Source of the DNA: a virus
Strand: one strand, 5' to 3'
Virus record (IMG/VR): IMGVR_UViG_3300021087_000654
Coordinates: 1 to 64,000 of that record
DNA length: 64,000 nt
Shown here: positions 1 to 64,000 of the stretch, one piece after another
Position numbering within the stretch: position 1 is the stretch's first letter
Layout of the letters: each line of letters opens with the position of its first letter
Notes under the pieces: generated by a model
The model's database searches: none
What the model was told of the DNA's origin: nothing
The model's input: only the letters and a program-made list of their open reading frames with translations
Translations under genes and position numbers: made by a program

Positions 1-1334
1 GCTACTCTATCTTTTAACATTTCAGCTTGCTTTAATTCTGCAAAGTGACCGTCTTGTAAAAAGTCATAGAATATATTATCTCTAATCATTGGCCATTCTT
101 CTTCAGCAATGATTCCTTTTAATACTAATTGTGTTCTTAAAATATCATTAAACAGTTCAATAAATTTCTTTCTTAATCTTTGAACAAATTTAGTAAATTT
201 TAATTCGTCTCTTGTTATTTCTGTTGATCTTCCTAAATTAAATCCTGTTGAAGCTTCTAATCTACTTGATGGTACATTCAATGATCTATAAAGTTTTGCT
301 CTAAAGTATTCTATGTCTGTAATTTCTCCTAGATTTTGGCCTCCTGGTAATGTAGAAATATCTGTACCTCTACCACCGTCTCTACTTGGTAACCAAAAGT
401 CCTCTAACATTGACATATAGTTTCTATCGTCTCTAATTTCACCAGTAGCTGCGTCATATACAAGTTTGTTTCTATATCTTGCCATAACGTCTCTTAAATA
501 TTGTTCAGCTTTCATTTTAGGCAAATTACCAACATCAATTTTAAATATTCTTCTTTCAGGTGCTCTTGCTATTCTGTAAATAACAGCAGCGTCTTCAATC
601 ATTCTTAATTGATTAACTGGTTTAATTGCTTTATGTAAATATGATAAAACTATATTTTTATTTTGATCTATTAATCCTGACGGACAAAATGCGATTGTAT
701 CTATTGCTATTTTAATACCTTGTAAACTAGCACCACCTACACCTCTTTCATTATACAAAAAATACTCCATAGTTTCGTCTACTAAATTCGTAGCCGATGG
801 AGCAACTCCGTCTGGTCTTCTCTTTCTTACTTCTCTAATCTTTTTAATTTTTCGTGGGTCTATGTATTTAAGTTCAGTAATACCCATTTTGCCTGTTTCG
901 GTATCTATTATTTTTTGGAAATAAATTCTACCATCAACATACCAACGTCTAAAAAGGTCGTGACCTCTAGTGTTGAATTGCATTAATCTTAATATTTCTG
1001 CAAATTCTTCCTCTACTCGTCTCTTTACATCACGTCCATAAGGTACACCATCTGTTATTAATCTAACAGCTTGTCTATTTTCATTTGAAACTATTGCTTC
1101 ATTGACAATATCCTCAATTGCCATATCACATTCTGGATGTATTGAAATTTCTCTGTATCTTCTTATGAGGTCTGCTTCAGTCTTTGCGTTACCTTCCATG
1201 TCAAGGTGAGACGCAAAATATCCTCCAGCGGCGACAACTTGTGTGCCGTCCTCTGCTTGAGGTGTACTAAAGTTTTGTTTTGGATCGGATTTAGGTTTAT
1301 CTCTGGTAATCTTAAATCCAAAAAATTCTGCCAT
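1..1334 (-). CDS. gp20: Portal vertex protein, gp20-like (3' end outside window)
   Basis: Portal protein, which forms the dodecameric ring at the unique head vertex through which DNA is packaged and to which the neck attaches. About 444 codons are visible from the ATG at 1334; the C-terminus lies beyond base 1 (T4 gp20 is 524 residues). The start is set by AGGAG about 8 bases upstream. The N-terminus starts MAEFFGFKI and is followed by recognisable gp20 sequence such as HPECDMAIEDIVNEA and FWLPSRDGGRGTDI. It follows gp19 in the T4 order 18-19-20 but is separated from it by a strong hairpin terminator, so it may rely on read-through or a separate promoter. The call rests on both sequence and synteny. 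Confidence 0.95.
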   Translation of the reverse strand, partial: MAEFFGFKITRDKPKSDPKQNFSTPQAEDGTQVVAAGGYFASHLDMEGNAKTEADLIRRYREISIHPECDMAIEDIVNEAIVSNENRQAVRLITDGVPYGRDVKRRVEEEFAEILRLMQFNTRGHDLFRRWYVDGRIYFQKIIDTETGKMGITELKYIDPRKIKKIREVRKRRPDGVAPSATNLVDETMEYFLYNERGVGGASLQGIKIAIDTIAFCPSGLIDQNKNIVLSYLHKAIKPVNQLRMIEDAAVIYRIARAPERRIFKIDVGNLPKMKAEQYLRDVMARYRNKLVYDAATGEIRDDRNYMSMLEDFWLPSRDGGRGTDISTLPGGQNLGEITDIEYFRAKLYRSLNVPSSRLEASTGFNLGRSTEITRDELKFTKFVQRLRKKFIELFNDILRTQLVLKGIIAEEEWPMIRDNIFYDFLQDGHFAELKQAEMLKDRV

Positions 1335-1383
1335 AATTTAACTCCTAGTTGTTTATACGATACTACTTATAATGGTTTTAAAA

Positions 1384-1403
1384 GGGCGATCCGAAGACCG
1401 CCC
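1384..1403 (-). terminator. Rho-independent terminator after gp19
   Basis: On the minus strand this reads GGGCGGTC-TTCG-GATCGCCC: eight pairs including one G-T wobble, closed by a stable TTCG tetraloop and followed by TTTTAAAA. It lies 12 bases past the gp19 stop and before gp20, so it should end or attenuate the sheath-tube transcript. Confidence 0.85.
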
Positions 1404-1415
1404 CCTAATTTTTTA

Positions 1416-1943
1416 TTACGTTGTAGTATTTGTTTCAAAGTATTGATATTCAAACGTAACACCAAAAGTTTCAATTTCTGTTGTTTCGCCCATACTTAAA
1501 TCAATACCTGTTATCTCTGTCGGGTATAAACCTCTCAAAGTATACGATTTAATGTTATTACCGTTTCTGTCAAGATGATCTACAAATGCGTCAACTTGGT
1601 AATCAACTGGATTAGTTAATCCCTCGTTGTCAGTCATATTATTAATACCATTCTGCCATCTTTCAAAAGCATTTCTGATTTTGAAATTTGTATCGTTTAG
1701 TACCGTAATTGACCATGCCGGAATTGTTCTATCACCTGCTATTTTTATAGCTCTACCTCTAAAAGGAACATTGACGTTTGCAACTGTCATGCTCGGTATA
1801 GATGTAGCTGTACATAAAAACGCTAAGTCTTCTATTTCGCCACCAACTTGTGCGTAACCAGGAAAAGGCATTGTAACCTTAAACTGATTGGCTCTTGCGC
1901 CACCGCCTGCAAGTTTAGCTTTGAAGTCATTAATGTTTGCCAT
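1416..1943 (-). CDS. gp19: Tail tube protein, gp19-like
   Basis: Major inner tail tube subunit, which stacks as rings inside the contractile sheath. The 175 residues compare with 163 in T4. The sequence has typical gp19 features: N-terminal MANINDFKAKLAGGGAR, the ATSIPSMTV segment, RTIPAWSITVLND and a C-terminal EIETFGVTFEYQYFE strand. The ATG at 1943 has an AGGAG-type ribosome site. It lies just downstream of the sheath gene and is probably co-transcribed with it from the late promoter at 3986-3993, ending at the hairpin at 1384-1403. No irregularities were seen. Confidence 0.95.
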   Translation of the reverse strand: MANINDFKAKLAGGGARANQFKVTMPFPGYAQVGGEIEDLAFLCTATSIPSMTVANVNVPFRGRAIKIAGDRTIPAWSITVLNDTNFKIRNAFERWQNGINNMTDNEGLTNPVDYQVDAFVDHLDRNGNNIKSYTLRGLYPTEITGIDLSMGETTEIETFGVTFEYQYFETNTTT

Positions 1944-1966
1944 TTTTTATTTCTCCTTCTCTACTA

Positions 1967-3892
1967 TTAACCGCCTGCGACTTCTTCAAAAGAAACGCCA
2001 GTCCGTGTTGCGATGAATTGTAATGTAATAAAGTTGATACTTCTTGCTGGTTTAATAAATATCTCAGCAATAAATTCATTTCTATCAATTACTTCACCTG
2101 TGTTATTTGTTTCGTCACATACTACCATAAAGTCTGTTAGACCTCGTCTACCTTGTACTTCTCTTAAAAAAGGTTCTACAATGTTTCTAAAGTTAGCTCT
2201 TGTAAATTCATCATTGAACTCAAAGAGTTGATATTTAGAAGCAGTTGATATTGCCTTCTCTAAAATAATAAACAATCTTCTAACATTGATTCTATCAAAA
2301 GCACTTGGAGCACTTAATCCAGTTTTGTCACCAAAAAGAACTGTGCCTTGTCCTGGGAAAGTTACCACAGGATTAACACGAGCTTTATATAACTCGTCTC
2401 TTTGTGCTTTATTTGGATTGTATGCTAGTTTAACTGCGCCTCTGATAATACCTCTGTTAAGACCTGCCGGTGACCACCAACTATCTGCGATTATATCGGT
2501 TCTAGCTGCTAGACCTGCAATATCTCCATTTAATGGTACATATCTATATACGTCATTATATCTGTCGTACATATACTTGTAACCACTATCCAACACAACG
2601 TAAGATGAAGAACGGATACCGTTCATAAATGCTAGTACGTTTTGTGTTTGCGTGATTGAAGAAGCAACGTTAGCCACATCTGATCTCTCTGGAGATACGA
2701 ATGCGATAGCGTCTTTTCTTTTCTCTGCTATAGAGATTAAGTCGTCAACTTTAGTAGCGTCACATTTACCGCCCATGATTAAACCAACGTCCACAGTTTC
2801 AGAATCTTCAAACATTTCGTATGCTGTTTTGATTTCTCCTGTAGAAGCGGCTGAACCGTCAGCGCCTGCTTGTAGACTGTCAGATTTTGGTGTATTAATA
2901 GCTGCGAAAGTAATTCCACTAGCTGCTGTTCCAAAATTTGATCCAGAAGCATGGTGATCCATCCAATAGATATAACTTGATCTATTGTAAACTACGTTTG
3001 CATAGTAATTTGAATCTCCTTGTGGTGTTTTTGCGTCTGAAGCTTTTGATACTTTATCATAAACTTCTAACACTTCACCACGTGTTCCTGTTATGTCGCC
3101 ATCTTCGTCTACCACGACCACGTGCATTTCATCGTTAGTAGCTGCTTTTGAAGTTGCAAATGGAGATGTTCCAGGAGCACTTGACACCATGTCATAGTAT
3201 TCCCAAAGTCTCTTTACGTTTGCACCATTAGCTGGAACTATATGTAATCCACCTTGACCTGTGTCTGCTCTTGTAAATGTAATATCGTTTGTTGCGATAC
3301 TTGTTATTTTATATTTGTAACCATCATAATCTGAACCTGCAGCTGTTTTAGAAAACTCAACTATGTCTCCTACGTTAAAGCCTGTTCCAGATGTTAATGT
3401 TACTGTCGTATGACCAACAGCCATAGCTGTGTCAGCGATTGTTGTTTTAGCGTCTTCTTGAAAACCTGTTGCGCTGTGACATACAGAAACTTTTAAGGTA
3501 TTACCCCAAGCTCCTGCTGTTCTAGCTGCCCATTCTCCAACTGTAGCCGCTCCACCAGAATAGTTATCCTGATAGTCTTGTGTGTTCTTTACCACAAACA
3601 AACTTCCTGAAACGGAAGCGTTTGCTAAACCAGTATTTTGTGCTCGTACAACTCTTAATGCGTTAGAGTAAGATAAAAAGTTTGCAGCTGTAAAAAAAGA
3701 TTCAAAATTATTTGAATCCGGTTTGCCGAAAACTGTTACTAACTCTTGCTCACTAGAGATTGATGTAACCTCATCTAAAGGACCTTTTCTGAACTCGCCA
3801 GCAAAGGCACCAATTGATGTTGATACAGCGGGAATGATTCTTGTTAAATCTTTCTCCTGAACGAGAACGCCTGGTGATACTTGAAATGCCAT
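1967..3892 (-). CDS. gp18: Contractile tail sheath protein, gp18-like
   Basis: Tail sheath subunit, which contracts to drive the tube through the host envelope. It has 641 residues (T4 659). The N-terminus MAFQVSPGVLVQEKD and the conserved C-terminal sheath core from about residue 480 (WWSPAGLNRG, RINVRRLFI, GRRGLTDFMVVCDE) are characteristic. The middle third is Gly/Thr/Ser-rich, as expected for variable outer sheath domains. GAGGAG precedes the ATG. A late box at 3986-3993 predicts an 88-base leader holding a perfect hairpin (3943-3958). It is followed 23 bases later by gp19. Confidence 0.95.
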   Translation of the reverse strand: MAFQVSPGVLVQEKDLTRIIPAVSTSIGAFAGEFRKGPLDEVTSISSEQELVTVFGKPDSNNFESFFTAANFLSYSNALRVVRAQNTGLANASVSGSLFVVKNTQDYQDNYSGGAATVGEWAARTAGAWGNTLKVSVCHSATGFQEDAKTTIADTAMAVGHTTVTLTSGTGFNVGDIVEFSKTAAGSDYDGYKYKITSIATNDITFTRADTGQGGLHIVPANGANVKRLWEYYDMVSSAPGTSPFATSKAATNDEMHVVVVDEDGDITGTRGEVLEVYDKVSKASDAKTPQGDSNYYANVVYNRSSYIYWMDHHASGSNFGTAASGITFAAINTPKSDSLQAGADGSAASTGEIKTAYEMFEDSETVDVGLIMGGKCDATKVDDLISIAEKRKDAIAFVSPERSDVANVASSITQTQNVLAFMNGIRSSSYVVLDSGYKYMYDRYNDVYRYVPLNGDIAGLAARTDIIADSWWSPAGLNRGIIRGAVKLAYNPNKAQRDELYKARVNPVVTFPGQGTVLFGDKTGLSAPSAFDRINVRRLFIILEKAISTASKYQLFEFNDEFTRANFRNIVEPFLREVQGRRGLTDFMVVCDETNNTGEVIDRNEFIAEIFIKPARSINFITLQFIATRTGVSFEEVAGG

Positions 3893-3942
3893 AGGTTATT
3901 CTCCTCTTAATTAGCTAATTATTAATTGTATATTTCACAAAT

Positions 3943-3958
3943 CGTAAGTTTTCTTACG
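3943..3958 (-). promoter_or_regulatory. Hairpin in the gp18 leader
   Basis: A perfect 6-bp stem, CGTAAG / CTTACG, with a four-A loop (minus strand), lies inside the predicted 5' leader of the sheath message, about 50 bases before the ATG. It is not followed by a T tract, so a terminator for gene 17 is unlikely. A role in mRNA stability or translation is inferred only. Confidence 0.4.
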
Positions 3959-3985
3959 CCCATATTTAAACGTATCAGTTAAAGG

Positions 3986-3993
3986 TATTTATA
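3986..3993 (-). promoter_or_regulatory. T4-type late promoter box for gp18-gp19
   Basis: Minus-strand TATAAATA, identical to the T4 late promoter core recognised by the phage late sigma factor, lies between terminase gene 17 and gene 18. Transcription should start near 3980, giving an 88-base leader. Confidence 0.75.
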
Positions 3994-4011
3994 AATGTTG
4001 GATATTGTAGA

Positions 4012-5646
4012 CTATTGACCTTTTCTTGTTGCCGGAAACCACCTGGTACCATATTCATCAACAGCTTCCTCATCTTCCTCTGGATCGTGAACACCATCGT
4101 CTACAAAACCAAACGGTGCCATGTCTTGCTCTATCAAATTCTTTTGTTCCTCATACATTTTTAAACGAGCATTAGTATTAGACAATTCTTTAAAGAAAGG
4201 TTGATTAGATAACCAACCAAATATGACTAAACACATCATTAAATCATCATTTGATCCGTCTTCAGCCTGCCAACTTTGGCCTCTTTTAGTAAAGGTTGAC
4301 ATCTCCTGTATAATATGCCAATCATTTATTATAAGTTTATCTCCTTCAACTACAGTTTTTAAGTTAGAACAACCAACTCTTTTTATCTGTTTTGTCATAC
4401 GAACACCCATAGATGAACCACGACCACTAAACATTGCACCTAATATTTGACCAGCACGACCTTTTTGAGTAGTCATTAATATATTAGGATATTCAATTTC
4501 AAACTGTAAAGCCTCTGCTACTTGCTGACCTATATCATTAACCTCTGTTAATATATGAGCATGATTATATGCTAAACATACTCTGTTAATTATATTAGGA
4601 AATACAAAGGGTTTAATCTCGTTACTTCTATATTTGGCCACAACTTTGTAAGGCATTTTAGATACATCAAATACCAGAAAGGCAGAATAATCTTTATCAA
4701 CACCTCTTGAAACGTCCACTGTACAAACATAAGTATGTCCTTCTATTTTATCTTCGTATATATCAACACCTTGAGCCGATTTTATAGGATTTATAATAGG
4801 TATTTGTTTAATTTTAGTAGCTGATATTAAAGTATTTACAGAACCTAAAAACTCACACTCAAACTCTTGTTGAAATTGTTCCTCACTTGTATTACGTATA
4901 GTTTGTTCTTTCCATTTTTCATCACGTCCTGGTACTTCACTCCAATGTACTTCAATAGGTATATAATCATTTTTCTTGGATTGAGAATCCATCCAAAGTT
5001 TATAAAACATATTCATACCATAAGGTGTAGATACTATAACCATTTTAGTTTTTGTACCAGCAGATATTGTAGGATAAACTGAACTAAAAAACAATTCAGC
5101 AATATTAGTAGGTACGAAAGCAAACTCGTCAAGAAATATTATATTATATGAACCACCTCGGATAGCACTTGAAGATGTAGCAGCCGCCACAATAACTGAT
5201 TTGTTTTCTAATTCTATATTACCTTTGTTCCAATTAATTACACCTTGTTGTAACCACTTTGGTAAATTTTCATATGCTAATTGTACTCTACTTAAAATAT
5301 CTCTAGCAGTAGAGGACTTATTGGCAAGTATGGCAATATTACTATTTGGATTAAATAATGCAAAATGTAAAAGATATGATACTGTTGTTGTGGATTTTCC
5401 TGATTGTCTTGGTAGTTTACAGATTGTAAATCTATTATCATGTATCGTATTTACTATTGTCTTTTGAAAAGGATACATCTTAAAAGGTATTAAACCCTCG
5501 TCAAGTGATACAATCTGGATATAATTTTCCATAAAGTAAATAGGGTTCTCAGCACACTTTTGATATTCTAATATTTGTTCTTTACTAAAATGTTGTGGTG
5601 TATTAATCTTTTTTAAATTCGGGTTTCCTAAATATGCTTCACTCAT
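4012..5646 (-). CDS. gp17: Terminase large subunit, gp17-like
   Basis: DNA-packaging ATPase and nuclease. It has 544 residues (T4 610). The ATPase domain shows a Walker A-type loop PRQSGKST (79-86), Walker B IIFLDEFAF (169-177, catalytic E174) and coupling motif STP (206-208). The C-terminal RNase H-like nuclease domain has candidate acidic metal ligands D311 (CTVDVSRG), E368/D371 (LTEVNDIG) and D467/D468 (GSNDDLMM), the usual spacing for this family. Its ATG overlaps the 3' end of the preceding ParB-like gene by 8 bases, suggesting coupling. It works with gp16 (5871-6350) and the gp20 portal. Confidence 0.97.
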   Translation of the reverse strand: MSEAYLGNPNLKKINTPQHFSKEQILEYQKCAENPIYFMENYIQIVSLDEGLIPFKMYPFQKTIVNTIHDNRFTICKLPRQSGKSTTTVSYLLHFALFNPNSNIAILANKSSTARDILSRVQLAYENLPKWLQQGVINWNKGNIELENKSVIVAAATSSSAIRGGSYNIIFLDEFAFVPTNIAELFFSSVYPTISAGTKTKMVIVSTPYGMNMFYKLWMDSQSKKNDYIPIEVHWSEVPGRDEKWKEQTIRNTSEEQFQQEFECEFLGSVNTLISATKIKQIPIINPIKSAQGVDIYEDKIEGHTYVCTVDVSRGVDKDYSAFLVFDVSKMPYKVVAKYRSNEIKPFVFPNIINRVCLAYNHAHILTEVNDIGQQVAEALQFEIEYPNILMTTQKGRAGQILGAMFSGRGSSMGVRMTKQIKRVGCSNLKTVVEGDKLIINDWHIIQEMSTFTKRGQSWQAEDGSNDDLMMCLVIFGWLSNQPFFKELSNTNARLKMYEEQKNLIEQDMAPFGFVDDGVHDPEEDEEAVDEYGTRWFPATRKGQ

Positions 5647-5929
5647 TTATTACTATTGCCTCTATGTGTGTGTAACCTAATTTTAAGGCAGCTTTTAATC
5701 TTTGGTTGCCTTTATGTACACTCCACTTTTTCTCCATATATATTTTTCCATTAACTCCATATCTAATATTCTCACTTATTTTATGTGTGTAAACCTCTAT
5801 AGGGTTAATCAATTCTTGTCCATCAATTAATTCTTTTAACGGTACGCCGTGAGTTTTAAGATAAGTTATATCACTTATCGGTATTATCCTTTTGTTCGGG
5901 TGTAACGTTTTTGCTTTCAATATTCTCAT
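5639..5929 (-). CDS. Small ParB/sulfiredoxin-like protein between the terminase genes
   Basis: A 96-residue protein of unproven function. Its pattern resembles the ParB/Srx fold: an N-terminal strand RIIPISDI, then LINPIEVYTH, then the box HKGNQRLKAALKLGYTHI (about 72-89), like the G-N-x-R-x-x-A-x-x-x-L-G box of ParB-type nucleotide-binding domains. Only this single domain is present, with no helix-turn-helix. It is inserted between gp16 and gp17, which are usually adjacent in T4 relatives. Its start overlaps the end of gp16 by 59 bases and its end overlaps gp17 by 8. The overlap makes the exact start uncertain. A packaging accessory role is inferred from position. Confidence 0.7.
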   Translation of the reverse strand: MRILKAKTLHPNKRIIPISDITYLKTHGVPLKELIDGQELINPIEVYTHKISENIRYGVNGKIYMEKKWSVHKGNQRLKAALKLGYTHIEAIVINE

Positions 5930-6350
5930 CTTCTTGTTTTCTATTTAACATCTTTTGTAATTCAGCAGTTGATCCAACAAAAAGAGCATTCTTAACATTT
6001 GTACTTGCAATCTTTGGTACTTCTTTTAATTCTTTTAATTTCTTTTGTAAGTCTTGTAATTTATCAACTGTAGTTGCAACTTGTCCTAATAATTGTCCTG
6101 CAACTTCATATGCTCTAGGGTGTTGGCCTTCTTTTGCAATTTCTAATATACCATCAATAGCTTCATTACCTTTATCTATTAAATGGAAATAGTTATCTCT
6201 ACTATATTTGTAATCGTTATCTACGTCTGTCTTATCTTTATCTTCAACTCTAGGAACTAGAGGTTTAAATTCTTTTTTTTCTACCACAGCGTTTTCAGTT
6301 GCAGTCTCAATACCTAAAATTTCATTTACTTTTTCTTCTATATTGCTCAT
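5871..6350 (-). CDS. gp16: Terminase small subunit, gp16-like
   Basis: DNA-recognition subunit of the packaging terminase, which regulates gp17. It has 159 residues (T4 164). The central segment is diagnostic for gp16: YKYSRDNYFHLIDKGNEAIDGILEIAK and then QHPRAYEVAGQLLGQVA, followed by a predicted coiled coil (VDKLQDLQKKLKELKE) matching the gp16 oligomerisation region. The tail is acidic and low-complexity, and its coding sequence overlaps the next gene by 59 bases. It sits between gp15 (5-base gap) and the ParB-like gene, in T4 order. Confidence 0.92.
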   Translation of the reverse strand: MSNIEEKVNEILGIETATENAVVEKKEFKPLVPRVEDKDKTDVDNDYKYSRDNYFHLIDKGNEAIDGILEIAKEGQHPRAYEVAGQLLGQVATTVDKLQDLQKKLKELKEVPKIASTNVKNALFVGSTAELQKMLNRKQEDENIESKNVTPEQKDNTDK

Positions 6351-6355
6351 AATAT

Positions 6356-7306
6356 TTACTCATCTTGTCCAGTTTTTGGGTTATATTTTTTACCATCGGT
6401 ATAATTACTTATAGTTGTTGTAAATCCAAAATCATCATCAGCGTCAGCTGTTATTGGATCAGGCACAACTATTATTCTTTCTTCACGTGAAGCAGTATCC
6501 CAATTTGAAGATGTATATAATTCTGATTGTACTTTTTTGATAACACCTGCATTAGAAGTAGGACCAAATAAGTATGTCTTCGCTGTAAAATTCATTGTAT
6601 ATATTACTGCTCTTCTATTTGTAAAAGCACCATCATAACTATCTTCATAATTAATAGTGTTAAGAACAATTGGTACGTCTCTTTTTATATTCATTTCAGG
6701 TAAAACATTTACTGTAACCGTATAATCTGGTTGAAAGAAAGGTAAAATTTGTTCTACAATTTGTAAACCATTTTCAGCAGTTGCTGTAAAGGCATAAACA
6801 TTTAAACTTATGTTATATGGTACAGGTGTATAGTTAAAACTATTTTTTGTTCCTGAAGAAGCTACACCACTAGAATCTGTTTCATGTAATATATATTCTG
6901 CATGACCTGTAGTAGCATTTGCTTTTTCTAATATAACAAGACCACTCTCATCTTCCATTTGTACTCTATCTAATAGAGCGGATGATTGTGCTCTAGATAA
7001 ATCTACTTTTGTTTTTCTAAACTTATGAACTCTTGTTAACTTTCTACTAGGATCATATTGTAATCCTGATATTTCAAATCCTATTCTTGGTAAAGTTATT
7101 GCAAATGATCTATCAGTTAAATCTGGTTGTTGTTCTAAACGAACTAAAAACTTTTCTTTAGGTGCATATGCTAAAGGAACTTTTATTCTTTTTGTAACAG
7201 CGCCTGTTGTTCTATTGGTATTTTCTATAACAATGTTATTGAATAATTGTCCAAATGCAATTATAATCTTTCTTAATCCTTCATTGTAAAATGGTGTTCC
7301 AAACAT
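6356..7306 (-). CDS. gp15: Tail completion/sheath terminator protein, gp15-like
   Basis: Caps the head-proximal end of the tail and provides the head-tail interface. It has 316 residues (T4 272). Recognisable gp15 sequence: MFGTPFYNEGLRK, IIAFGQLFNNIVIE, KVPLAYAPKEKFLVRLEQQP, and AITLPRIGFEISGLQYDPSRKL. An insertion of about 40 residues (roughly 118-155) and an acidic C-terminal extension account for the extra length. The start codon overlaps the last base of gp14, and gp16 follows after 5 bases. Confidence 0.93.
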   Translation of the reverse strand: MFGTPFYNEGLRKIIIAFGQLFNNIVIENTNRTTGAVTKRIKVPLAYAPKEKFLVRLEQQPDLTDRSFAITLPRIGFEISGLQYDPSRKLTRVHKFRKTKVDLSRAQSSALLDRVQMEDESGLVILEKANATTGHAEYILHETDSSGVASSGTKNSFNYTPVPYNISLNVYAFTATAENGLQIVEQILPFFQPDYTVTVNVLPEMNIKRDVPIVLNTINYEDSYDGAFTNRRAVIYTMNFTAKTYLFGPTSNAGVIKKVQSELYTSSNWDTASREERIIVVPDPITADADDDFGFTTTISNYTDGKKYNPKTGQDE

Positions 7307-8112
7307 TATTGATCTACCTCTCCAAATGGATTTCTTTCAGTGAAATCTAATACATCATCTGTTACGGATTCTGTATCAAAACCGGCTGCCGTATCTAAAT
7401 CTAAATTTTGTGCATAATCAGATTGAGTTTGTACAGTTGTTTTTGTTGAATCATAACTTTCATTAATTAAGAAATTAGCATTACCAGATTTAGTGTCATC
7501 TTGTTCTAATTGTATTGTACCTTTTTCATCTTCTAAAGTAAATCTATCTACTAATAAGTTTACAGAATATTTAGCTTCTTTAGCGTCAATACCTGCAACG
7601 CCAGTAGCAATTGTTTCGTTTGCATATTCCCAACGTGTAACTCTTAATTTATAAACAGGTAAATTACCTAATTGAAAGAAAGGTTCCTGATCTTCTACAA
7701 ATTGAATTTCAAAGAAACTATTCATCAAAGGAAAGAATAAAATATCTCCTTCGTTAGGTCTACCTGGTACTTCTAAATTTGTTTTTACGTTTACTTTATT
7801 ATGGAATCTTCTTTTAGAAACCATTAGAGTTGTATCTTCTCTAATTTCTAATCCAAATTTACTAATTAATTCTTGTTGACCTGCAAATCCTTCAGTAGTT
7901 TCAAAATACATTTCAATAGGAAAAGCATTTTTAAATTTACTATTAACATCTTCACCTAAAACCAAAGATTGATTTACAATACTTCTTGGCATATAGTAAA
8001 TTAAATTACCATATATTTTTAATCCTTCTATGATTAAATCTTCGTAAAGATATTTTTCGGATGCATTCCCAATACCATCGCCTGACTGAAAATATGGATT
8101 CATTACTACCAT
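7306..8112 (-). CDS. gp14: Neck protein, gp14-like
   Basis: Head-completion neck protein that with gp13 forms the connector below the portal. It has 268 residues (T4 256). Family signals are the N-terminal NPYFQSG, IEGLKIYGNLIYYMPR and the DILFFPLMNSFFEIQFVEDQEPFFQLG segment (about 122-150), common in gp14 homologues. The ATG follows gp13 by 6 bases and the stop overlaps the gp15 start. A second methionine at residue 4 (MNPYF) is an alternative start. A Thr/Gln/Asp-rich C-terminus is not conserved in T4. Confidence 0.92.
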   Translation of the reverse strand: MVVMNPYFQSGDGIGNASEKYLYEDLIIEGLKIYGNLIYYMPRSIVNQSLVLGEDVNSKFKNAFPIEMYFETTEGFAGQQELISKFGLEIREDTTLMVSKRRFHNKVNVKTNLEVPGRPNEGDILFFPLMNSFFEIQFVEDQEPFFQLGNLPVYKLRVTRWEYANETIATGVAGIDAKEAKYSVNLLVDRFTLEDEKGTIQLEQDDTKSGNANFLINESYDSTKTTVQTQSDYAQNLDLDTAAGFDTESVTDDVLDFTERNPFGEVDQ

Positions 8113-8118
8113 AGTTGT

Positions 8119-8931
8119 TTACCCTATCAGAAAGTTATGAGGCTCTTCAAAAGTTGTTCTAATTTCTGTTTCTAATTTTTCTATATCTGTTAGTGATTCG
8201 GAGTATAATTGGCCTCCGTTAAGTGATACACCACCTATCATAGCAACGCCATTAAATTTAGATAAGTTTGCTCCCCATTGTTTTTTAAACAAAGCAGTTA
8301 CATATCTTTTTAACCACTGATCGTTGTATATATCGGTATTAGTTGCTGGGTCTAATTTTCTAAAACAATCTATAACTAAATGTTCACCAACTCTTAAATC
8401 TTCTTTCCAATCCATATCAACAAATAATTTGTTATCATTTTGATTAAATCTTAAAGGTTTTTCACCTACTAAAATATGATCTAAAAAATCTAAATGTCTT
8501 AATACAACATCATAGTTAACTACCGATGTTGAAGAAAAATCATATAAATCATTTAATCTCATTTGGTATCTTACATCAAATAAATTTAAACTTCCTTTAC
8601 TTGAAAATGGAAAAATATTTGTAACCGAAATAACTGTTTCAGGAACAATTATATAATTTTGATTTTCCTTCCAAGTATTTGTAATAGAATTTTTAGTTAT
8701 TGATTCTGAAACATCTCCATTTGTTACAATTCTATCATAATCTGCTTGTGTGTATTCGTATTTTAGATAACATCTTCTTATTGCATTCATATGAAATTGA
8801 GAATAGTATTGCATAGCTTCATCTAATCTATCCTGCAATTGATCTTCATCAACGTTAATCTCTATAACTGGTTGACCTAATGATCTTAAAGCGTAATCTT
8901 TTAATTGTTCTCTTGTTGCTGGTGTTGCCAT
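8119..8931 (-). CDS. gp13: Neck protein, gp13-like
   Basis: Neck/head completion protein, partner of gp14. It has 270 residues (T4 309). The N-terminus MATPATREQLKDYALRSLG and the GQPVIEINVDEDQLQDRLDEA segment are typical of gp13, as is the C-terminal KKQWGANLSKFNGV. The start is unusual: minus-strand GATAAATA (8937-8944) ends exactly 5 bases before the ATG, so if used as a late promoter the message would begin at or within a base of the A of the ATG. An AGGA lies 14 bases upstream, a poor Shine-Dalgarno spacing. It heads the 13-14-15-16-x-17 block. Confidence 0.93.
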   Translation of the reverse strand: MATPATREQLKDYALRSLGQPVIEINVDEDQLQDRLDEAMQYYSQFHMNAIRRCYLKYEYTQADYDRIVTNGDVSESITKNSITNTWKENQNYIIVPETVISVTNIFPFSSKGSLNLFDVRYQMRLNDLYDFSSTSVVNYDVVLRHLDFLDHILVGEKPLRFNQNDNKLFVDMDWKEDLRVGEHLVIDCFRKLDPATNTDIYNDQWLKRYVTALFKKQWGANLSKFNGVAMIGGVSLNGGQLYSESLTDIEKLETEIRTTFEEPHNFLIG

Positions 8932-8936
8932 GTTTA

Positions 8937-8944
8937 TATTTATC
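8937..8944 (-). promoter_or_regulatory. Late-type promoter box, leaderless geometry, for gp13
   Basis: Minus-strand GATAAATA (one change from the T4 late core) lies exactly 5 bases before the gp13 ATG. With the T4 geometry (box at about -13 to -6), transcription would start at the A of the ATG. Confidence 0.5.
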
Positions 8945-8949
8945 CTTAA

Positions 8950-10146
8950 TTAACTTGTTGTACCATACATTGTTTTTAATGCTGTGCCACTTGAATTTTT
9001 AATTACAATACTTGTTGAGTTACTAACTCCGCTAGACAATGTTAAAGCACCTGTTATTTTAACATTACCTACTACGTCTAATTTTTCCGCTGGAGTTGTT
9101 ATACCTATTCCAACGTTACCATCATTTCCAAATGTGACAACTGAATGGGCTGCAGTTGCGTCACTATTGTTAGCAAGACTATTTTGGACTATATGTAATT
9201 TTCCTCTTGCATAAGAAGTTCCATCATCTTCTAACATCATTCCAGTTTTGAAAAAACCTTCTGAATTAGATACTTTAAATAAAACACCTGCTGTACCTCC
9301 TGTATCAGAATTATCATTTTCCACATAGATAAAAGGATTTGCTGAATCTTTAATATGTAATTCTGCTAAAGGACTTGTTGTACCTATTCCAACATTACCA
9401 TTATCAACAATGTTAAAAGCATCCGCTGTGTCTTCGGTATCAATACCTAATGTCCATTGATTAGTAGCGTCATAATAACTTTTAATTCTGTGCTTAACAT
9501 TGGTGTTTTGTGTAAACTCCATGTCAACACCTTTACCAGCCGCATTTGGATTATCTAATTGTAATACTGTAGTAAGTGCTGCTGTATCAGGCGATACAAC
9601 GCTTAGCATTGAAGCAGGATTTGTAACACCTATTCCAACTTTACCATCATGTTTAATTCTTACTCTTTCGGAGCCAGTAGTTTCAAATATTAAATCTTGA
9701 GCAGATTGATTTGCTCCAATAACAGCATTTGAACTTTCAACTCTTAAATCTAATCGTTTATTACCACCATCTGTTGTTTCTAACCTTAATAGTGGCATGT
9801 CTACAGCAGACGCAGCTATATGAAATAGTTTGTTAGGATTATCTGTACCAATACCAACTCTACCTGCTGCTATATGTATTTCACTTGCTCCAATTTTTAA
9901 ATCTGTACCATCGCCATAGATATGTTCACCAGTGTTACCAAATTGTATTTGTGTATTTGCGTCTAGTAAAGTATTTGAATCAGTAACCATACCAGAACCA
10001 GTATACCCTATAGAACCTTGCGATCCTGTAAAACCACCTGTTAGTGGTTGTAAAGCCCACGCCTCACCATTCCATTTCCAGGTACGAGTACCTAGATTGT
10101 ATGTATCATTGAGCGACGGACCACTCGGAAAATTTATGCTTGGCAT
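8950..10146 (-). CDS. Putative tail-fibre/virion protein with GIGTxxP repeats
   Basis: A 398-residue virion-type protein. The first 40 residues (INFPSGPSLND, then GTRTWKWNGEAWALQPL) form a module also found at the start of the 11282-12214 protein, followed by a very short collagen-like stretch (GSQGSIGYTGS). The body repeats a GNVGIGTTSP...L motif about five times (e.g. near residues 96, 171, 250 and 345), a pattern seen in phage fibre beta-structures. The C-terminus ends with IVIKNSSGTALKT, a motif shared with three other virion proteins here. Two tandem late boxes lie 29-45 bases upstream. A fibre or adhesin role is inferred. Confidence 0.75.
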   Translation of the reverse strand: MPSINFPSGPSLNDTYNLGTRTWKWNGEAWALQPLTGGFTGSQGSIGYTGSGMVTDSNTLLDANTQIQFGNTGEHIYGDGTDLKIGASEIHIAAGRVGIGTDNPNKLFHIAASAVDMPLLRLETTDGGNKRLDLRVESSNAVIGANQSAQDLIFETTGSERVRIKHDGKVGIGVTNPASMLSVVSPDTAALTTVLQLDNPNAAGKGVDMEFTQNTNVKHRIKSYYDATNQWTLGIDTEDTADAFNIVDNGNVGIGTTSPLAELHIKDSANPFIYVENDNSDTGGTAGVLFKVSNSEGFFKTGMMLEDDGTSYARGKLHIVQNSLANNSDATAAHSVVTFGNDGNVGIGITTPAEKLDVVGNVKITGALTLSSGVSNSTSIVIKNSSGTALKTMYGTTS

Positions 10147-10174
10147 TTTCTATCCTTTAATTGTTCTCTCACCA

Positions 10175-10191
10175 TATTTATAATATTTATA
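10175..10191 (-). promoter_or_regulatory. Two tandem T4-type late promoter boxes
   Basis: TATAAATA occurs twice on the minus strand (10184-10191 and 10175-10182), one base apart, between the terminator at 10225-10248 and the gene at 8950-10146. Either would give a leader of about 20-35 bases that includes AAAGGA. Confidence 0.75.
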
Positions 10192-10224
10192 CAATGCTTA
10201 AGTAAGCTATTTTCCAATAAAAAA

Positions 10225-10248
10225 CCCCCGGAACCGAAGTACCGGGGG
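10225..10248 (-). terminator. Rho-independent terminator after the 10284-11216 gene
   Basis: The minus strand reads CCCCCGG...TTCG...CCGGGGG followed by TTTTTT: a GC-rich 7-bp stem with an inner C-G/A-T extension around a TTCG loop. It lies 36 bases past the stop of the upstream gene and just before the tandem late promoters, cleanly separating two transcription units. Confidence 0.9.
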
Positions 10249-10283
10249 TTAATTTCGTTTAGTTAATTACTAGCGTATTTAGA

Positions 10284-11216
10284 TTATGCTTTTACAATCT
10301 TTAATACGTGAGTTGCCGCTGTGGATGTTGATCCTCCAGGGAACTCCTGAGCTCTGTAATCATCGCCTCCAACTTGATTAGTTGCGTAAGTAGCACCATC
10401 TAGTATAGTATTAGCCATACCTGATCCTCTTGTCGTTCCTGATCCGTTGAAATTATATCTAATAGTATATCCGTCTCCTGAACTAGCAGCTGTATACTTA
10501 ATCCAAGCTTGACAAAGTGTGTCAAAACCTGCACCAGTTTCCTGTAGGTCATTTGATCCGTCTATATTTAAAAGACTTGCGTATGAAGACGTAGCACCAT
10601 TTACTCTTTGTAAATAGTAACTAGTAATCGTTGTAGGGTTATCAAGTGCGTGTGATCCAATCGTACCAGCAGCATAAGCGCCTGTGTTGGCTCTTGTGTC
10701 TACAAATATCGGCGTGGATGCTCCACTAACTTCAGTGGCACCAGCAACAGAAGCAGCTGTTGATACAAAATATGTACCCCCTTGTTGCGTTGTTGTGGTA
10801 CTTGCTGTAAGTAGATCAATAGCAGGATGTAAGAACGTATCCTTAATATCTGCTAAAGGCATTGCTTGAACTTCTCCACCACTTGTGTAGTAAATTGGCC
10901 AAGTTTTGCCTGAGTCAGCTGTCGGCGAACCGGGCGTAACTGTTTGTTCTACTTTATCATAGTTAACTGTAACTGTTTGTGGGTCTTGTGTTGTTCCTTG
11001 ACTAGGAAAAGAGGACGCATGAGTCGAATGTGTACCTGCTTGTTTTCTAGTATCGCTTATTGATCCTAGATTACCGCCACTACCTTGAACAGACAGAACA
11101 ACTGACGGACTTTGAGAATATTGATAAACAATATTATCAACGACTGCGTCAATCTGAGCTGAAGTCATTTCAATTAAATTACCCCCACTGTATATTAATG
11201 GGTTTCGTGTAGCCAT
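10284..11216 (-). CDS. Putative virion structural protein
   Basis: A 310-residue protein without a named family that I can recognise. It begins MATRNPLIYSGGNLIEMT, which looks like structural proteins of marine T4-like phages, and is rich in Ser, Thr, Gly and Ala with no membrane segment or catalytic motif. It sits in the fibre block, upstream of a terminator and downstream of the collagen-like 11282-12214 gene, with an AGAAGGAGAAAA ribosome site. A decoration, whisker or fibre role is inferred from position and composition only. Confidence 0.7.
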   Translation of the reverse strand: MATRNPLIYSGGNLIEMTSAQIDAVVDNIVYQYSQSPSVVLSVQGSGGNLGSISDTRKQAGTHSTHASSFPSQGTTQDPQTVTVNYDKVEQTVTPGSPTADSGKTWPIYYTSGGEVQAMPLADIKDTFLHPAIDLLTASTTTTQQGGTYFVSTAASVAGATEVSGASTPIFVDTRANTGAYAAGTIGSHALDNPTTITSYYLQRVNGATSSYASLLNIDGSNDLQETGAGFDTLCQAWIKYTAASSGDGYTIRYNFNGSGTTRGSGMANTILDGATYATNQVGGDDYRAQEFPGGSTSTAATHVLKIVKA

Positions 11217-11281
11217 ATTTTATTTTCTCCTTCTTTTGTTTTCTGTTAAGATAATTATTATTAGTTAGTAACTATCTGCTA

Positions 11282-12214
11282 TTACGTAGCGTTTCCTATG
11301 ATTGTCTTTTGAGTAACACCACTAGAGTTTTTGATTAACAACGTCACAGCTGAGCTGAAATTAGATGAATCAATAGTACTAACTTGAGCACCTTTTGATC
11401 CAGTAAATCCAACAACACCTTGGTTAGAAAGTTCTACCCATTGTGTACTATTACCATCATTGTAGTAAAAGTATTGTACACCAGTAGCGTTATCTACCCA
11501 TATATCGCCTTCGCCCACACCTGAAGTAGGTGGAGTTGCAGCTGTTGTAATATCAAGGTTTCCTTCTGATCCTGTAAATCCTTTAGAACCTGTGAAACCA
11601 ATGTCTCCTTTTGATCCTGTGAATCCAATATCACCTTTTGATCCTGTAAATCCTTTAGAACCTGTGAAACCAATGTCTCCTTTTGATCCAGTAAATCCTT
11701 TAGAACCTGTGAATCCAATATCACCTTTTGATCCTGTATATCCTATAACACCTTGTATACCTTGATCTCCTTTTGATCCTGTGAAACCAATGTCTCCTTT
11801 AGAACCAGTGAAACCAATATCACCTTTAGAACCTGTAAAACCAATTGTACCAGAAAGGTCAGATACGAATGAGTATACTGTTCCGTTCCATAAATACAAT
11901 CTAGAATTTTCGGCGTCTGTTAGTGATCCATTTTCAATTATAGCAAATTCACCTGTAGCTATGCCACTTGGTGATGTGTCTGCTGATAGAGCTGCAACAC
12001 TAGCATAAGTCTTCGCAATGTTGAAACCTAAACCAGTAGCACCTTTAGAGCCTGTAAAACCAATATCACCTTTAGAACCGGTATAACCGATTGATCCAGT
12101 GAAACCTGCTGTTAACGGCTGTAGCGCCCACCCATTTCCGTTCCATTTCCACTGACGTGTGCCGAGTGTGTATAGATCGTTTAACGAGGGACTATTTGGA
12201 AAGTTTATTGCCAT
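11282..12214 (-). CDS. Collagen-like tail fibre protein
   Basis: A 310-residue fibre. Domains: N-terminal module (1-36, FPNSPSLND...WKWNGNGWALQPL) shared with the 8950-10146 protein; a short Gly-X-Y stretch (38-61); a spacer (62-121); a strict Gly-X-Y run (122-218) built from GFTGSKGDI units with lysine at the Y position; a module GDIWVDNATGVQYFYYNDGNS also present in the 12395-14005 protein; and a C-terminal LLIKNSSGVTQKTIIG tail shared with three other proteins. AGGAG precedes the ATG. A late box at 12332-12339 drives it, with a hairpin at the start of the predicted leader. Trimeric collagen-like folding is inferred. Confidence 0.85.
   Translation of the reverse strand: MAINFPNSPSLNDLYTLGTRQWKWNGNGWALQPLTAGFTGSIGYTGSKGDIGFTGSKGATGLGFNIAKTYASVAALSADTSPSGIATGEFAIIENGSLTDAENSRLYLWNGTVYSFVSDLSGTIGFTGSKGDIGFTGSKGDIGFTGSKGDQGIQGVIGYTGSKGDIGFTGSKGFTGSKGDIGFTGSKGFTGSKGDIGFTGSKGDIGFTGSKGFTGSEGNLDITTAATPPTSGVGEGDIWVDNATGVQYFYYNDGNSTQWVELSNQGVVGFTGSKGAQVSTIDSSNFSSAVTLLIKNSSGVTQKTIIGNAT
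11561..11851 (-). repeat. Gly-X-Y (GFTGSKGDI) repeat run
   Basis: In-frame 18- and 27-base units encoding GFTGSKG(DI), about 97 codons with glycine at every third residue. The near-identical DNA units could recombine with the related runs at 13190-13675 and 15226-16002. Confidence 0.9.
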
Positions 12215-12305
12215 TTTGTTTGTCTCCTAATTTATTGTTTTGTTTTGTCTTTTTTAATTAAAAAATTCAATACTGTACATCTTATAACAATTATTTTATC
12301 TTGCA

Positions 12306-12325
12306 AGAAAGGTTTCGTTCTTTCT
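12306..12325 (-). promoter_or_regulatory. Hairpin at the 5' end of a predicted late message
   Basis: AGAAAG / CTTTCT with an 8-base loop. Its first base is +2 of the message predicted from the late box at 12332-12339. It has no T tract on the minus strand. A 5'-end stabilising role is inferred. Confidence 0.4.
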
Positions 12326-12331
12326 ACAATC

Positions 12332-12339
12332 TATTTATA
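12332..12339 (-). promoter_or_regulatory. T4-type late promoter box
   Basis: Minus-strand TATAAATA in the 180-base gap between two fibre genes, predicting a start near 12326 and a leader of about 112 bases for the 11282-12214 gene. Confidence 0.75.
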
Positions 12340-12347
12340 ATATATAA

Positions 12348-12375
12348 ACACTATACAAGACATATAATATAGTGT
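12348..12375 (-). terminator. Possible weak terminator after the 12395-14005 gene
   Basis: An inverted repeat ACACTATA / TATAGTGT with a 12-base loop, followed on the minus strand by TTTATATATT. It lies 20 bases past the stop of the fibre gene and just before a late promoter, the same terminator-then-promoter order as at 10175-10248. It is AT-rich, so its strength is doubtful. Confidence 0.35.
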
Positions 12376-12394
12376 CCATCAAAATTTATTTTAT

Positions 12395-14005
12395 CTACGT
12401 ACCAACTGTACCACCATTTAAGCACCAACCAGCACCGTCCCATACGCAGGAGAAAGTATTGGCGTAAACGCCACCTGTAGTATCTAATCTCCATATATGT
12501 GAACCTTTTAATTCTGTTGCTCCTGTTGATATATTAACAACTTTTGCGTTAGCTACTGTAATATCGCTATATGTTGAAGTTGTTACGCCTGATTTATAGA
12601 AAATTAACTCTTGTCCTATATAAGTGCCGTCCTGAAGTGTATAATTTATACTTGATGTAATAAAGTGATTACGTTTTGTTATATCTAAAGCGCCTGGAGC
12701 TTCATTCGCTATGTATTCACTTGTTGTTATATGAGAACCTGCTACAGTTAATTTATCACTTGTAAGTCCAATGCTTACCTCATTTGTTCCCATTTTTAAA
12801 CTGTTACTAGTTAAGAATAAGTGTCTAACTTTTCTATCAGCACTACCTATGTCATATGTTGAATTTGCTACAGGTAATAAATGTCCACTATTTGTAATAT
12901 CCCAACGGTCAGTACCTTCAGTTTTTATAGTAACTTCGCCATCTGTACCAGTATCAACTACTGTCACAGCACTATTGCCAACTGATATAGAACTTCCTCC
13001 TGTTCCTGCCGAACCTGTAAAACCAGTTGAGCCTGTAAATCCTACTATACCACTATTTGCTAATTCTACCCATTGATTACTATTGCCGTCATTCATGTAG
13101 AAGTATTGAATACCTGTTGCGTCATCTATCCAAACATCTCCAAGTCCTGCTGAAACAGGTGGAGTTGAATTTAATGTAACATCTAAATTTCCTTCTGATC
13201 CTGAATAACCAATTACACCTTGATCGCCTTTTGATCCTGAATACCCAATTGATCCTGTATAACCAATTGATCCAAGATCACCTTTTGATCCTGTAAATCC
13301 TATTATACCTTGAATACCTTGATCGCCTTTTGATCCTGTATAACCTAAATCTCCTTTTGATCCAGTAAAACCAACGGCGCCAGCTGTACCTGCTGTACCT
13401 TTTGATCCTGTGAAACCTACACTACCAATATCTCCTTTTGATCCTGTAAATCCTGTTGCACCTGTTCCACCATCAGCACCTTTTGATCCTGTAAAACCTA
13501 CAGTACCAATATCTCCTTTTGATCCTGTAAAACCTACAGCGCCAGTATCTCCTTTTGATCCTGTATAACCTAAATTTCCTTTTGAGCCAGTGAAACCAAC
13601 GGCGCCGGCTGTACCAGTATCTCCTTTTGATCCTGTAAAACCAATTGCACCTGCTGATCCTGTATAACCTACTCCACCACTTGTACTGAATAATGACCAG
13701 TTACCGTCCGCATTTGGAACAGCACCTGTTATAGTACTACGAACTTCTGAACCTAAAAGTTTATAAGTGTAATACTTGTCGCCTGTGTAAGTTGTGGAAC
13801 CGGAAGTATATGTGTTCTTAACATAAACTAACATACCTTCCTGGATTCTTGCTCCAGCAATATCTGTTAATCTATCACTAACGTTACCTGTTATGGAATG
13901 GAGTGTACCTCTAACTTCTGTATCTAATACTATTGGAGCATTAGTGCCGGTACTCCATGTACCTGGCCAGACGTTTCGGGTTAATCCATCGTAATTACTT
14001 GCCAT
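12395..14005 (-). CDS. Collagen-like tail fibre protein
   Basis: A 536-residue fibre. Residues 1-110 form an N-terminal domain with no obvious family. Residues 111-272 are a Gly-X-Y run of GFTGSKGD/GYTGSKGD units. Next comes a module GDVWIDDATGIQYFYMNDGNS, matched in the 11282-12214 protein. A C-terminal half follows, with TYDIGSADRKVRHLFLTSNSL (about 385-405), a pattern common before fibre tips, and a terminal CVWDGAGWCLNGG. The ATG overlaps the last base of the 14005-16041 stop (TAATG), so the two fibres are probably translated as a coupled pair. A receptor-contact role is inferred. Confidence 0.83.
   Translation of the reverse strand: MASNYDGLTRNVWPGTWSTGTNAPIVLDTEVRGTLHSITGNVSDRLTDIAGARIQEGMLVYVKNTYTSGSTTYTGDKYYTYKLLGSEVRSTITGAVPNADGNWSLFSTSGGVGYTGSAGAIGFTGSKGDTGTAGAVGFTGSKGNLGYTGSKGDTGAVGFTGSKGDIGTVGFTGSKGADGGTGATGFTGSKGDIGSVGFTGSKGTAGTAGAVGFTGSKGDLGYTGSKGDQGIQGIIGFTGSKGDLGSIGYTGSIGYSGSKGDQGVIGYSGSEGNLDVTLNSTPPVSAGLGDVWIDDATGIQYFYMNDGNSNQWVELANSGIVGFTGSTGFTGSAGTGGSSISVGNSAVTVVDTGTDGEVTIKTEGTDRWDITNSGHLLPVANSTYDIGSADRKVRHLFLTSNSLKMGTNEVSIGLTSDKLTVAGSHITTSEYIANEAPGALDITKRNHFITSSINYTLQDGTYIGQELIFYKSGVTTSTYSDITVANAKVVNISTGATELKGSHIWRLDTTGGVYANTFSCVWDGAGWCLNGGTVGT
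13190..13675 (-). repeat. Gly-X-Y repeat run
   Basis: About 162 codons of collagen-like triplets with recurrent GFTGSKG and GYTGSKG units, related at DNA level to the runs at 11561-11851 and 15226-16002. Confidence 0.9.
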
Positions 14006-16041
14006 TAGCTAATCTCCACATATGTTGTTCCTGGTTGTAAAGTAAATCCGTATAAGTGATAAGGCTCTGCAACGAATCCTGATGGCGCTGCTGTTGGTAT
14101 TAAGCCAACTAATCCACCATCTGTAGTAGATACATCACTTAATAATCCAGCACTAGCACCAGTTTTAAATGTTGTTGGTTGTGTAACCGAATTCCTTACA
14201 GCAAACCAAAAAGCACGAGGATTAGAATCACTATTGTTCACTGCTTGGACGGAAAAATCATGAGTCTGATTGGCTAGTTGATTTGCTGCTGAGTCGAAAC
14301 CGGTTGACGTACTATCATCTATTATATCTGTAAGTGTGGGAGGGGATCCTACACTTGTACTCCAAATCCAAAAACTTGGATATGAAAATGTAGCAGATAC
14401 GTTTGAAGTTGTTGATGATTGCGTGTCGGTGTACGATGAACCGGTTACGTTTACAGGTCTTGTGAAAGTCGTTGTGTTTGAAATTGTACGTGTTGTTCCA
14501 GTATTGTCTTTATGTATTGGATCAGTAAACGTAAATGTACCACTAACGTATCCACTTCCTGATGTGTTGTTCAAAGAACCTCCTGCTGCTGTTAAACTAT
14601 GTGAAGTATTACTATTAGTTAAAATATTACTTACATTAGTAGAGTAAGAGGTACTTGAATATGTTTTTAAGAATGTTTCACCACTCTTATTACTTTTAGA
14701 TAAACTATGAGAAGCTGTTCCCCAATTGACCGAGAAACTAGTATCTGAAGCTGTATATTCTTGCTCAGTACCATTGTTATGATTAAATTTAATTGTAGCT
14801 CCTGCTGAACCACCACTACGAGTAGTTGATGTTGATCTAATAAATGAACTTGAATTGTTTGTAGTGAAAGATTGATTCCAATCTACACCACCAGCCGGTG
14901 TTTGTGAATAACTACCTGCTGAATAATTAGTTAAAGTTCCGTTAACACTTCCACTTGTTTGAGTGATAGAGTAAACTGAACTTATAAAATCATTTGTAAC
15001 GTCACTAGGGTTATCTACTGATACAGAAAATCCTGTAACTGGTTGATCCCATTTTGGAGAAGTTGGAGAACTACTTGCTGAAAATGTTGGAGTAAATGTT
15101 GCTAAAGTTAATCTTAAAAGATCACTTGAAAATTCTGCTGTTCTAATTGTATTTGTTGTACCACCTTCTTTATAACCTGTAAGTGTTCTATAATCTCCTG
15201 AAGTTGTAAATACAAATGGAGAACCTGTACCTGTACCTGCTGAACCAGTGAAACCAATTGCACCTACTGATCCTGTAAATCCTGTTCCTGCTGAACCAGT
15301 GAAACCAACAGCGCCTGCTGTTCCTGCGTCACCTTTTGATCCTGAATAACCTAAATCACCTTTTGATCCAGAAAATCCAACTGCACCTGTAGCTCCAATA
15401 TCACCTTTTGATCCTGAATAACCTAAAGTTCCTTTTGATCCTGTAAAACCAACTGCACCAGCAGCTCCTGAATCTCCTTTTGATCCAGTATAACCACCAC
15501 CTGGTCCTTGAGCACCAACTGATCCTGTGAAACCTGCACCTGTTGATCCAGTAAAACCTAAACCTCCAGTATCTCCTTTTGATCCTGAAAATCCAACTGT
15601 ACCAGCTGCTCCAGTATCTCCTTTTGATCCTGAAAATCCAACTGCACCTGTAGCTCCAATATCACCTTTTGATCCAGTGAAACCTGCACCTGTTGATCCT
15701 GTAAAACCAACGGCGCCATCCGAACCATCTGTACCGTCAACACCTTTTGATCCTGTGTATCCTGCACCTACTGATCCAGTGAAACCTACTGTACCTAGAT
15801 CGCCTTTTGATCCAGTATAACCAACAGCACCTGCTGATCCAGTGTAACCTGCACCTGCTGATCCTGTATAACCTAAACCTCCGACTGATCCTGAATATCC
15901 TTGTGAACCGGAATAACCACCGGGTGAGCCTGCAACTCCAGCTGCTCCAGCTGATCCTGTGAAACCTGCTGTACCCGCCGATCCAGTATAACCTATACGC
16001 CCTAGGCCTACTCTTACTCCTGCGCCTTTAATTACTGGCAT
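14005..16041 (-). CDS. Large collagen-like tail fibre/adhesin
   Basis: A 678-residue fibre. Residues 14-272 are an almost unbroken Gly-X-Y run (GYTGSAG, GFTGSKG and GFSGSKG units), the longest in the window. Residues 275-678 are Ser/Thr/Asn-rich beta-type sequence (GSVNGTLTNYSAGSY, TFTFTDPIHKDNTGT) ending in YHLYGFTLQPGTTYVEIS, likely the receptor-facing part. A GGGGGATAAG ribosome site precedes the ATG. Its promoter is half of the palindromic late promoter at 16109-16120, shared back-to-back with the glycosyltransferase gene at 16159. That pairing suggests, but does not prove, a link between fibre and glycan enzymes. Confidence 0.83.
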   Translation of the reverse strand: MPVIKGAGVRVGLGRIGYTGSAGTAGFTGSAGAAGVAGSPGGYSGSQGYSGSVGGLGYTGSAGAGYTGSAGAVGYTGSKGDLGTVGFTGSVGAGYTGSKGVDGTDGSDGAVGFTGSTGAGFTGSKGDIGATGAVGFSGSKGDTGAAGTVGFSGSKGDTGGLGFTGSTGAGFTGSVGAQGPGGGYTGSKGDSGAAGAVGFTGSKGTLGYSGSKGDIGATGAVGFSGSKGDLGYSGSKGDAGTAGAVGFTGSAGTGFTGSVGAIGFTGSAGTGTGSPFVFTTSGDYRTLTGYKEGGTTNTIRTAEFSSDLLRLTLATFTPTFSASSSPTSPKWDQPVTGFSVSVDNPSDVTNDFISSVYSITQTSGSVNGTLTNYSAGSYSQTPAGGVDWNQSFTTNNSSSFIRSTSTTRSGGSAGATIKFNHNNGTEQEYTASDTSFSVNWGTASHSLSKSNKSGETFLKTYSSTSYSTNVSNILTNSNTSHSLTAAGGSLNNTSGSGYVSGTFTFTDPIHKDNTGTTRTISNTTTFTRPVNVTGSSYTDTQSSTTSNVSATFSYPSFWIWSTSVGSPPTLTDIIDDSTSTGFDSAANQLANQTHDFSVQAVNNSDSNPRAFWFAVRNSVTQPTTFKTGASAGLLSDVSTTDGGLVGLIPTAAPSGFVAEPYHLYGFTLQPGTTYVEIS
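15226..16002 (-). repeat. Gly-X-Y repeat run
   Basis: About 259 codons of collagen-like triplets. The repetitive DNA also leaves long open frames in other phases (e.g. plus strand 15527-15820), which are shadows. Confidence 0.9.
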
Positions 16042-16108
16042 GTCTTAATTCTTATCCCCCTCATGTTAAGTCCAAGCATTGACTTTTTTTTGTAACTCTG
16101 TTATAGTA

Positions 16109-16120
16109 TATTTATAAATA
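16109..16120. promoter_or_regulatory. Palindromic bidirectional late promoter TATTTATAAATA
   Basis: Two T4-type late boxes fused into one palindrome: TATAAATA on the plus strand (16113-16120) and on the minus strand (16109-16116). It sits in the 117-base gap between divergent genes, giving leaders of about 33 bases (plus) and 62 bases (minus). Confidence 0.75.
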
Positions 16121-16158
16121 ATCTGTAGTGAATTGATACTCAAAATAAAAAATTATAA

Positions 16159-18219
16159 ATGATTTCTATCGCATTTTTAGATATAATTGGTCTTCCCTAT
16201 GATGGAGACACTTTAAAGAAACGTGGCCTCGGAGGTTCCGAGTCTGCGACTATCTTAATGGCTAGAGAACTAGCCAAATTCGGTTTCAAAGTTACTATAT
16301 TTAATAACTGTTTAAGTGATCCTAATCTTGCAAAAGAAGGTACTTATGATGGTGTACAATATTTAGATAATTCAATTTTAGACTATAAAAGTGATTTTAG
16401 ATTTGATGTTGTTATATCTTTAAGAACAATCGTTCCATTTATACCAAGTACTTTATACAACCAATTCAAACAATTCAATCCTAGAAGGTATTCTGCAATA
16501 GCTCAAAATGCAAAATGGAAAGCAATGTGGATGCATGATACATTTGCAACCGGAGATCACTTATTAGAAAGCTTACTTGTAAACGGACATATAGATGAGA
16601 TATTTACTTTGTCTGATTTCCATTCAACTTATGTTTTAAATTGTGACCATGGTAAAAGAAGAAACATGGAAGTATTAAAACATAAATTTTTTCAAACTAG
16701 AAATGGAATAGTAATGCATAGAAATGATGTTGATATAAGAAGAAAGGATCCTAACTTATACGTTTTCAATGCAGCTTACACAAAAGGTATGCACCCTTTA
16801 GTTGTGTCTATATGGCCAAGAATAAAAGATAAAATACCTGAAGCTAGATTAATATGTATTGGTGGTTTTTATACATTTAAGGGTGGACAAATGGATGCTC
16901 AAGGAAAAGAATGGACTATGTTGAAAGACAATCCTCGTCATAAAAATTTAGGTGTAACATTTACAGGCGTTATTAGACAAGATGAAATAGCAGATATATT
17001 GGCCAGAGCAAGTTATAAATTATTTCCAGGACAATTTCCTGAAACATTTGGTATATCATCTTTAGAGGCAATAGCATATAATACACCTATCATTGGTACA
17101 CGTTTTGGTGCTTTAGAAGAAACAGCAGTTAGTGAAGCTTGTTATATGATAGACTATGCAATTGAACCAAACTCATTATTTACTTGGATTAAAAAAGGTG
17201 ACCAAGTCACAAAATTTGTTAATACTGTAATGATGGCACATCATAATAGATATTTACACCAACAAAAACAATATGCTTGTAATCAAATTAAAGGTTGTGT
17301 TGGTTGGGATACGGTTGCCTTACAATGGAAACAACATTTATATAAAAAATTAGGCCATTACTTATCAAAAGAAGATTATAGAAAAGTAAGTCACATTAAT
17401 TCTAGAGTCAGAAAAGTATTTGGAAGAAGATTTACAAATTTAGAAGAAAACTATTTACCAAGAAAACCAGAACAAAAGATAGTTATAATAACGCCTACTT
17501 ATAACTCTGATAAATATATTGATAGATGTATTAGGTCAGTTATTTCACAAGACTATGATAATTATGAAATGATTGTAATTGATGACGCTTCTACGGATAA
17601 TACGTATGACGTTGCCCAAAAATATGAAAGTGATAAGATAAAAGTTATTAGAAATGAAGTTAATAAAGGAGCTGTTTGTAACCAAATAGAAACTATAAGA
17701 AGATATTGCCAGTTTGAAAAGAAGTACAATACTAGAAATGCCAAAGATGATATAGTAATGTTTTTAGATGGTGATGACTCTTTTATAAATGATAATCAAA
17801 TATTACAATATTATAATAACCTTTATGACGGCACTACAGAATTTTCATATGGATCATGTTGGTCAGAGGTAGATAAAATACCTTTAGTAGCACAAAATTA
17901 TCCAGAAGAAATTAAACAAAAAAGAGAATATAGAAAATATAAATTTAATTGGAATATGCCATACACCCATTTAAGAACATTTAAAGCAGGTCTTTTAGAT
18001 GACGTAGATGATAGTAATTTCCAAGATGAAAATAAAAAATGGTATAAAGCTGGCGGTGATGGTTCTATATTTTATACTCTAATTGAGAAAGCTGATCCCG
18101 CTAAAATTAAAGTTGTATCAGATATAGTATATAATTATAATGATATAAATCCTCTTAATGATTATAAAATTAACAGTGAGGTACAAACAAAAAATGCAAA
18201 TAGGATAATTAGACAATGA
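16159..18219 (+). CDS. Bifunctional glycosyltransferase, GT4-like plus GT2-like
   Basis: A 686-residue fusion of two glycosyltransferase types. The N-terminal part (about 1-400) is GT-B/GT4-like: LGGSESATILMARELA at the acceptor end and FPGQFPETFGISSLEAIAYNTP (about 288-309), the family's donor-sugar ExxxxxxxE region. The C-terminal part (about 440-686) is GT-A/GT2-like: VIITPTYNSDKYIDRCIRSVI, VIDDASTDNT and a metal-binding DGDD (about 535). It probably builds a two-sugar unit on a glycan or protein in the cytoplasm. It is driven by the bidirectional late promoter and its stop overlaps the next gene by 4 bases (ATGA). The acceptor is unknown. Confidence 0.88.
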   Translation: MISIAFLDIIGLPYDGDTLKKRGLGGSESATILMARELAKFGFKVTIFNNCLSDPNLAKEGTYDGVQYLDNSILDYKSDFRFDVVISLRTIVPFIPSTLYNQFKQFNPRRYSAIAQNAKWKAMWMHDTFATGDHLLESLLVNGHIDEIFTLSDFHSTYVLNCDHGKRRNMEVLKHKFFQTRNGIVMHRNDVDIRRKDPNLYVFNAAYTKGMHPLVVSIWPRIKDKIPEARLICIGGFYTFKGGQMDAQGKEWTMLKDNPRHKNLGVTFTGVIRQDEIADILARASYKLFPGQFPETFGISSLEAIAYNTPIIGTRFGALEETAVSEACYMIDYAIEPNSLFTWIKKGDQVTKFVNTVMMAHHNRYLHQQKQYACNQIKGCVGWDTVALQWKQHLYKKLGHYLSKEDYRKVSHINSRVRKVFGRRFTNLEENYLPRKPEQKIVIITPTYNSDKYIDRCIRSVISQDYDNYEMIVIDDASTDNTYDVAQKYESDKIKVIRNEVNKGAVCNQIETIRRYCQFEKKYNTRNAKDDIVMFLDGDDSFINDNQILQYYNNLYDGTTEFSYGSCWSEVDKIPLVAQNYPEEIKQKREYRKYKFNWNMPYTHLRTFKAGLLDDVDDSNFQDENKKWYKAGGDGSIFYTLIEKADPAKIKVVSDIVYNYNDINPLNDYKINSEVQTKNANRIIRQ

Positions 18220-19640
18220 AAAAGATATTAATAGCCATACCAACAAACAAGTACATAGAACCATCAACATACAAAGCAATATATGATCTTATTATTCCAC
18301 AAGGATATAAAGTTGAATTTCAATTTTTCTTTGGATATCAAATAGACCAAATAAGAAATCTAATAGCACATTGGGGAGAACATTATGATTATTTGTTTTC
18401 TGTAGACAGTGATATATCTTTTGAAAAAGATACGTTAGTTAAATTATTAAAACATGATAAAGATATTGTTTCAGGTCTTTATATTCAAAGAATACCAGGA
18501 ACTCACTCTTTAGAAGTTTATGAGGCTAAAGAAAATGGTGGCTCTAAACGTATTCCTTGGGAAAGAATTAAAAATCTTCCTTTGGTAGAGATAGTAGCCT
18601 GTGGTATGGGCTGTGCTCTAATTAAAGGTCATGTATTAAGAAAAGTTGGTTATCCTTATTTCACATATCATTCTGCATTAGATCATAAGAATACAGTATC
18701 CGAAGATGTTGATTTCTGTAGAAAGGTAAGAAATAATGGTTTCAAAATTTTTGCTGATACTACAATACGTTGTGAACACACAGGAGCAAGTACATATAAA
18801 GTAGGAGAAGTCCAAAGCAACAAACCATTGATTGAGGAAGAGGTACGAGCACCTATTCAGGTAGGAGCTCCAAAAGCTACAGCTGTACCTGCACCTATAC
18901 AAAAAACAAATTTACAAAAAACTGCCAATCTTTCCAAGGCAAAAACTAGATATGATGATAGTACATCTAAAAAAGTAAAAAGAACTTATCCAGGTATTGA
19001 TCCTAAAACTGGTAAATATGCATTAGAAGTAAATGAAGGAGAGAAATTTACAGGCGATAGTGTAGAGTATACTTCATTAGCAGAAGCAGTACAAAGTTTA
19101 AAAAATCCTATTGGTGCTAGTGTAGAACTTGGCGTTAGATTAGGATTAGGTAGTAAAACTATTATAGACGCATATAGAAATTTTCATCCTAACATTAGAT
19201 TAAATCATTTAGGTATAGACCCATATGGCGATATTGACTATGCAGCTTCTGATAGTGTATTGGCAAGAAAGTTTAACTATGATAACTTAATGAAAAAGAC
19301 AACATTAATAAACTTTGCTGAAGAATATCCAGAATTTCATCTAGTTAATTTTGAAGATACAGAATTTTTTAATAGATTTAGTGATGGTTATCCTGTTTAT
19401 GAAGAAAAGAAACATATGATAACTCATTATGAACTTGTACACTTTGACGGTCCACATGATACTAGAAGTGTTATGAGAGAAGCCGTTTTCTTCAATCAAA
19501 AAAAAGCAGATCAAACATTTTGGATATTTGATGATATTTCAGGTTTAAGATGGAGTGTTTTAGATGGCTTTATGGGAAAAGCAGGATTTAAACTTGTTAA
19601 AAAAGGATTGAATAAAGCTGTATACGAATATAATATTTAA
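18216..19640 (+). CDS. GT-A glycosyltransferase-like / methyltransferase-like fusion
   Basis: A 474-residue two-domain protein. The N-terminal 200 residues are a GT-A fold: MKKILIAIPTNKYI, the DxD-type metal site VDSDIS (63-68), GMGCALIKGHV and SEDVDFCRKVRNNGFKI. A Pro/Ala/Lys-rich linker follows (about 205-255). The C-terminal part (about 285-474) looks like a class I methyltransferase or related Rossmann domain: ASVELGVRLGLGSKTIIDAY, GIDPYGD, and VHFDGPHDTRSVMRE, similar to small-molecule methyltransferases. It is coupled by ATGA overlap to the preceding fusion, and its end overlaps the convergent gene by 4 bases. It may add and methylate a sugar; the substrate is unknown. Confidence 0.78.
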   Translation: MKKILIAIPTNKYIEPSTYKAIYDLIIPQGYKVEFQFFFGYQIDQIRNLIAHWGEHYDYLFSVDSDISFEKDTLVKLLKHDKDIVSGLYIQRIPGTHSLEVYEAKENGGSKRIPWERIKNLPLVEIVACGMGCALIKGHVLRKVGYPYFTYHSALDHKNTVSEDVDFCRKVRNNGFKIFADTTIRCEHTGASTYKVGEVQSNKPLIEEEVRAPIQVGAPKATAVPAPIQKTNLQKTANLSKAKTRYDDSTSKKVKRTYPGIDPKTGKYALEVNEGEKFTGDSVEYTSLAEAVQSLKNPIGASVELGVRLGLGSKTIIDAYRNFHPNIRLNHLGIDPYGDIDYAASDSVLARKFNYDNLMKKTTLINFAEEYPEFHLVNFEDTEFFNRFSDGYPVYEEKKHMITHYELVHFDGPHDTRSVMREAVFFNQKKADQTFWIFDDISGLRWSVLDGFMGKAGFKLVKKGLNKAVYEYNI

Positions 19641-19978
19641 AAAGCTTTTACTACAGACGGAGTCACAACAGCAATACCCTCTAATAAACGAGTAACCGTA
19701 CTATCAGCGTGAGTAGCGACAACGTCAAATACCCAACGGCCTGGTGATAATGCTTTTGTTTGATCGGCAGTTAAACTTACAGTTACCACACCTTCTGTTG
19801 GATTATCAACAGTACATGAAAATACTGTCCTAGGATACGTAGTTGCATATCCCTTAGCCAACTTACCCACCATTGTAAAACCAGTAAGATCGTAATCTGT
19901 ACCGTCAGCATTAGTGACTTCTAGGTCGTAAGTAAAATTAGAGCCTTGATCTATTGTTAAATTTGCTATTCCTGCCAT
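19637..19978 (-). CDS. Small virion protein, Ig-like/BppU-N-like
   Basis: A 113-residue beta-rich protein: NLTIDQGSNFTYDLEVTNADGTDYDLTGFTMVGKL and RWVFDVVATHADSTVTRLLEGIAVV. This layout resembles N-terminal domains of phage baseplate-upper or Ig-like structural proteins, common in marine T4-like phages. It is a lone minus-strand structural gene wedged into the accessory island. Its late box (19984-19991) ends exactly 5 bases before the ATG and no Shine-Dalgarno is visible, so a leaderless late message is predicted. It converges with, and overlaps by 4 bases, the glycosyltransferase gene. Confidence 0.7.
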   Translation of the reverse strand: MAGIANLTIDQGSNFTYDLEVTNADGTDYDLTGFTMVGKLAKGYATTYPRTVFSCTVDNPTEGVVTVSLTADQTKALSPGRWVFDVVATHADSTVTRLLEGIAVVTPSVVKAF

Positions 19979-19983
19979 ATCAC

Positions 19984-19991
19984 TATTTATA
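19984..19991 (-). promoter_or_regulatory. T4-type late promoter box, leaderless geometry
   Basis: Perfect minus-strand TATAAATA followed by exactly 5 bases (GTGAT) and then ATG. T4 spacing puts +1 at the A of the ATG. Confidence 0.65.
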
Positions 19992-20002
19992 ATGGAAATT
20001 TG

Positions 20003-21355
20003 TTAAGATTGTATGTGTAATTCGTTTTTCTTTTTAGGGTGTTCAAATCCAATTGATCTTCTATCTTCATTAAGTTTATCAGATTTATATCTTTCAATTT
20101 TTTCAAGACAGTGTTCTTGGAATTGGTAACCTAGTTCAACTCCTAATTCATATAGTCTTATAAATCTTTCAAATCTTATATCAAAATCAGAGTTTTTATT
20201 CTTCCATTTAAAACCAAACTCACTATCAAATAACTCTCTATGTTCAAAATCTAATGGAGTATTTTTAAAAGTCATCATCACGTGGTGAGATATACTTATT
20301 AAATGTGAATACTTTTTATAATCTCTCAAAAGTTGTAGAGTATCTTCAAACATTTTTTCCGTTTCCGTAGGATATCCGACAATAAGTAAAAACTTCATAG
20401 TAATATTCCGTTTTCCGAGGTTGTCAACAAAGTATTTTATATCTTCGTTTGTAAATTTCTTTCTCATATGATTTCTAACTTCTTCATTACCTGACTCTAA
20501 ACCCATTTCTAAACCATTGCAACCAGAATTTTTTAAATTATCAAAGTCTTCTTGTGAGAAAGTCTTTTGATCTCTTACAATAAACTGTGCCTCCCATTTA
20601 ATCTTTTTAGGTCTGCTAGATAACTCTCTACATAAATCTCTAAAATGTTTCATAGAGCCGTTAATTAATGAATCTGAAAAGTGTATTTTATTTGTACCTG
20701 TTTGTTCAGAAACATGGTGCATTTCATCAGCGATTTTCTTACCTGTCTTCCATCTAAATTTAGGCCATATACTTGCAACATCACAAAAGGTACAGTTACG
20801 AACACAACCTCTTGATCCTGATATTACAAATTTCCTATAATTTTGATGTTGTATTACGTCTGAATAATCTGGTGGTGGTAAGTCTTCTATGTTTTCAATT
20901 TGTACTGGTTTTTTTCCGTTGATACCAGGATAATCAAAGTTGCCATTTAAAAATTCTCGTAAGGCATACTCTCCTTCTCCTGTTATATAATATTTTGTAG
21001 GCCAATCTATATCAACTCCTGATCCACCATAAAATGTATTTTCAAATCTTTTACCTAGATTTAAACCATCTTCTTTTTGCATAAAAGAAAATACTGATAT
21101 GCCTAACCATCTAAAATTGTATTTGTTTATTTCTTTTTGAATGTTGTCTAGTGTATCATACATATGACCATCAACAACTTTAATTTTAAATCCTAATGGT
21201 TCTAGATACCCTTTTAAAAAAGATGGACCAGGTGCCGGTTTAGATTTATCCATTCCTGGTAGTGACGTTATAACAGCGTCATATAATATATTTTCTTTAA
21301 TCACTTCTCCTGCTCTAGGCCATCTTTCTTCAGCCGTAGGAAATCTATCAGTCAC
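20003..21355 (-). CDS. B12-binding-like radical SAM protein
   Basis: About 450 residues. The N-terminal third is a cobalamin-binding-like Rossmann domain (YDAVITSLPG; DGHMYD at about 62-67, close to DxHxxG but ending in Asp; GISVFSFM; ITGEGEYAL). The core radical SAM domain carries the CxxxCxxC cluster motif C184/C188/C191 (GCVRNCTFC), then NKIHFSDSLI and GLEMGLESGN, as in the class B methyltransferase/cyclase group. I chose the GTG at 21355 because GGAG lies 9 bases upstream; a TTG at 21370 is the alternative. It overlaps the upstream hydroxylase-like gene by 8 bases. The substrate is unknown; these enzymes often act on lipids, hopanoids, peptides or cofactors. Confidence 0.85.
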   Translation of the reverse strand: MTDRFPTAEERWPRAGEVIKENILYDAVITSLPGMDKSKPAPGPSFLKGYLEPLGFKIKVVDGHMYDTLDNIQKEINKYNFRWLGISVFSFMQKEDGLNLGKRFENTFYGGSGVDIDWPTKYYITGEGEYALREFLNGNFDYPGINGKKPVQIENIEDLPPPDYSDVIQHQNYRKFVISGSRGCVRNCTFCDVASIWPKFRWKTGKKIADEMHHVSEQTGTNKIHFSDSLINGSMKHFRDLCRELSSRPKKIKWEAQFIVRDQKTFSQEDFDNLKNSGCNGLEMGLESGNEEVRNHMRKKFTNEDIKYFVDNLGKRNITMKFLLIVGYPTETEKMFEDTLQLLRDYKKYSHLISISHHVMMTFKNTPLDFEHRELFDSEFGFKWKNKNSDFDIRFERFIRLYELGVELGYQFQEHCLEKIERYKSDKLNEDRRSIGFEHPKKKNELHIQS

Positions 21356-21809
21356 TTGGTAAAGCTCCAACTATATGTGTTCTTAAACAATCTTTAGAAC
21401 AATTTAATGCTGTATGAAATTTTGTTGTGTCAACAACATATGCCTCTCCTGTGGCTGGCAAATGTATTCTTTCATTATCAACTAATAAAAAACAATGTTC
21501 ATGTGTGTTTACTGGTATGTGTAATCTTTTTGTTAAGTCAGCATGCCAAAGATAACATGCTTTAGGTTTCATTTTCATTATCCTTGTTCGTAATAAATTA
21601 TGGTCATCCATGATAGCGTTGATATAAGGGAGATCAAATAGCGGAACATTATACAAATGTTCAGCATTATCTATTTCATATCCCTTACCAGCGCCTGCTT
21701 GGGGATCCATATCCTTGGAATCACCTTGTAAATATATTTGTTTACCATACTCTGGTAAACTTTCCACTTCTTTTTTAATTCTTTCTAAATCGTATTGATA
21801 AGTTTTCAT
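21348..21809 (-). CDS. Small 2OG-Fe(II) aspartyl/asparaginyl hydroxylase-like protein
   Basis: A 153-residue jelly-roll-type protein. The motif WHADLTKRLHIPV (about 104-116) offers an HxD iron pair and a conserved KRxHIP, followed by DTTKFHTALN with the distal histidine and LRTHIVG with a candidate 2-oxoglutarate-binding arginine. This resembles the Asp/Asn beta-hydroxylase family. A clear paralogue is at 39266-39715, with the same HxDxxKRxHIP and DTTKxHTAxN boxes. It lies between the YdcH-like gene (ATGA overlap) and the B12 radical SAM gene. The target could be a protein side chain or a small metabolite; neither is shown. Confidence 0.78.
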   Translation of the reverse strand: MKTYQYDLERIKKEVESLPEYGKQIYLQGDSKDMDPQAGAGKGYEIDNAEHLYNVPLFDLPYINAIMDDHNLLRTRIMKMKPKACYLWHADLTKRLHIPVNTHEHCFLLVDNERIHLPATGEAYVVDTTKFHTALNCSKDCLRTHIVGALPSD

Positions 21810-21964
21810 GCTTTACTTCTAACTAGTTTATCTTTGGCTGCTAGTTTCAATTTTTTTAAGGTTCTTATATCCGCCCAACTTTTTGGACCTCTTCTGATTT
21901 TTCGTTTCACTTCGGCTTCATTAACTTGTTTTTTTAATTCTTTATGTTTTTCTTTTATCGTCAT
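21806..21964 (-). CDS. Small YdcH/DUF465-like protein
   Basis: A 52-residue highly charged helical protein, MTIKEKHKELKKQV...LKKLKLAAKDKLVRSKA. The LKKLKLAAKDKL segment resembles the LKKxKLxLKDE ending of the small YdcH/DUF465 family, which is frequent in marine bacteria and their phages; function unknown. The start at 21964 has GGAGG 9 bases upstream inside an 18-base leader predicted from the late box at 21988-21995. The stop overlaps the next ATG (ATGA), coupling it to the hydroxylase-like gene. Confidence 0.7.
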   Translation of the reverse strand: MTIKEKHKELKKQVNEAEVKRKIRRGPKSWADIRTLKKLKLAAKDKLVRSKA

Positions 21965-21987
21965 TTGGCCTCCATTCTCTATACAAG

Positions 21988-21995
21988 TATTTATA
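21988..21995 (-). promoter_or_regulatory. T4-type late promoter box (leftward)
   Basis: Minus-strand TATAAATA driving the 21964-20003 operon, with an 18-base leader that includes GGAGG. It is back-to-back with the plus box at 22001-22008. Confidence 0.75.
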
Positions 21996-22000
21996 CGCCT

Positions 22001-22008
22001 TATAAATA
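22001..22008 (+). promoter_or_regulatory. T4-type late promoter box (rightward, main island operon)
   Basis: Plus-strand TATAAATA, predicting a start near 22014 and a leader of about 37 bases for the gene at 22051. It is the only perfect plus-strand late core seen at the head of the 22051-41932 gene train. Confidence 0.75.
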
Positions 22009-22050
22009 TGTCCAGGTTGCCAAAAATAGAAAAAAATGTTAATATAATAT

Positions 22051-22926
22051 ATGACCAGATTAAATATAATTGTCACAAGTAAACCTGGAGATGGACTATT
22101 ACACTATAGTTATGAACAATGTAGCTATTTAAAAAAACTAGGAATTGACGCAAGAGTTGTTGTAATACCACACCCAAAATATTCAGAAGAATCTTATATA
22201 ACTGCAATGTCAGAAAAGTATATAAATTATGAACCTATGTATTTTGATTATGAAGAAAAGGAAAAAGAAGTCAATTTAATTATGGGTAGAAGTATGTTAA
22301 CTCTAGCATATAGGAGTATTAAAGATTACGATAAAGATACACAATTAACTTTACGTTTATTATTTAAACTACCTCTTATATCTGTTTATTCAGAAAACCA
22401 CCCAAAAGATTATCCATTAGCATTAGAATTTTTTAAACCTAAAAAAGTAATTGACTTATGCGACCACGAAGTTTATACCAATGGTGTAGGTAGACAATTT
22501 GAAAAAATTATTAACTATAGTATATACAAACCTATAGTAAGAGATATTAAGTTTAGGAATTTATTTTTAGGCACAAATGAAAGTTATTATAAAGAAATAA
22601 AAAAATATATTATTAAATATGCAAATCATGGTATCTTGGCATACAAAGATAAGTATATTGATTATAATTTAAATCACGTATTTGTACCTGTAAAAAATTT
22701 ATTAGGTATGTTTGATACTTACGTTTATACTAAACATACTTTTGATCCGGCACCAAGATTAATGCAAGAGTGTCGTTTCTTTGGAATGAATTTTATATAT
22801 GCAAGGGATTGGAATATTAAAGACGGAGGACCTGTTTACTATAAAAGGCCTGCTAACTGTCTTACTGATCCTGTTAATAAACCAAATATAGAAGTAATTA
22901 TAAAGGCAATGAATGACATACTTTAA
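22051..22926 (+). CDS. Glycosyltransferase-like protein of unknown specificity
   Basis: A 291-residue protein. It has a GT-B-like appearance: an N-terminal nucleotide-type strand RLNIIVTSKPGDGLLHYSYEQCSYLKKLG, like the start of GT4 enzymes that bind an acceptor near a Gly-rich loop, and a C-terminal DPAPRLMQECRFFGMNFIYARDW, where an acidic residue and a following Gly/Asn-rich turn mimic the GT4 donor site. It lacks a clean catalytic signature, so I call it glycosyltransferase-like only. It is the first gene behind the plus late promoter and overlaps the next gene by 14 bases. Confidence 0.6.
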   Translation: MTRLNIIVTSKPGDGLLHYSYEQCSYLKKLGIDARVVVIPHPKYSEESYITAMSEKYINYEPMYFDYEEKEKEVNLIMGRSMLTLAYRSIKDYDKDTQLTLRLLFKLPLISVYSENHPKDYPLALEFFKPKKVIDLCDHEVYTNGVGRQFEKIINYSIYKPIVRDIKFRNLFLGTNESYYKEIKKYIIKYANHGILAYKDKYIDYNLNHVFVPVKNLLGMFDTYVYTKHTFDPAPRLMQECRFFGMNFIYARDWNIKDGGPVYYKRPANCLTDPVNKPNIEVIIKAMNDIL

Positions 22927-23578
22927 AACAAGATCATGGGTAAATGTGGATTCTTCTCATAGATGTCCTTTAGAATGTCCTAATTGTCAAAGACAAACAG
23001 CATTTACATTTAAAGGTAAAGTGGTTCATGGCCGAGATTTAAAAATGGATGAAATAGAAAAATTAGCAAAACATTTTAAGTCTTTTGTTTTCTGTGGACA
23101 GTTATCTGATCCAATACATCACCCTAAATTTCCTACAATATTAAATAGATTACATGAACTTGAAATACCGGAAGTTTTAGTACACAATGCCTCTACAGCA
23201 AAACCTATGGCATGGTACATTAAATCTTGGAAAGCAAATCCAAATGCTTTGTGGACTTTTGCGTGTGACGGTTTACCTAAAGATAGTCACAAGTATAGGA
23301 AAAATCAAAACGGAGAAAAAATGTTTGAAATAATGAAAGAGTCAATTAAACATTTAAATACAATACCAATATGGCAGTTTATAATATTTAATTATAATGA
23401 AAATGATATAGAAGAAGCTAAGATTATGGCTAATAGTAATGGAATAGATTTTCTGTTAACACAATCTTCCAGATGGAAAGATAGAGACGGAAAACCAGAC
23501 CCATTGTTACCAACAGGAAAATATAAACCAGTATTAAAAAATAAATTACCAGGCAGGAGATTATATGAAGAATATTAA
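22913..23578 (+). CDS. Radical SAM core protein, split pair copy 1
   Basis: A 221-residue radical SAM core. The cluster motif is C18/C22/C25 in SHRCPLECPNCQRQ. The usual GGEP segment is replaced by FCGQLSDPIHHPKF, and a strand with CDGLPKDSHKYRKNQ follows. At 221 residues it lacks the C-terminal SPASM or twitch region, which instead seems to be encoded by the next gene (23565-23948), overlapping it by 14 bases. An almost parallel pair follows at 23948-24957 and a third lies at 61093-62167. The reaction is unknown; split, coupled partners suggest an obligate two-subunit enzyme. Confidence 0.85.
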   Translation: MTYFKTRSWVNVDSSHRCPLECPNCQRQTAFTFKGKVVHGRDLKMDEIEKLAKHFKSFVFCGQLSDPIHHPKFPTILNRLHELEIPEVLVHNASTAKPMAWYIKSWKANPNALWTFACDGLPKDSHKYRKNQNGEKMFEIMKESIKHLNTIPIWQFIIFNYNENDIEEAKIMANSNGIDFLLTQSSRWKDRDGKPDPLLPTGKYKPVLKNKLPGRRLYEEY

Positions 23579-23948
23579 ATTAAGACCTCGCTGTCTTCCT
23601 AATCCAGATGATCCAAATCATGTAGAACAGCCTTTAGCAATAAACAATAGAGGTTATTTGTTACCTTGTTGTTGGTGTGATGAAAGAGTTGTGACTAATA
23701 GTGAAAAGTTTAAAAAAATATATGACGTAAGTAAACTTGAAAACTTTGATACAGTTGAACAATTAATGGATCAACCAGAATGGAAAGAATTTGAAAATGA
23801 TTTAATCAGAGCTAGAGACGTAGGAGATAATCTAGAAAAAATAAATGGTGTCTGTATTCATCACTGTAAAGAAAGAGAAGAAATAGATAAGATAAAAGTA
23901 GAAACAACATTTAGAGACGGAAAAGAACTAAAGAAAGAAACGAAATAG
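23565..23948 (+). CDS. SPASM-like Fe-S partner protein, split pair copy 1
   Basis: A 127-residue Cys-rich protein that looks like a detached SPASM/twitch domain: C10 in RPRCLPNPD, then NNRGYLLPCCWCD (C35, C36, C38), a helical EWKEFENDLIRAR, and CIHHCK (C97, C101). The N-R-G-Y-L-x-P-C-C box is the classic start of a SPASM auxiliary cluster site. It begins inside the radical SAM gene (14-base overlap) and ends at a TAGTG junction with the next pair. It probably supplies an auxiliary [4Fe-4S] cluster and substrate site to the 22913-23578 core. Confidence 0.8.
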   Translation: MKNIKLRPRCLPNPDDPNHVEQPLAINNRGYLLPCCWCDERVVTNSEKFKKIYDVSKLENFDTVEQLMDQPEWKEFENDLIRARDVGDNLEKINGVCIHHCKEREEIDKIKVETTFRDGKELKKETK

Positions 23949-24586
23949 TGGAAAGATATTTTAAAAAAAGACGTAGGTTAAATTTAGATGTGACCCATAG
24001 ATGTCCTCTTGAATGTCCTAACTGTCAAAGACAAACATCGTTTACCAATGATGGTTTGGTACCTCATGGACGTGATCTAACGTTAGATGAATTAGATATG
24101 ATAGCAAAACATTTTGTAGATATTGGTTTTTGTGGACAGTTATCGGATCCTGTACATCACCCTAAATTTAATGAAATAATGAAAATGCTTAAAGATGTGC
24201 CAGAGGTTTTTGTTCATAATGCAGCTACAGCTAAACCTATATCTTGGTATATTAAATCTTGGCAGGCAAATCCAAAAGCAGTTTGGATATTTGCTTGTGA
24301 TGGTCTTCCTAAAGACAGTCATAAATATAGGAAGAATCAAGATGGTATAAAAATGTTTGAGATAATGAAAGAGGCCAAAAAACACTTATTGAGTACACCA
24401 GTGTGGCAATATATTAGATTTAAATATAATGAAAACGATATTGAAACAGCAAAGAAAATGGCCGAAGATGAAGGATTAAGTTTTATACAAATAGAATCTT
24501 CAAGGTGGTTGGGTGATGATGATCCTTTTAAACCTACAAACTCATTAAAATCAAAGGCGGCTGTTTACAAAGGTACAACTAAATGA
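23948..24586 (+). CDS. Radical SAM core protein, split pair copy 2
   Basis: A 212-residue paralogue of the 22913-23578 protein, starting at a GTG that shares one base with the upstream TAG. The cluster motif is C19/C23/C26 in THRCPLECPNCQRQ, with the same FCGQLSDPVHHPKF and CDGLPKDSHKYRKNQ boxes. Identity to copy 1 is high across the whole length, so this and the next gene look like a tandem duplication of a two-gene unit. Its stop overlaps the partner start (ATGA). The second copy may have a different substrate or form a hetero-assembly with copy 1. Confidence 0.85.
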   Translation: MERYFKKRRRLNLDVTHRCPLECPNCQRQTSFTNDGLVPHGRDLTLDELDMIAKHFVDIGFCGQLSDPVHHPKFNEIMKMLKDVPEVFVHNAATAKPISWYIKSWQANPKAVWIFACDGLPKDSHKYRKNQDGIKMFEIMKEAKKHLLSTPVWQYIRFKYNENDIETAKKMAEDEGLSFIQIESSRWLGDDDPFKPTNSLKSKAAVYKGTTK

Positions 24587-24957
24587 AATTAAAACCTAAA
24601 TGTTTACCTGATCCAGATAACAAAGACTTTCAACCTATGCCTTTGGCAATAGATAATAGAGGTCATTTAATACCTTGTTGTTGGTGCGATCACCCTAAAA
24701 CAACAACGTCTGAATTATATAAACCTCTTTATAAAGTTAGTAAGCTTAAAGATTATAATAGTATAGATGAAATACTTGATACGAAAGAATGGAAAGAATT
24801 TGAAGATGATCTAGTACAGGCTAGAGATATAGGAGACAATATAAATAAAATTAATCAAACTTGTCTCTTTCATTGTAAGGCAAGAAAGTCAGATGACAAT
24901 ATAAAAATTGAAACTTATTATGAAAAAGGTAAAGAAGTAGCAAAGGATATTAAATAA
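24583..24957 (+). CDS. SPASM-like Fe-S partner protein, split pair copy 2
   Basis: A 124-residue paralogue of the 23565-23948 protein with the same five-or-more-cysteine layout: C7 (KPKCLPDPD), DNRGHLIPCCWCD (C32, C33, C35) and CLFHCK (C94, C98). It starts by ATGA overlap with the radical SAM core and ends by TAATG overlap with the DegT gene, so expression of the whole series is tightly coupled. Confidence 0.8.
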   Translation: MKLKPKCLPDPDNKDFQPMPLAIDNRGHLIPCCWCDHPKTTTSELYKPLYKVSKLKDYNSIDEILDTKEWKEFEDDLVQARDIGDNINKINQTCLFHCKARKSDDNIKIETYYEKGKEVAKDIK

Positions 24958-26051
24958 TGGACGCATGGAAATTTGAATATGAATTAGATAAAGAGAACTA
25001 TACTAAACTCTTTGATGAATGTATGAAAGAAGATCAGGAACAAAATATAGAGTTTCTGGAAAAAACAATTAAAGATATAATACCAAGAAAATATGCTGTA
25101 GCTTGTCAAAACGGTACAGACGCTTTAATGTTTTCTTTAAAATGTTTAGGCATAGGACCAGGTGACGAGGTATTAACAACTAACTTTTCTTGGATATCCA
25201 CTGCCTCTTGTATATCTATGGTAGGTGCTAAACCTGTATTTTGTGATATTAATATTTTAAACTATCATATGTCATTAGATAGTATTAAAAAGATGTATTC
25301 TTCAAAAGTAAAAGCAATAGTTTATCCACATCTATTTGGTAATATGTCTGATACAAAAGAAATTATAGAGTGGTGTTTTTCAAAAAATGTTCACTTTATA
25401 GAAGACGCAGCTCAAGCCATAGGGTCAAGTTTTAATGGTAAACTGGCAGGAACAATAGGAGATTTTAGTACCATAAGTTTTAATGCCAACAAAACTATTG
25501 GTGGTATAGCTGGTGGTGGAGTTGTATTGACAGATAGAAAAGATTGGGCTGACACATGTATTAAGTTAAGAAAACATGGTAACCACGACCTTCTAGGATA
25601 CAATTCTAAAATGTTATTCTTTAATGCTAAATTTATTGATTATAGATTAAAGAAGTTAAATGAGTATATAGAAAAAAAACAAGCCATAGCCAAAATGTAT
25701 GATGAACAATTAAAAGATTATGTGACCGTACAACCAACATCTAACGGTGTTAACCATACATATCATAAATATGTTATTAGATTACAAAACAAAGAAGTAA
25801 GGGATAAAGTTAAAGACAAATTAGGTGCAAAGGTACATTATAATAAACCTATATCAGAAAATCCTATGTATAGAAATTTACACCCATATGAGTTTTCTGG
25901 AAATATACATTTTGAAAATATTAAACATAGAAAAGATGATTTGTTTATTACACAAACGGTATGCGATACCATATTGACTTTACCTATACACCCTTATATG
26001 AAGAAAGAAGAGGTTGATAAAATTATTAACACGATCTTAATATTAGTATGA
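24957..26051 (+). CDS. DegT/DnrJ/EryC1/StrS-type PLP aminotransferase
   Basis: A 364-residue sugar-aminotransferase-type PLP enzyme. ACQNGTDALMFSLKCLG (49-65) binds the PLP phosphate, HFIEDAAQAIGSSFNGKLAGTIGD (146-169) carries the ED pair, and SFNANKTIGG includes the Schiff-base lysine K179. The C-terminal HKYVIRL and IHPYMKKEEVDKII are typical for the family. Such enzymes transfer an amino group from glutamate to a nucleotide-linked keto sugar. It is slightly short, with a shortened region after about residue 210. TAATG and ATGA overlaps join it to its neighbours. The sugar substrate is unknown; candidate partners are the epimerase (42418-43152) and glycosyltransferases here. Confidence 0.92.
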   Translation: MDAWKFEYELDKENYTKLFDECMKEDQEQNIEFLEKTIKDIIPRKYAVACQNGTDALMFSLKCLGIGPGDEVLTTNFSWISTASCISMVGAKPVFCDINILNYHMSLDSIKKMYSSKVKAIVYPHLFGNMSDTKEIIEWCFSKNVHFIEDAAQAIGSSFNGKLAGTIGDFSTISFNANKTIGGIAGGGVVLTDRKDWADTCIKLRKHGNHDLLGYNSKMLFFNAKFIDYRLKKLNEYIEKKQAIAKMYDEQLKDYVTVQPTSNGVNHTYHKYVIRLQNKEVRDKVKDKLGAKVHYNKPISENPMYRNLHPYEFSGNIHFENIKHRKDDLFITQTVCDTILTLPIHPYMKKEEVDKIINTILILV

Positions 26052-26356
26052 TAGAAATAATAGCAAGTCCAGATTTAGATAAAATTAGTTATATTGATAG
26101 TAACGAAAATCCTGTTCCTATAACAGATCAAAATCTTATCAAGACTTGTCAAATGATGAAAAGAGTATTAGGCACCAGTGATATATTTGATGAGAAATTA
26201 ATTAATGAATATAATGAACCAGTGTATGAATATATTGTTGAGAAAACTTATATAATGCCAGAGTATGATTATGGTCCAGTATATTTTAAAGATAAACCAA
26301 AACAAAAAATGAAGATTGCATTTAACAAATTATTCTATGAAAAAATTAATAGTTAG
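26048..26356 (+). CDS. Hypothetical protein
   Basis: A 102-residue acidic protein with no family I recognise. No membrane segment or conserved cysteine cluster is evident. It has clusters of Tyr, Asp and Lys (EYNEPVYEYIVEKTYIMPEYDYGPVYF). It starts by ATGA overlap with the aminotransferase and ends 20 bases inside the SGNH-like gene. The tight packing supports it as real. Confidence 0.6.
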   Translation: MIEIIASPDLDKISYIDSNENPVPITDQNLIKTCQMMKRVLGTSDIFDEKLINEYNEPVYEYIVEKTYIMPEYDYGPVYFKDKPKQKMKIAFNKLFYEKINS

Positions 26357-27170
26357 TGGAGATAGTTGTACAGATTTAACTTTTGAATCTCCTGTCCACC
26401 CTACATGGGATTACTCATGGCCAAAATGGCCTGAACATTTAGCAAAACATCTAGGTATGGAACTAGTTTGTTTAGGTAAAGGTGGACAAGGTAATCAATT
26501 TATCTACAGCACTCTATTAGATGAGATAACTAAAACAAAAAAAGATACAATAGGTTTAGTTATAGCTGCATGGTCTCAAAGTCATAGAAAAGATTGGGAA
26601 TTAGGACATGTACCTGGACCTAGAGTAAATTATGAAGTAGGTTTAAAACAGTTATGGAGATCAAAAAGAGTAGATGAAGATGGCGATATATTACATTGGG
26701 TAACTAAAAGTTTAAGAACATATTTAAGTTTTCAGATACTTTGTGAAAGATACAACCTACCTTACTATCATTTTCAAATGGGAGACTTATTTGAGAACTA
26801 TATGAAAGTGTTAGGACCTACGGAAACTGACAGATTACTAGGACAACCTGTTGATGAATCGTTCAAATATACAGGAGACCTTGAAAGAGATAAAATAAGA
26901 GTAATACATAAGGTATTAGAGTATGGTAAATGGATAAATAGATTCATAGGTTGGCCAGGACTACAAAGCCACCTTGATATTGGCGGATTCAATTTGCAAC
27001 AGCACGTATTAGGGGATAATTTAGTAGACCAACTAGCAAACGGAACAGTTATATCAAAATATGATGACCATCCGAATGCAAAAGGCCATAAATTAATAGC
27101 TACATTTTTAGCAAATAATATAGATTTGCCGAAACTAGCAACTGAAATAGAAAAAGGAGATAAGAAATGA
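26337..27170 (+). CDS. SGNH-hydrolase-like protein
   Basis: About 277 residues. The GDS block I (LIVSGDSCTDLTF, residues 4-16), KGGQGNQFIYS as candidate Gly/Asn blocks II-III, VIAAWSQSHRKDW, and the C-terminal DDHPNAKGH with the Asp-His pair match the SGNH/GDSL hydrolase layout. The ATG at 26337 is chosen because the domain starts there and an upstream in-frame TTG at 26316 would only add residues inside the previous gene. A paralogue is at 59779-60762. Likely ester or acetyl-group hydrolysis on a glycan is inferred. ATGA overlap with the nitroreductase gene follows. Confidence 0.72.
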   Translation: MKKLIVSGDSCTDLTFESPVHPTWDYSWPKWPEHLAKHLGMELVCLGKGGQGNQFIYSTLLDEITKTKKDTIGLVIAAWSQSHRKDWELGHVPGPRVNYEVGLKQLWRSKRVDEDGDILHWVTKSLRTYLSFQILCERYNLPYYHFQMGDLFENYMKVLGPTETDRLLGQPVDESFKYTGDLERDKIRVIHKVLEYGKWINRFIGWPGLQSHLDIGGFNLQQHVLGDNLVDQLANGTVISKYDDHPNAKGHKLIATFLANNIDLPKLATEIEKGDKK

Positions 27171-28030
27171 GTAGAGAAAATTTACCGGAAAATTACAGTA
27201 AATCCGAAATATATAATACATTTAAAAAAAGAAAACACGTCATAGAGTATCGCAAAGATAAGGTACCAGAACAATCATTAATAGAAGAACTTTTATGGAA
27301 AGCATGGCACATGACTCCATCAAAACAAAACTATTATCCTTACACGGTTAACATACTAGGACCAGACCCTAAATTTGATGATGAAAAACTTAAAGTATGG
27401 GATAAGGCAATGCATAACCACCATAATGTGGAAGAAAGAGCATTCCAAAAAGGTCAAGTAAAAGTAACCACAAAAAGAGTTAATCAAACATATCAACATT
27501 TATCAGACGCTCCATATGTAATAGTATTTACATCTAGAGTTACTGATCCAGCAAAAACAAATCTTTGGAATAAGAAATGTATTGCTGAAGAAGGTCATTT
27601 TAGTGAACCAGAATTTGAGGATCAAGTAGAAAACCTATCACAAGCAACAAGTCTTGAAGTAGGTTTATTTACAGCTTCTCTTACAGGATTACTTTGTGAA
27701 CAAGGTATTGATATTACATATACACAATGTTTTCCAAAAGATGTTGAATTGTGGCACGATTTAGATTTTGTTACAAAATTACCACTTTTTTGTTGTTCTA
27801 TTGGATACGGTAAGTATTACAAAATGGAAAAAATGAAAGCAGGTGGTACAAAAGACGAAAATGGTAAAGATATAACTAATTGGCAGGCAGATTCAAAAGC
27901 CGATTTTGGAGATATAATAAATTGGGTAAAAGATCAAGATACCACTGGAACTACAGACGAAAACAGAGTTGAAATGTTAAGAAGAATAAAAATTGGTAAA
28001 GACGAGCTCAAAGAGGGTATTCATGCCTAA
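27167..28030 (+). CDS. Nitroreductase-like flavoprotein, copy 1
   Basis: A 287-residue nitroreductase-fold protein: KKRKHVIEYRKDKVPEQSLIEELLWKAWHMTPSKQN (about 15-50) matches the FMN-phosphate-binding opening of the family, where a basic stretch precedes a helix and an S-x-x-N turn. LEVGLFTASLTGLLCEQGID (about 164-183) matches the second conserved helix. It is longer than typical family members (about 200) by an inserted middle and a C-terminal extension. A tandem paralogue follows at 28023. The substrate is unknown; a flavin supply gene (RibB, 29698) is nearby. Confidence 0.82.
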   Translation: MSRENLPENYSKSEIYNTFKKRKHVIEYRKDKVPEQSLIEELLWKAWHMTPSKQNYYPYTVNILGPDPKFDDEKLKVWDKAMHNHHNVEERAFQKGQVKVTTKRVNQTYQHLSDAPYVIVFTSRVTDPAKTNLWNKKCIAEEGHFSEPEFEDQVENLSQATSLEVGLFTASLTGLLCEQGIDITYTQCFPKDVELWHDLDFVTKLPLFCCSIGYGKYYKMEKMKAGGTKDENGKDITNWQADSKADFGDIINWVKDQDTTGTTDENRVEMLRRIKIGKDELKEGIHA

Positions 28031-28832
28031 TATATACGAAACATTTAAAAAAAGAAAGCATGTTTGGGTATATGATGAAAAAAATATTCCAACCAAAGAA
28101 ACGATTAATGAATTGTTAAAGAAGGCGTGGGAGTTAACGCCTTCTAAACAACAGTATATGCCTTATACTGTTAACGTTATCGGTCCAAATGACCAAGCTG
28201 AAAAGGAAAGAATCTGGAGACAAGCTATAAAGAATCACCATAGAGTTGAAGACGAAGCTTTGGCAGATGGTTATATAAAAGATTCTAAACATACAATAAA
28301 CAGAAACTACCAACATATAATAACAGCACCATATGTTTTTATATTTACGTCTAGAGTTTGTGAATCAAATGCATTTAACAAACTGGCCATTGAAGAATCT
28401 AGTCATATGCCGGAACAAGAGTTTGAAGAAAAATTAGAAATGATAAACACATTAATTTCTATGGAAGTAGGAATGTTTTGTGCTACTTTAACTGGTTTGT
28501 TATGCGAAGCAGGTTTAGATATATCTTTTTGTTCTTGTTTTCCTAAACAAATTACACAATGGAAACATATTCCATATGTAGATCAAGAACCTCATGTTAT
28601 AATGACAACAGGTGTTGGTAAATATTTTAGATGGCAGTTTATGGAAAGAACTAAACAAACACATTTAGACCCTAAACCTGATTTTGATAAAGTTATCAAT
28701 TGGGTTGTGACTAACGAAGATAATGATCCAGAGCCGGAAGATTTAAGACAAAAAGAATGGGTACAGTTACATATACCTGGAGAAACAGATAAATCAGCTG
28801 GTACTGATATTGAAAAATTGAAAACAAAATAA
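28023..28832 (+). CDS. Nitroreductase-like flavoprotein, copy 2
   Basis: About 269 residues from the ATG at 28023, which has AGAGGG upstream and overlaps the previous stop by 8 bases. KKRKHVWVYDEKNIPTKETINELLKKAWELTPSKQQ and MEVGMFCATLTGLLCEAGLD parallel copy 1. The C-terminal DFDKVINWVV is also shared. The two form a tandem duplication, and nitroreductase-fold enzymes usually dimerise, so a heterodimer is possible (inferred). A 20-base gap separates it from the PP-loop gene. Confidence 0.82.
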   Translation: MPNIYETFKKRKHVWVYDEKNIPTKETINELLKKAWELTPSKQQYMPYTVNVIGPNDQAEKERIWRQAIKNHHRVEDEALADGYIKDSKHTINRNYQHIITAPYVFIFTSRVCESNAFNKLAIEESSHMPEQEFEEKLEMINTLISMEVGMFCATLTGLLCEAGLDISFCSCFPKQITQWKHIPYVDQEPHVIMTTGVGKYFRWQFMERTKQTHLDPKPDFDKVINWVVTNEDNDPEPEDLRQKEWVQLHIPGETDKSAGTDIEKLKTK

Positions 28833-28852
28833 TATAATGAAAGTCCTATATA

Positions 28853-29704
28853 ATGTCTATAACTTATGATGGTAAAGAAATTGCATTTTTTAAATTTCCA
28901 GTAAAGCAAGTCGTACTAGCTTTATCAGGCGGAACGGATTCGGCTGCCATTCTTTATCTAATATGTAAAAAATTTCCAGATGTGGAAATTATACCATATA
29001 ATTGTGAAGATGTTGATAATCCATATGATATGCAGGCAGCCGAAAAAATTATAGAAGTTGTTAAAGGTTGGTTTCCTGATAATAAGATTAGACCTTTGGT
29101 AAAGGGAATTTATAACGATCAAGACGAGACACTCTTTCCAAAGGCAATAATAGAAATTGGAGTTAATCCACATTGGGCTACCGAAAAAGATAAAGCAAAC
29201 GCTTCAAAAGAAGAACATATAGCTTTAATAAAAAAATATCAACCCAAGAGTTTAGATTATTATATTGAACATTTTAGATGGCTTAATATATTATTAACAC
29301 CTCTCATTATAACTAGGGTAACAAAGACTTTATATTTAGATAAATTAAAAGGTGAAATGAGAGCCAAATATCCTAACGCATACCTTGTAAATGGTATGAC
29401 CAGAAATCCTCCAATAGAAGAACAAAAGAAATATCCGGTAATGTATCAACTAGCCGAAACAAGAAGAAATCCTAATGATAAAATTAGAAACACAAGAGGT
29501 CCAAAAAACGTTTATATTCCTTTTGCTAATGTTGATAAAAAGTTTGTAGCAGCTATATATAAGGAGGAAAAATTAATGAAAGATATATTTCCTCTCACAA
29601 GATCATGTGTAGGTGTAGCAAACTTAACTGATAACTATACGAAAAACTGCCACCAATGTTTTTGGTGTTATGAAAAGAAATGGGCGTTTGATTTAAAATG
29701 GTAG
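28853..29704 (+). CDS. QueC-like PP-loop ATP pyrophosphatase, copy 1
   Basis: A 283-residue protein. The PP-loop SGGTDS (25-30) in VVLALSGGTDSAAILYLI binds ATP for adenylation of a carboxyl or amide. The C-terminus has C252, C266, C269 and C272 in a CxxCFWC pattern followed by EKKWAF, matching the zinc-binding C-x-n-CGxCxxCxxR..AF end of QueC (7-cyano-7-deazaguanine synthase). An insertion (about 85-165) makes it longer than QueC. The rest of the preQ0 pathway is not in the window, so a different amidation, ligation or thiolation reaction is equally likely. A paralogue is at 36924-37679. Confidence 0.78.
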   Translation: MSITYDGKEIAFFKFPVKQVVLALSGGTDSAAILYLICKKFPDVEIIPYNCEDVDNPYDMQAAEKIIEVVKGWFPDNKIRPLVKGIYNDQDETLFPKAIIEIGVNPHWATEKDKANASKEEHIALIKKYQPKSLDYYIEHFRWLNILLTPLIITRVTKTLYLDKLKGEMRAKYPNAYLVNGMTRNPPIEEQKKYPVMYQLAETRRNPNDKIRNTRGPKNVYIPFANVDKKFVAAIYKEEKLMKDIFPLTRSCVGVANLTDNYTKNCHQCFWCYEKKWAFDLKW

Positions 29705-30330
29705 TAAATAAAATAGAAGAAATTATTGATGAAGCTCGTAATGGGCGAATGTATATATTAGTTGATAATCCTAATAGAGAAAATGAAGGAGATTTAATTA
29801 TTCCTGCACAAATGGTTACTCCTGAATCAATTAATTTTATGACAAAATATGGTAGAGGATTAATATGTTTGGCATTAACGAAACAAAGAACTGACCAACT
29901 TAAACTTGCATTAATGAATCCATCAAATCAAAAAAATGATTTAACAGCATTTACTGTCTCTATAGAGGCTAAAGAAGGTGTAACTACAGGTATTTCAGCC
30001 GCTGATAGGGCACACACAATTTCTGTTGCTATAAATAATAAAACAAAAAAAGAGGATTTAGTTTTTCCAGGACATGTTTTTCCTGTTATGGCATGGGAAG
30101 GAGGAGTATTAAGAAGAGCAGGTCATACAGAGGCAGCTGTAGATATTTCCACTATTGCAGGACTCAATCCTTCAGGAGTAATTTGTGAAATAATGAGTGA
30201 AGATGGTACAATGGCTAGACTTCCAGAATTAATTAATTTTGCAAAACAACATTCTCTTAAAATAGGTTCGGTAGAAGATTTAATCAAATACCGTTTAAAA
30301 TCAGATAATGATATGATGATGTACAATTGA
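29698..30330 (+). CDS. ribB: 3,4-dihydroxy-2-butanone 4-phosphate synthase (RibB)
   Basis: Makes the four-carbon unit of riboflavin from ribulose 5-phosphate. The 210 residues are full length for a stand-alone RibB. The signature boxes are all present: RENEGD (27-32), LTAFTVSIEA, TTGISAADRAHTI (97-109), PGHVFPVMAWEGGVLRRAGHTEAAVD (124-149) and CEIMSEDGTMAR. It has no GTP cyclohydrolase II fusion. Overlap with the PP-loop gene (7 bases) ties it into the island operon. It may raise FMN for the two nitroreductase-like proteins or divert the product to another pathway. Uncommon in phages as far as I know. Confidence 0.95.
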   Translation: MVVNKIEEIIDEARNGRMYILVDNPNRENEGDLIIPAQMVTPESINFMTKYGRGLICLALTKQRTDQLKLALMNPSNQKNDLTAFTVSIEAKEGVTTGISAADRAHTISVAINNKTKKEDLVFPGHVFPVMAWEGGVLRRAGHTEAAVDISTIAGLNPSGVICEIMSEDGTMARLPELINFAKQHSLKIGSVEDLIKYRLKSDNDMMMYN

Positions 30331-30337
30331 AAAGAGA

Positions 30338-30345
30338 GATAAATA
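30338..30345 (+). promoter_or_regulatory. Possible internal late-type promoter box
   Basis: GATAAATA 7 bases before the ATG at 30353, in the 22-base gap after ribB. The match is one off the perfect core and such boxes are frequent by chance in AT-rich DNA. Confidence 0.3.
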
Positions 30346-30352
30346 TTATATA

Positions 30353-31192
30353 ATGAAGTTTGATCTTACATATGCACAAAAAAACTATTTAGCGGTAGAT
30401 TTCTTTCTATCAATGTCTTGTAATAAAGACTGCCACTATTGTACAAGTTATACTCTAGAAATGAGAAACTTAACAGTAGATTTAGTTTTTTTAAGAAAAT
30501 GTTTAGAGGCTTTAAAGCCTTATAAAACTAGGATATGTTTACTTGGTGGAGAACCAGGTTTAATTAAGAACTTACGTGAAGTTATATCAATGGTAAAAGA
30601 ATATCCTAATTTCATTTGTCAAGTTTTATCTAACTCTTTTATAAGAAAAAGGTATCCTGAAATACTAGAAGATCCAGAAATATTATATGTAGAACACTTA
30701 ACATTGGATTTTTATCCAGATGAAATAAAAAAATTAGGTAACTATGAATATTTAGAGCCAAATGAAATGAATAACTATAACGTAGTACTTAAAACACCTA
30801 ATTACTTTAAATACATAGCAAACTATCCAGAATTTAAAAAGAAATTAAACCACAAAAATACTATGTTCAAAGCATTTAATGGTAGAACACCATCTAAAGG
30901 TGACGTAGAAGAAGTACACCAACAGGCGGCTGAAATAGACCGTAAAATGTGTGCCGCTTTTCCAATGGTACCTGTTATTGATTTTGAAAAAAGACACATA
31001 GTACACTGTAGTAAAAAATTTGCAAATAACACCGAATTGTCTAGGTCTTTCCCTATGACAAAAGAAAATATTGATAAGATGATGAACTTTCAATTATTTA
31101 AATACGAAAGGTATTGTGTGACATGTAAAGAGTACGTACAACCAAAGGGACACTTCCCTATTGAGAAGTACGCTAATATATTAAATAGATAA
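30353..31192 (+). CDS. Radical SAM protein with C-terminal Cys cluster
   Basis: A 279-residue protein. The cluster motif is C23/C27/C30 (SMSCNKDCHYCTSY) and the SAM-binding GGEP box is intact (CLLGGEPGL, about 61-69). The C-terminal part has KMCAAFP, IVHCSKK and YCVTCKEY, a SPASM/twitch-like set of auxiliary cluster cysteines within the same chain, unlike the split pairs. It follows ribB by 22 bases and precedes the SufT-like gene by 10 bases, placing a radical SAM enzyme directly beside an Fe-S maturation factor. The substrate is unknown. Confidence 0.85.
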   Translation: MKFDLTYAQKNYLAVDFFLSMSCNKDCHYCTSYTLEMRNLTVDLVFLRKCLEALKPYKTRICLLGGEPGLIKNLREVISMVKEYPNFICQVLSNSFIRKRYPEILEDPEILYVEHLTLDFYPDEIKKLGNYEYLEPNEMNNYNVVLKTPNYFKYIANYPEFKKKLNHKNTMFKAFNGRTPSKGDVEEVHQQAAEIDRKMCAAFPMVPVIDFEKRHIVHCSKKFANNTELSRSFPMTKENIDKMMNFQLFKYERYCVTCKEYVQPKGHFPIEKYANILNR

Positions 31193-31202
31193 GGAGTAAA
31201 TT

Positions 31203-31601
31203 ATGAATGAAACAGATGATCCAGATTTAAGAGTGCCTAAACCCGCTGTTGACGCACAACTTAATGCTACACTAGAAGATATTACAGACCATCAAGAAAC
31301 TCGTTTAGAGTATATTAATCATATTACAGAGAAACTTAAAACTTGTTATGATCCTGAAATTTCTACAGACATTTATACACTTGGACTTATATATGATGTT
31401 AAAGTGACAGAAGCAAGATATGTTTTTGTTTTAATGAGTTTAACGTCTGCTTTTTGTCCGGCAGTAGATGAAATAGTTAATGGAGTTAAAATGGCAGTTG
31501 AAAGTATACCAGGACTAAAATGTAATGTTAGAATTACAATGACACCTATGTGGACTAGAGATATGATTGATCCCGAAATAAGAGAGTTAATGGGACTATA
31601 A
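31203..31601 (+). CDS. SufT/MIP18-like Fe-S assembly protein (DUF59)
   Basis: A 132-residue member of the DUF59 family, which helps deliver Fe-S clusters. DPEISTDIYTLGLIYDV (about 50-66), then VLMSLTSAFCPAVDEI with conserved C85, and TMTPMWTRDMIDPEIRELMGL match the family from end to end. AAGGAG precedes the ATG. Family members act in cytosolic Fe-S protein maturation. Placement directly after a radical SAM gene suggests service to the island's Fe-S enzymes, together with the A-type carrier at 62186-62509. Confidence 0.88.
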   Translation: MNETDDPDLRVPKPAVDAQLNATLEDITDHQETRLEYINHITEKLKTCYDPEISTDIYTLGLIYDVKVTEARYVFVLMSLTSAFCPAVDEIVNGVKMAVESIPGLKCNVRITMTPMWTRDMIDPEIRELMGL

Positions 31602-31607
31602 TAAATA
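31600..31607 (+). promoter_or_regulatory. Possible internal late-type promoter box
   Basis: AATAAATA in the 23-base gap before the carbamoyltransferase gene, followed by GAGGAG and ATG. It fits a short-leader late promoter, but the box is imperfect. Confidence 0.3.
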
Positions 31608-31624
31608 AGTACGAGGAGAATATT

Positions 31625-33145
31625 ATGAAAATTTTTGCTGTTGCAATAAACTTACACGACCATAACACCTATGACGGTGTTTATCATAATCAATTAGAAA
31701 GACACACAAGATTTAAACATAACTTACCATACAAAGCAGAAGCTTATAATCATCAATCAGATATATTAAATCCTGGTGATTATACTTTAAATGATAGATT
31801 TGTAGCAGATCATGTTAAAAAAGAACCTGATACTCTTTTCGCATTTACATATACTTATGGTGGTATAAGAAAAGCAAAAGAAGAATTATGGAATACTATA
31901 TTTAAAGGTCACGATGAAATTTTAGATTATGAAGTCAAAACATTATGGCAAAGACACTATAAAGATGGCATTTATTATATTGACCATCATCAATCACATG
32001 CCGCTTATGCATTTTTAAATTCAGGTTATAAACAAAGTGATATACTTGCAATAGATGGTATTGGCTCAAGATATAGATGTGTATTCTTTGACAGAGACGG
32101 CAACGCAACTGATCTATCAGATAAACTTCCTATCGGGTGGTTGTGGAATCATATGTCTAATCTTACAGGTTTCGGAACATTAGGTGCAAGTAAACTTATG
32201 GGTAAAGTTGGTTATGGAAAACATAGTGACTATTACTATAATGTATTATCTCAAATATTAGAAGGACCTATATTAGAAAGAAAATATCCAGAATGGAAAC
32301 AAATTAAACTTCAAAAACATGGTATAAATGACCTAGCATACACACTACAAGAAATTACAATGGAAAGAATTAAAGAACATATCTACCCATTAAAAACATC
32401 CGACAATCTTTGTCTTGCTGGTGGTGTAGCTTACAATGGTTATGTAAATGAAATGTTTACCGAAAAATGGGATAATGTTTTTATTCCACCTGCAATTGGT
32501 GATGAAGGCCAAGCTATTGGTACTTATCAACATGCTGAATATACAATAAACAATAGAGTACACAAGTCTAACGTATTTGCCGGCAAATCATACGAGTATC
32601 TAGGCGAAGAAAAATTAACGTCTTACAAAGAAGTAGCACAGGCAATTGCTGATGGTAAAATAGTAGGTTGGTTTCAAGGTAAATCAGAAAGTGGTAACAG
32701 AGCATTAGGTAATAGAAGTATATTAGCTGATCCTAGAAATCCAGAAATAAAAGATATTATCAATAGTACAATAAAAATGAGAGAAGATTTTAGACCATTC
32801 GCTCCAGCAGTTTTAGAAGAACATTATAAAGAATATTTTGATACAAAGAGTCCTAGTCCTTATATGTCAAGAATATGTAAGGTTAAAGAAGATAAAAAAT
32901 CAGTAATACCTGGCGTCACACACGTTGATGGTACTGCTAGAATACAAACAGTTAACAAAGAAGATAATAATAAATTTTATGAACTTATACGAGAGTTTGG
33001 TGTTATCACTGGTGTTCCTATGTTGCTTAATACAAGTTTCAATTGTCAAGAGCCTATAGTAGAAACACCTCAAAATGCATTAAGAACTTTTAAAAGAACA
33101 GGATTAGATATATTAATTATTAATGATTATATAATAAGAAAATGA
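31625..33145 (+). CDS. NodU/CmcH-family carbamoyltransferase
   Basis: A 506-residue enzyme that transfers carbamoyl from carbamoyl phosphate, usually to a sugar or natural-product hydroxyl. The Kae1-like N-terminal domain has the metal-binding DHHQSHAAYAF (about 120-130) and LAGGVAYNGYVNE (about 265-277). The YrdC-like C-terminal domain has GWFQGKSESGNRALGNRSILADPR (about 350-373) and PFAPAVLEEH. It is somewhat shorter than typical NodU (about 570). Such genes occur in other marine T4-like phages. A GAGGAG site precedes the ATG, and the stop overlaps the small gene at 33142 (ATGA). Confidence 0.93.
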   Translation: MKIFAVAINLHDHNTYDGVYHNQLERHTRFKHNLPYKAEAYNHQSDILNPGDYTLNDRFVADHVKKEPDTLFAFTYTYGGIRKAKEELWNTIFKGHDEILDYEVKTLWQRHYKDGIYYIDHHQSHAAYAFLNSGYKQSDILAIDGIGSRYRCVFFDRDGNATDLSDKLPIGWLWNHMSNLTGFGTLGASKLMGKVGYGKHSDYYYNVLSQILEGPILERKYPEWKQIKLQKHGINDLAYTLQEITMERIKEHIYPLKTSDNLCLAGGVAYNGYVNEMFTEKWDNVFIPPAIGDEGQAIGTYQHAEYTINNRVHKSNVFAGKSYEYLGEEKLTSYKEVAQAIADGKIVGWFQGKSESGNRALGNRSILADPRNPEIKDIINSTIKMREDFRPFAPAVLEEHYKEYFDTKSPSPYMSRICKVKEDKKSVIPGVTHVDGTARIQTVNKEDNNKFYELIREFGVITGVPMLLNTSFNCQEPIVETPQNALRTFKRTGLDILIINDYIIRK

Positions 33146-33306
33146 TTACAGTAACAAAAAGATATATAGGCACAAAAGGACCATGGTTATTTGATATGAT
33201 TTATTCAGATGGTATGGAAGGTGGAAAAGAAAGAGAAGATAATCTTGCTAAAGATGTGGAAGAAAAAGATGATGGTGTCTTTGAATATAAGGTAGAACGA
33301 GAATGA
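33142..33306 (+). CDS. Small acidic hypothetical protein
   Basis: A 54-residue protein starting MITVTKRYIGTKGPWLFDMIY and ending in a charged, Glu/Asp/Lys-rich tail. No family recognised. It fills the gap between the carbamoyltransferase and methyltransferase genes with ATGA overlaps at both ends, strong evidence that it is translated. Confidence 0.65.
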   Translation: MITVTKRYIGTKGPWLFDMIYSDGMEGGKEREDNLAKDVEEKDDGVFEYKVERE

Positions 33307-33965
33307 TAGATTTAGAAATATTAAAAAATTTAATGAGTGAGATTAGAGAGAATGATGATTTATTAGATTCATTAAGTCCAAATCAATTCGCTACTAAATT
33401 AAAACTTGTTGAACATGTAAATAAATTAGACATATTAAACAAAGATTCAAAAGTAGTTATTTTTGGTAGTTGGTATGGTAGTATATTAATACCGGCCTTT
33501 TATCATAAAGTAAAACAGATTGTATGTGTTGATACAGACGCTCAAGTAATTAGTAGATCAAAGTATAGAATATTTCCTGAATGGAATATTGATTGGATAA
33601 CAGGCGATGTATTTGAAAAGTATAGAGATCAATATGATGGTGTTGATTTGTTTATTAATACATCTTGCGAACATATGAAACCTATGAAAGAATGGGGACC
33701 GGCACCAATAATGAAAAATCCTTGGTGGGGTAGAACTTCACCTACACACTTTGCTTTTACATCAAACAACATGTTTGATATTGAAGGCCATATTAATTGT
33801 GTAGATACAATAGAAAATTTTAAGAAACAATTGCCTAGTAATGCAACTGTATTATCAGAGGAAAAGGTAACAGATTATAGAGGTACAAGATTTATTATAG
33901 TAGGAAAAATGGAAGGAAAACCTGATCCTATTATGTCATGGGAAGAAGCTAAGAAAATAAAATAA
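33303..33965 (+). CDS. SAM-dependent methyltransferase-like protein
   Basis: A 220-residue Rossmann-type protein. SKVVIFGSWYGSILIPAFYHKVKQIVCVDTDAQVI (about 48-82) supplies the glycine loop and the acidic residue that ends strand 2 of a class I methyltransferase, then DWITGDVF and GVDLFINTSCEHM supply strand 4. It is a methyltransferase or a related NAD/SAM-binding fold; the glycine loop (GSWYGS) is not the canonical GxGxG. Coupled by ATGA and TAATG overlaps on its two sides. Confidence 0.72.
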   Translation: MIDLEILKNLMSEIRENDDLLDSLSPNQFATKLKLVEHVNKLDILNKDSKVVIFGSWYGSILIPAFYHKVKQIVCVDTDAQVISRSKYRIFPEWNIDWITGDVFEKYRDQYDGVDLFINTSCEHMKPMKEWGPAPIMKNPWWGRTSPTHFAFTSNNMFDIEGHINCVDTIENFKKQLPSNATVLSEEKVTDYRGTRFIIVGKMEGKPDPIMSWEEAKKIK

Positions 33966-34843
33966 TGAAATTATTTGATAATGAACCTAAAAAAAGAGTT
34001 ATATTCTCCTTGTATATTAATATACCTAAAGAGGAGTTAGACTTATTTGATAAACATATAAAGAAACCAGATACAGAGTTTACAAATATTAATACTAAAA
34101 ATGAATTTGAAACTCATTACCAAAGACTAATAGATTGTAAAAAAGAATATGCTGATAAAATAGGCGTAGACTTTTTTATGCATGAAGAATATAAAGAATA
34201 TTACGATCACTTTCAAAAAAACTATCCAGAAATTACAAGTTATAATATAGTTAACTTTTTTAAAATACATTTACTATATGAGTATAGTAAAAAATATGAT
34301 GAAGTATTATACCTAGACTTTGATGTTGTTCCTAATACAGACGAAAACTTTTTTGACCATTGGGATTTATCAAAAGGTGTTTGTGTTTTAAATAATAATG
34401 AAAGAGTATCTCCTATTCAAAAGATTACAGAAAGAACACAAACAATAAGAAGTCCAAACGCAAAATTTTATAATGCTCAAGCTATGTTAATAGAAAAAGG
34501 TTTAAGTCCTGAAAATGATGTTATTAATACAGGTATAATAGGTATTGATAAAGAACATTTAGATCAATTAGATTATTTTACAAATTTTAAAGAAACTCTT
34601 AATGAAATGACAAGTCTTATAGGTGTATATGATATATTTCCTAAAAAGATTGCTGATTTCTTTGGTTATGATAATGAAACAATATTTGCTGTGAAACTAA
34701 AAGAAAAGAAAGTACCAGTACAATGGTTAGATAAAGATTGGCACTATTTCTTTGATACAAATCTTTTTATTCCTAAAACTGCCAAACTTATACATGCTAT
34801 TAATAAAAGGTTTGATATAATTTGGAGAAACATTGATGATTAA
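33965..34843 (+). CDS. GT-A glycosyltransferase-like protein
   Basis: A 292-residue protein. The key motif is YDEVLYLDFDVVPNTDENFFD (about 112-132), where DFD is the DxD metal and nucleotide-sugar site of GT8/GT32-like enzymes, followed later by NTGIIGIDKEHLDQL, the usual aromatic/acidic acceptor region. No membrane segment. It is adjacent to another DxD glycosyltransferase-like gene (34836), with an 8-base overlap. Confidence 0.72.
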   Translation: MKLFDNEPKKRVIFSLYINIPKEELDLFDKHIKKPDTEFTNINTKNEFETHYQRLIDCKKEYADKIGVDFFMHEEYKEYYDHFQKNYPEITSYNIVNFFKIHLLYEYSKKYDEVLYLDFDVVPNTDENFFDHWDLSKGVCVLNNNERVSPIQKITERTQTIRSPNAKFYNAQAMLIEKGLSPENDVINTGIIGIDKEHLDQLDYFTNFKETLNEMTSLIGVYDIFPKKIADFFGYDNETIFAVKLKEKKVPVQWLDKDWHYFFDTNLFIPKTAKLIHAINKRFDIIWRNIDD

Positions 34844-35615
34844 AATATGTACTGTATACTTCAAAGGCATGTATACACCAGATTATGTTGCCAACTTATA
34901 TGATGGACTAAAAAGAAACAGTACAATACCTTTTCAGTTTATTTGTTTAAGTGATGACCCTAACGTAAAGGCCGATGTAGTATTACCATATAATCATCAT
35001 AGTACTATTGTAAAGCACTGGCATAAATTAAAATTTTTTAGTCCTTTATTTGGTGGTCAACAACCAAGTGATGAGATTGTTATAATGGATATAGATCAAG
35101 TTATTGTAGGTAATGTAGATGATCTTATAGGACATCCAGTTGGCGATGATGAGTTAGTATCATATGGTGTATTTTGGAATGAAAGATTACATACTAACAG
35201 ATTAAAAGATAATAACATATTACCTTTGAATGGTGGTTTTTATAAATTTAAATCTGGCCAATTCAAGCATATATGGGATGATTTCGCACTTAATCCTGAA
35301 TATTGGCAATTGCATTATTACAATGTAGGTAAAGTACACTTTAAATATTATGGCGAACAAAACTATGTTGATTGGAAAATATTTGAAAAGAAAAGTAAAC
35401 TTACTAATACACCACAAGAATGGTTAGGTAAGTATACAGAAAACGGAAAAGATATGATAAATCTGAACAAGATGTATGCAAAAAAATTTGATACAGATTA
35501 TATGTTGTTAGATGAACCAAATGAAAAATTAAAGATTGTACACTATACAGGTCCGAATCGTGTTATTCACGAACTAAAAGACAGCCCTTTGTATAGTAAG
35601 TGGATAAATAGGTAA
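34836..35615 (+). CDS. GT-A glycosyltransferase-like protein
   Basis: About 259 residues. DEIVIMDIDQVIVGNVDDLI (about 80-99) holds the DxD site (DID) of a GT8-like family, and the C-terminal KLKIVHYTGPNRVIHEL matches the H-x-x-G-x-x-K-type end of GT8 enzymes. The ATG at 34836 is preferred over the TTG at 34833 because GGAG is 8 bases upstream. It overlaps the previous gene by 8 bases and abuts the radical SAM gene. The specificity is unknown. Confidence 0.78.
   Translation: MIKICTVYFKGMYTPDYVANLYDGLKRNSTIPFQFICLSDDPNVKADVVLPYNHHSTIVKHWHKLKFFSPLFGGQQPSDEIVIMDIDQVIVGNVDDLIGHPVGDDELVSYGVFWNERLHTNRLKDNNILPLNGGFYKFKSGQFKHIWDDFALNPEYWQLHYYNVGKVHFKYYGEQNYVDWKIFEKKSKLTNTPQEWLGKYTENGKDMINLNKMYAKKFDTDYMLLDEPNEKLKIVHYTGPNRVIHELKDSPLYSKWINR
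35603..35610 (+). promoter_or_regulatory. Possible late-type box with leaderless spacing
   Basis: GATAAATA lies exactly 5 bases before the ATG of the 35616-36902 gene, the same geometry as at gp13 and gp25. It overlaps codons for Trp-Ile-Asn and may be chance. Confidence 0.3.
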
Positions 35616-36902
35616 ATGGACGAGAAACAAAAAAAAGAATTTGAACAAAAGTTAAAGGATAAGAAACTATGGTTTTGTCCTTTACCTTTCACACATGTAT
35701 TCTCTAGTTTAAGTGGTAGATTTGCACCTTGCTATGACGCACTAGCAAGAACTGGCCATAATATGGAAGATACTACAATAAGAGAATGGTATACTTCTGA
35801 CTATCAAAACACTTTAAGAAAAGAAATGTTAAAAGAGGATTATAATGGTAAATTCTTTAAACATCATTGTACAGGTTGTTGGAAACAAGAATCAAAATAT
35901 GGTCGTTCAGATAGACAGAAATATGTTGAACAAATATTAGCAGGTACATTTGATAGTAAAGTACCAGAGTTATTAAGAGCCGTTCAAAAATTTCAAGATG
36001 ACGGTAAGTTAGATTTAGATGAAAGAATATTAGACATTAAAATGAAGATGTTTGGTAATGCTTGTAATCTAGATTGTTATATGTGTACACCAAGAAGTGC
36101 TAACACTAGAACTATATCTCTAAAAAAATTAAAGAAAGTATATGATCCTGATTTAGACCCTAAAGACGGTGATAGAATGAATACTTTAAAACATGATGAT
36201 ATAGAATATCTAGATGATATTGCCTCTGTAGCAAAATATACTAGATCAATCAAACTAATTGGTGGCGAACCTTTAGTTATGGTAAATCATTATAAACTAT
36301 TAGACAAATTAGTAAAAACAGGTTACTCAAAAGGTATAGACTTAATCTATAAAACAAACTTATCAGTATTTGATATGGACGGTTACAACTTTAGAGATTA
36401 CTTTGACCACTTCAAAGAATTTGTAATGAAAATATCTATAGATAGTTATGGTAAATATAATGACTATATAAGAAAGAAATCAGATTGGCCTTCACTTTTA
36501 GATAATATGAAAACAATGAGAGCAAGAAGAAATGCAAGAGTTAATGTTCACTCTGTAATATCTTTTTTAAGTGTATTAGAAAATTATAAACTAATTGCAT
36601 TATTAAAAGATATGGGTATAGCACATACGTTCTATATTATAGAATATCCAAAAATCTTACAAGTTAAAAATTTACCATATGATATAAAACAAAAATTAAT
36701 ACCTTTTTATAAAGACTATCCTAACATTATAAGATCATTAGAAAAGGAACAAGATGAAGCAGAATTTATTAAGACTATTGAGTATTGTCAAGATTTAGAT
36801 GAAAATGGCTTTAGTAAAGAAAAAGGACATGATTTATTTGCACTACATCCAGAACTAGAAGAACACTATATAAAGGCGAAACAACGTGAGACAAGACATT
36901 AA
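35616..36902 (+). CDS. Radical SAM protein with N-terminal twitch-like domain
   Basis: A 428-residue radical SAM protein with reversed domain order. The N-terminal region has C21 (WFCPLPFTH), C39 (GRFAPCYD) and C85/C88 (HHCTGCWK), the sort of set that binds an auxiliary cluster in SPASM/twitch domains. The radical SAM core starts with C150/C154/C157 (GNACNLDCYMC) and has an intact IKLIGGEPLV. The C-terminal part is helical and charged. The family of N-terminal twitch radical SAM proteins is known from marine phage and bacterial genomes, but I know of no assigned reaction. Confidence 0.86.
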   Translation: MDEKQKKEFEQKLKDKKLWFCPLPFTHVFSSLSGRFAPCYDALARTGHNMEDTTIREWYTSDYQNTLRKEMLKEDYNGKFFKHHCTGCWKQESKYGRSDRQKYVEQILAGTFDSKVPELLRAVQKFQDDGKLDLDERILDIKMKMFGNACNLDCYMCTPRSANTRTISLKKLKKVYDPDLDPKDGDRMNTLKHDDIEYLDDIASVAKYTRSIKLIGGEPLVMVNHYKLLDKLVKTGYSKGIDLIYKTNLSVFDMDGYNFRDYFDHFKEFVMKISIDSYGKYNDYIRKKSDWPSLLDNMKTMRARRNARVNVHSVISFLSVLENYKLIALLKDMGIAHTFYIIEYPKILQVKNLPYDIKQKLIPFYKDYPNIIRSLEKEQDEAEFIKTIEYCQDLDENGFSKEKGHDLFALHPELEEHYIKAKQRETRH

Positions 36903-36923
36903 ATAATACTTGAAGGAGATATT

Positions 36924-37679
36924 ATGAAACTAACATACGGCGAACAGACAATAGACTTATTTGGAGAAGACATTTTTCCAGATGGACCCCCAGAAAAGGT
37001 TGTAATCTCATTATCAGGAGGTTGTGACTCATCATCACTTACATATTTAATTGGAACTAATTTTCCAAATATTCAAATGTATCCTTTTCATTCAAAAGAT
37101 GAAGACTGCACTATAGATACTGAACGTGCTATAGAAGTACATAAATTTTTACAAAACAAATTTCCTACAGTTAATGATTTAGAAATCTTTACTGTAAGAA
37201 CAAGTGATCCTAGTTGGCAAAAAAAGGCCAAAGAAGCAATGGCTGATCCAAAAAATAGTCCTACAGTAAATGGTAAAAAAGTTTCTATGTGGGGATCATT
37301 AAACGGTTGTTCAAAAGCTCTACAAAACAGAAACGTAAGATCAATTATGTCAACAAGATATTCAGCGCCTGTTGTTATGGCCATGACTACTAATCCTCCA
37401 GTAGATATACAAAAAGAAAGAGGATTTTATGATGTAGCAGAAAGAAAAAGGGATCCAGGCGACAGTGATTTAAAAATGTTGGATATAATTCCAGCTGGTG
37501 GTAAAACATATCAACCATATCTAAAAGTTGATAAAAAATATGTAGCAGGTGTCTTTAAAGAAAATAATTTAATGGAGACTTTATTTCCAGAAACTAAATC
37601 ATGTGCTTGGTCTAAAACACTTGAAATATGTGGTAAATGTTTTTGGTGTAATGAGAGGGCTTGGGCATTTGAGGATTAG
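36924..37679 (+). CDS. QueC-like PP-loop ATP pyrophosphatase, copy 2
   Basis: A 251-residue paralogue of the 28853-29704 protein. The PP-loop SGGCDS is at 31-36 (VVISLSGGCDSSSLTYLI) and the Cys set C227, C236, C239, C242 is in the pattern C-x8-C-GKC-FWC-NERAWAF, close to QueC (ICGKCFWCNER). GAAGGAG precedes the ATG in a 22-base gap, a fresh initiation site. The two PP-loop copies differ most in the middle, so they may act on different substrates. A QueC-type nitrile synthase, an amidotransferase-like ligase or a thiolase-type enzyme are all possible. Confidence 0.78.
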   Translation: MKLTYGEQTIDLFGEDIFPDGPPEKVVISLSGGCDSSSLTYLIGTNFPNIQMYPFHSKDEDCTIDTERAIEVHKFLQNKFPTVNDLEIFTVRTSDPSWQKKAKEAMADPKNSPTVNGKKVSMWGSLNGCSKALQNRNVRSIMSTRYSAPVVMAMTTNPPVDIQKERGFYDVAERKRDPGDSDLKMLDIIPAGGKTYQPYLKVDKKYVAGVFKENNLMETLFPETKSCAWSKTLEICGKCFWCNERAWAFED

Positions 37680-37687
37680 ACTACATT

Positions 37688-38758
37688 ATGTTAAAATTTG
37701 CAGACAATATAGATAGAAAACTTTTACCTAAAAATATACTTATTTTAAATGCTCGTAAAAAATGGGAAACTTTAGTAGAGCTTTGTTTAAAGTATGGCAT
37801 TAATTTTAAGATGTTTGATCTAGCTAGTAAACATACTTTTAATGAAAGCAATAAATTAAGGCCATATGCTACATATCTTCCAAAAGAAAAATTATATGAT
37901 CCACAATATTATATAAAAAATTTAGATTTTGTACCTGAATATATTATGAATTGTAGAGACGAAGAACCAATAACTAAAGTAGAATATGAACTTTGTTTAT
38001 GGTATAATACTAAAACACAATTTGATAAAAGAGCTTTAAAGTTTTTTACATCTAAAAGAGAACAAGACCGAGTATGTAAATTAATGGGTATACCTACTTT
38101 AGATGAAGGAAATCCTAATGATAAAATTATAGTAAAATTAGATTCAGGAAAATCAGGTGGTGGACATGGTTATAAAATATGTCTGAAAAAACACTATCAA
38201 GCAAGGAAAAATGATTTTATACAAAGATATATAAATTACGATTATTCAATTATCTCACAGGTTCTATGTGATAATGAGGGCGAGTATCATTTATATAATC
38301 ATACTATAGGTGTGCCAGGAGATGGCATTAAAATGGGTCAAAATATTCCATTTATGTATCAATTTCCACACGTAAATTTTCCTAAAGAGGAAATAGATAT
38401 AATAAAAAATTTCTATAAAAAGTTAAAAGAAAATATAACAGTAAAGAATAGAATTGTGGCAACAGAATTTTCTAAAGAAAAAAACGGTAAACTACATTTT
38501 CAAGAATACAATGCTAGACCCTTTGGTCAACTTGAAATAGGATCATATGATTGGGATATAGGTAAATTTAATACAATAGTAGATTTGTTTACAAATAAAG
38601 TACAAGATGAAATAGAACATTATCAACAAATAACATCGGTATATCTTGATAATATCCGTACTAATAATGAATTTGGTTGGGGTGATTATGATGGATTAAA
38701 ACTCGTAAAACTTCCATATTCAGAAAAAATAAAAACATGGAATACAAAAGAAAAATGA
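37688..38758 (+). CDS. ATP-grasp ligase-like protein
   Basis: A 356-residue protein. The N-terminal third is a Rossmann-like pre-ATP-grasp region (NILILNARKKWETLVELCLKYG). KIIVKLDSGKSGGGHGYKI (about 147-165) is the lysine and glycine-rich ATP loop, and FQEYNARPFGQLE (about 276-288) carries the E-x-N-x-R metal/ATP motif, as in carboxylate-amine ligases. It could join an amino acid or amine to a carboxylate, e.g. in peptide or cofactor assembly. It ends by ATGA overlap with the SDR gene. Confidence 0.82.
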   Translation: MLKFADNIDRKLLPKNILILNARKKWETLVELCLKYGINFKMFDLASKHTFNESNKLRPYATYLPKEKLYDPQYYIKNLDFVPEYIMNCRDEEPITKVEYELCLWYNTKTQFDKRALKFFTSKREQDRVCKLMGIPTLDEGNPNDKIIVKLDSGKSGGGHGYKICLKKHYQARKNDFIQRYINYDYSIISQVLCDNEGEYHLYNHTIGVPGDGIKMGQNIPFMYQFPHVNFPKEEIDIIKNFYKKLKENITVKNRIVATEFSKEKNGKLHFQEYNARPFGQLEIGSYDWDIGKFNTIVDLFTNKVQDEIEHYQQITSVYLDNIRTNNEFGWGDYDGLKLVKLPYSEKIKTWNTKEK

Positions 38759-39282
38759 AATTTTATATAACAGGAACAAGACGTGGTTTAGGAAAAGCTT
38801 TACTAGAAAAATATGATAAAATAGTGGTATATCCAACTGGCAACATGGTAGTTGGTTCTTTAATTGATTGTGATGTTTTTATAAATTGTAAACACGATAA
38901 ATTTGAACAAGTTGAATTATTATATAAAGCTGGTAAATTAAAGAAAAAAATAATTAATATTGGTTCTCTTGCTAGTGATTATACGTATCTGTATCGGTAT
39001 GGTGTTGAGAAAAAAGCTTTAAGAGAAGCTAATCACCAATTATTTAATGATGGAATTGATACAACAATTATAAATTTTGGTTATATAGATACAGAAAGAG
39101 TACAAGATAAAGATGTTCCTAAAATGAGTGTTGAGTATTGTTGTGGTATTATTCATTGGGTTTTACAACAACCAAATAGAATTAAAGAAATAACAGTTTG
39201 TCCACCTGAAAAAAATATTAAATCTAATTTTGGTCCAGATGATGACAAAATTAAGGGTGTAGCTCATGCTAAATTTGAATAA
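38755..39282 (+). CDS. Short-chain dehydrogenase/reductase (SDR)
   Basis: About 175 residues, short for an SDR (usually about 250). The NAD(P) motif TGxxxGLG (TGTRRGLG, 6-13), NIGS (serine about 71) and the catalytic YxxxK (YGVEK, Y82-K86) are all present, then INFGYIDTERV. The shortening is in the strand 2-3 and C-terminal regions. The ATG at 38755 overlaps the previous stop (ATGA); an ATG at 38737 would add six residues. It probably reduces a keto sugar or similar intermediate. Confidence 0.8.
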   Translation: MKFYITGTRRGLGKALLEKYDKIVVYPTGNMVVGSLIDCDVFINCKHDKFEQVELLYKAGKLKKKIINIGSLASDYTYLYRYGVEKKALREANHQLFNDGIDTTIINFGYIDTERVQDKDVPKMSVEYCCGIIHWVLQQPNRIKEITVCPPEKNIKSNFGPDDDKIKGVAHAKFE

Positions 39283-39715
39283 AATATTAAAAGAAATAGA
39301 AACTTTACCTAAATGGGACGAACAAATATGTTTACAAGGTACAGAAACTATTAAAGATCCTTTTATTGGTGCTGGTAAACATTTTTACGATAATCGTAAT
39401 TCAGAGGATGAAAAAGAATTTATACATCTACTATTTGATTTACCTTATATCAATTCTATTATTAAAGAACAAAATCTATATAGAGTTAGATTGATGAATT
39501 TAAAAAGTAAAACTTGTTATACTTACCATCAAGATTATGAAAAAAGATTCCATATACCTTTAATTACAAATAATAATTGTTTCTTTGTTATTGATGATAA
39601 AATTAAAAGGTATCCAGCAGATGGTAATTGGTATATAATTGATACTACTAAAAAACATACTGCTGTTAATGCTTCAAGAGAAGATAGAATACATTTAGTA
39701 GGAAATAAAATATAA
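39266..39715 (+). CDS. Small 2OG-Fe(II) hydroxylase-like protein, paralogue
   Basis: A 149-residue paralogue of the 21348-21809 protein. Shared boxes: LPKWDEQICLQG near the start, YHQDYEKRFHIPL (HxD plus KRxHIP), DTTKKHTAVN (distal histidine) and RIHLVG (candidate 2OG-binding arginine). Conservation of exactly these iron and cosubstrate positions argues that both copies are active. It overlaps the SDR gene by 17 bases and is followed by the MOSC gene. Confidence 0.78.
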   Translation: MLNLNKILKEIETLPKWDEQICLQGTETIKDPFIGAGKHFYDNRNSEDEKEFIHLLFDLPYINSIIKEQNLYRVRLMNLKSKTCYTYHQDYEKRFHIPLITNNNCFFVIDDKIKRYPADGNWYIIDTTKKHTAVNASREDRIHLVGNKI

Positions 39716-39717
39716 TT

Positions 39718-40185
39718 ATGGTTGCTACAATACGATATATAAATGTCAATCCTGATGGTGGCGTACCAAAGCGTCAAGTCTCTACAGCTAATATAGAAAA
39801 ATCAGGTCTTAAAGAAGATAGACAAAATTCTCATACAGGACTTAATCGTGCTGTTTTATTATATGATAATCAAAAAATTATCAAATTACAGGCAGACGGA
39901 CACCCTATTGCTCCTGGAACAGCCGGAGAAAATATAACTATAGATTTTTGGAGAGAAGGATTATCATATGATAATTTTAAAAAAGGAGATATAGTTAAAG
40001 TAGGAAAAACAATACTTCAATTAACTTTTACAGCACCACCTTGCGAAGGCATTAGTAAGTCATTTTTAAATGGTGACTGGGATATAGTAAATGAAAAAAT
40101 TTATCCAACATATGGCAGATGGTGTGCCAAAGTTTTAAAAGCAGGACAAATAAGTATAGGTGATGTAATAGATATTGAGAAATGA
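39718..40185 (+). CDS. MOSC-domain protein
   Basis: A 155-residue single-domain MOSC protein. GTAGENITIDFWREGLSYDNFKKGDIVKVG (about 61-90) and LQLTFTAPPCEGI, with the conserved cysteine near 104, match the domain that ends molybdenum-cofactor sulfurases and handles sulfur as a Cys persulfide. The N-terminal VATIRYINVNPDGGVPKRQV also fits. No other molybdenum-cofactor gene is visible, so it may instead carry sulfur for another enzyme, such as a PP-loop thiolating enzyme. ATGA overlap follows. Confidence 0.82.
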   Translation: MVATIRYINVNPDGGVPKRQVSTANIEKSGLKEDRQNSHTGLNRAVLLYDNQKIIKLQADGHPIAPGTAGENITIDFWREGLSYDNFKKGDIVKVGKTILQLTFTAPPCEGISKSFLNGDWDIVNEKIYPTYGRWCAKVLKAGQISIGDVIDIEK

Positions 40186-41360
40186 GAATAGTTTTAATTG
40201 GTCATCCAGGTAGTGGAAAATCAACTCTTGCAAAAATATTATTAAAAGAATTTAAGTTATCACATATCCACGCTAAAGAGGTACCTGATAATTATCTTTA
40301 CCAGCAATTGATCTTGGATGGATATCCAAGTAATATGAAACAAGTTAAAGACTTGGAAAAGAAAGGTATTGATATAGACAAATTAGAAATCAAAGAGGCT
40401 GAAAGACCGTATAATCAACTTTTTCATCAAAAGTATTCTGACTATGTGATATATTTAGATGTGAGTCAGGAAGAACTTATCAAAAGATTAATTGCTAGAG
40501 GCAAAGATAAATGGCATCCACCCGAATATACAGGCAGAATAGATGAAGATTCAGATTCTACATCTATTGATTTATATGAAAAAGCAATTGCTAAATATAA
40601 AAAACAAGTTGATCCTGTAATAGAATATTTCAAAGGTAGACCTGGTTACTTATATATTAAGGCTGAAGGCGATACGCCGGAGAACATAGCTAAAGAGATA
40701 ATAAATAAGATAAGAAACACTAAAAGAATGTACACTCCAAAACAACTTAAAACCTGTACGCTATTGAATTTAATTGATTTTGAAGGCAATAGTCTATTAT
40801 CAGGTGATACGGCTTTAAATAATTTGCGTTTTAGTAAGTTAAAAAAATTGTTGTTTGAAACAAAATTTGAAACAAAATTACCAGACTTATGTATAGTATC
40901 TGAAAATTTAAATGAATATGGTTATATGACTAAAATGAATGAACTAAAGTATGAAATTAAAGACAGATATAATTGGCTAGAGTTACCAGACACCAGCGAT
41001 TGGAAATTTGATAAAGCAAATCCATTTAACTCCATTAAATATATTAAAAAAGAATTTGAAGGTCTAGGAATAGGAATTAAAAATGTAATTGTGGCAGGTC
41101 AAAACTTACCAGGTTGTATTTTTAAAACATTAGATCACTCTGCTTTACGTTGGGCTGAACAAGGACATTATGTACAGATAGTATTATCTATGTGTGGCGA
41201 TTATGAAGTGTCAGGTGTTGGACCAGAAAGATATATGAACTCATTTGCTAGTTTATATAAACAAATTAAAAAATCTGGACAATGGGCTAATATTGATTTA
41301 GTATCTGAAATGAAAGATATAAAATATATGATTGATGGTGTTTTAAAATGCGGAGAATAA
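40182..41360 (+). CDS. Adenylate-kinase-like P-loop protein with C-terminal unknown domain
   Basis: A 392-residue fusion. Residues 1-185 are an adenylate-kinase-like NTPase: P-loop GHPGSGKST (7-15), VIYLDVSQEELIKRLIARGKD (about 87-107) typical of kinase lids, and IAKEIINKI. Residues 190-392 have a sequence like a cysteine hydrolase: DLCIVSENLNEYGYM and NVIVAGQNLPGCIFKTLDHSALRWAEQGHYVQIVLSMCGD (about 302-341), resembling the isochorismatase-type VxGxxxxxC segment, but the full catalytic triad is not proven. It is the only such fusion I noticed here. It overlaps neighbours by 4 and 13 bases. Confidence 0.65.
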   Translation: MRIVLIGHPGSGKSTLAKILLKEFKLSHIHAKEVPDNYLYQQLILDGYPSNMKQVKDLEKKGIDIDKLEIKEAERPYNQLFHQKYSDYVIYLDVSQEELIKRLIARGKDKWHPPEYTGRIDEDSDSTSIDLYEKAIAKYKKQVDPVIEYFKGRPGYLYIKAEGDTPENIAKEIINKIRNTKRMYTPKQLKTCTLLNLIDFEGNSLLSGDTALNNLRFSKLKKLLFETKFETKLPDLCIVSENLNEYGYMTKMNELKYEIKDRYNWLELPDTSDWKFDKANPFNSIKYIKKEFEGLGIGIKNVIVAGQNLPGCIFKTLDHSALRWAEQGHYVQIVLSMCGDYEVSGVGPERYMNSFASLYKQIKKSGQWANIDLVSEMKDIKYMIDGVLKCGE

Positions 41361-41932
41361 TAGCTTGTAGATTCGGTAATAAGTTTACACAATGGCATGT
41401 TGATAACTTAAAATATATGATAGACTTTCACTCTGGTATATCATATGATAGTTTTGAAGTTATTGAAAATGATATTTACGGTAATTGGTATAATAAATTC
41501 CAAATGTACGATAAGTTCCGGGATGGGGAGAACTTATACTTTGATTTAGACGTTATTATATGGAAAGAGTTACCAGATTTATTCAGAAAAGACTTTACTT
41601 TATTAAATGATTTATGGTGGAGAGAAGAAGCTCATACTCCATTAAACTCAACTATTGTCTCTTGGACAGGAGATGTTTCTCATATATGGGATAAATTTAA
41701 GTCTAACGAAAAAATGTACCTAGAAAAATACAATAAAGGTAGTGATGAGTTTTATTATAGAGAAATAAATTATAAAAACTATGATAAAGTTTGTCCTTCT
41801 ATTAAAAACTATATGTATGAAATACCACCAAAAGAATTTAGTATTTGTACTTTAGGTCAAATGAACCACCTATTAGAACCAGGTTGGCAAGGTTGGTGGT
41901 CAGATTTTATTCTGCCTCACTATAAAGATTAA
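41348..41932 (+). CDS. Small GT-A glycosyltransferase-like protein
   Basis: A 194-residue protein. FRDGENLYFDLDVIIWKELPDLF (about 57-79) carries a DLD that matches the DxD nucleotide-sugar site, and NSTIVSWTGD and GWQGWWSDF are aromatic-rich stretches like the acceptor side of GT-A folds. It is the last gene of the plus-strand train, and its end overlaps the convergent minus-strand gene by 26 bases with no terminator between them. Confidence 0.68.
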   Translation: MRRIIACRFGNKFTQWHVDNLKYMIDFHSGISYDSFEVIENDIYGNWYNKFQMYDKFRDGENLYFDLDVIIWKELPDLFRKDFTLLNDLWWREEAHTPLNSTIVSWTGDVSHIWDKFKSNEKMYLEKYNKGSDEFYYREINYKNYDKVCPSIKNYMYEIPPKEFSICTLGQMNHLLEPGWQGWWSDFILPHYKD

Positions 41933-42428
41933 GAGCACTCTTTAACAAGTCAATTCTAGTTTTACATTTTCTTAATGCTTTTTTACCATCAAGATTTTTA
42001 GAATCTTTTATCTTATCTATTTCAAATAAGGCTATTTTTAAAGCAAACATTTCATCTTCGGTTGCTTCTTCAGGATTAAATATAAAATCAAGAACTCTAG
42101 TTGGAGAAGTATCGTCTGTTTGTACAAGACCCTCTCTTTTAGCAATAGCTAAAGCTACCTGTTCAAATTCTTTTTTTTGTTCTTCATTGTGACGATATGT
42201 ACTCTCATGTATTTTTTCTATATTGGTAACTTTCATTAATGATATAAAGTATGGATGTTTTTCATCAAACTCAACGTGAGTAGATGTAAGACTCTCTTTA
42301 TTTTCATTAGTTAATACTTCAATCCAATCTCTTTTACTATTAGTAAATCTAGCGTCAACAAAATATTTTAACATTCCATCACCAAATCCTACTTCTTTAT
42401 GTTCTCTTTTAACTACTTCAATTGACAT
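41907..42428 (-). CDS. Hypothetical protein
   Basis: A 173-residue charged protein without a family I recognise. The N-terminal 70 residues look beta-rich (MLKYFVDARFTNSKRDWIEVL) and the rest is helical (EEQKKEFEQVALAIAKREGL, EDEMFALKIALFEIDKIK), suggesting a coiled coil. It overlaps the next gene by 11 bases and the convergent plus-strand gene by 26 bases. Structural or assembly role possible, by position near virion genes, but not shown. Confidence 0.65.
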   Translation of the reverse strand: MSIEVVKREHKEVGFGDGMLKYFVDARFTNSKRDWIEVLTNENKESLTSTHVEFDEKHPYFISLMKVTNIEKIHESTYRHNEEQKKEFEQVALAIAKREGLVQTDDTSPTRVLDFIFNPEEATEDEMFALKIALFEIDKIKDSKNLDGKKALRKCKTRIDLLKSALNLYSEAE

Positions 42429-43152
42429 TTTTATTTTCCTTTATATAATTATATAGGTCAGTTTTAACCGACCAGTTTAGTTTATTTAAAACTTCTGTAT
42501 CTGCTGTGTTATCTTCTCTTTCAAATTCATTACCTACCCTTTTTTCTTTAAAATCAATTCCAAAATACGTTATCATCTCCAGCAAACTATAAGATTTTCC
42601 TATACCTATATCTGTTACACCTGTAAATTCACTTTTCATTAAAGTGTCAATAGCAGATATTATATCATCTACATGTATAAAATCTCTTGTATGATTAGTA
42701 TGTACAAATGGTACATCGTTTCTTAATATTCTTGGTATCAACATATGTTCCCTAGCGCCTGGTCCATATACAGTTGTAAATCTCATACCGATACTATTTT
42801 CTGGTGCAATTTGTTCCAAAGAATATTTACTCATAGCATAAGGGTTACGCCAAGGCTCTATGGCCGTTGAAGAACTTGCATATAATATTTTTGTATTTGG
42901 AAAATAATCAAATAGTCTTTGACCTGCAATTACATTTTCTTTCCAGTATTCTGTAGGTCTATCTAAACTATCTCTAACTCCTGAAAGGCCAGCCAAGTGT
43001 ATGACCAAACCTACATCGTATTTAAGGTTACAATTTATTAAATCGTTACCTGATAATTTGTCTATTGGGATTACTTTGTGATTGTTATTTTCTAAATGCT
43101 TATGAAGGTGTTTTCCTATAAATCCTTCACTGCCTGTTAATAATATATTCAT
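42418..43152 (-). CDS. NAD-dependent epimerase/dehydratase (extended SDR)
   Basis: A 244-residue nucleotide-sugar-type epimerase/dehydratase. NAD motif TGSEGFIG (6-13), HLAGLSGVRDS, YASSS (91-95) with the catalytic serine region, YAMSK (Y105-K109) and RFTTVYGPGARE (about 122-133) are all present, as is RDFIHVDDI. It is somewhat short at the C-terminus (typical about 310). It probably makes or epimerises an NDP-sugar used by the island's glycosyltransferases and aminotransferase, although it lies on the opposite strand at the island's border. Confidence 0.9.
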   Translation of the reverse strand: MNILLTGSEGFIGKHLHKHLENNNHKVIPIDKLSGNDLINCNLKYDVGLVIHLAGLSGVRDSLDRPTEYWKENVIAGQRLFDYFPNTKILYASSSTAIEPWRNPYAMSKYSLEQIAPENSIGMRFTTVYGPGAREHMLIPRILRNDVPFVHTNHTRDFIHVDDIISAIDTLMKSEFTGVTDIGIGKSYSLLEMITYFGIDFKEKRVGNEFEREDNTADTEVLNKLNWSVKTDLYNYIKENKNVN

Positions 43153-43168
43153 AATAAATTCTCATTGT

Positions 43169-43705
43169 TTAAACTCCAGCGGCGTGTAGTGTTTTCAATA
43201 AACCACCAGCACTATTCTTAATTAATAAAGTTGATAGCGATTTCATTTGTGTTGAACCGACAGAGTCATCAGCCATCATACTCTCTGTCACTAGATCAAT
43301 TGATCCAGTTGTTATAATTTCTCCAGACGCACTTGGAAAAGTAATTGTTTGTCCGTTTAAAGTACCACTAACAGTTAAGTTTGTAATCGTTACATTAGTT
43401 GGGAATCCAACTGTAACTGTATCTGGACTTGAAACAACAGCATTGATTTCGTTACTAGTACCTAAAAATGATACAGTATTACCAGGAGCTATCAACTGTA
43501 CAGTTGAACCAGAGTCTCTAATATAGTGACCTTGTCCAGTACCTATTTGAGAAGATAACTCTATTACAGCACCTACAACAGACGTTGCTGATATTCCTGC
43601 TGGAGATAATAGAGCTGCGTCACCAAAATCATTTAGAGCTAAGTCGTTAAACGTTGTTCTAAATGTTTCTAGTGTATCCGTTCCTAGTATATTTTTTACT
43701 GCCAT
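43169..43705 (-). CDS. Putative virion structural protein with shared C-terminal tail
   Basis: A 178-residue protein, beta-rich (NVTITNLTVSGTLNGQTITF), with the C-terminal motif STLLIKNSAGGLLKT shared with the proteins at 8950, 11282 and 51736. The N-terminus NILGTDTLETFRTTFNDLALNDFGDAALL is like starts of structural proteins in marine T4-like phages. It follows the gene at 43709 by 3 bases. Virion membership is inferred. Confidence 0.68.
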   Translation of the reverse strand: MAVKNILGTDTLETFRTTFNDLALNDFGDAALLSPAGISATSVVGAVIELSSQIGTGQGHYIRDSGSTVQLIAPGNTVSFLGTSNEINAVVSSPDTVTVGFPTNVTITNLTVSGTLNGQTITFPSASGEIITTGSIDLVTESMMADDSVGSTQMKSLSTLLIKNSAGGLLKTLHAAGV

Positions 43706-43708
43706 TTT

Positions 43709-43786
43709 CTATTCTTTACATTCGCAAGGATCACAAGTACAAGGGTTACAAGTACAGTGTGGATTGTTGCAATTTTTGTTATCCAT
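43709..43786 (-). CDS. Tiny cysteine-rich metallothionein-like protein
   Basis: A 25-residue protein with seven cysteines in CxCxPCxCxPCxC spacing (C6, C11, C13, C16, C18, C21, C23), plus one histidine. Such spacing strongly suggests metal or Fe-S binding. It lies between small minus-strand genes with 5- and 3-base gaps, on the same strand as the neighbouring structural genes. No family assigned. Confidence 0.6.
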   Translation of the reverse strand: MDNKNCNNPHCTCNPCTCDPCECKE

Positions 43787-43791
43787 TTGTC

Positions 43792-43917
43792 TTAATCTTT
43801 CTTCTTTTTAAATAAGCCCATAACTTTAGAAGGTGCTTTTTTAACAGCTTCTGGTACCTTTAATTTAGGTAACGTAATTTTAGGCATTTTCATTTTCGCT
43901 TTTAATTTCTTTAGCAT
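43792..43917 (-). CDS. Small basic hypothetical protein
   Basis: A 41-residue lysine- and proline-rich protein (MLKKLKAKMKMPKITLPKLKVPEAVKKAPSK, then GLFKKKKD). It has heptad-like basic/hydrophobic spacing and no membrane segment. The start is supported by the tight gap (1 base) to the upstream 43919 gene. The function is unknown; a DNA- or membrane-binding role is possible from charge only. Confidence 0.5.
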   Translation of the reverse strand: MLKKLKAKMKMPKITLPKLKVPEAVKKAPSKVMGLFKKKKD

Positions 43918-43918
43918 A

Positions 43919-44149
43919 TTATCCTTTCCTAGTATTTTTTAACTCTTTCTTAATATTAAATAATTCTTTTTTTAATATATTTATCTCTTTACAAAGGCTT
44001 CTTATTGTATCACTATTAGTTTCTCTTGATTTTACTCTAGCCATATATGAGTTGTATTCTGATCTATTAGTGTTAATAATAGCTTTAGTGTTTACATCTT
44101 TAATTAGACTTTCAAATCCTTCAACCTTTAATGTATTATAATTTGCCAT
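43919..44149 (-). CDS. Small hypothetical protein with C-terminal coiled coil
   Basis: About 76 residues from the ATG at 44149 (MANYNTLKVEGFESLIKD). AIINTNRSEYNSYMARVKSRE resembles small conserved proteins of marine T4-like phages that precede structural operons, and the C-terminal KEINILKKELFNIKKEL is a predicted coiled coil. An ATG at 44170 would add seven residues, overlapping the previous gene more; the shorter form is preferred. The function is unknown. Confidence 0.65.
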   Translation of the reverse strand: MANYNTLKVEGFESLIKDVNTKAIINTNRSEYNSYMARVKSRETNSDTIRSLCKEINILKKELFNIKKELKNTRKG

Positions 44150-44153
44150 ATTT

Positions 44154-47100
44154 TTATACTGCCAATGCAATACCTCTTAAATCTTTCATTACAGGTGGGT
44201 ATGATGAGTTAGTACCTTTCATAACAACTTTTAATTGGAATGTAGTGAACTCATTTAAACCACTTGCACTATATTTGTATTCTCTAAACGTATCATCATC
44301 TTCAGCAGGTGTAACAGTTGTATCTTCTAAACCTGTATCATTAAATGCTGTCCAACCTATATCGTCAATTTTTCTTGCTTCTTCCGAAGAAGATAATCTA
44401 TAATAAACGAGGACACTAGAAGTTGCTCTAACGTTTGAAGTCATTCTAATATCTAAAGCAGTTGATAAGTTTTCTAAAACAATTGGTTTAGTAACATAAA
44501 CTCCTGCTGATGATGTACCACTAGCTTCCGTATCTGCTACATAATTTGGTGTATTAAAGCTAGTTGCTGAATTTAATCTATTCTGAATTGTATATGCACT
44601 AACTCTTGCCATATCTAGCACTGGAGATAGTTTAGTATTTGATGTTGTAAACGTTAAGTTAACGAATAAAGATTTATTACCTGACATTTCATTAGTTTGG
44701 TTTATATCACTTGCAACCATATTAGGTGCATTAAACCAAATATTATCTCCTGCAATAGCTGATATTGCATTAGCTGATGATGTTAAACTAAACTCTGACT
44801 CATTACCATGAATTGATCTTCCTGTTGTAGGTCTAATTGCATATGTTATATTTGTTCCTGGAACTGTTGCTGTAGCTAAATTTAAATTTAGTACATCATA
44901 CGCTCTATTTTGTGTAGCAGTGATAGCAGATCCCCCTATATCTCCTGTCGCTGTTGCTGTTCCTGAAGTAGTAACATCGTAACTATCTAAAGTTACATTA
45001 GAAATACTTGTATATGTTCCATTAATATCTGAATGGACAATGCCATTGTAAGTTGCTGATGGAACACCTGCGATTGTAACGTTGTTTGATGTACCATGCA
45101 TACCGTGATTAGGATGTGAAATTCTAATTACACCAGATGTATTAGTTGTTCTAATTGCATTTGTTTTTAATGTTCTTGTAGGTAATACGTCATTACATAG
45201 TGTAACCGTACCTGTTACGTTTTCAAATTCTGCTCTCTTTATTTTAAACTTAATGTCCTCGTTTTGTTCAGCCGTCCAAGTTGAACCATTTTGTGATTTG
45301 AATAGAACACCAGCATAAGGCTGTTGAGAAATTGTTCTATCTGAATTTATTACTTTTTCACCTAATCTACCAACATAACAATTGTAATTGTTGGTCATTG
45401 CCATAACAACAAAACAGTATTCTGTATTTTCTTGTAAGTAAACTGGTGAGTCAAAAGTAAATGTTGTAGCCGTTGTTGCGTCTGTACTTATATTTACTGA
45501 ATTTGGATTTAAAGTTTTTTCACTGAAAGGAAGTATTCTCTTTCCAGGATATCCGTTTACTACTTCTCTAATTTGTACTGTTACCGGAATATTACTATCT
45601 TTTGAACTAAAATATAAATCTACTGAAGTTGCAAATACACCACCTGCGTCATCAATCATAAATGTTTGTGATAATGGGTCATGCCAACCTATTTGTTGTT
45701 CGGTAATTCTTGTTCTTGTTTGTGTTCCTCTACTAACTGTTTCAACAGTACTTTCTCTAACAGTTTGAGCTTCTCTTGTAGAAATAATTGTTTCTTGTAC
45801 TGTATCTAAAGCACCTTTAGCAACATAATCAGCCTCTGCTGAAGTTTGAACTGCCGTACTTAAATTGTTTGTAACTGAACTTGTTAATCTGAATACTCTT
45901 TGACCTGTTCTCCATCTTGGATTACTATTCACTTTTGGATCAGGTATTGAAAATGTTCCTGTAACCATTCCATTAATATTTGTAACCAAATTGCCACCTA
46001 ACGAACCACCGTTTGGTGTAATATAACTTGCTACGTCAATGTTATCAAAGAAAGGATAAACTCTTGTTTCAGGTTTCATTCTAGTTGCTATAAAGGTTAA
46101 TGTTCTACTTCTTATAAATGGAACAAAACCAACACTAACAACTCTATCGCCTATTGATGTTCTTACTACTTGTGGTACTATTCTTGATCTTATACCTGTT
46201 CTTGTTGCTGATAATTGACCTCTTTCAGTAATTGCTGTACGTTGCATTACTCGTCTACCACGTCTAATATTACCTACATTACTTCTAGATAATTCTTGTG
46301 GTGTTCCTGACCAGAACTCTTGCCAATCATTCCATACAGTACCTATTGCTACACTTGTTAAATTTGGATTACCTAAACTTTGTACTAACGTATCAAAACT
46401 ACCTGTTCTATTAATTACCAATTCTGGCATTCTTTCAGTTTCTTTCCATTCATCACTTGGTGGAGTTAATTGAATATTACCTGCCCATGAGAAAACGTCA
46501 AATGGGTTTACGTTAACAAATTTACTTGCAAAAGGTTGATCTATTAAAGTTGTTTCAGTGTAAGGTAAAGTCATACAATCACCTGTTTTTGCATACTTAG
46601 CGTCTGTTCTATCTAAAGCAGTTATTGAAGTACCGTCATCATCAGCTTCTATTAACTGTACGGCATCCTCATGGAACATAGGTCTCATTTCACCCTTTGC
46701 CATATCCATAGATACTTTGTAATCTAAATTTCCTGCGTCACCAACACTATGACCTGTAAAGTTATCTACTAAAAATCCATTTTTAAATCTATCAAATCCA
46801 TCTGCGTCTTGTATTTGTAAATTAGCTGCTTGCATTTCTAAAAGAGATAATTGAGTATAGTATTCTGTATTTTCAAGTCTATTTTCTAATCTACCAATGT
46901 CTCTCATTGTATATCTCTTATTATCTACTTTAGTAATATCAATATCTTCTGGAGTTAAAGTATAAGCAGGAATATCTAAAGTGTATAAATGCATTGCACC
47001 ATCTAAATTTTTAGGCGCTTGTGGAATTAATGAACTAGCACCTCTAGCTACTTGAAACTTACCATCTTTATCTACAAAAATTTTATCTATTCTTGATAAG

Positions 47101-50100
47101 TAATATTCTAAATCTGAAGATATATCAGAACCAAATTTAGCAACATCTACAGTTGAAGCACCTGTACCGTTATAATCTCGGTCCTGGTATCCTCTATTAA
47201 TTCTAGCCTCGTCATCAACTCTTGGTCTGAAATCTAAACAATCTCTTAACTCATAAGTGTCTCCAGTTGTATCCGAAGTATGAGAAGGAATATCTGCATA
47301 ATCAACAGCGCCTGAATAACTATCAACAGTGAAAACATCTCCTGAACCGTGAGAGAAGTAATCAACACTAATTTGAATAGAACCTGTTGGGTCTACTGCA
47401 CCTGTATTTAAAGTTATTCTACCTATATCATAGAAGTTATCTCTTTGACCATTGTCTAAAGTAAATCTATCTGTAATATCAATTTCTCCTGATTGCGAAT
47501 ATAAACCAAAGGCAGTTGCCATTTTAACATAGTTTAATTTGTAAATATCACATTTATTTAATCTCATACCACCTTGTTTTTTAATATCTGCTAAACTTGT
47601 ATGATTTCTTGTAAATCCTGTTACCAATGTTTTTGTTTTTTCTTCTACTACTGATCTAACAATAGTAGCTAAGACTTTGATTTTATGTCCTGCATAATTA
47701 GCACCAAAATCTAAAATTATTGATTTACCTACTGGCGAACCAGTTAATGAAAATATTACATCACCTTCATGGTTATTTCCAGTTAAACTTAAAAAATCTC
47801 CTGTCGCACCTGTGCCACCTGAACCTGTTGACATTATTGATACAGAAAAATCATATTCGCCCATAGAAGGGAATACTTCGTTTGTACCTGCTGAAAGAGT
47901 TGCGTCACCATTTGATCCTAATGTTGCTGTAAAGTGTCTTCTAACTTTAAAGTTTGTATCACTAGCACCAGAGTTAGAAGTTGTTTTTAATGTCTTAACA
48001 TTTTCATAAGGTAATTTGAATAATGAAATGTTTTTATCTGAATCTTTAAATGTTGCTCTGTTTCTATTTGCATTTGATTTAGTTGAAACATCTGAACCAC
48101 CAACTGCACTAGATATTTCTAAAGAAGTATCTGAAATAATAGCTTCAATAATTCTTGTTAGTGAAGTACCTGCGTCTGTAGTTAATGTGATTGAATCACC
48201 TACTCTTAATTCTGTATTAAATTTTGTACCAAAACCTGTAATTGCGTTGCTACTGTTTGCAACTGATAATGTACCTGTAATCTGTAAACTTTCTCCGTAT
48301 GTAGAATCTATAAGAGTATCTGCTGTAAATACCGGAGTACCAGCCATACCAATTTGTTTTGTAGATGTGAAATCATATGAAGTAACACCTTTAAATCCTC
48401 TAGCGTCTGCTTGAATAGTAGCAGTGTTTGATGAAATACCACCTGTTATAATTTCTCCAGCTGTAAATGTTCCGTTTACAGCAGATAAAATAACAACTGA
48501 TTGATCTGCCGTACCACCACTTGTATATGAAGTAAAACCAGAACCGTTTACATCTAATTCAAAATTTGAACTAGTTGGATTTTTTACTGTATATGTGTTA
48601 CCATTTAATTCTGTCATACCACCAACACTATTGATTGTCACTTGTTGACCATCTTTTAAAGTGTTTGTAGAAGTTATTACTACAGGATTAGCTGCTGTTG
48701 CAGCTGTTATTGAATGTTGATTATTTGTTGATATACTTTCAAATGTACCTTTAGCACCTGAAGTACCACCTGTAATTTCTTCTCCAGTTGTAAATGCTTG
48801 GTTTTTAGGACAGTTTAAGTGAGTCATCATAACAATATCAAATAGATAATGTTTGAATACTGCACTTGTTAATGATGAACTTGAAAAAATATTGTTTGTA
48901 GCTGTACCTGAAGCATATTCAAATCCTCTAGATTTAGCACGACCTATTATAGGTATATTAGAACCTGATCCTGTATTTTCTGTTCCTCTTGCTGATGTTG
49001 CTGTATTATATAAACCAACTTTTTTAAAAGCTTCAACATCACCTGAAACAAATCCAATATCTGGAGAACCATATACGTTATTAACGTACACATAGTTTCC
49101 TACATCAAATCTAGTATTAGAATTGTTTTGTGTATCAAAATCTCTTGCCTTATCTACATCAGCAAATCTTGTTCCAATAGTACTTATTTCATAACCTTTA
49201 ACGTATGCTTTACCTGGTGCTAAACCAGCAGCAATTTTAGTTTCTAATCCACCATCAGCTGAAGTGTAAATACCTCTATTATCTCCTGATACTAAATGTT
49301 CTCTTAAATCTAAATCAAAATCTTTTATTGAATAATCACCTGATTCGTCAAATGTTCGTCTTGCTAATGTTTCTTCTAATACTGCATAATCAGTTGTTCT
49401 AACTTGGTTTTGAATAATACCACTTTTTAATCTTAATAATTCTACAAAGTTTGAATCATCTGTAGCAGTTAAAGATTTTTTAGCTAATGTTAAATCTATT
49501 TTAAATCTATGAGCACCTGGAGCGTTTGTATTTGAAACTCCTTGAGCATTATCATTTAAAGTTGAATCATCATTTTGAGTTACAAAACTTTCTGTTATTA
49601 TTAATCCTACTCTATAAGAAGGAGTGTTTGAATATTTTTCTAGTACTAAATCTTGTTTACTTACTTGAACATGAAATCCATTAATATAATAAACACCTTC
49701 ATTAACAGCGGCCATACTACCATCTGCTGTGGTATTAACTACTGCTGAAACTGTTGTTACTGTTGATTGTAAAGTTGTTGCTACTGATATAGTTTCTCCA
49801 TCTGTAAATGCTGATGAAGTATTATTTGTACCTGAATTTAAATATTTAACAAGTAAAGTGTTTGGATCTGTTCCATCTGTTGCTACAGTTTTAACAACTC
49901 TTGCTTTTAAACCTGAAGAAACACCTGTTAAAGTTAAACCAACAAAATCTGTTAATACAACACCAACGGCAGCTGAATCTGTAAATGAAGTTAACTTAAC
50001 AGAACCTACCATTAAGTCATAAGAAATATCGCCAGGTATAACCATAGCGCCTTGTTCAAAGACGTGATCTGATAATCTCTCAATCTGATTTTGTAAAATT

Positions 50101-50228
50101 GATTGCGATTGTGTTAACTCTCTACCTTGTACAGCAAATGCTGGTCTATAAAGAACTCTATGAAACTTTTTAGTTTCAGTAAAGTCATCGTAGTAAGGCG
50201 AAAGATTAAAGTCAGTTGGACTTGGCAT
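44154..50228 (-). CDS. Giant DUF4815-type virion structural protein
   Basis: A 2024-residue protein, the largest in the window. The N-terminus MPSPTDFNLSPYYDDFTETKKFHRVLYRP and AVQGRELTQSQSILQNQIERLSDH are the signature of the DUF4815 structural family of marine T4-like phages. The middle (about 440-700) has repeated GEIITGG and GTFTAGE turns with several bacterial Ig-like stretches. The C-terminal half is beta-rich (HDPLSQTFMIDDAGGVFATSVDLYFSS). GGGAG precedes the ATG. By size and place after gp8 it probably forms a baseplate-attached fibre or wedge-extension, inferred. It ends 5 bases from the next gene. Confidence 0.82.
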   Translation of the reverse strand: MPSPTDFNLSPYYDDFTETKKFHRVLYRPAFAVQGRELTQSQSILQNQIERLSDHVFEQGAMVIPGDISYDLMVGSVKLTSFTDSAAVGVVLTDFVGLTLTGVSSGLKARVVKTVATDGTDPNTLLVKYLNSGTNNTSSAFTDGETISVATTLQSTVTTVSAVVNTTADGSMAAVNEGVYYINGFHVQVSKQDLVLEKYSNTPSYRVGLIITESFVTQNDDSTLNDNAQGVSNTNAPGAHRFKIDLTLAKKSLTATDDSNFVELLRLKSGIIQNQVRTTDYAVLEETLARRTFDESGDYSIKDFDLDLREHLVSGDNRGIYTSADGGLETKIAAGLAPGKAYVKGYEISTIGTRFADVDKARDFDTQNNSNTRFDVGNYVYVNNVYGSPDIGFVSGDVEAFKKVGLYNTATSARGTENTGSGSNIPIIGRAKSRGFEYASGTATNNIFSSSSLTSAVFKHYLFDIVMMTHLNCPKNQAFTTGEEITGGTSGAKGTFESISTNNQHSITAATAANPVVITSTNTLKDGQQVTINSVGGMTELNGNTYTVKNPTSSNFELDVNGSGFTSYTSGGTADQSVVILSAVNGTFTAGEIITGGISSNTATIQADARGFKGVTSYDFTSTKQIGMAGTPVFTADTLIDSTYGESLQITGTLSVANSSNAITGFGTKFNTELRVGDSITLTTDAGTSLTRIIEAIISDTSLEISSAVGGSDVSTKSNANRNRATFKDSDKNISLFKLPYENVKTLKTTSNSGASDTNFKVRRHFTATLGSNGDATLSAGTNEVFPSMGEYDFSVSIMSTGSGGTGATGDFLSLTGNNHEGDVIFSLTGSPVGKSIILDFGANYAGHKIKVLATIVRSVVEEKTKTLVTGFTRNHTSLADIKKQGGMRLNKCDIYKLNYVKMATAFGLYSQSGEIDITDRFTLDNGQRDNFYDIGRITLNTGAVDPTGSIQISVDYFSHGSGDVFTVDSYSGAVDYADIPSHTSDTTGDTYELRDCLDFRPRVDDEARINRGYQDRDYNGTGASTVDVAKFGSDISSDLEYYLSRIDKIFVDKDGKFQVARGASSLIPQAPKNLDGAMHLYTLDIPAYTLTPEDIDITKVDNKRYTMRDIGRLENRLENTEYYTQLSLLEMQAANLQIQDADGFDRFKNGFLVDNFTGHSVGDAGNLDYKVSMDMAKGEMRPMFHEDAVQLIEADDDGTSITALDRTDAKYAKTGDCMTLPYTETTLIDQPFASKFVNVNPFDVFSWAGNIQLTPPSDEWKETERMPELVINRTGSFDTLVQSLGNPNLTSVAIGTVWNDWQEFWSGTPQELSRSNVGNIRRGRRVMQRTAITERGQLSATRTGIRSRIVPQVVRTSIGDRVVSVGFVPFIRSRTLTFIATRMKPETRVYPFFDNIDVASYITPNGGSLGGNLVTNINGMVTGTFSIPDPKVNSNPRWRTGQRVFRLTSSVTNNLSTAVQTSAEADYVAKGALDTVQETIISTREAQTVRESTVETVSRGTQTRTRITEQQIGWHDPLSQTFMIDDAGGVFATSVDLYFSSKDSNIPVTVQIREVVNGYPGKRILPFSEKTLNPNSVNISTDATTATTFTFDSPVYLQENTEYCFVVMAMTNNYNCYVGRLGEKVINSDRTISQQPYAGVLFKSQNGSTWTAEQNEDIKFKIKRAEFENVTGTVTLCNDVLPTRTLKTNAIRTTNTSGVIRISHPNHGMHGTSNNVTIAGVPSATYNGIVHSDINGTYTSISNVTLDSYDVTTSGTATATGDIGGSAITATQNRAYDVLNLNLATATVPGTNITYAIRPTTGRSIHGNESEFSLTSSANAISAIAGDNIWFNAPNMVASDINQTNEMSGNKSLFVNLTFTTSNTKLSPVLDMARVSAYTIQNRLNSATSFNTPNYVADTEASGTSSAGVYVTKPIVLENLSTALDIRMTSNVRATSSVLVYYRLSSSEEARKIDDIGWTAFNDTGLEDTTVTPAEDDDTFREYKYSASGLNEFTTFQLKVVMKGTNSSYPPVMKDLRGIALAV

Positions 50229-50238
50229 TTAATTCTCC

Positions 50239-51708
50239 CTAAAATTCAATAACTAGTTTGATATTTTCTGTTTGATCTGTTGCTCTTTGAATCGGAGCTC
50301 TGTTTTCTACGTATAAAATATCACCAGTATCATGGTCTATTTCAGAAGCAGAATAACCACCTGAAAATACAACGTTATTGATTGTACTTGTTACACTTGT
50401 TTCCGGTGTACCTGTTGCTGATGAAGTTTGACCTGTGATAACTTCGGTACTAGAAAATGCTGTTAAATTACCTGACGAGTCAACACCGGCGTCATTATGT
50501 CTTGATTGCATGTAATATAAAATTCTGTTTGTTGAGTCCCATTCTACAACTTTACCAACTGCACCTGTACTTGCTTGATTCAATTCTTCATCTACTACAA
50601 AAGTACCTGGAGTTGGAGTTGAGTTAATTCTAACTGCTTTAGTTCCTCTTAATGTTGAAGCTGAAGCGGCTGAACCACCAGCTGCTGGGTCTCTTATTAA
50701 AGTGATTTTTCTGAAATCATTACCAGCATGGAAATCTCCAGAGTTTGCTGATTCTGTTCCTTCTAAATTTATATTTAGCATTACAAAGAAACCACCTAAT
50801 TCTTCTACTGCATTAAATCCATTACCACCATTTGGTGAGATAATAACATCTAATTCAGCACCTGTTAAACCTGTTGCACCAGCGGCTACAATTTCTGTAT
50901 TTGAAACTGTACCAAAAGTGTAACCTGATCCAACGTTAGTCATAGTTACAGAAGTAATAATACCACCTGAAACTAAAACGTTAGCAGTTGCACTTGATCC
51001 GTCACCTTTAATAGTAACTGAATGTGTACCGTTTGCTCCACCTGAACCACTTGCTTTAATTTTTATACAATCAATTGATCCGTCTATAGCAGCTGCACTA
51101 ACAGTTGAGTTAGTTGATACTCCCATAAAGTCTGTTGATAAAAAATTTGATTGTTGAGAAGCTGACATAGTGAACATGTATTTCCATTTATATCCGTCAG
51201 CAGTTGTTATAACAGTTGTTGATGTTCCTGTAGGTTCTACAGTTGAAGCTGTGTTACCATCGTTGTCTATGCACTTATAAACATTTCTGTCTGTAGTTAA
51301 TACATAGAAATTAGCGTCATGTAAAATTGTTGCACCACTATTAGCAGTAACTCTTGTAGATACACTACCTGTTAAGTATTCGCCATAGTCGTGTCTGTAA
51401 ATATCGTATGTTGTTCCTGTTGCCCAATTTCTTCTTGGTATAGCAAAAGAAATATCCGAAGTTGTAATTTTCTTAGCTGCTAATAAATCATCGTAGGTAT
51501 TGAACTCTGCAACGACACTGTCGCCTGGAGTTATTGGAGCTGCGTCTGTTCCTTCGTAATCTGTACGAGAATCAGCTCTTGTTAAAGTACCCCAAGGTTG
51601 AGGTCTTCCAAGTCCTAGGTAGTAAACGTTTGGCGAAGCTTCCGTGAAAGATTCGTGAAACTGTTCACTGTTATTAATTCTGAATTTTGTTGTTATAATC
51701 GCTGGCAT
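50239..51708 (-). CDS. gp8: Baseplate wedge protein, gp8-like
   Basis: A 489-residue baseplate protein (T4 gp8 is 334, so it carries insertions). The N-terminus IITTKFRINNSEQFHESFTEA and VYYLGLGRPQPWG, then SFAIPRRNWATGTTYDIYRHDYG are shared with proteins annotated gp8 in other marine T4-like phages; the T4 match itself is weak. A glycine/serine-rich beta region fills 210-330. Position (after gp25-gp6-gp7-like) supports the call. A late box at 51721-51728 lies 12 bases upstream. Confidence 0.72.
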   Translation of the reverse strand: MPAIITTKFRINNSEQFHESFTEASPNVYYLGLGRPQPWGTLTRADSRTDYEGTDAAPITPGDSVVAEFNTYDDLLAAKKITTSDISFAIPRRNWATGTTYDIYRHDYGEYLTGSVSTRVTANSGATILHDANFYVLTTDRNVYKCIDNDGNTASTVEPTGTSTTVITTADGYKWKYMFTMSASQQSNFLSTDFMGVSTNSTVSAAAIDGSIDCIKIKASGSGGANGTHSVTIKGDGSSATANVLVSGGIITSVTMTNVGSGYTFGTVSNTEIVAAGATGLTGAELDVIISPNGGNGFNAVEELGGFFVMLNINLEGTESANSGDFHAGNDFRKITLIRDPAAGGSAASASTLRGTKAVRINSTPTPGTFVVDEELNQASTGAVGKVVEWDSTNRILYYMQSRHNDAGVDSSGNLTAFSSTEVITGQTSSATGTPETSVTSTINNVVFSGGYSASEIDHDTGDILYVENRAPIQRATDQTENIKLVIEF

Positions 51709-51720
51709 AATTGTTATTCC

Positions 51721-51728
51721 TATTTATA
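51721..51728 (-). promoter_or_regulatory. T4-type late promoter box for the gp8-like gene
   Basis: Perfect minus-strand TATAAATA with 12 bases to the ATG at 51708. T4 spacing leaves a leader of only about 7 bases, so the AGGA between box and ATG would serve read-through messages only. Confidence 0.65.
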
Positions 51729-51735
51729 ATACTTT

Positions 51736-52674
51736 CTATGATGTTGTTCCAATAATTGTTTTTTGTGTAACGCCACTAGAATTTTTTACTAGTAGAGTTG
51801 ACGCATTAGATAGATTAGCCATAGTGATAGAACCACCAGTTATTGCAACTGCATTAGCATTTTGAGCAGCCATAGTACCTATTGTACCTAAAGCTATATT
51901 AACAAAAGCACTACCGTTCCACTGTAAAATATCGCCACTTGCAATACTTGTCAAAGTGACATCGTTCATTTCTGATATTTGGTCTTCAGCGGATACAGCA
52001 GTTAAAATTGAACTGTCTACATATTGTTTTGTTGCAATACCTAAATTTTTTGTTGGGTTACCAAATATTACAACCTCACCTGTACTATCTCCTTCTAACC
52101 AAGTTGTCAAAGTAGAACCATCTGATCCTGCAATTATCATTGCTCTAGTTTCACCGGTAGTATTACCAGCAGCATTTCCTATAATAACATTACCTGATCC
52201 AGTTTCTATAGTTTGACCTGCATTATAACCTACAAAAGTGTTTTGTTGTCCTGCATTTACTCTTAAACCTGCGTTTGCACCAAATAAAGTATTTCTTTGT
52301 CCTGTTGCGTCTTTACCTGCTGAGTGACCTACAGCTGTACTTTTACTGTTAGAGGTCATTGATTCTAAAGCTGCAAACCCCACGGCAACGTTATCGTCTC
52401 CTGAAGTAATTGCTCTTAAAGATGTTTTACCAACAGCAACGTTTTCTTGAGCTGCACTCAAAGTACCTGTCACCGAGTGACCGATCATTAAAGAGTTTGA
52501 GAAGTTTGCTCCTTCTTGTTTACCTGTAATAATACCAGTACTTAAATTTGTACCGTCTCCTATAGTACTATAGATTTCGTTAAAGTTATCGTTGATTAAA
52601 TCTCCACCTGCTCTAATAGTAGAACCTGTACCGTCATTTGGAGCTGAACCGATTGATATTGTTTGTTTTGCCAT
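51736..52674 (-). CDS. Putative tail-fibre protein with head-like repeats
   Basis: A 312-residue protein. The N-terminus ISIGSAPNDGTGSTIRAGGDLINDNFNEIY is a common start for marine phage tail proteins. The middle (about 75-170) repeats NVAVGxxALxxMT / STAVGHSAGK / NTFVGYNAGQ, like the beta-prism head repeats of trimeric adhesins. The C-terminus TLLVKNSSGVTQKTIIG is the shared tail motif. It lies between the gp7-like and gp8-like genes, where T4 has none, and has two late boxes upstream. A short fibre or adhesin is inferred. Confidence 0.75.
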   Translation of the reverse strand: MAKQTISIGSAPNDGTGSTIRAGGDLINDNFNEIYSTIGDGTNLSTGIITGKQEGANFSNSLMIGHSVTGTLSAAQENVAVGKTSLRAITSGDDNVAVGFAALESMTSNSKSTAVGHSAGKDATGQRNTLFGANAGLRVNAGQQNTFVGYNAGQTIETGSGNVIIGNAAGNTTGETRAMIIAGSDGSTLTTWLEGDSTGEVVIFGNPTKNLGIATKQYVDSSILTAVSAEDQISEMNDVTLTSIASGDILQWNGSAFVNIALGTIGTMAAQNANAVAITGGSITMANLSNASTLLVKNSSGVTQKTIIGTTS

Positions 52675-52683
52675 TTCTATCTC

Positions 52684-52704
52684 TATTTATATCCTATATT
52701 TATA
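52684..52704 (-). promoter_or_regulatory. Two T4-type late promoter boxes
   Basis: Perfect TATAAATA cores on the minus strand at 52697-52704 (overlapping the stop of the upstream gene) and 52684-52691. The nearer would give only a 4-base leader before the ATG at 52674. Confidence 0.7.
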
Positions 52705-55303
52705 CGTTTGCTTGGTCAAATTCATTATTAGTGCTATCAAATTTTATAGTATTTCCACTAAATGATTCTTCGCCTGGGAATGTAATATCTGCTGGAAAAG
52801 TGAAGTTGGTCTTTAACATAAAACCATTATCATCTTCATTTACATTAGTACCACTTATCATATTAAGTAGAGCTGTTGTACCATCTAAACTTGATCTAGT
52901 ACCAGTAACCTTTAATTCGTTTAATCTATTAAAAGTAATACCAGATGTACCATTAATACCACCTGCTCTATTGACAGTAACACCATATGCTGTATTAGCC
53001 CACTTGTTTATTGAAGAAAATCTAGGACCACAATATGCAAATCCTTGACTTATAGTTTTGTTCGTTCCAACTTTTCTTCTTATTCTTAAACTTAATCTAA
53101 CACCTATAGGCGCTCTTGATAAAGTCACGTCTCTAGTTGTAGTAGCAAAATATGGATATACTACTGCTGGAGAAGCATAGTATGAATCTGATCTTAAACT
53201 TGTTCCATCATCTATTGTTCCTAATCTTCTACCAAATACAGTAGAAAATATTAATTTCATCATTGAAATTATTGGTTCGCCAATTGTACCTGTGTTAAGA
53301 GCCTCTGCTATGCTAACTTGCATATTAATTCTACTCTCTAAATCAACTTGACCTGTAAAATAGAAACCTGAAGTATGCATTGTTTTTTTAAATGCGTCTC
53401 TCCATAAATTAATTGAGTTACCTACTTTTAATACATAAGAATAATCTTGATAGTATAAACTATCTTGTACTTTCATAGTATTTTCTGAAAGGAATCCTTT
53501 TTCATTTAAGAATTTACCATCTGTATCTACTACAGCAGCGACATTTACAGTTGTTGTAGTTAAATCTAAATATTTTAAAGTACCACTAGCACCTGAAGTT
53601 GTTACTGTTTCATTTAATTGAAAAGTACCTGATACATTTTTTACTTTTAATATATTTCTATCTGTATCCCAATCTGTTACTAATCCTGTTGCACCTGAAG
53701 AAGCACCTGTTAAAGTTAATGCATTTGCAAAATTTCCTGTAACACCTGTCAAAAATAAATTTTGTACAAAAGATAATGTTGGAGGTGTAGGAGAATTTTG
53801 ATATTTAATACCTAAATTTGTTGTTGTTATTCCTAAAACTTTTCCTACTTCTGTACCATAAGATAATAAGTTTGCATTTGCACCAGCTGAAGATGTTACC
53901 GTAACTGTTGGTAAAGTTTTATATCCGTCACCACCATTATATAAGTAAACGTCTGTAATATCTCCTGTACCTGTATCTGATTCAAAAACAATTTTATCTC
54001 CTGTAAGATGATCTCCTGAAGTTGTCTGATCTTCTAATACTACATGATCTGTATCTTCATGTGCTACAGCACCATTAACAACAGTAACTACACCTTTAGC
54101 ACCTGATCCAAATGTTCCTGTATTTGCAAAACTTAATTCATCTCCAATTTCATAACCAGAACCCCCGGCGTCAACAATAACTTCCGTTAATTTACCAGAA
54201 CCAACATCACTAACTTGAAAAGCAGCTTGTTCTCCACCACCTGTGACTGTTATAATATCGTCTGTAGTATATAAATTACCGTCATTAGTAATTGTTTTTG
54301 TTCCTGGTATTCCTGAAATATTTGCTAAAATATAATAATCGTCTGTATCAGTTGCTGTACCTTGTATTTCTTCATCTACTTGAAAAGTACCTATGATAGT
54401 ATCTTTGTTTATAGTAACTTCAGAAACTTCATTAGCACCAATATAAAATTTAGTAACATGTTCTATTATTGCTGTTGCGTTAGAAGTATTACCTGTAATT
54501 TTTCTTCCAACTAAAGATGAAGTATTACCTTGTGTAGCTATTACTCTTAAAACTGTTTTAGTATCCCATTTACCGTCAGATACTTTCATCAAGTTTTCTC
54601 TAGGATAAAATGTTTCAGAGCTATCGTTAAATAATATTCTAAAAAATAATTCGTGGCCTTTTTGTGTGCCTTTTAGTTTATATAACGATTTAATATTTTT
54701 TATTAAATTTCTTTTGTTTAATCCTGAAGCTAAATTTTCTGGTATAGTTTGAAAGAACTCGTCCCTAAAACTATCTAAAAAATTTGAAATAACTTTATCA
54801 GGATCCCTAAAGTTTGTTAATTGTTGAATAGTATTAACTGGATTAGGTCTATATAAATTAACAACAGCTGACGCATTAGAAATTGAACCAACAACTATTT
54901 CGCCAACTATAAATTTATCTTGTGATGATATGAATAATCTATTATTAATTAAATCTTCCGTTAATACTGTAGCTGTTGCTTTAGAAGTTTGTCCTGTTAT
55001 AGTTTCTTTAAATGTAAATTTACCATATGTACTATCTTCTAATATAATTTTATCATCTAAATCTAATTGTGTATGTTCAGCACCAAGTGATCCACCATCT
55101 AATACTAAATTGTTAGCAACACCTGTTTGATTTTCTAAAGTTATTCCGTCTGTAGTTTGAATAGAAGTTACCTGTAATTCGGCAGCCTCCATAAATTGAA
55201 AATAAGTTTTTAAGAACTCTACAAATTTTGGGTGATCGTCAACTACGAAATCCGGTAGTTGAGTCGGTATTAAGTTGGAAATTTTATTATCAAATTTCGC
55301 CAT
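52700..55303 (-). CDS. gp7: Baseplate wedge protein, gp7-like
   Basis: An 867-residue protein (T4 gp7 is 1032). The N-terminus FDNKISNLIPTQLPDFVVDDHPKFVEFLKTYFQFMEA is a conserved start of large baseplate proteins in marine T4-like phages. The middle has multiple GSGYEIGDEL / NDGNLYTTDDIITVTGGG beta repeats. The C-terminal region (LSLRIRRKVGTNK) is basic. Direct sequence similarity to T4 gp7 is not evident to me; the call relies on its place after gp25 and gp6 and its size. Confidence 0.65.
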   Translation of the reverse strand: MAKFDNKISNLIPTQLPDFVVDDHPKFVEFLKTYFQFMEAAELQVTSIQTTDGITLENQTGVANNLVLDGGSLGAEHTQLDLDDKIILEDSTYGKFTFKETITGQTSKATATVLTEDLINNRLFISSQDKFIVGEIVVGSISNASAVVNLYRPNPVNTIQQLTNFRDPDKVISNFLDSFRDEFFQTIPENLASGLNKRNLIKNIKSLYKLKGTQKGHELFFRILFNDSSETFYPRENLMKVSDGKWDTKTVLRVIATQGNTSSLVGRKITGNTSNATAIIEHVTKFYIGANEVSEVTINKDTIIGTFQVDEEIQGTATDTDDYYILANISGIPGTKTITNDGNLYTTDDIITVTGGGEQAAFQVSDVGSGKLTEVIVDAGGSGYEIGDELSFANTGTFGSGAKGVVTVVNGAVAHEDTDHVVLEDQTTSGDHLTGDKIVFESDTGTGDITDVYLYNGGDGYKTLPTVTVTSSAGANANLLSYGTEVGKVLGITTTNLGIKYQNSPTPPTLSFVQNLFLTGVTGNFANALTLTGASSGATGLVTDWDTDRNILKVKNVSGTFQLNETVTTSGASGTLKYLDLTTTTVNVAAVVDTDGKFLNEKGFLSENTMKVQDSLYYQDYSYVLKVGNSINLWRDAFKKTMHTSGFYFTGQVDLESRINMQVSIAEALNTGTIGEPIISMMKLIFSTVFGRRLGTIDDGTSLRSDSYYASPAVVYPYFATTTRDVTLSRAPIGVRLSLRIRRKVGTNKTISQGFAYCGPRFSSINKWANTAYGVTVNRAGGINGTSGITFNRLNELKVTGTRSSLDGTTALLNMISGTNVNEDDNGFMLKTNFTFPADITFPGEESFSGNTIKFDSTNNEFDQANV

Positions 55304-55309
55304 TGTTTA

Positions 55310-57151
55310 TTAATGACTTGTTGTAGTTGTATAGCCTACGCCAGCTTCGGATGAACCGCCTACAAAAGTATCTTCCTCTACAGTTATGTTTGAATTTGAA
55401 ACGTCTATCTCTACAACTTGGTTTCTAACTGGAACTATATCATTTGATTTTGGCGTAGCAGTTAATTCAATTACATTAGAAACAACACCTCTAATATTTG
55501 ATATTGAAGCTACGTTTAATGAATTTAAAGTTACCTGACCTGTTTCATAATTAATAGTACCTTGTGTTGAGTTAGCATATGTTTTAACACCACTTACTAG
55601 ATAATATCTTCTAATATTACCTTTACTATCATCATCTAAAAACATTTCATTATTACTACCTGAAACTTTAAATCCTGTTGATGTCAAAACTGGTGGATGA
55701 CTATCATGTGGATCCCATATTGCGTTTCTAAAATATATATCATATTTTGTTGAAGACGCTATAGTTGGTGTAAAATTCTTTCTCATTTTAATAGTTGTTA
55801 TATTTGATAAAATACTTGTATCAACACCATCTATTAAACCTGTTAATTTAGAAAATCTGAATACACCATCAAATTTTTGTAAAGTAGAACTATTATAATT
55901 TGTAATAGCTGTAACTATTTCTGATTTTAATGAATCATCGGATTTACTAGTACCTTTTTTATCGTACTTAGCAGTAGTAGTTAATAAAATTGATGTTGTT
56001 TCTGGATCAATAATTTCTGGTCTAACAGCCGCTACATTATAAGGTATTAATTCTTTTACAATAGAAGCTTTTGTTGCCTCGGTTAAAGTTGAACCTGAAG
56101 CTGCTTTTATTGAAATTTTTACTACACCATAAACTGGTGTTTCATCATCTTCTCCACCCCACGCACTAACTGATAATGCATTAGGATAAATTGATCTTAC
56201 TATTGTTTCGTAATCTGTTGCTGTGACAGCTCTATCTTGTGCTGTATATTGTAGAGGCGCATTAAATCTAATAGACTCTTTTTCTTCTTCGTCTGATCCG
56301 CCTTGAGCATTTGATTTAGTTGTTATGGTTACATTTGAAAATGCTCCAATACTAGAACCTAATTCAAATTTACTAGCGCCATTAGCTTCTTCTTGATTTG
56401 TAACAATATATTCTAAAATAACTATGTTACCATCTTCTAATTTATTTCCTATAACACCATCACCAAAGTAAACTTCAAATTTACCTGTATCTGTTTCTTG
56501 TAAGAAGTAAATTTTAGATGTATTATTTAAATTTCTTAAACCTGTAGCTAATGTGTAAGTATTTAATGTTGAATCTGATACAGAGTTTTGAATTGTTACT
56601 TTTAAAGTAGAAGTATCAGCGTCTATATTTCTTATCATAAAGCTTTGATCTGAATCAGAGCTATCAACTGTATATTTGAAAGTAACTAAAGTACCTTCGT
56701 ATAATTTAATATTTGAAAACTTATAAACACCGTTTAAAGGTGTGATTGTAATATCTTCGTTAGTAAGAAAGTTATATCCTGTTCCATCTACTGTAGTTGT
56801 AAACGTTGTTCCTTTATTCATTAATATACTTGAGCCTGAAGCGTTGTTAACTAAAATATCAATTTCAGCCATTGGCGCTCTAACAGATGATGGAGTATAA
56901 CCGATTGCTTTTGCTAATGAGACTATATTTTTTCTTATGTCAGCAGAATCTAAATAAGATTCATTTACAAACATATTGGCATTGAAACCAAGATAATGTG
57001 TATTGTAAGCTAACGTATCTAAAAGAACAGCAAAGCCTGATCCTTCAAAATTGTAGTCTGAAAATTCTGGTTGATTTTGTAAAAATGTTTTTAAGTTTGC
57101 TTTGACGTTATCAAAGTCAAAATCTGATACTACGAGTTTATTACTTGCCAT
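55310..57151 (-). CDS. gp6: Baseplate wedge protein, gp6-like (baseplate J)
   Basis: A 613-residue baseplate J-family protein (T4 gp6 is 660). The N-terminal FDFDNVKANLKTFLQNQPEFSDYNFEGSGFAVLLDTLAYNTHYLGFNANMFVNESYLDSA (written in parts in the family) is diagnostic. In the middle, QDRAVTATDYETIVRSIYPNALSVSAWGGEDD matches the J-domain. Its ATG overlaps the gp25 stop by one base. In T4 gp6 forms the inner baseplate ring together with gp25 and gp7. Confidence 0.93.
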   Translation of the reverse strand: MASNKLVVSDFDFDNVKANLKTFLQNQPEFSDYNFEGSGFAVLLDTLAYNTHYLGFNANMFVNESYLDSADIRKNIVSLAKAIGYTPSSVRAPMAEIDILVNNASGSSILMNKGTTFTTTVDGTGYNFLTNEDITITPLNGVYKFSNIKLYEGTLVTFKYTVDSSDSDQSFMIRNIDADTSTLKVTIQNSVSDSTLNTYTLATGLRNLNNTSKIYFLQETDTGKFEVYFGDGVIGNKLEDGNIVILEYIVTNQEEANGASKFELGSSIGAFSNVTITTKSNAQGGSDEEEKESIRFNAPLQYTAQDRAVTATDYETIVRSIYPNALSVSAWGGEDDETPVYGVVKISIKAASGSTLTEATKASIVKELIPYNVAAVRPEIIDPETTSILLTTTAKYDKKGTSKSDDSLKSEIVTAITNYNSSTLQKFDGVFRFSKLTGLIDGVDTSILSNITTIKMRKNFTPTIASSTKYDIYFRNAIWDPHDSHPPVLTSTGFKVSGSNNEMFLDDDSKGNIRRYYLVSGVKTYANSTQGTINYETGQVTLNSLNVASISNIRGVVSNVIELTATPKSNDIVPVRNQVVEIDVSNSNITVEEDTFVGGSSEAGVGYTTTTSH

Positions 57152-57576
57152 TATCTTAATCTTTCTAAAAATGTTTCTATTGTTACCGGCTCTGTTGTAC
57201 CTATAACATAAAACATTATTGTTAAGTGATAACTATTTCTATCAAGGTCTGGTCTAGCTAAAATTTGTACTAATTTAATTCTAGGCTCAAAATTATCAAG
57301 AACTTCGTTAACCTTTCTTTGTAAATTAAGCGCTGTAAGAGGTGTCATTGGTTCAAATAACATACTTCTAACATCACTGCCAATTTCTGGATGAAAAGGT
57401 CTCTCAAAGTGAGAAGTTTGTATTAAATTTCTAACACTTCGTTTAACAGCCTCTACATCGGTCAATTTGTTTACATCGTTAGTAACAGGATTACGACCAA
57501 AATTCAAATCCAAGTCTTTATAGATTCTATTTGCTCTTTTGCTATTGTTTGTATTGCTACTATCAAAGTTTGGCAT
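57151..57576 (-). CDS. gp25: Baseplate wedge protein, gp25-like
   Basis: A 141-residue gp25/lysozyme-fold baseplate protein (T4 132). YKDLDLNFGRNPVTNDVNKL, AVKRSVRNLIQTSHFERPF and HPEIGSDVRSMLFEP (about 20-75) match the family throughout. It joins tube and sheath assembly at the baseplate. Its late box (57582-57589) ends exactly 5 bases before the ATG and there is no Shine-Dalgarno sequence, predicting a leaderless message. It overlaps gp6 by one base. Confidence 0.95.
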   Translation of the reverse strand: MPNFDSSNTNNSKRANRIYKDLDLNFGRNPVTNDVNKLTDVEAVKRSVRNLIQTSHFERPFHPEIGSDVRSMLFEPMTPLTALNLQRKVNEVLDNFEPRIKLVQILARPDLDRNSYHLTIMFYVIGTTEPVTIETFLERLR

Positions 57577-57581
57577 GCTTA

Positions 57582-57589
57582 TATTTATA
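57582..57589 (-). promoter_or_regulatory. T4-type late promoter box, leaderless geometry, for gp25
   Basis: Perfect minus-strand TATAAATA, then TAAGC, then the gp25 ATG. It lies wholly within the 26-base gap after the PAAR gene. Confidence 0.65.
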
Positions 57590-57602
57590 CGACAATTGGT
57601 AA

Positions 57603-57902
57603 TTAACCGCTAAAAACATTTGATGATCCTGCAGTCATAGCTCCTGCGTCTGTACTATCGCCAATTCTTGCTACTGCTAAGCTATGTACTCTAACAGTTG
57701 AAGAGCCTACGTTAACAACTTTAACATGATCCGGGCAAGGAGGTATTGGAGGCGCTGGATGAGGTACAGTTGGATCGGTAACTCTAGCAATTAGAATACT
57801 ATTTGCTCTACAAGTACCTTGTCCTGGTGTATCAAGTATAGTTGAACCTACACAAGCATGTCCTGTACTTAAAGCGTCACCTTTTCTACTAACTGCTGGC
57901 AT
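57603..57902 (-). CDS. PAAR-domain spike tip protein
   Basis: A 99-residue PAAR protein, the sharp tip of the central spike (T4 gp5.4 position). MPAVSRKGDALSTGHACVG, then RVTDPTVPHPAPPIPPCPDH and VHSLAVARIGDSTDAGAM match the PAAR layout. Candidate metal ligands at the tip are the H15, C17 and later H/C residues. It overlaps the next upstream gene by one base and is followed by gp25. It should cap the gp5 spike encoded at 63727-64000. Confidence 0.9.
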   Translation of the reverse strand: MPAVSRKGDALSTGHACVGSTILDTPGQGTCRANSILIARVTDPTVPHPAPPIPPCPDHVKVVNVGSSTVRVHSLAVARIGDSTDAGAMTAGSSNVFSG

Positions 57903-58108
57903 TATCTTCCTATTTTGTCTTTTCTACCTAATGGTAATATTTGCCATTTGGTCATTTCCTGACCTTTTTTACTTACCCATTCAACGTATACCATTTTTTG
58001 TTTAACTTGATTTTGAAAAGATTTTACTGCTTTCTTAAATGAAGTTGATTCTATTATTTTTTCGCCTTTTTCATCATCTATAAATTTAAATTCTCGCATT
58101 TTACTCAT
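57902..58108 (-). CDS. Small hypothetical protein
   Basis: A 68-residue basic protein (MSKMREFKFIDDEKGEKIIES..., KKAVKSFQNQVKQKMVYVEWVSKKGQEMTKWQILPLGRK). Small proteins of this look occur near the PAAR gene in marine T4-like phages; function unknown. It has 8- and 1-base overlaps with its neighbours. Confidence 0.65.
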   Translation of the reverse strand: MSKMREFKFIDDEKGEKIIESTSFKKAVKSFQNQVKQKMVYVEWVSKKGQEMTKWQILPLGRKDKIGR

Positions 58109-58250
58109 TATTTTCCTCTATTTCTATATTTTCTTCAATTCTATTATATTGACAAACGACAATTTCGTAAATTCTGCCATTTTCATCTATTTCCGTTCTT
58201 TTTAGAAAATCATCGTGAGATTTATTTCCACAATTCATACAATAAGTCAT
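58101..58250 (-). CDS. Small protein with an N-terminal CxxC
   Basis: A 49-residue protein, MTYCMNCGNKSHDDFLKR..., with a zinc-ribbon-like CMNCG (C4, C7) and an acidic Glu-rich tail. Only one more cysteine (C33) follows, so a complete four-ligand zinc site is not present in one chain. It overlaps the 57902 gene by 8 bases, suggesting coupling. Confidence 0.55.
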   Translation of the reverse strand: MTYCMNCGNKSHDDFLKRTEIDENGRIYEIVVCQYNRIEENIEIEENNE

Positions 58251-58264
58251 AATATTATTTAGGT

Positions 58265-58453
58265 TTAAAAATTACAGCGAATATGAGCATAAATTTCATT
58301 TCCGGATAAATTTTTTGCATAATTTTTTACTGATTCTTGCTCAAACTCAAAAAAGCGACATTTTTCAACATTTTTTGAGCAAGAAACTAGAACAAAAAGC
58401 GAACAGACTAAAAAAAGCGCCATTTTACTTGATTTTTTTTCATTTTTGCTCAT
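58265..58453 (-). CDS. Small lipoprotein, possible spanin-type
   Basis: A 62-residue protein with a charged start, a hydrophobic stretch (MALFLVCSLFVLV, 11-23) and a lipobox LVSC (22-25, lipidated C25), then a 37-residue charged tail. The size and layout fit an outer-membrane lipoprotein such as an o-spanin, but no i-spanin or holin is recognised next to it. The ATG at 58453 is preferred; a longer upstream frame would run through the promoter region. A late box (58473-58480) lies upstream, consistent with late lysis-time expression. Confidence 0.55.
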   Translation of the reverse strand: MSKNEKKSSKMALFLVCSLFVLVSCSKNVEKCRFFEFEQESVKNYAKNLSGNEIYAHIRCNF

Positions 58454-58460
58454 TTTTTTG

Positions 58461-58489
58461 TTGACTTTTCTATATTTATCTGGTATAGT
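58461..58489 (+). promoter_or_regulatory. Sigma70-type early promoter
   Basis: TTGACT (58461-58466), a 17-base spacer and TATAGT (58484-58489): near-consensus -35 and -10. It should start transcription near 58496 and drive the plus-strand genes 58524-59375 with the host polymerase. It is the only such promoter noticed in the window. Confidence 0.8.
58473..58480 (-). promoter_or_regulatory. Late-type promoter box opposing the early promoter
   Basis: Minus-strand GATAAATA, inside the spacer of the plus-strand sigma70 promoter, 19 bases upstream of the lipoprotein ATG. Confidence 0.45.
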
Positions 58490-58523
58490 GGACCAATAAA
58501 TGAAAATAATAAAGGAAAACACT

Positions 58524-58697
58524 ATGAATACTTTTTTTAGTATTACAACTATACTTTCTGCTATAATGGCAGTTGGTTTCATTGAAGATTGTGGTGGTCA
58601 TTGTTTAGGAAACGATAACTGGCCAATGTTCTTTGTAATGTTTGGAATTATGTTAATTTCAGGCATATTAACACTATACACTATGGAGGGAAAATAA
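58524..58697 (+). CDS. Small membrane protein (probable early gene)
   Basis: About 57 residues with two probable membrane helices (FFSITTILSAIMAVGF and MFFVMFGIMLISGILTLY) and a short loop with CGGHCLG between them. The ATG at 58524 is chosen over that at 58500 because AAAGGA lies about 8 bases upstream and the promoter at 58461-58489 would leave almost no leader for the earlier ATG. Probably an early-expressed membrane protein; function unknown. TAATG overlap follows. Confidence 0.65.
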   Translation: MNTFFSITTILSAIMAVGFIEDCGGHCLGNDNWPMFFVMFGIMLISGILTLYTMEGK

Positions 58698-59080
58698 TGA
58701 CAATAGTTAACTTAAAAGCAACTTCTTTAGATGAAGGAGTTAAAAATATGATGAATGGTGCCAAGGCAGATTATGTTTCTTGGACTACCGACAAAAATGG
58801 TAACGTTTCTGACTACTCAAAAGAAGAAATCGCAAATTGGGATAATAAAACAAGAGTATCACAAGGTAAAAAGTACATTAGAGTTGTACGTGATGGTGGT
58901 GTTTTTGCATTTATCGTAATGAATGATTTTAAACACTTTAAAAAAGGCGATATATTAAAAGCGGCTGGTTATAATGCACCTGCTTTAAATTCTCCTAGAG
59001 GAAATGTACTAAATGGCAATTACCATATCAAATGGACTGGTCCTTTGTATATGGATTCACAAAGAAGATTAAGAGGATAA
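58697..59080 (+). CDS. Hypothetical protein (probable early gene)
   Basis: A 127-residue soluble protein: KYIRVVRDGGVFAFIVMNDFKHFKKGDILKAAGYNAPALNSPRGN suggests a compact beta-fold ending in a basic tail (SQRRLRG). No family recognised. It lies behind the sigma70 promoter, with TAATG coupling to the membrane protein. Confidence 0.65.
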   Translation: MTIVNLKATSLDEGVKNMMNGAKADYVSWTTDKNGNVSDYSKEEIANWDNKTRVSQGKKYIRVVRDGGVFAFIVMNDFKHFKKGDILKAAGYNAPALNSPRGNVLNGNYHIKWTGPLYMDSQRRLRG

Positions 59081-59081
59081 T

Positions 59082-59375
59082 ATGAATAGACGTGATAAAG
59101 TTTTTAGAAAAATAGTAAACCCATTATTACTTAAACATATGTTAGACCCATTTAAATATCAAGGGTCTTGTATAGCTGCTGGTATACCAATTAAGTATTT
59201 AAAATACTTTAAAGAAATTACTAGAGCTAAAAACGCCAAGAAAGTTAGATATAGATATAGAGGTTGTTCAAAACCGAACTATAAAAGACCTCAATCTTTT
59301 TGTCATATTTTTGGTGCTGATACATTTAGTTTATATTATAGAAATCCAAACAATAACTATTTTAGATATAATTAA
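59082..59375 (+). CDS. Small basic hypothetical protein (probable early gene)
   Basis: A 97-residue, Lys/Arg/Tyr-rich protein (pI clearly basic; KNAKKVRYRYRGCSKPNYKRP). A basic nature suggests nucleic-acid binding, inferred only. AAGAGGA precedes the ATG. It converges with the cytidylyltransferase gene with a 4-base overlap. Confidence 0.6.
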   Translation: MNRRDKVFRKIVNPLLLKHMLDPFKYQGSCIAAGIPIKYLKYFKEITRAKNAKKVRYRYRGCSKPNYKRPQSFCHIFGADTFSLYYRNPNNNYFRYN

Positions 59376-59782
59376 CTATCTATAATACGTTTTCTTAAAT
59401 CAGTGGTGGAGAACCTATGTTCTCTTTTATTGTAAACAATCTTTATGTGTTTCTTAACACATATCTCTTTACCAGTAAAATTCTTACCTTGATATTCTTC
59501 ACCTATAATTCTAACTGATATATTATACATTTGGAATATATCTTCTAAATCTTTTTCTGTTTCGTATGGTATAACTTCATCTACATATTTTATAGCATTA
59601 AGTTGTATACTTCTCTCTACCAATGTTTGTATTGGTTTTTTCTTTTCTTTTGGTCTATCTATAGTTGGATCAGTTTGTAATCCAACAATCAAGTAATCGC
59701 ATTCTTCTTTAGCGTCTTTTAACATCTGTACATGACCAGCATGTAACAAATCAAAAGCACTACACGTAAATCCTACTTTCAT
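59372..59782 (-). CDS. Cytidylyltransferase-like nucleotidyltransferase
   Basis: A 136-residue protein of the glycerol-3-phosphate/ethanolamine-phosphate cytidylyltransferase type (TagD-like). FDLLHAGHVQML has the HxGH at 14-17, RIIGEEYQGKNFTG matches the family's RxxDY-type region, and STTDLRKRI matches ISTTxLR. It activates a phosphate compound with CTP, e.g. for a CDP-alcohol or a sugar-like head group. Its ATG overlaps the SGNH-like gene by 4 bases. Confidence 0.88.
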   Translation of the reverse strand: MKVGFTCSAFDLLHAGHVQMLKDAKEECDYLIVGLQTDPTIDRPKEKKKPIQTLVERSIQLNAIKYVDEVIPYETEKDLEDIFQMYNISVRIIGEEYQGKNFTGKEICVKKHIKIVYNKREHRFSTTDLRKRIIDS

Positions 59783-60762
59783 TCTTTCTCCTTTCTCAAC
59801 ATTTTCTGATAGTATTGTTTATCTTGAACTCGTTGACTATTAAAACCATATAACCTTACACAGTTTGCAATCCATTCATGTCCTTTTTTATTTGGGTGTG
59901 GATTAGCGTCACTAATAACATAATCATAATTAATCATATCTCGTGGAGCTATACCTACATGTTTACCAAATATTTTATATAACTCTTTATTGTTTCTACC
60001 TTTTATTCTATCCTCATAATCTCTATTATAAGGATTAAAGGAAGAACTTGCTAAATTATTGGCTAATCTATTTTCCACTCCCCAATTTTTATGTATTTGT
60101 ACATCACCAAGAACAAAACCACCAGCTTCCTCAATGATAGGCCAACCAATAAAGTTTTTCATTTTATGGAAGTATGGTGATGTTTTAATTACATCACAAC
60201 AACTATCATATATTTTTTTAAATGGTATACCATTATCTTTATATTCTACTTCATAGATATGATCTACAAATAAAGAAATCATTTGAAAATGTCTATATGG
60301 TATTCTATTATATTCCATTAATGTTTGAAAGGCATACATGTATCTTAATGAATCTAATATCCAAAAATGTACATGACCATATAAATTAGGTCTACCATCA
60401 TCCCATTCTAATTTTCTCTTTTGCCAATTTGCTCTTTGACTTTTTGACCAGGCTGCAATACATAAACCAATTTCTTGTGGATCATGTCTCGCCACGTAAT
60501 CTTGTATTGTTGAGAATATTCCTTGTTGACCAAAACCACACTTAGCTAAACAAACTAATTCCATATCTAATTTTTTTGCTAGAAGTTGTGCCCAATTAGG
60601 AAAATCTTTAATAATTATTGGAGCACCTTCTCTTTTCATTTGGTGTGGTACAACACCATCACCTTCTTTTGCTAAAGGCGCTTCTTGTGAATTTATTAAA
60701 TCAATATAGTTAATATCTGACCAACTACAACCACCAATTACCAATTTTTTTCTATTTCTCAT
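59779..60762 (-). CDS. SGNH-hydrolase-like protein with GCS in place of GDS
   Basis: A 327-residue paralogue of the 26337-27170 protein. Shared boxes include LxxMELVCLxKxGxGxQ, LxIAAWSxSxRxxW, YAFQTLMEYNRIPYRHFQM and a C-terminal NPHPNKKGHEW. At block I it has IGGCSWSD, so the usual Asp of GDS is Cys (serine 13 kept). That may mark a changed or lost hydrolase activity, or a variant oxyanion region. It lies in an operon with a cytidylyltransferase and a secreted thioredoxin. Confidence 0.7.
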   Translation of the reverse strand: MRNRKKLVIGGCSWSDINYIDLINSQEAPLAKEGDGVVPHQMKREGAPIIIKDFPNWAQLLAKKLDMELVCLAKCGFGQQGIFSTIQDYVARHDPQEIGLCIAAWSKSQRANWQKRKLEWDDGRPNLYGHVHFWILDSLRYMYAFQTLMEYNRIPYRHFQMISLFVDHIYEVEYKDNGIPFKKIYDSCCDVIKTSPYFHKMKNFIGWPIIEEAGGFVLGDVQIHKNWGVENRLANNLASSSFNPYNRDYEDRIKGRNNKELYKIFGKHVGIAPRDMINYDYVISDANPHPNKKGHEWIANCVRLYGFNSQRVQDKQYYQKMLRKEKE

Positions 60763-61093
60763 TTAAAAATATATCCTTTACTCTCCTATAAAATCTTTCT
60801 TTATTACTATAACCTACAAGTCTAACTAATTCTTTTCTACCATTCCATATTATAAATGTTGGTGTTCCTCTAATAGGTTTAATTCTGTTTTGAGCATACG
60901 CTTCTTTAAACCATTCAGGCTGATTATATAGATTAATAATAACCAAAGGTAATTCTTTGTTATCATAATCAATAGCAACCTCATCCATGAATTTATTACA
61001 AATGTGACATTTAGGATTGTGTGCCATTAATAATTCTAATGCTTGTATTGTTGTAGCATAAAACATTGCTAAAAGAAATACTAATATTTTCAT
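60752..61093 (-). CDS. Secreted thioredoxin-like protein
   Basis: A 113-residue protein with a signal peptide (MKILVFLLAMFYATTIQA, cleavage after about 18) and a thioredoxin fold: KCHICNKF with active-site C29-x-x-C32, and GTPTFIIW with the cis-proline. The likely location is the periplasm. Such proteins reduce or form disulfides in partner proteins. It is coupled by overlap both to the SPASM-like gene upstream (one base) and the SGNH-like gene downstream (11 bases). Confidence 0.85.
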   Translation of the reverse strand: MKILVFLLAMFYATTIQALELLMAHNPKCHICNKFMDEVAIDYDNKELPLVIINLYNQPEWFKEAYAQNRIKPIRGTPTFIIWNGRKELVRLVGYSNKERFYRRVKDIFLNEK

Positions 61094-61491
61094 TATTTTT
61101 TCTCCACACTTGTTGCTACACCTTTTTCAGTATCTATCCATTCTACCACTTGTGTATATTTTTTTAACTTAGCACATGTAGTCCTACATGCATTTGGTCC
61201 TATATTATTTGATAAGTCTTTTGCAAATTGTTTCCATTGTTTTGATTTTAATATATCTTCTATTTTATTGTTATCATTTATAACACTTGCGTTCAACATA
61301 TCTTTCATTAATGGGTCGTTCATTGTTTCTGGATCGTCCATTCTACAACAAGGTAGTAATACACCTTGATTAGTAACTGCTAAAGCAATTGCGTCTTTAA
61401 AACATAAAGGGTCTAACTCAACATCTCCTTCTGCTCTAGATGTTAGATTTAATAAATCAACACCTAAAGAGTTATCGGTAACTTTAGTCAT
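61093..61491 (-). CDS. SPASM-like Fe-S partner protein, split pair copy 3
   Basis: A 132-residue relative of the 23565 and 24583 proteins: C30 (LDPLCFKDA), NQGVLLPCCRMDD (C48, C49) and ACRTTCAK (C102, C106). The third Cys of the CCxC in the other two copies is missing here (CCRM). It overlaps the radical SAM gene by 8 bases, the same coupled layout as in the island although 37 kb away and on the opposite strand. Confidence 0.75.
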   Translation of the reverse strand: MTKVTDNSLGVDLLNLTSRAEGDVELDPLCFKDAIALAVTNQGVLLPCCRMDDPETMNDPLMKDMLNASVINDNNKIEDILKSKQWKQFAKDLSNNIGPNACRTTCAKLKKYTQVVEWIDTEKGVATSVEKK

Positions 61492-62167
61492 TTATTGTCC
61501 TTTTTGTTTTAGGCATTAACCAATCATCATCATCTGTCCATCTTGCACTATTAATTAATATAAAATTAACATCAGCCTCTTTGGCCATTTTCATTGCCTC
61601 ATCAAGACTATGTTCATTATAACTGAATATAATAAATTGCCATAAAGGTTTAGTTTGTAAATACTTTTTACTTTCTAACATTATATTAAATAGTTTTCTA
61701 CCATCTTGGTTTACTCTGTACTTATGACTTTCTTCAGGTATGCCATCTATACCAAATATCCAATTTGCTTTAGGGTTTGCCTTAAAGGCCTCTATATAAT
61801 GTTTCATAGGTTTTAAAGATGAAGCTAAATGTACTTCAACTTTAGTACCACGTTCTTTTGTGATTTTTAATAATTCGTTTATTTGTGGGTGATGTATTGG
61901 GTCTGAATATTGGCCACAAAAAGATATTCGTGGAAACCAATCCAATATTTTATTAAATTCAGGTATTGTTAAATCTCTGCCTGGTACTTTTAGGCCTTTA
62001 CTTGTAAAACTTCTTTGTCTACCACAACGTAAACACTCTAACGGACATCTATGAGATAAATCAATATTTAATCTCTTATGTCTTCTATCAAAAAAGGAAT
62101 TTTCCTTTATCTTGATACCGTGTTGTATCTCTGTACCTTCAATCTTTTCTCTATTTGTTTCAGCCAT
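61484..62167 (-). CDS. Radical SAM core protein, split pair copy 3
   Basis: A 227-residue radical SAM core with C41/C45/C48 (SHRCPLECLRCGRQ), FCGQYSDPIHHPQI in place of GGEP, and GIDGIPEESHKYRVNQ as in copies 1 and 2, with an extra N-terminal 22 residues. No C-terminal SPASM region; the partner is the downstream gene. CATAAATA 10 bases before the ATG is a weak late-box candidate. Confidence 0.82.
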   Translation of the reverse strand: MAETNREKIEGTEIQHGIKIKENSFFDRRHKRLNIDLSHRCPLECLRCGRQRSFTSKGLKVPGRDLTIPEFNKILDWFPRISFCGQYSDPIHHPQINELLKITKERGTKVEVHLASSLKPMKHYIEAFKANPKANWIFGIDGIPEESHKYRVNQDGRKLFNIMLESKKYLQTKPLWQFIIFSYNEHSLDEAMKMAKEADVNFILINSARWTDDDDWLMPKTKRTIND

Positions 62168-62185
62168 AATATAAAACTATTTATG

Positions 62186-62509
62186 TTAGATACTAAATGA
62201 TGTTCCACAACCACATGATGATTTAGTATTAGGGTTTTTAAAATGGAAAGAACTACCAAAGATTTCTTCTTTGTAATCCAACTCCATACCTGCGACATAT
62301 ATTTCAAATAGATTATCTATTACTACTAGATTGTCAACTATAATATCATCTTTAGTTGGTGTCTTTTCAAAGTCGTTTGGTATAAATGACCATTCGTATT
62401 CGTGACCTGCACAGCCACCACCTTTGACTTCTAGTCTAACATAATCTACTTTATGTTTTGCTTTTAAATTATTTAAATGTGCTTTCGCACCTTCTGTTAA
62501 TGTAATCAT
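62186..62509 (-). CDS. A-type Fe-S carrier (IscA/ErpA/HesB-like)
   Basis: A 107-residue Fe-S carrier. The three conserved cysteines are C33 (KGGGCAGHEY) and C99/C101 (SSCGCGTSF), the standard C-x-n-CxC set. This family carries clusters to apoproteins. It sits directly upstream (minus orientation) of the third split radical SAM pair and joins the SufT-like protein as a second Fe-S helper. Similar genes are known in marine T4-like phages. Confidence 0.93.
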   Translation of the reverse strand: MITLTEGAKAHLNNLKAKHKVDYVRLEVKGGGCAGHEYEWSFIPNDFEKTPTKDDIIVDNLVVIDNLFEIYVAGMELDYKEEIFGSSFHFKNPNTKSSCGCGTSFSI

Positions 62510-62518
62510 AATTTTCCT

Positions 62519-62791
62519 TTAGATAGGCATACCAGTTTGTTTACCTATTTTAGGCTCTTCACCTAATATACTTCTATCTTGTTCTGTAGTATTATTTAGG
62601 TAAGTTTCATATTGCTCTTTTGTTAAACAATAACATTGTCCTCTACTATTAGGATACTTCTTATTATATTCACTTGCAACCACCACCGATGTCTGATAAC
62701 AACTATCATATGTTTCAAATGGTACTTCGTTGTGTATCGTCTGACAAGCAGTCCCTATACACATCATAATAACAAGAAAAAATTCTCCCAT
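62519..62791 (-). CDS. Small secreted cysteine-containing protein
   Basis: A 90-residue protein with a hydrophobic N-terminus (MGEFFLVIMMCIGTA) that looks like a signal peptide, then cysteines C16, C31, C53 and C55. No family is recognised. It may be a periplasmic partner of the thioredoxin gene nearby. GGAGG lies about 10 bases upstream of the ATG. Confidence 0.6.
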   Translation of the reverse strand: MGEFFLVIMMCIGTACQTIHNEVPFETYDSCYQTSVVVASEYNKKYPNSRGQCYCLTKEQYETYLNNTTEQDRSILGEEPKIGKQTGMPI

Positions 62792-62811
62792 TTTTCGTTC
62801 CTCCTAGAACT

Positions 62812-62837
62812 ATCGGAACTTAATTCCGATTTTTTTT
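62812..62837 (+). terminator. Possible plus-strand terminator
   Basis: ATCGGAA-CTTAA-TTCCGAT followed by seven T on the plus strand: perfect 7-bp stem and T tract. No plus-strand gene ends here, so it could block antisense read-through. The same bases encode the last codons of the minus gene 62820-63137, so it may be a coding coincidence. Confidence 0.4.
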
Positions 62838-63137
62838 ACTTTTATGGCTCAACTCACTTTCATATTGTTCTAATAGCTTTTTACAGATACCATACCAATA
62901 GATACCCGAGTCTCTTAGCATTTCATTGGAAGATCGTAGACGTTCCAACTTGCGTTCTAAAACATCAAGACGGACCTTTGTTAACTTCTTCGTGCCATTA
63001 TGTAAATGTTCAAGAGTGGTAATTATATTATCAATGTCTGTACACGTATAATTCGGTACTTTAGGTGCCTTCTTCTTAAATGCAAGTAGAGCATACTTAA
63101 TATCCTGGTATGTTACTTTGCCTGTATTTCGTGCCAT
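62820..63137 (-). CDS. Hypothetical protein
   Basis: A 105-residue charged, helical protein (TDIDNIITTLEHLHNG, RLDVLERKLERLRSSNEML), likely a coiled coil, with a basic C-terminus (SHKSKKNRN). No family recognised. It has its own late box (63226-63233) and AAAGGGAA before the ATG. The leader starts with a hairpin. Confidence 0.65.
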   Translation of the reverse strand: MARNTGKVTYQDIKYALLAFKKKAPKVPNYTCTDIDNIITTLEHLHNGTKKLTKVRLDVLERKLERLRSSNEMLRDSGIYWYGICKKLLEQYESELSHKSKKNRN

Positions 63138-63204
63138 GTATTCCCTTTACGGTTATTTTTTTATCAATAAACCAAATCAGAAATATTAGATATAGAATGA
63201 AATA

Positions 63205-63220
63205 GTTGGTAAATACCAAC
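63205..63220 (-). promoter_or_regulatory. Hairpin at the exact predicted 5' end of a late message
   Basis: GTTGGTA / TACCAAC (16-base inverted repeat GTTGGTATTTACCAAC on the minus strand). Its first base is +1 if the late box at 63226-63233 is used with T4 spacing. Confidence 0.5.
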
Positions 63221-63225
63221 ACTTA

Positions 63226-63233
63226 TATTTATA
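63226..63233 (-). promoter_or_regulatory. T4-type late promoter box
   Basis: Perfect minus-strand TATAAATA, giving a leader of about 83 bases for the gene at 62820-63137. Confidence 0.7.
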
Positions 63234-63362
63234 TTAGATTAGTGTTAAAAGTGTAAATTGTTTTTGCGAATAGTAATCAAGTGTCCGGCCTATAGGGCTT
63301 TGGAGCCTTCCTTGAAACTCAACACCGTTATATATGCTTTGTAAGATTTATAGACCTAGTGT

Positions 63363-63452
63363 CTAATAGAATAATAATAATAGGGATAGAAATACTGTTA
63401 TAATGGCCAGCAACCCACAAATGTAATAAAACTTATTTGCCAGGTTTTTCAT
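63363..63452 (-). CDS. Tiny membrane peptide (tentative)
   Basis: A 29-residue frame with one hydrophobic helix (YYICGLLAIITVFLSLLLLFY). It starts within the end of the tiny frame at 63433-63534 (20-base overlap). No Shine-Dalgarno is obvious. Paired tiny membrane peptides of this type occur in T4-like phages, but support here is slight. Confidence 0.35.
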   Translation of the reverse strand: MKNLANKFYYICGLLAIITVFLSLLLLFY

Positions 63453-63534
63453 TGTTCCACATAATCAGTAATGCGAGTACTAATAAAAAAGGAAGACTTA
63501 TCAATAATAAATTTATAGTTAAATCCATTAACAT
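63433..63534 (-). CDS. Tiny membrane peptide (tentative)
   Basis: A 33-residue frame with one hydrophobic helix (LTINLLLISLPFLLVLALLIMW) and a charged end (NNEKPGK). A perfect late box (63544-63551) lies 9 bases before the ATG, allowing only a 4-base leader. A second ATG at codon 3 is an alternative. Confidence 0.4.
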   Translation of the reverse strand: MLMDLTINLLLISLPFLLVLALLIMWNNEKPGK

Positions 63535-63543
63535 ATCTTATAC

Positions 63544-63551
63544 TATTTATA
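63544..63551 (-). promoter_or_regulatory. T4-type late promoter box
   Basis: Perfect minus-strand TATAAATA upstream of the tiny membrane peptide frames. Confidence 0.55.
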
Positions 63552-63726
63552 TGATAAAGTCAATGCTCCAAGCTATCAACTTCCAGTTGACTACCACCGG
63601 CCACCGAAATCCTGGAGGAAAAAAATAAGATAAAGGATAATGCTAATGATTGTTATTGCAAATATAGATTAAATCTGGCCACCTCCAAATCAATAGCGCC
63701 GGCATATATGAAAAATTTTATGTGGT
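63552..63726. other. Non-coding stretch after gp5
   Basis: Between the gp5 stop and the late box at 63544 there are GC-richer patches (CCACCGGCCACCG, GCGCCGGC), unusual in this AT-rich genome, and a small CAACT/AGTTG hairpin. No gene or clear terminator was found. Confidence 0.4.
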
Positions 63727-64000
63727 TTAAGGATTCAAATCAATAGTAGCCCCTCTATGTATTACTGCACCTGTTGTGTTAGATGTTTTAGTACCTGCTA
63801 CGTCTTCTTGTTTATTTCCTTCTACTGATATTGTGTAATTGCCACCCACTTTAAGATTGTAATCGCCACTGCTAACGGCATTAATACGGCCATCTTTGGT
63901 CACCATATTAATATCTCCTTTGTCTACTTGTATGTTCACATTGGCATTTGCGCCCACGTGAATGTCATAGTGGTTGTCCTCAAAGCCATCTTTGTTAATG
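63727..64000 (-). CDS. gp5: Baseplate central spike gp5-like, C-terminal end (5' end outside window)
   Basis: The frame is open from the window edge (base 64000) to a stop at 63727, 90 codons. The sequence DNHYDIHVGANANVNIQVDKG, INMVTKDGRINAVSSGDYNLKVGGNYTISVEGN is a repetitive beta-helix typical of the gp5/VgrG spike C-terminus. It ends with AVIHRGATIDLNP, the blunt end onto which a PAAR tip (57603-57902) docks. A GTG within the frame (63957) is not the true start. The lysozyme and hub domains lie outside the window. Confidence 0.85.
   Translation of the reverse strand, partial: INKDGFEDNHYDIHVGANANVNIQVDKGDINMVTKDGRINAVSSGDYNLKVGGNYTISVEGNKQEDVAGTKTSNTTGAVIHRGATIDLNP

Follow-up and report, generated by a model that had tools for sequence, protein, structure and literature searches.

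The window analysed here is a 64.4-kb fragment of a virus with a GC content of 32%, in which a metabolic island is flanked on both sides by tail-/baseplate-type genes (structural names judged from the sequences). It contains three gene pairs, each comprising a radical SAM core gene and a smaller gene that overlaps it; these are listed in Table 1 together with the neighbouring genes considered below. The original prediction described the three pairs as sharing one plan, and their open reading frames, coordinates, overlaps and motifs were all confirmed. The smaller proteins, hereafter smalls, carry a CC box that reads NNRGYLLPCC in small 1, DNRGHLIPCC in small 2 and TNQGVLLPCC in small 3, followed by a later CxxxC. 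The six ORFs are not attributable to chance, since both core and small have many viral relatives and random shuffling of the tandem region (500 shuffles) gave only short open runs, the longest averaging 62 codons and reaching 141 at most.

Table 1. Genes of the three core/small pairs and selected neighbours in the window
Feature	Position	Strand	Remarks
No Pfam or NCBIfam family, weak PHROG match	22051..22926	+	Immediately precedes the core in most contigs
Core 1, radical SAM barrel subunit, 221 aa	22913..23578	+	CPLECPNC, FCGQLSDPIHHP; PF04055 match short of the gathering score (E 6.9e-6)
Small 1, stand-alone twitch-like auxiliary-cluster subunit, 127 aa	23565..23948	+	14-nt overlap with core 1; SD-like AGGAG upstream
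Core 2, tandem paralogue of core 1, 212 aa	23948..24586	+	GTG start; CPLECPNC, FCGQLSDPVHHP
Small 2, 124 aa	24583..24957	+	4-nt overlap (ATGA) with core 2
DegT/DnrJ/EryC1 aminotransferase, PseC/LegC-like	24957..26051	+	Conserved neighbour of the pair
GDSL/SGNH-like hydrolase	26316..27170	+	Pfam similarity weak; found repeatedly in the operon
Second radical SAM enzyme of the operon	30353..31192	+	GGEP; own C-terminal C...C...CVTC
FeS_assembly_P (PaaD/MIP18-like) Fe-S assembly protein	31203..31601	+	
NodU-type carbamoyltransferase	31625..33145	+	Conserved operon member
N_Twi_rSAM (NF033640) protein	35616-36902		
Small 3, 132 aa	61093..61491	-	8-nt overlap with core 3; SPASM E 6.7e-4
Core 3, deep paralogue 37 kb away, 227 aa	61484..62167	-	CPLECLRC, FCGQYSDPIHHP
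IscA/ErpA-type Fe-S carrier	62186..62509	-	Immediately upstream of core 3

Cores 1 and 2 are 65% identical and core 3 is 52% identical to each of them; smalls 1 and 2 share 52% identity, and smalls 1 and 3 about 33% over 64 aligned residues. In the tree, cores 1 and 2 fall into one clade with 100% support, whereas core 3 forms a deep branch with weak support. The tandem pair is thus a family-level duplication and the third pair an old paralogue. A pair does exist at the distant position reported earlier for a third copy, but it is not a recent one.

Domains of the core and small proteins

The core is a radical SAM barrel. The CX3CX2C motif is present in all three window cores, and the three cysteines are invariant across 31 diverse cores, 27 of which match PF04055 at E ≤ 0.1; core 1 scores 26.8 bits against a gathering score of 29.5. 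Searching solved structures by sequence profile gave nothing for the small family and, for the core family, no more than a weak radical SAM hit. In the core alignment the GQxSDP box has invariant G, Q, S and D residues and a nearly invariant P. The same place is occupied by GSVGEP, GNYCEP or GAVCEP in fused relatives and by GLWGDP in a divergent pair, so that GQxSDP is a GGEP variant. The FCGQ box, earlier singled out as odd, is indeed found in all three window cores, but given these other forms it is not a new feature.

The smalls share the signature C-x(11-20)-G-x4-CC ... CxxxC, with five invariant cysteines in the family alignment (C10, C35, C36, C97 and C101 in small 1 numbering). At E ≤ 0.1 the SPASM profile PF13186 recognises 25 of 29 diverse smalls, the lowest E value being 8.6e-7; the window smalls score below the Pfam gathering score. 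A full SPASM domain contains seven cysteines in the arrangement CX9-15GX4C-gap-CX2CX5CX3C-gap-C and binds two auxiliary clusters, and the twitch domain is a shortened SPASM form with one cluster (PMC6231123). Despite the PF13186 matches, a full SPASM identity was rejected: the CX2CX5CX3C block is absent. Because five cysteines are invariant where full SPASM requires seven, "twitch-like" is the better name. The CX9-15GX4C twitch spacing occurs with n = 12 in small 3 and lies within range in 18 of the 29 diverse smalls, while n is 16-20 in 10 of them; smalls 1 and 2, with n = 19, fall outside the published range.

The AlphaFold model of small 1 (pLDDT 90) places a hairpin at residues 25-33, C35 and C36 right after it, and a helix at residues 71-85 followed by C97 and C101. 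This agrees with the ligand layout of the twitch domains of SkfB and BtrN, in which cysteines lie before and after the hairpin and a cysteine pair follows the helix (PMC6231123). For the small subunit model by itself, Foldseek returned nothing significant from the PDB, and hhalign comparisons of the smalls with Campylobacter-phage tails and with the N-terminal twitch were weak and limited to the motif region. From its conserved cysteines and predicted layout, the small subunit very probably carries an auxiliary Fe-S cluster. A twitch away from the usual C-terminus is also a feature of N_Twi_rSAM (NF033640), which small 3 matches weakly (22.3 bits, cut-off 170) and for which no core exceeds the cut-off; in that family, however, the twitch forms the N-terminal part of a single fused chain.

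Separate core and small genes in marine viruses

IMG/VR was scanned with the core and small alignments, yielding 298 and 207 related stretches, respectively, and the best 80 of each were used. Among the 122 loci examined, several of which overlap on the same contig so that locus counts are not independent, a core was followed by a small in 147 cases; the two were separate genes in 145 of these and a single ORF in the other 2. Reduction to 53 non-redundant pairs from these best matches left 46 in core-small order, 6 in small-core order and 1 fused; core and small are thus separate in 52 of 53 pairs from marine viral contigs. Each complete core examined adjoins a small or a divergent equivalent, the remaining cores lying at contig ends, and in six long IMG/VR records plus the Pelagibacter phage Mosig genome the numbers of cores and smalls are 2/2, 3/3, 2/2, 1/1, 1/1, 3/3 and 1/1. 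One of these seven whole records also has two smalls side by side, with one weak core apart. Only two bacterial MAG contigs matched, one of which (L184) is likely viral, since capsid-like and T4-like genes lie beside its core.

Among isolates, Pelagibacter phage Mosig EXVC030M (MT647606), a member of the Kyanoviridae, is the nearest relative in these genes, and it too has the split. Mosig_00084 (core) and Mosig_00085 (small) are 55% and 36% identical to the window genes. They form a single pair, compared with three in the window, and share their operon with genes for DegT, radical SAM and carbamoyltransferase proteins; they are annotated as "putative molybdenum cofactor biosynthesis enzyme" and "hypothetical protein".

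The arrangement of the two genes varies among relatives. Most overlaps in the examined pairs lie between -1 and -25 nt, and two relative frames are represented. In L041 and L047 (the same contigs as L013 and L019) a 261-aa QueC-like gene lies between core and small. The reversed small-core order is seen in one clade (support 74) that also holds one normal-order member. A divergent core with FCGLWGDPL (L043, L044 and relatives) has a 104-aa partner of its own downstream, which overlaps it by 8 nt and contains G-x4-CC plus a late CxxxC; in the tree, 100% support unites this core with the split cores and separates them from the fused Campylobacter-phage proteins.

An SD-like tetramer precedes 25 of 46 small starts, compared with 79 of 764 internal ATGs (p = 2.6e-12; start sites were picked mechanically), and an SD-like site is present before the small start in all three window pairs. 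This enrichment argues that two separate proteins are made from each pair. Programmed frameshifting in the overlap, which would yield a fused protein besides or instead of two subunits, would fit the facts that most pairs overlap and that the frame of the small relative to the core is usually constant. It is nevertheless very improbable, because overlap length and relative frame do vary between relatives, the small has an SD-like site of its own, and reversed-order and gene-interrupted pairs cannot be frameshifted.

A frameshift or assembly error, by which a normal fused SPASM/twitch enzyme would have been broken in this contig, could appeal to the fused forms in L097, L094 and the Campylobacter phages. 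None of these fused homologues, however, aligns with a frameshift in this assembly. The split recurs in all three window pairs, in nearly all non-redundant pairs and in an isolate phage, while differing overlaps and frames, a reversible order and a whole gene between the partners also speak against such an error. It was therefore rejected on the strength of the independent contigs and the isolate phage, with a probability we regard as negligible. The two-subunit architecture is well supported by these gene arrangements, and the proposal of a real two-subunit family rather than frameshifts, backed further by coevolution and natural fusions, was borne out.

Natural fusions and coevolution of core and small

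The usual place of a twitch domain is a C-terminal extension of the same chain. In the window the small has its own gene, and it shares a chain with the core only in L097 and L094. L097 encodes a 335-aa ORF in which a core (residues 6-203) and a small (residues 216-323) follow each other in core-twitch order, with an internal Met at the place where small genes start. It nests inside the split family with weak local support, and from this placement within the split radiation it looks like a secondary fusion. L094 also carries the fused form. Combined core and small alignments wrongly placed the smalls on the core and were discarded; a fused-heavy set gave a usable alignment. More distant fused proteins occur in the Campylobacter phages CP220 and F379, in clusters with sugar-transferase and amidinotransferase genes. 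Their core is about 30% identical and they share a C-terminal CX13GX4C domain, but they are single chains with GxxGEP or GxxCEP instead of GQxSDP. The natural fusions argue that the small is the C-terminal domain of the same enzyme as the core.

Core and small distances are correlated in the 53-pair set (r = 0.853; maximum 0.18 in 2,000 permutations). Close linkage also raises a mirror-tree correlation, and within-contig partner swaps, which control for shared genome history, gave a mean r of 0.56, none of 500 trials reaching 0.853. The possibility that the small is instead an independent ferredoxin-like electron carrier or adaptor, serving several radical SAM enzymes of the island, draws on its being a separate gene and on loci with one core followed by two smalls (L054, L062). 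It is improbable, being contradicted by the core-twitch fusion, the SPASM-family similarity and the finding that each small has coevolved one-to-one with its partner core. An integral domain on a separate chain is preferred, and core and small in all likelihood form a physical complex.

A structural model was built on the natural fusion L097 (pLDDT 74.9, pTM 0.76; low confidence in the linker and the tail). Much of this model can be matched to BlsE, anSME, SuiB, MoaA, SkfB, BtrN and DesII in the PDB, with a TMt of 0.60 and 10% identity to BtrN; a stand-alone 112-aa protein from the viral library also matches it. BtrN (4M7T), MoaA, SkfB and BlsE (7VOB) likewise combine a barrel with one auxiliary-cluster domain, but these solved enzymes are all single chains, at 10-13% sequence identity.

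GeoRSP_rSAM and GeoRSP_SPASM form one system. Here too (TIGR04303 and TIGR04304) a SPASM-named protein is encoded apart from its radical SAM partner, although the models, of 325 and 293 positions, describe full-size chains rather than a core/domain split; TIGR04303, TIGR04304 and TIGR04302 had no match in this record at E ≤ 0.001.

Gene context and proposed function

Of 52 non-redundant cores, many of them on incomplete contigs, 42 have a member of the family of the gene at 22051 nearby, 40 have DegT (within about six genes of the core), 32 the SGNH-like gene, 31 the 30353-type radical SAM gene and 28 the carbamoyltransferase. Methyl- and glycosyltransferases also occur in the island, beside tail-type genes, and the island is probably a host-recognition island of the virus. 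Pelagimyophages are known to have a host-recognition island that is large and hypervariable and encodes tail fibres and glycosyltransferases, and two of their genomes differ by radical SAM cassettes within it (PMC7029224); for an ocean virus of the T4-like type, 12 radical SAM genes have been reported together with Fe-S assembly genes (PMC5332604). These are viruses of the same kind, with the same type of island and enrichment, and the passages on their radical SAM genes mention no core/auxiliary split. In the window, Fe-S supply genes are represented by IscA beside core 3 and by the PaaD-like protein.

The core, a partial TIM barrel with CX3CX2C and with GQxSDP at the GGEP place, would bind the SAM-cleaving [4Fe-4S] cluster and make the 5'-deoxyadenosyl radical. 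The small, a twitch on its own chain with one cysteine before the beta-hairpin, two after it and CxxxC after the helix, probably holds one fully Cys-ligated auxiliary [4Fe-4S] cluster. It would sit against the barrel's open end, the position of the twitch in fused enzymes, and the gene overlap and nearby Shine-Dalgarno site would couple translation of the two subunits. The auxiliary cluster would then accept an electron from the substrate radical. Such a role in two-electron oxidations has been proposed for BtrN and observed for SuiB (PMC9012708). By analogy with these enzymes, the chance that the reaction is a two-electron oxidation appears evenly balanced.

The DegT protein is similar to the PseC/LegC transaminases, which act on nucleotide sugars. 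BtrN oxidation precedes the second amination in butirosin biosynthesis. By a similar logic, a sugar or cyclitol hydroxyl might be oxidised to a ketone and then aminated by the DegT enzyme, yielding in the end a modified glycan destined for the surface of the virion or the host; this proposal follows from the neighbouring DegT, second radical SAM, carbamoyltransferase, methyltransferase and glycosyltransferase genes. BtrN-type dehydrogenases oxidise an aminocyclitol hydroxyl by means of a four-Cys auxiliary cluster, and what is shared here is fold similarity and the DegT neighbour only. A sugar or cyclitol substrate, suggested by gene context, is accordingly tentative. The keto sugar of PseC/LegC-type enzymes normally comes from a dehydratase, not from a radical SAM enzyme.

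Instead of acting on a sugar, the pair might form a two-part maturase of peptides or proteins, either RiPP-like or directed at tail fibres. Among NCBIfam models the core comes closest to W_rSAM_matur and peptide maturases, with every score far under the cut-off; the genes adjoin tail-type genes, and SuiB, SkfB and anSME are among the fold matches of the L097 model. Against this, the neighbours are of glycan type (DegT, carbamoyltransferase, glycosyltransferases), and no precursor-peptide or PqqD-type match was found among those annotated, which makes a maturase the less likely, though not negligible, choice. Taken as a whole, the interpretation we moderately favour is a heteromeric radical SAM enzyme of the twitch type that carries its auxiliary cluster on a second polypeptide and acts in sugar or cyclitol oxidation for amination.

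A search of open-access literature by titles and abstracts found no radical SAM enzyme whose auxiliary-cluster domain is a separate subunit. In fused enzymes this domain can only be mutated, whereas a split pair would allow core and auxiliary domain to be purified, reconstituted, mixed or omitted at will, making the role of the extra cluster testable. Gene callers and profile libraries overlook such subunits, as illustrated by the sub-threshold window smalls and the "hypothetical" Mosig small. The family is abundant in marine viruses, judging by the core-related stretches retrieved in one scan, and marks a conserved biosynthetic operon, probably in the host-recognition island of these viruses. 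The viruses carrying the split enzyme are related to SAR11 phages.

A further idea, which we consider quite doubtful, is that the auxiliary domain acts in trans as an exchangeable subunit, so that cores and smalls combine and the small sets the outcome of a shared core. Pointers in that direction are the three pairs in the window, the single core with two smalls in L054 and L062, and the reversed order elsewhere.

Core and small gene pairs in bacterial bins

Pairs of a radical SAM core gene and a separate small gene, which encodes a twitch-like auxiliary-cluster subunit, were found in two bacterial bins, an Acidimicrobiia MAG (locus L184) and a Planctomycetota MAG (L183), and both are probably viral despite their binning. 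For L184 this reading is based on the adjoining capsid-like and T4-like genes, while for L183 it is based on a 7,487-base length and a match position that are both equal to those of L088, a locus of the viral collection.

Forms of the auxiliary domain and other radical SAM genes

The auxiliary domain occurs in one virus in two forms, fused at the N-terminus of a radical SAM enzyme and encoded by separate genes (Table). At L054 (5971-7502) and L062 (1478-3003), a single core is followed by two different smalls in tandem, and L053 carries an additional small that stands alone. For the 455-aa protein of the window, the top NCBIfam look-alikes were the PhpK P-methyltransferases, scoring far below the cut-off.

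Table. Features of the window and of locus L027.
Feature	Location	Strand	Remark
Fused radical SAM enzyme, N-terminal twitch domain	35616-36902		NF033640, 292.7 bits
Radical SAM protein, 455 aa	20003-21370	-	Resembles B12-type enzymes
IscA-type Fe-S carrier	62186-62509	-	Directly upstream of pair 3
IscA-type Fe-S carrier	L027, 826-1110		Two genes upstream of pair
QueC-like PP-loop protein	28853-29704		
QueC-like PP-loop protein	36924-37679		
GDSL/SGNH-like family member	26316-27170		
GDSL/SGNH-like family member	59779-60762		
Tail-type proteins, collagen-like G-Y-T-G-S repeats	8950-16041	-	Adjoin island

Genes accompanying the pairs

Apart from the IscA-type carrier, the neighbours of the pair differ at L027. 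QueC-like PP-loop proteins are recurrent in the metabolic island, and in two relatives (L041/L047) such a gene is placed exactly between core and small. The GDSL/SGNH-like family, whose two members in the window have SGDSCTD / GGCSWSD starts, also recurs next to core/small pairs, with several members on some contigs.
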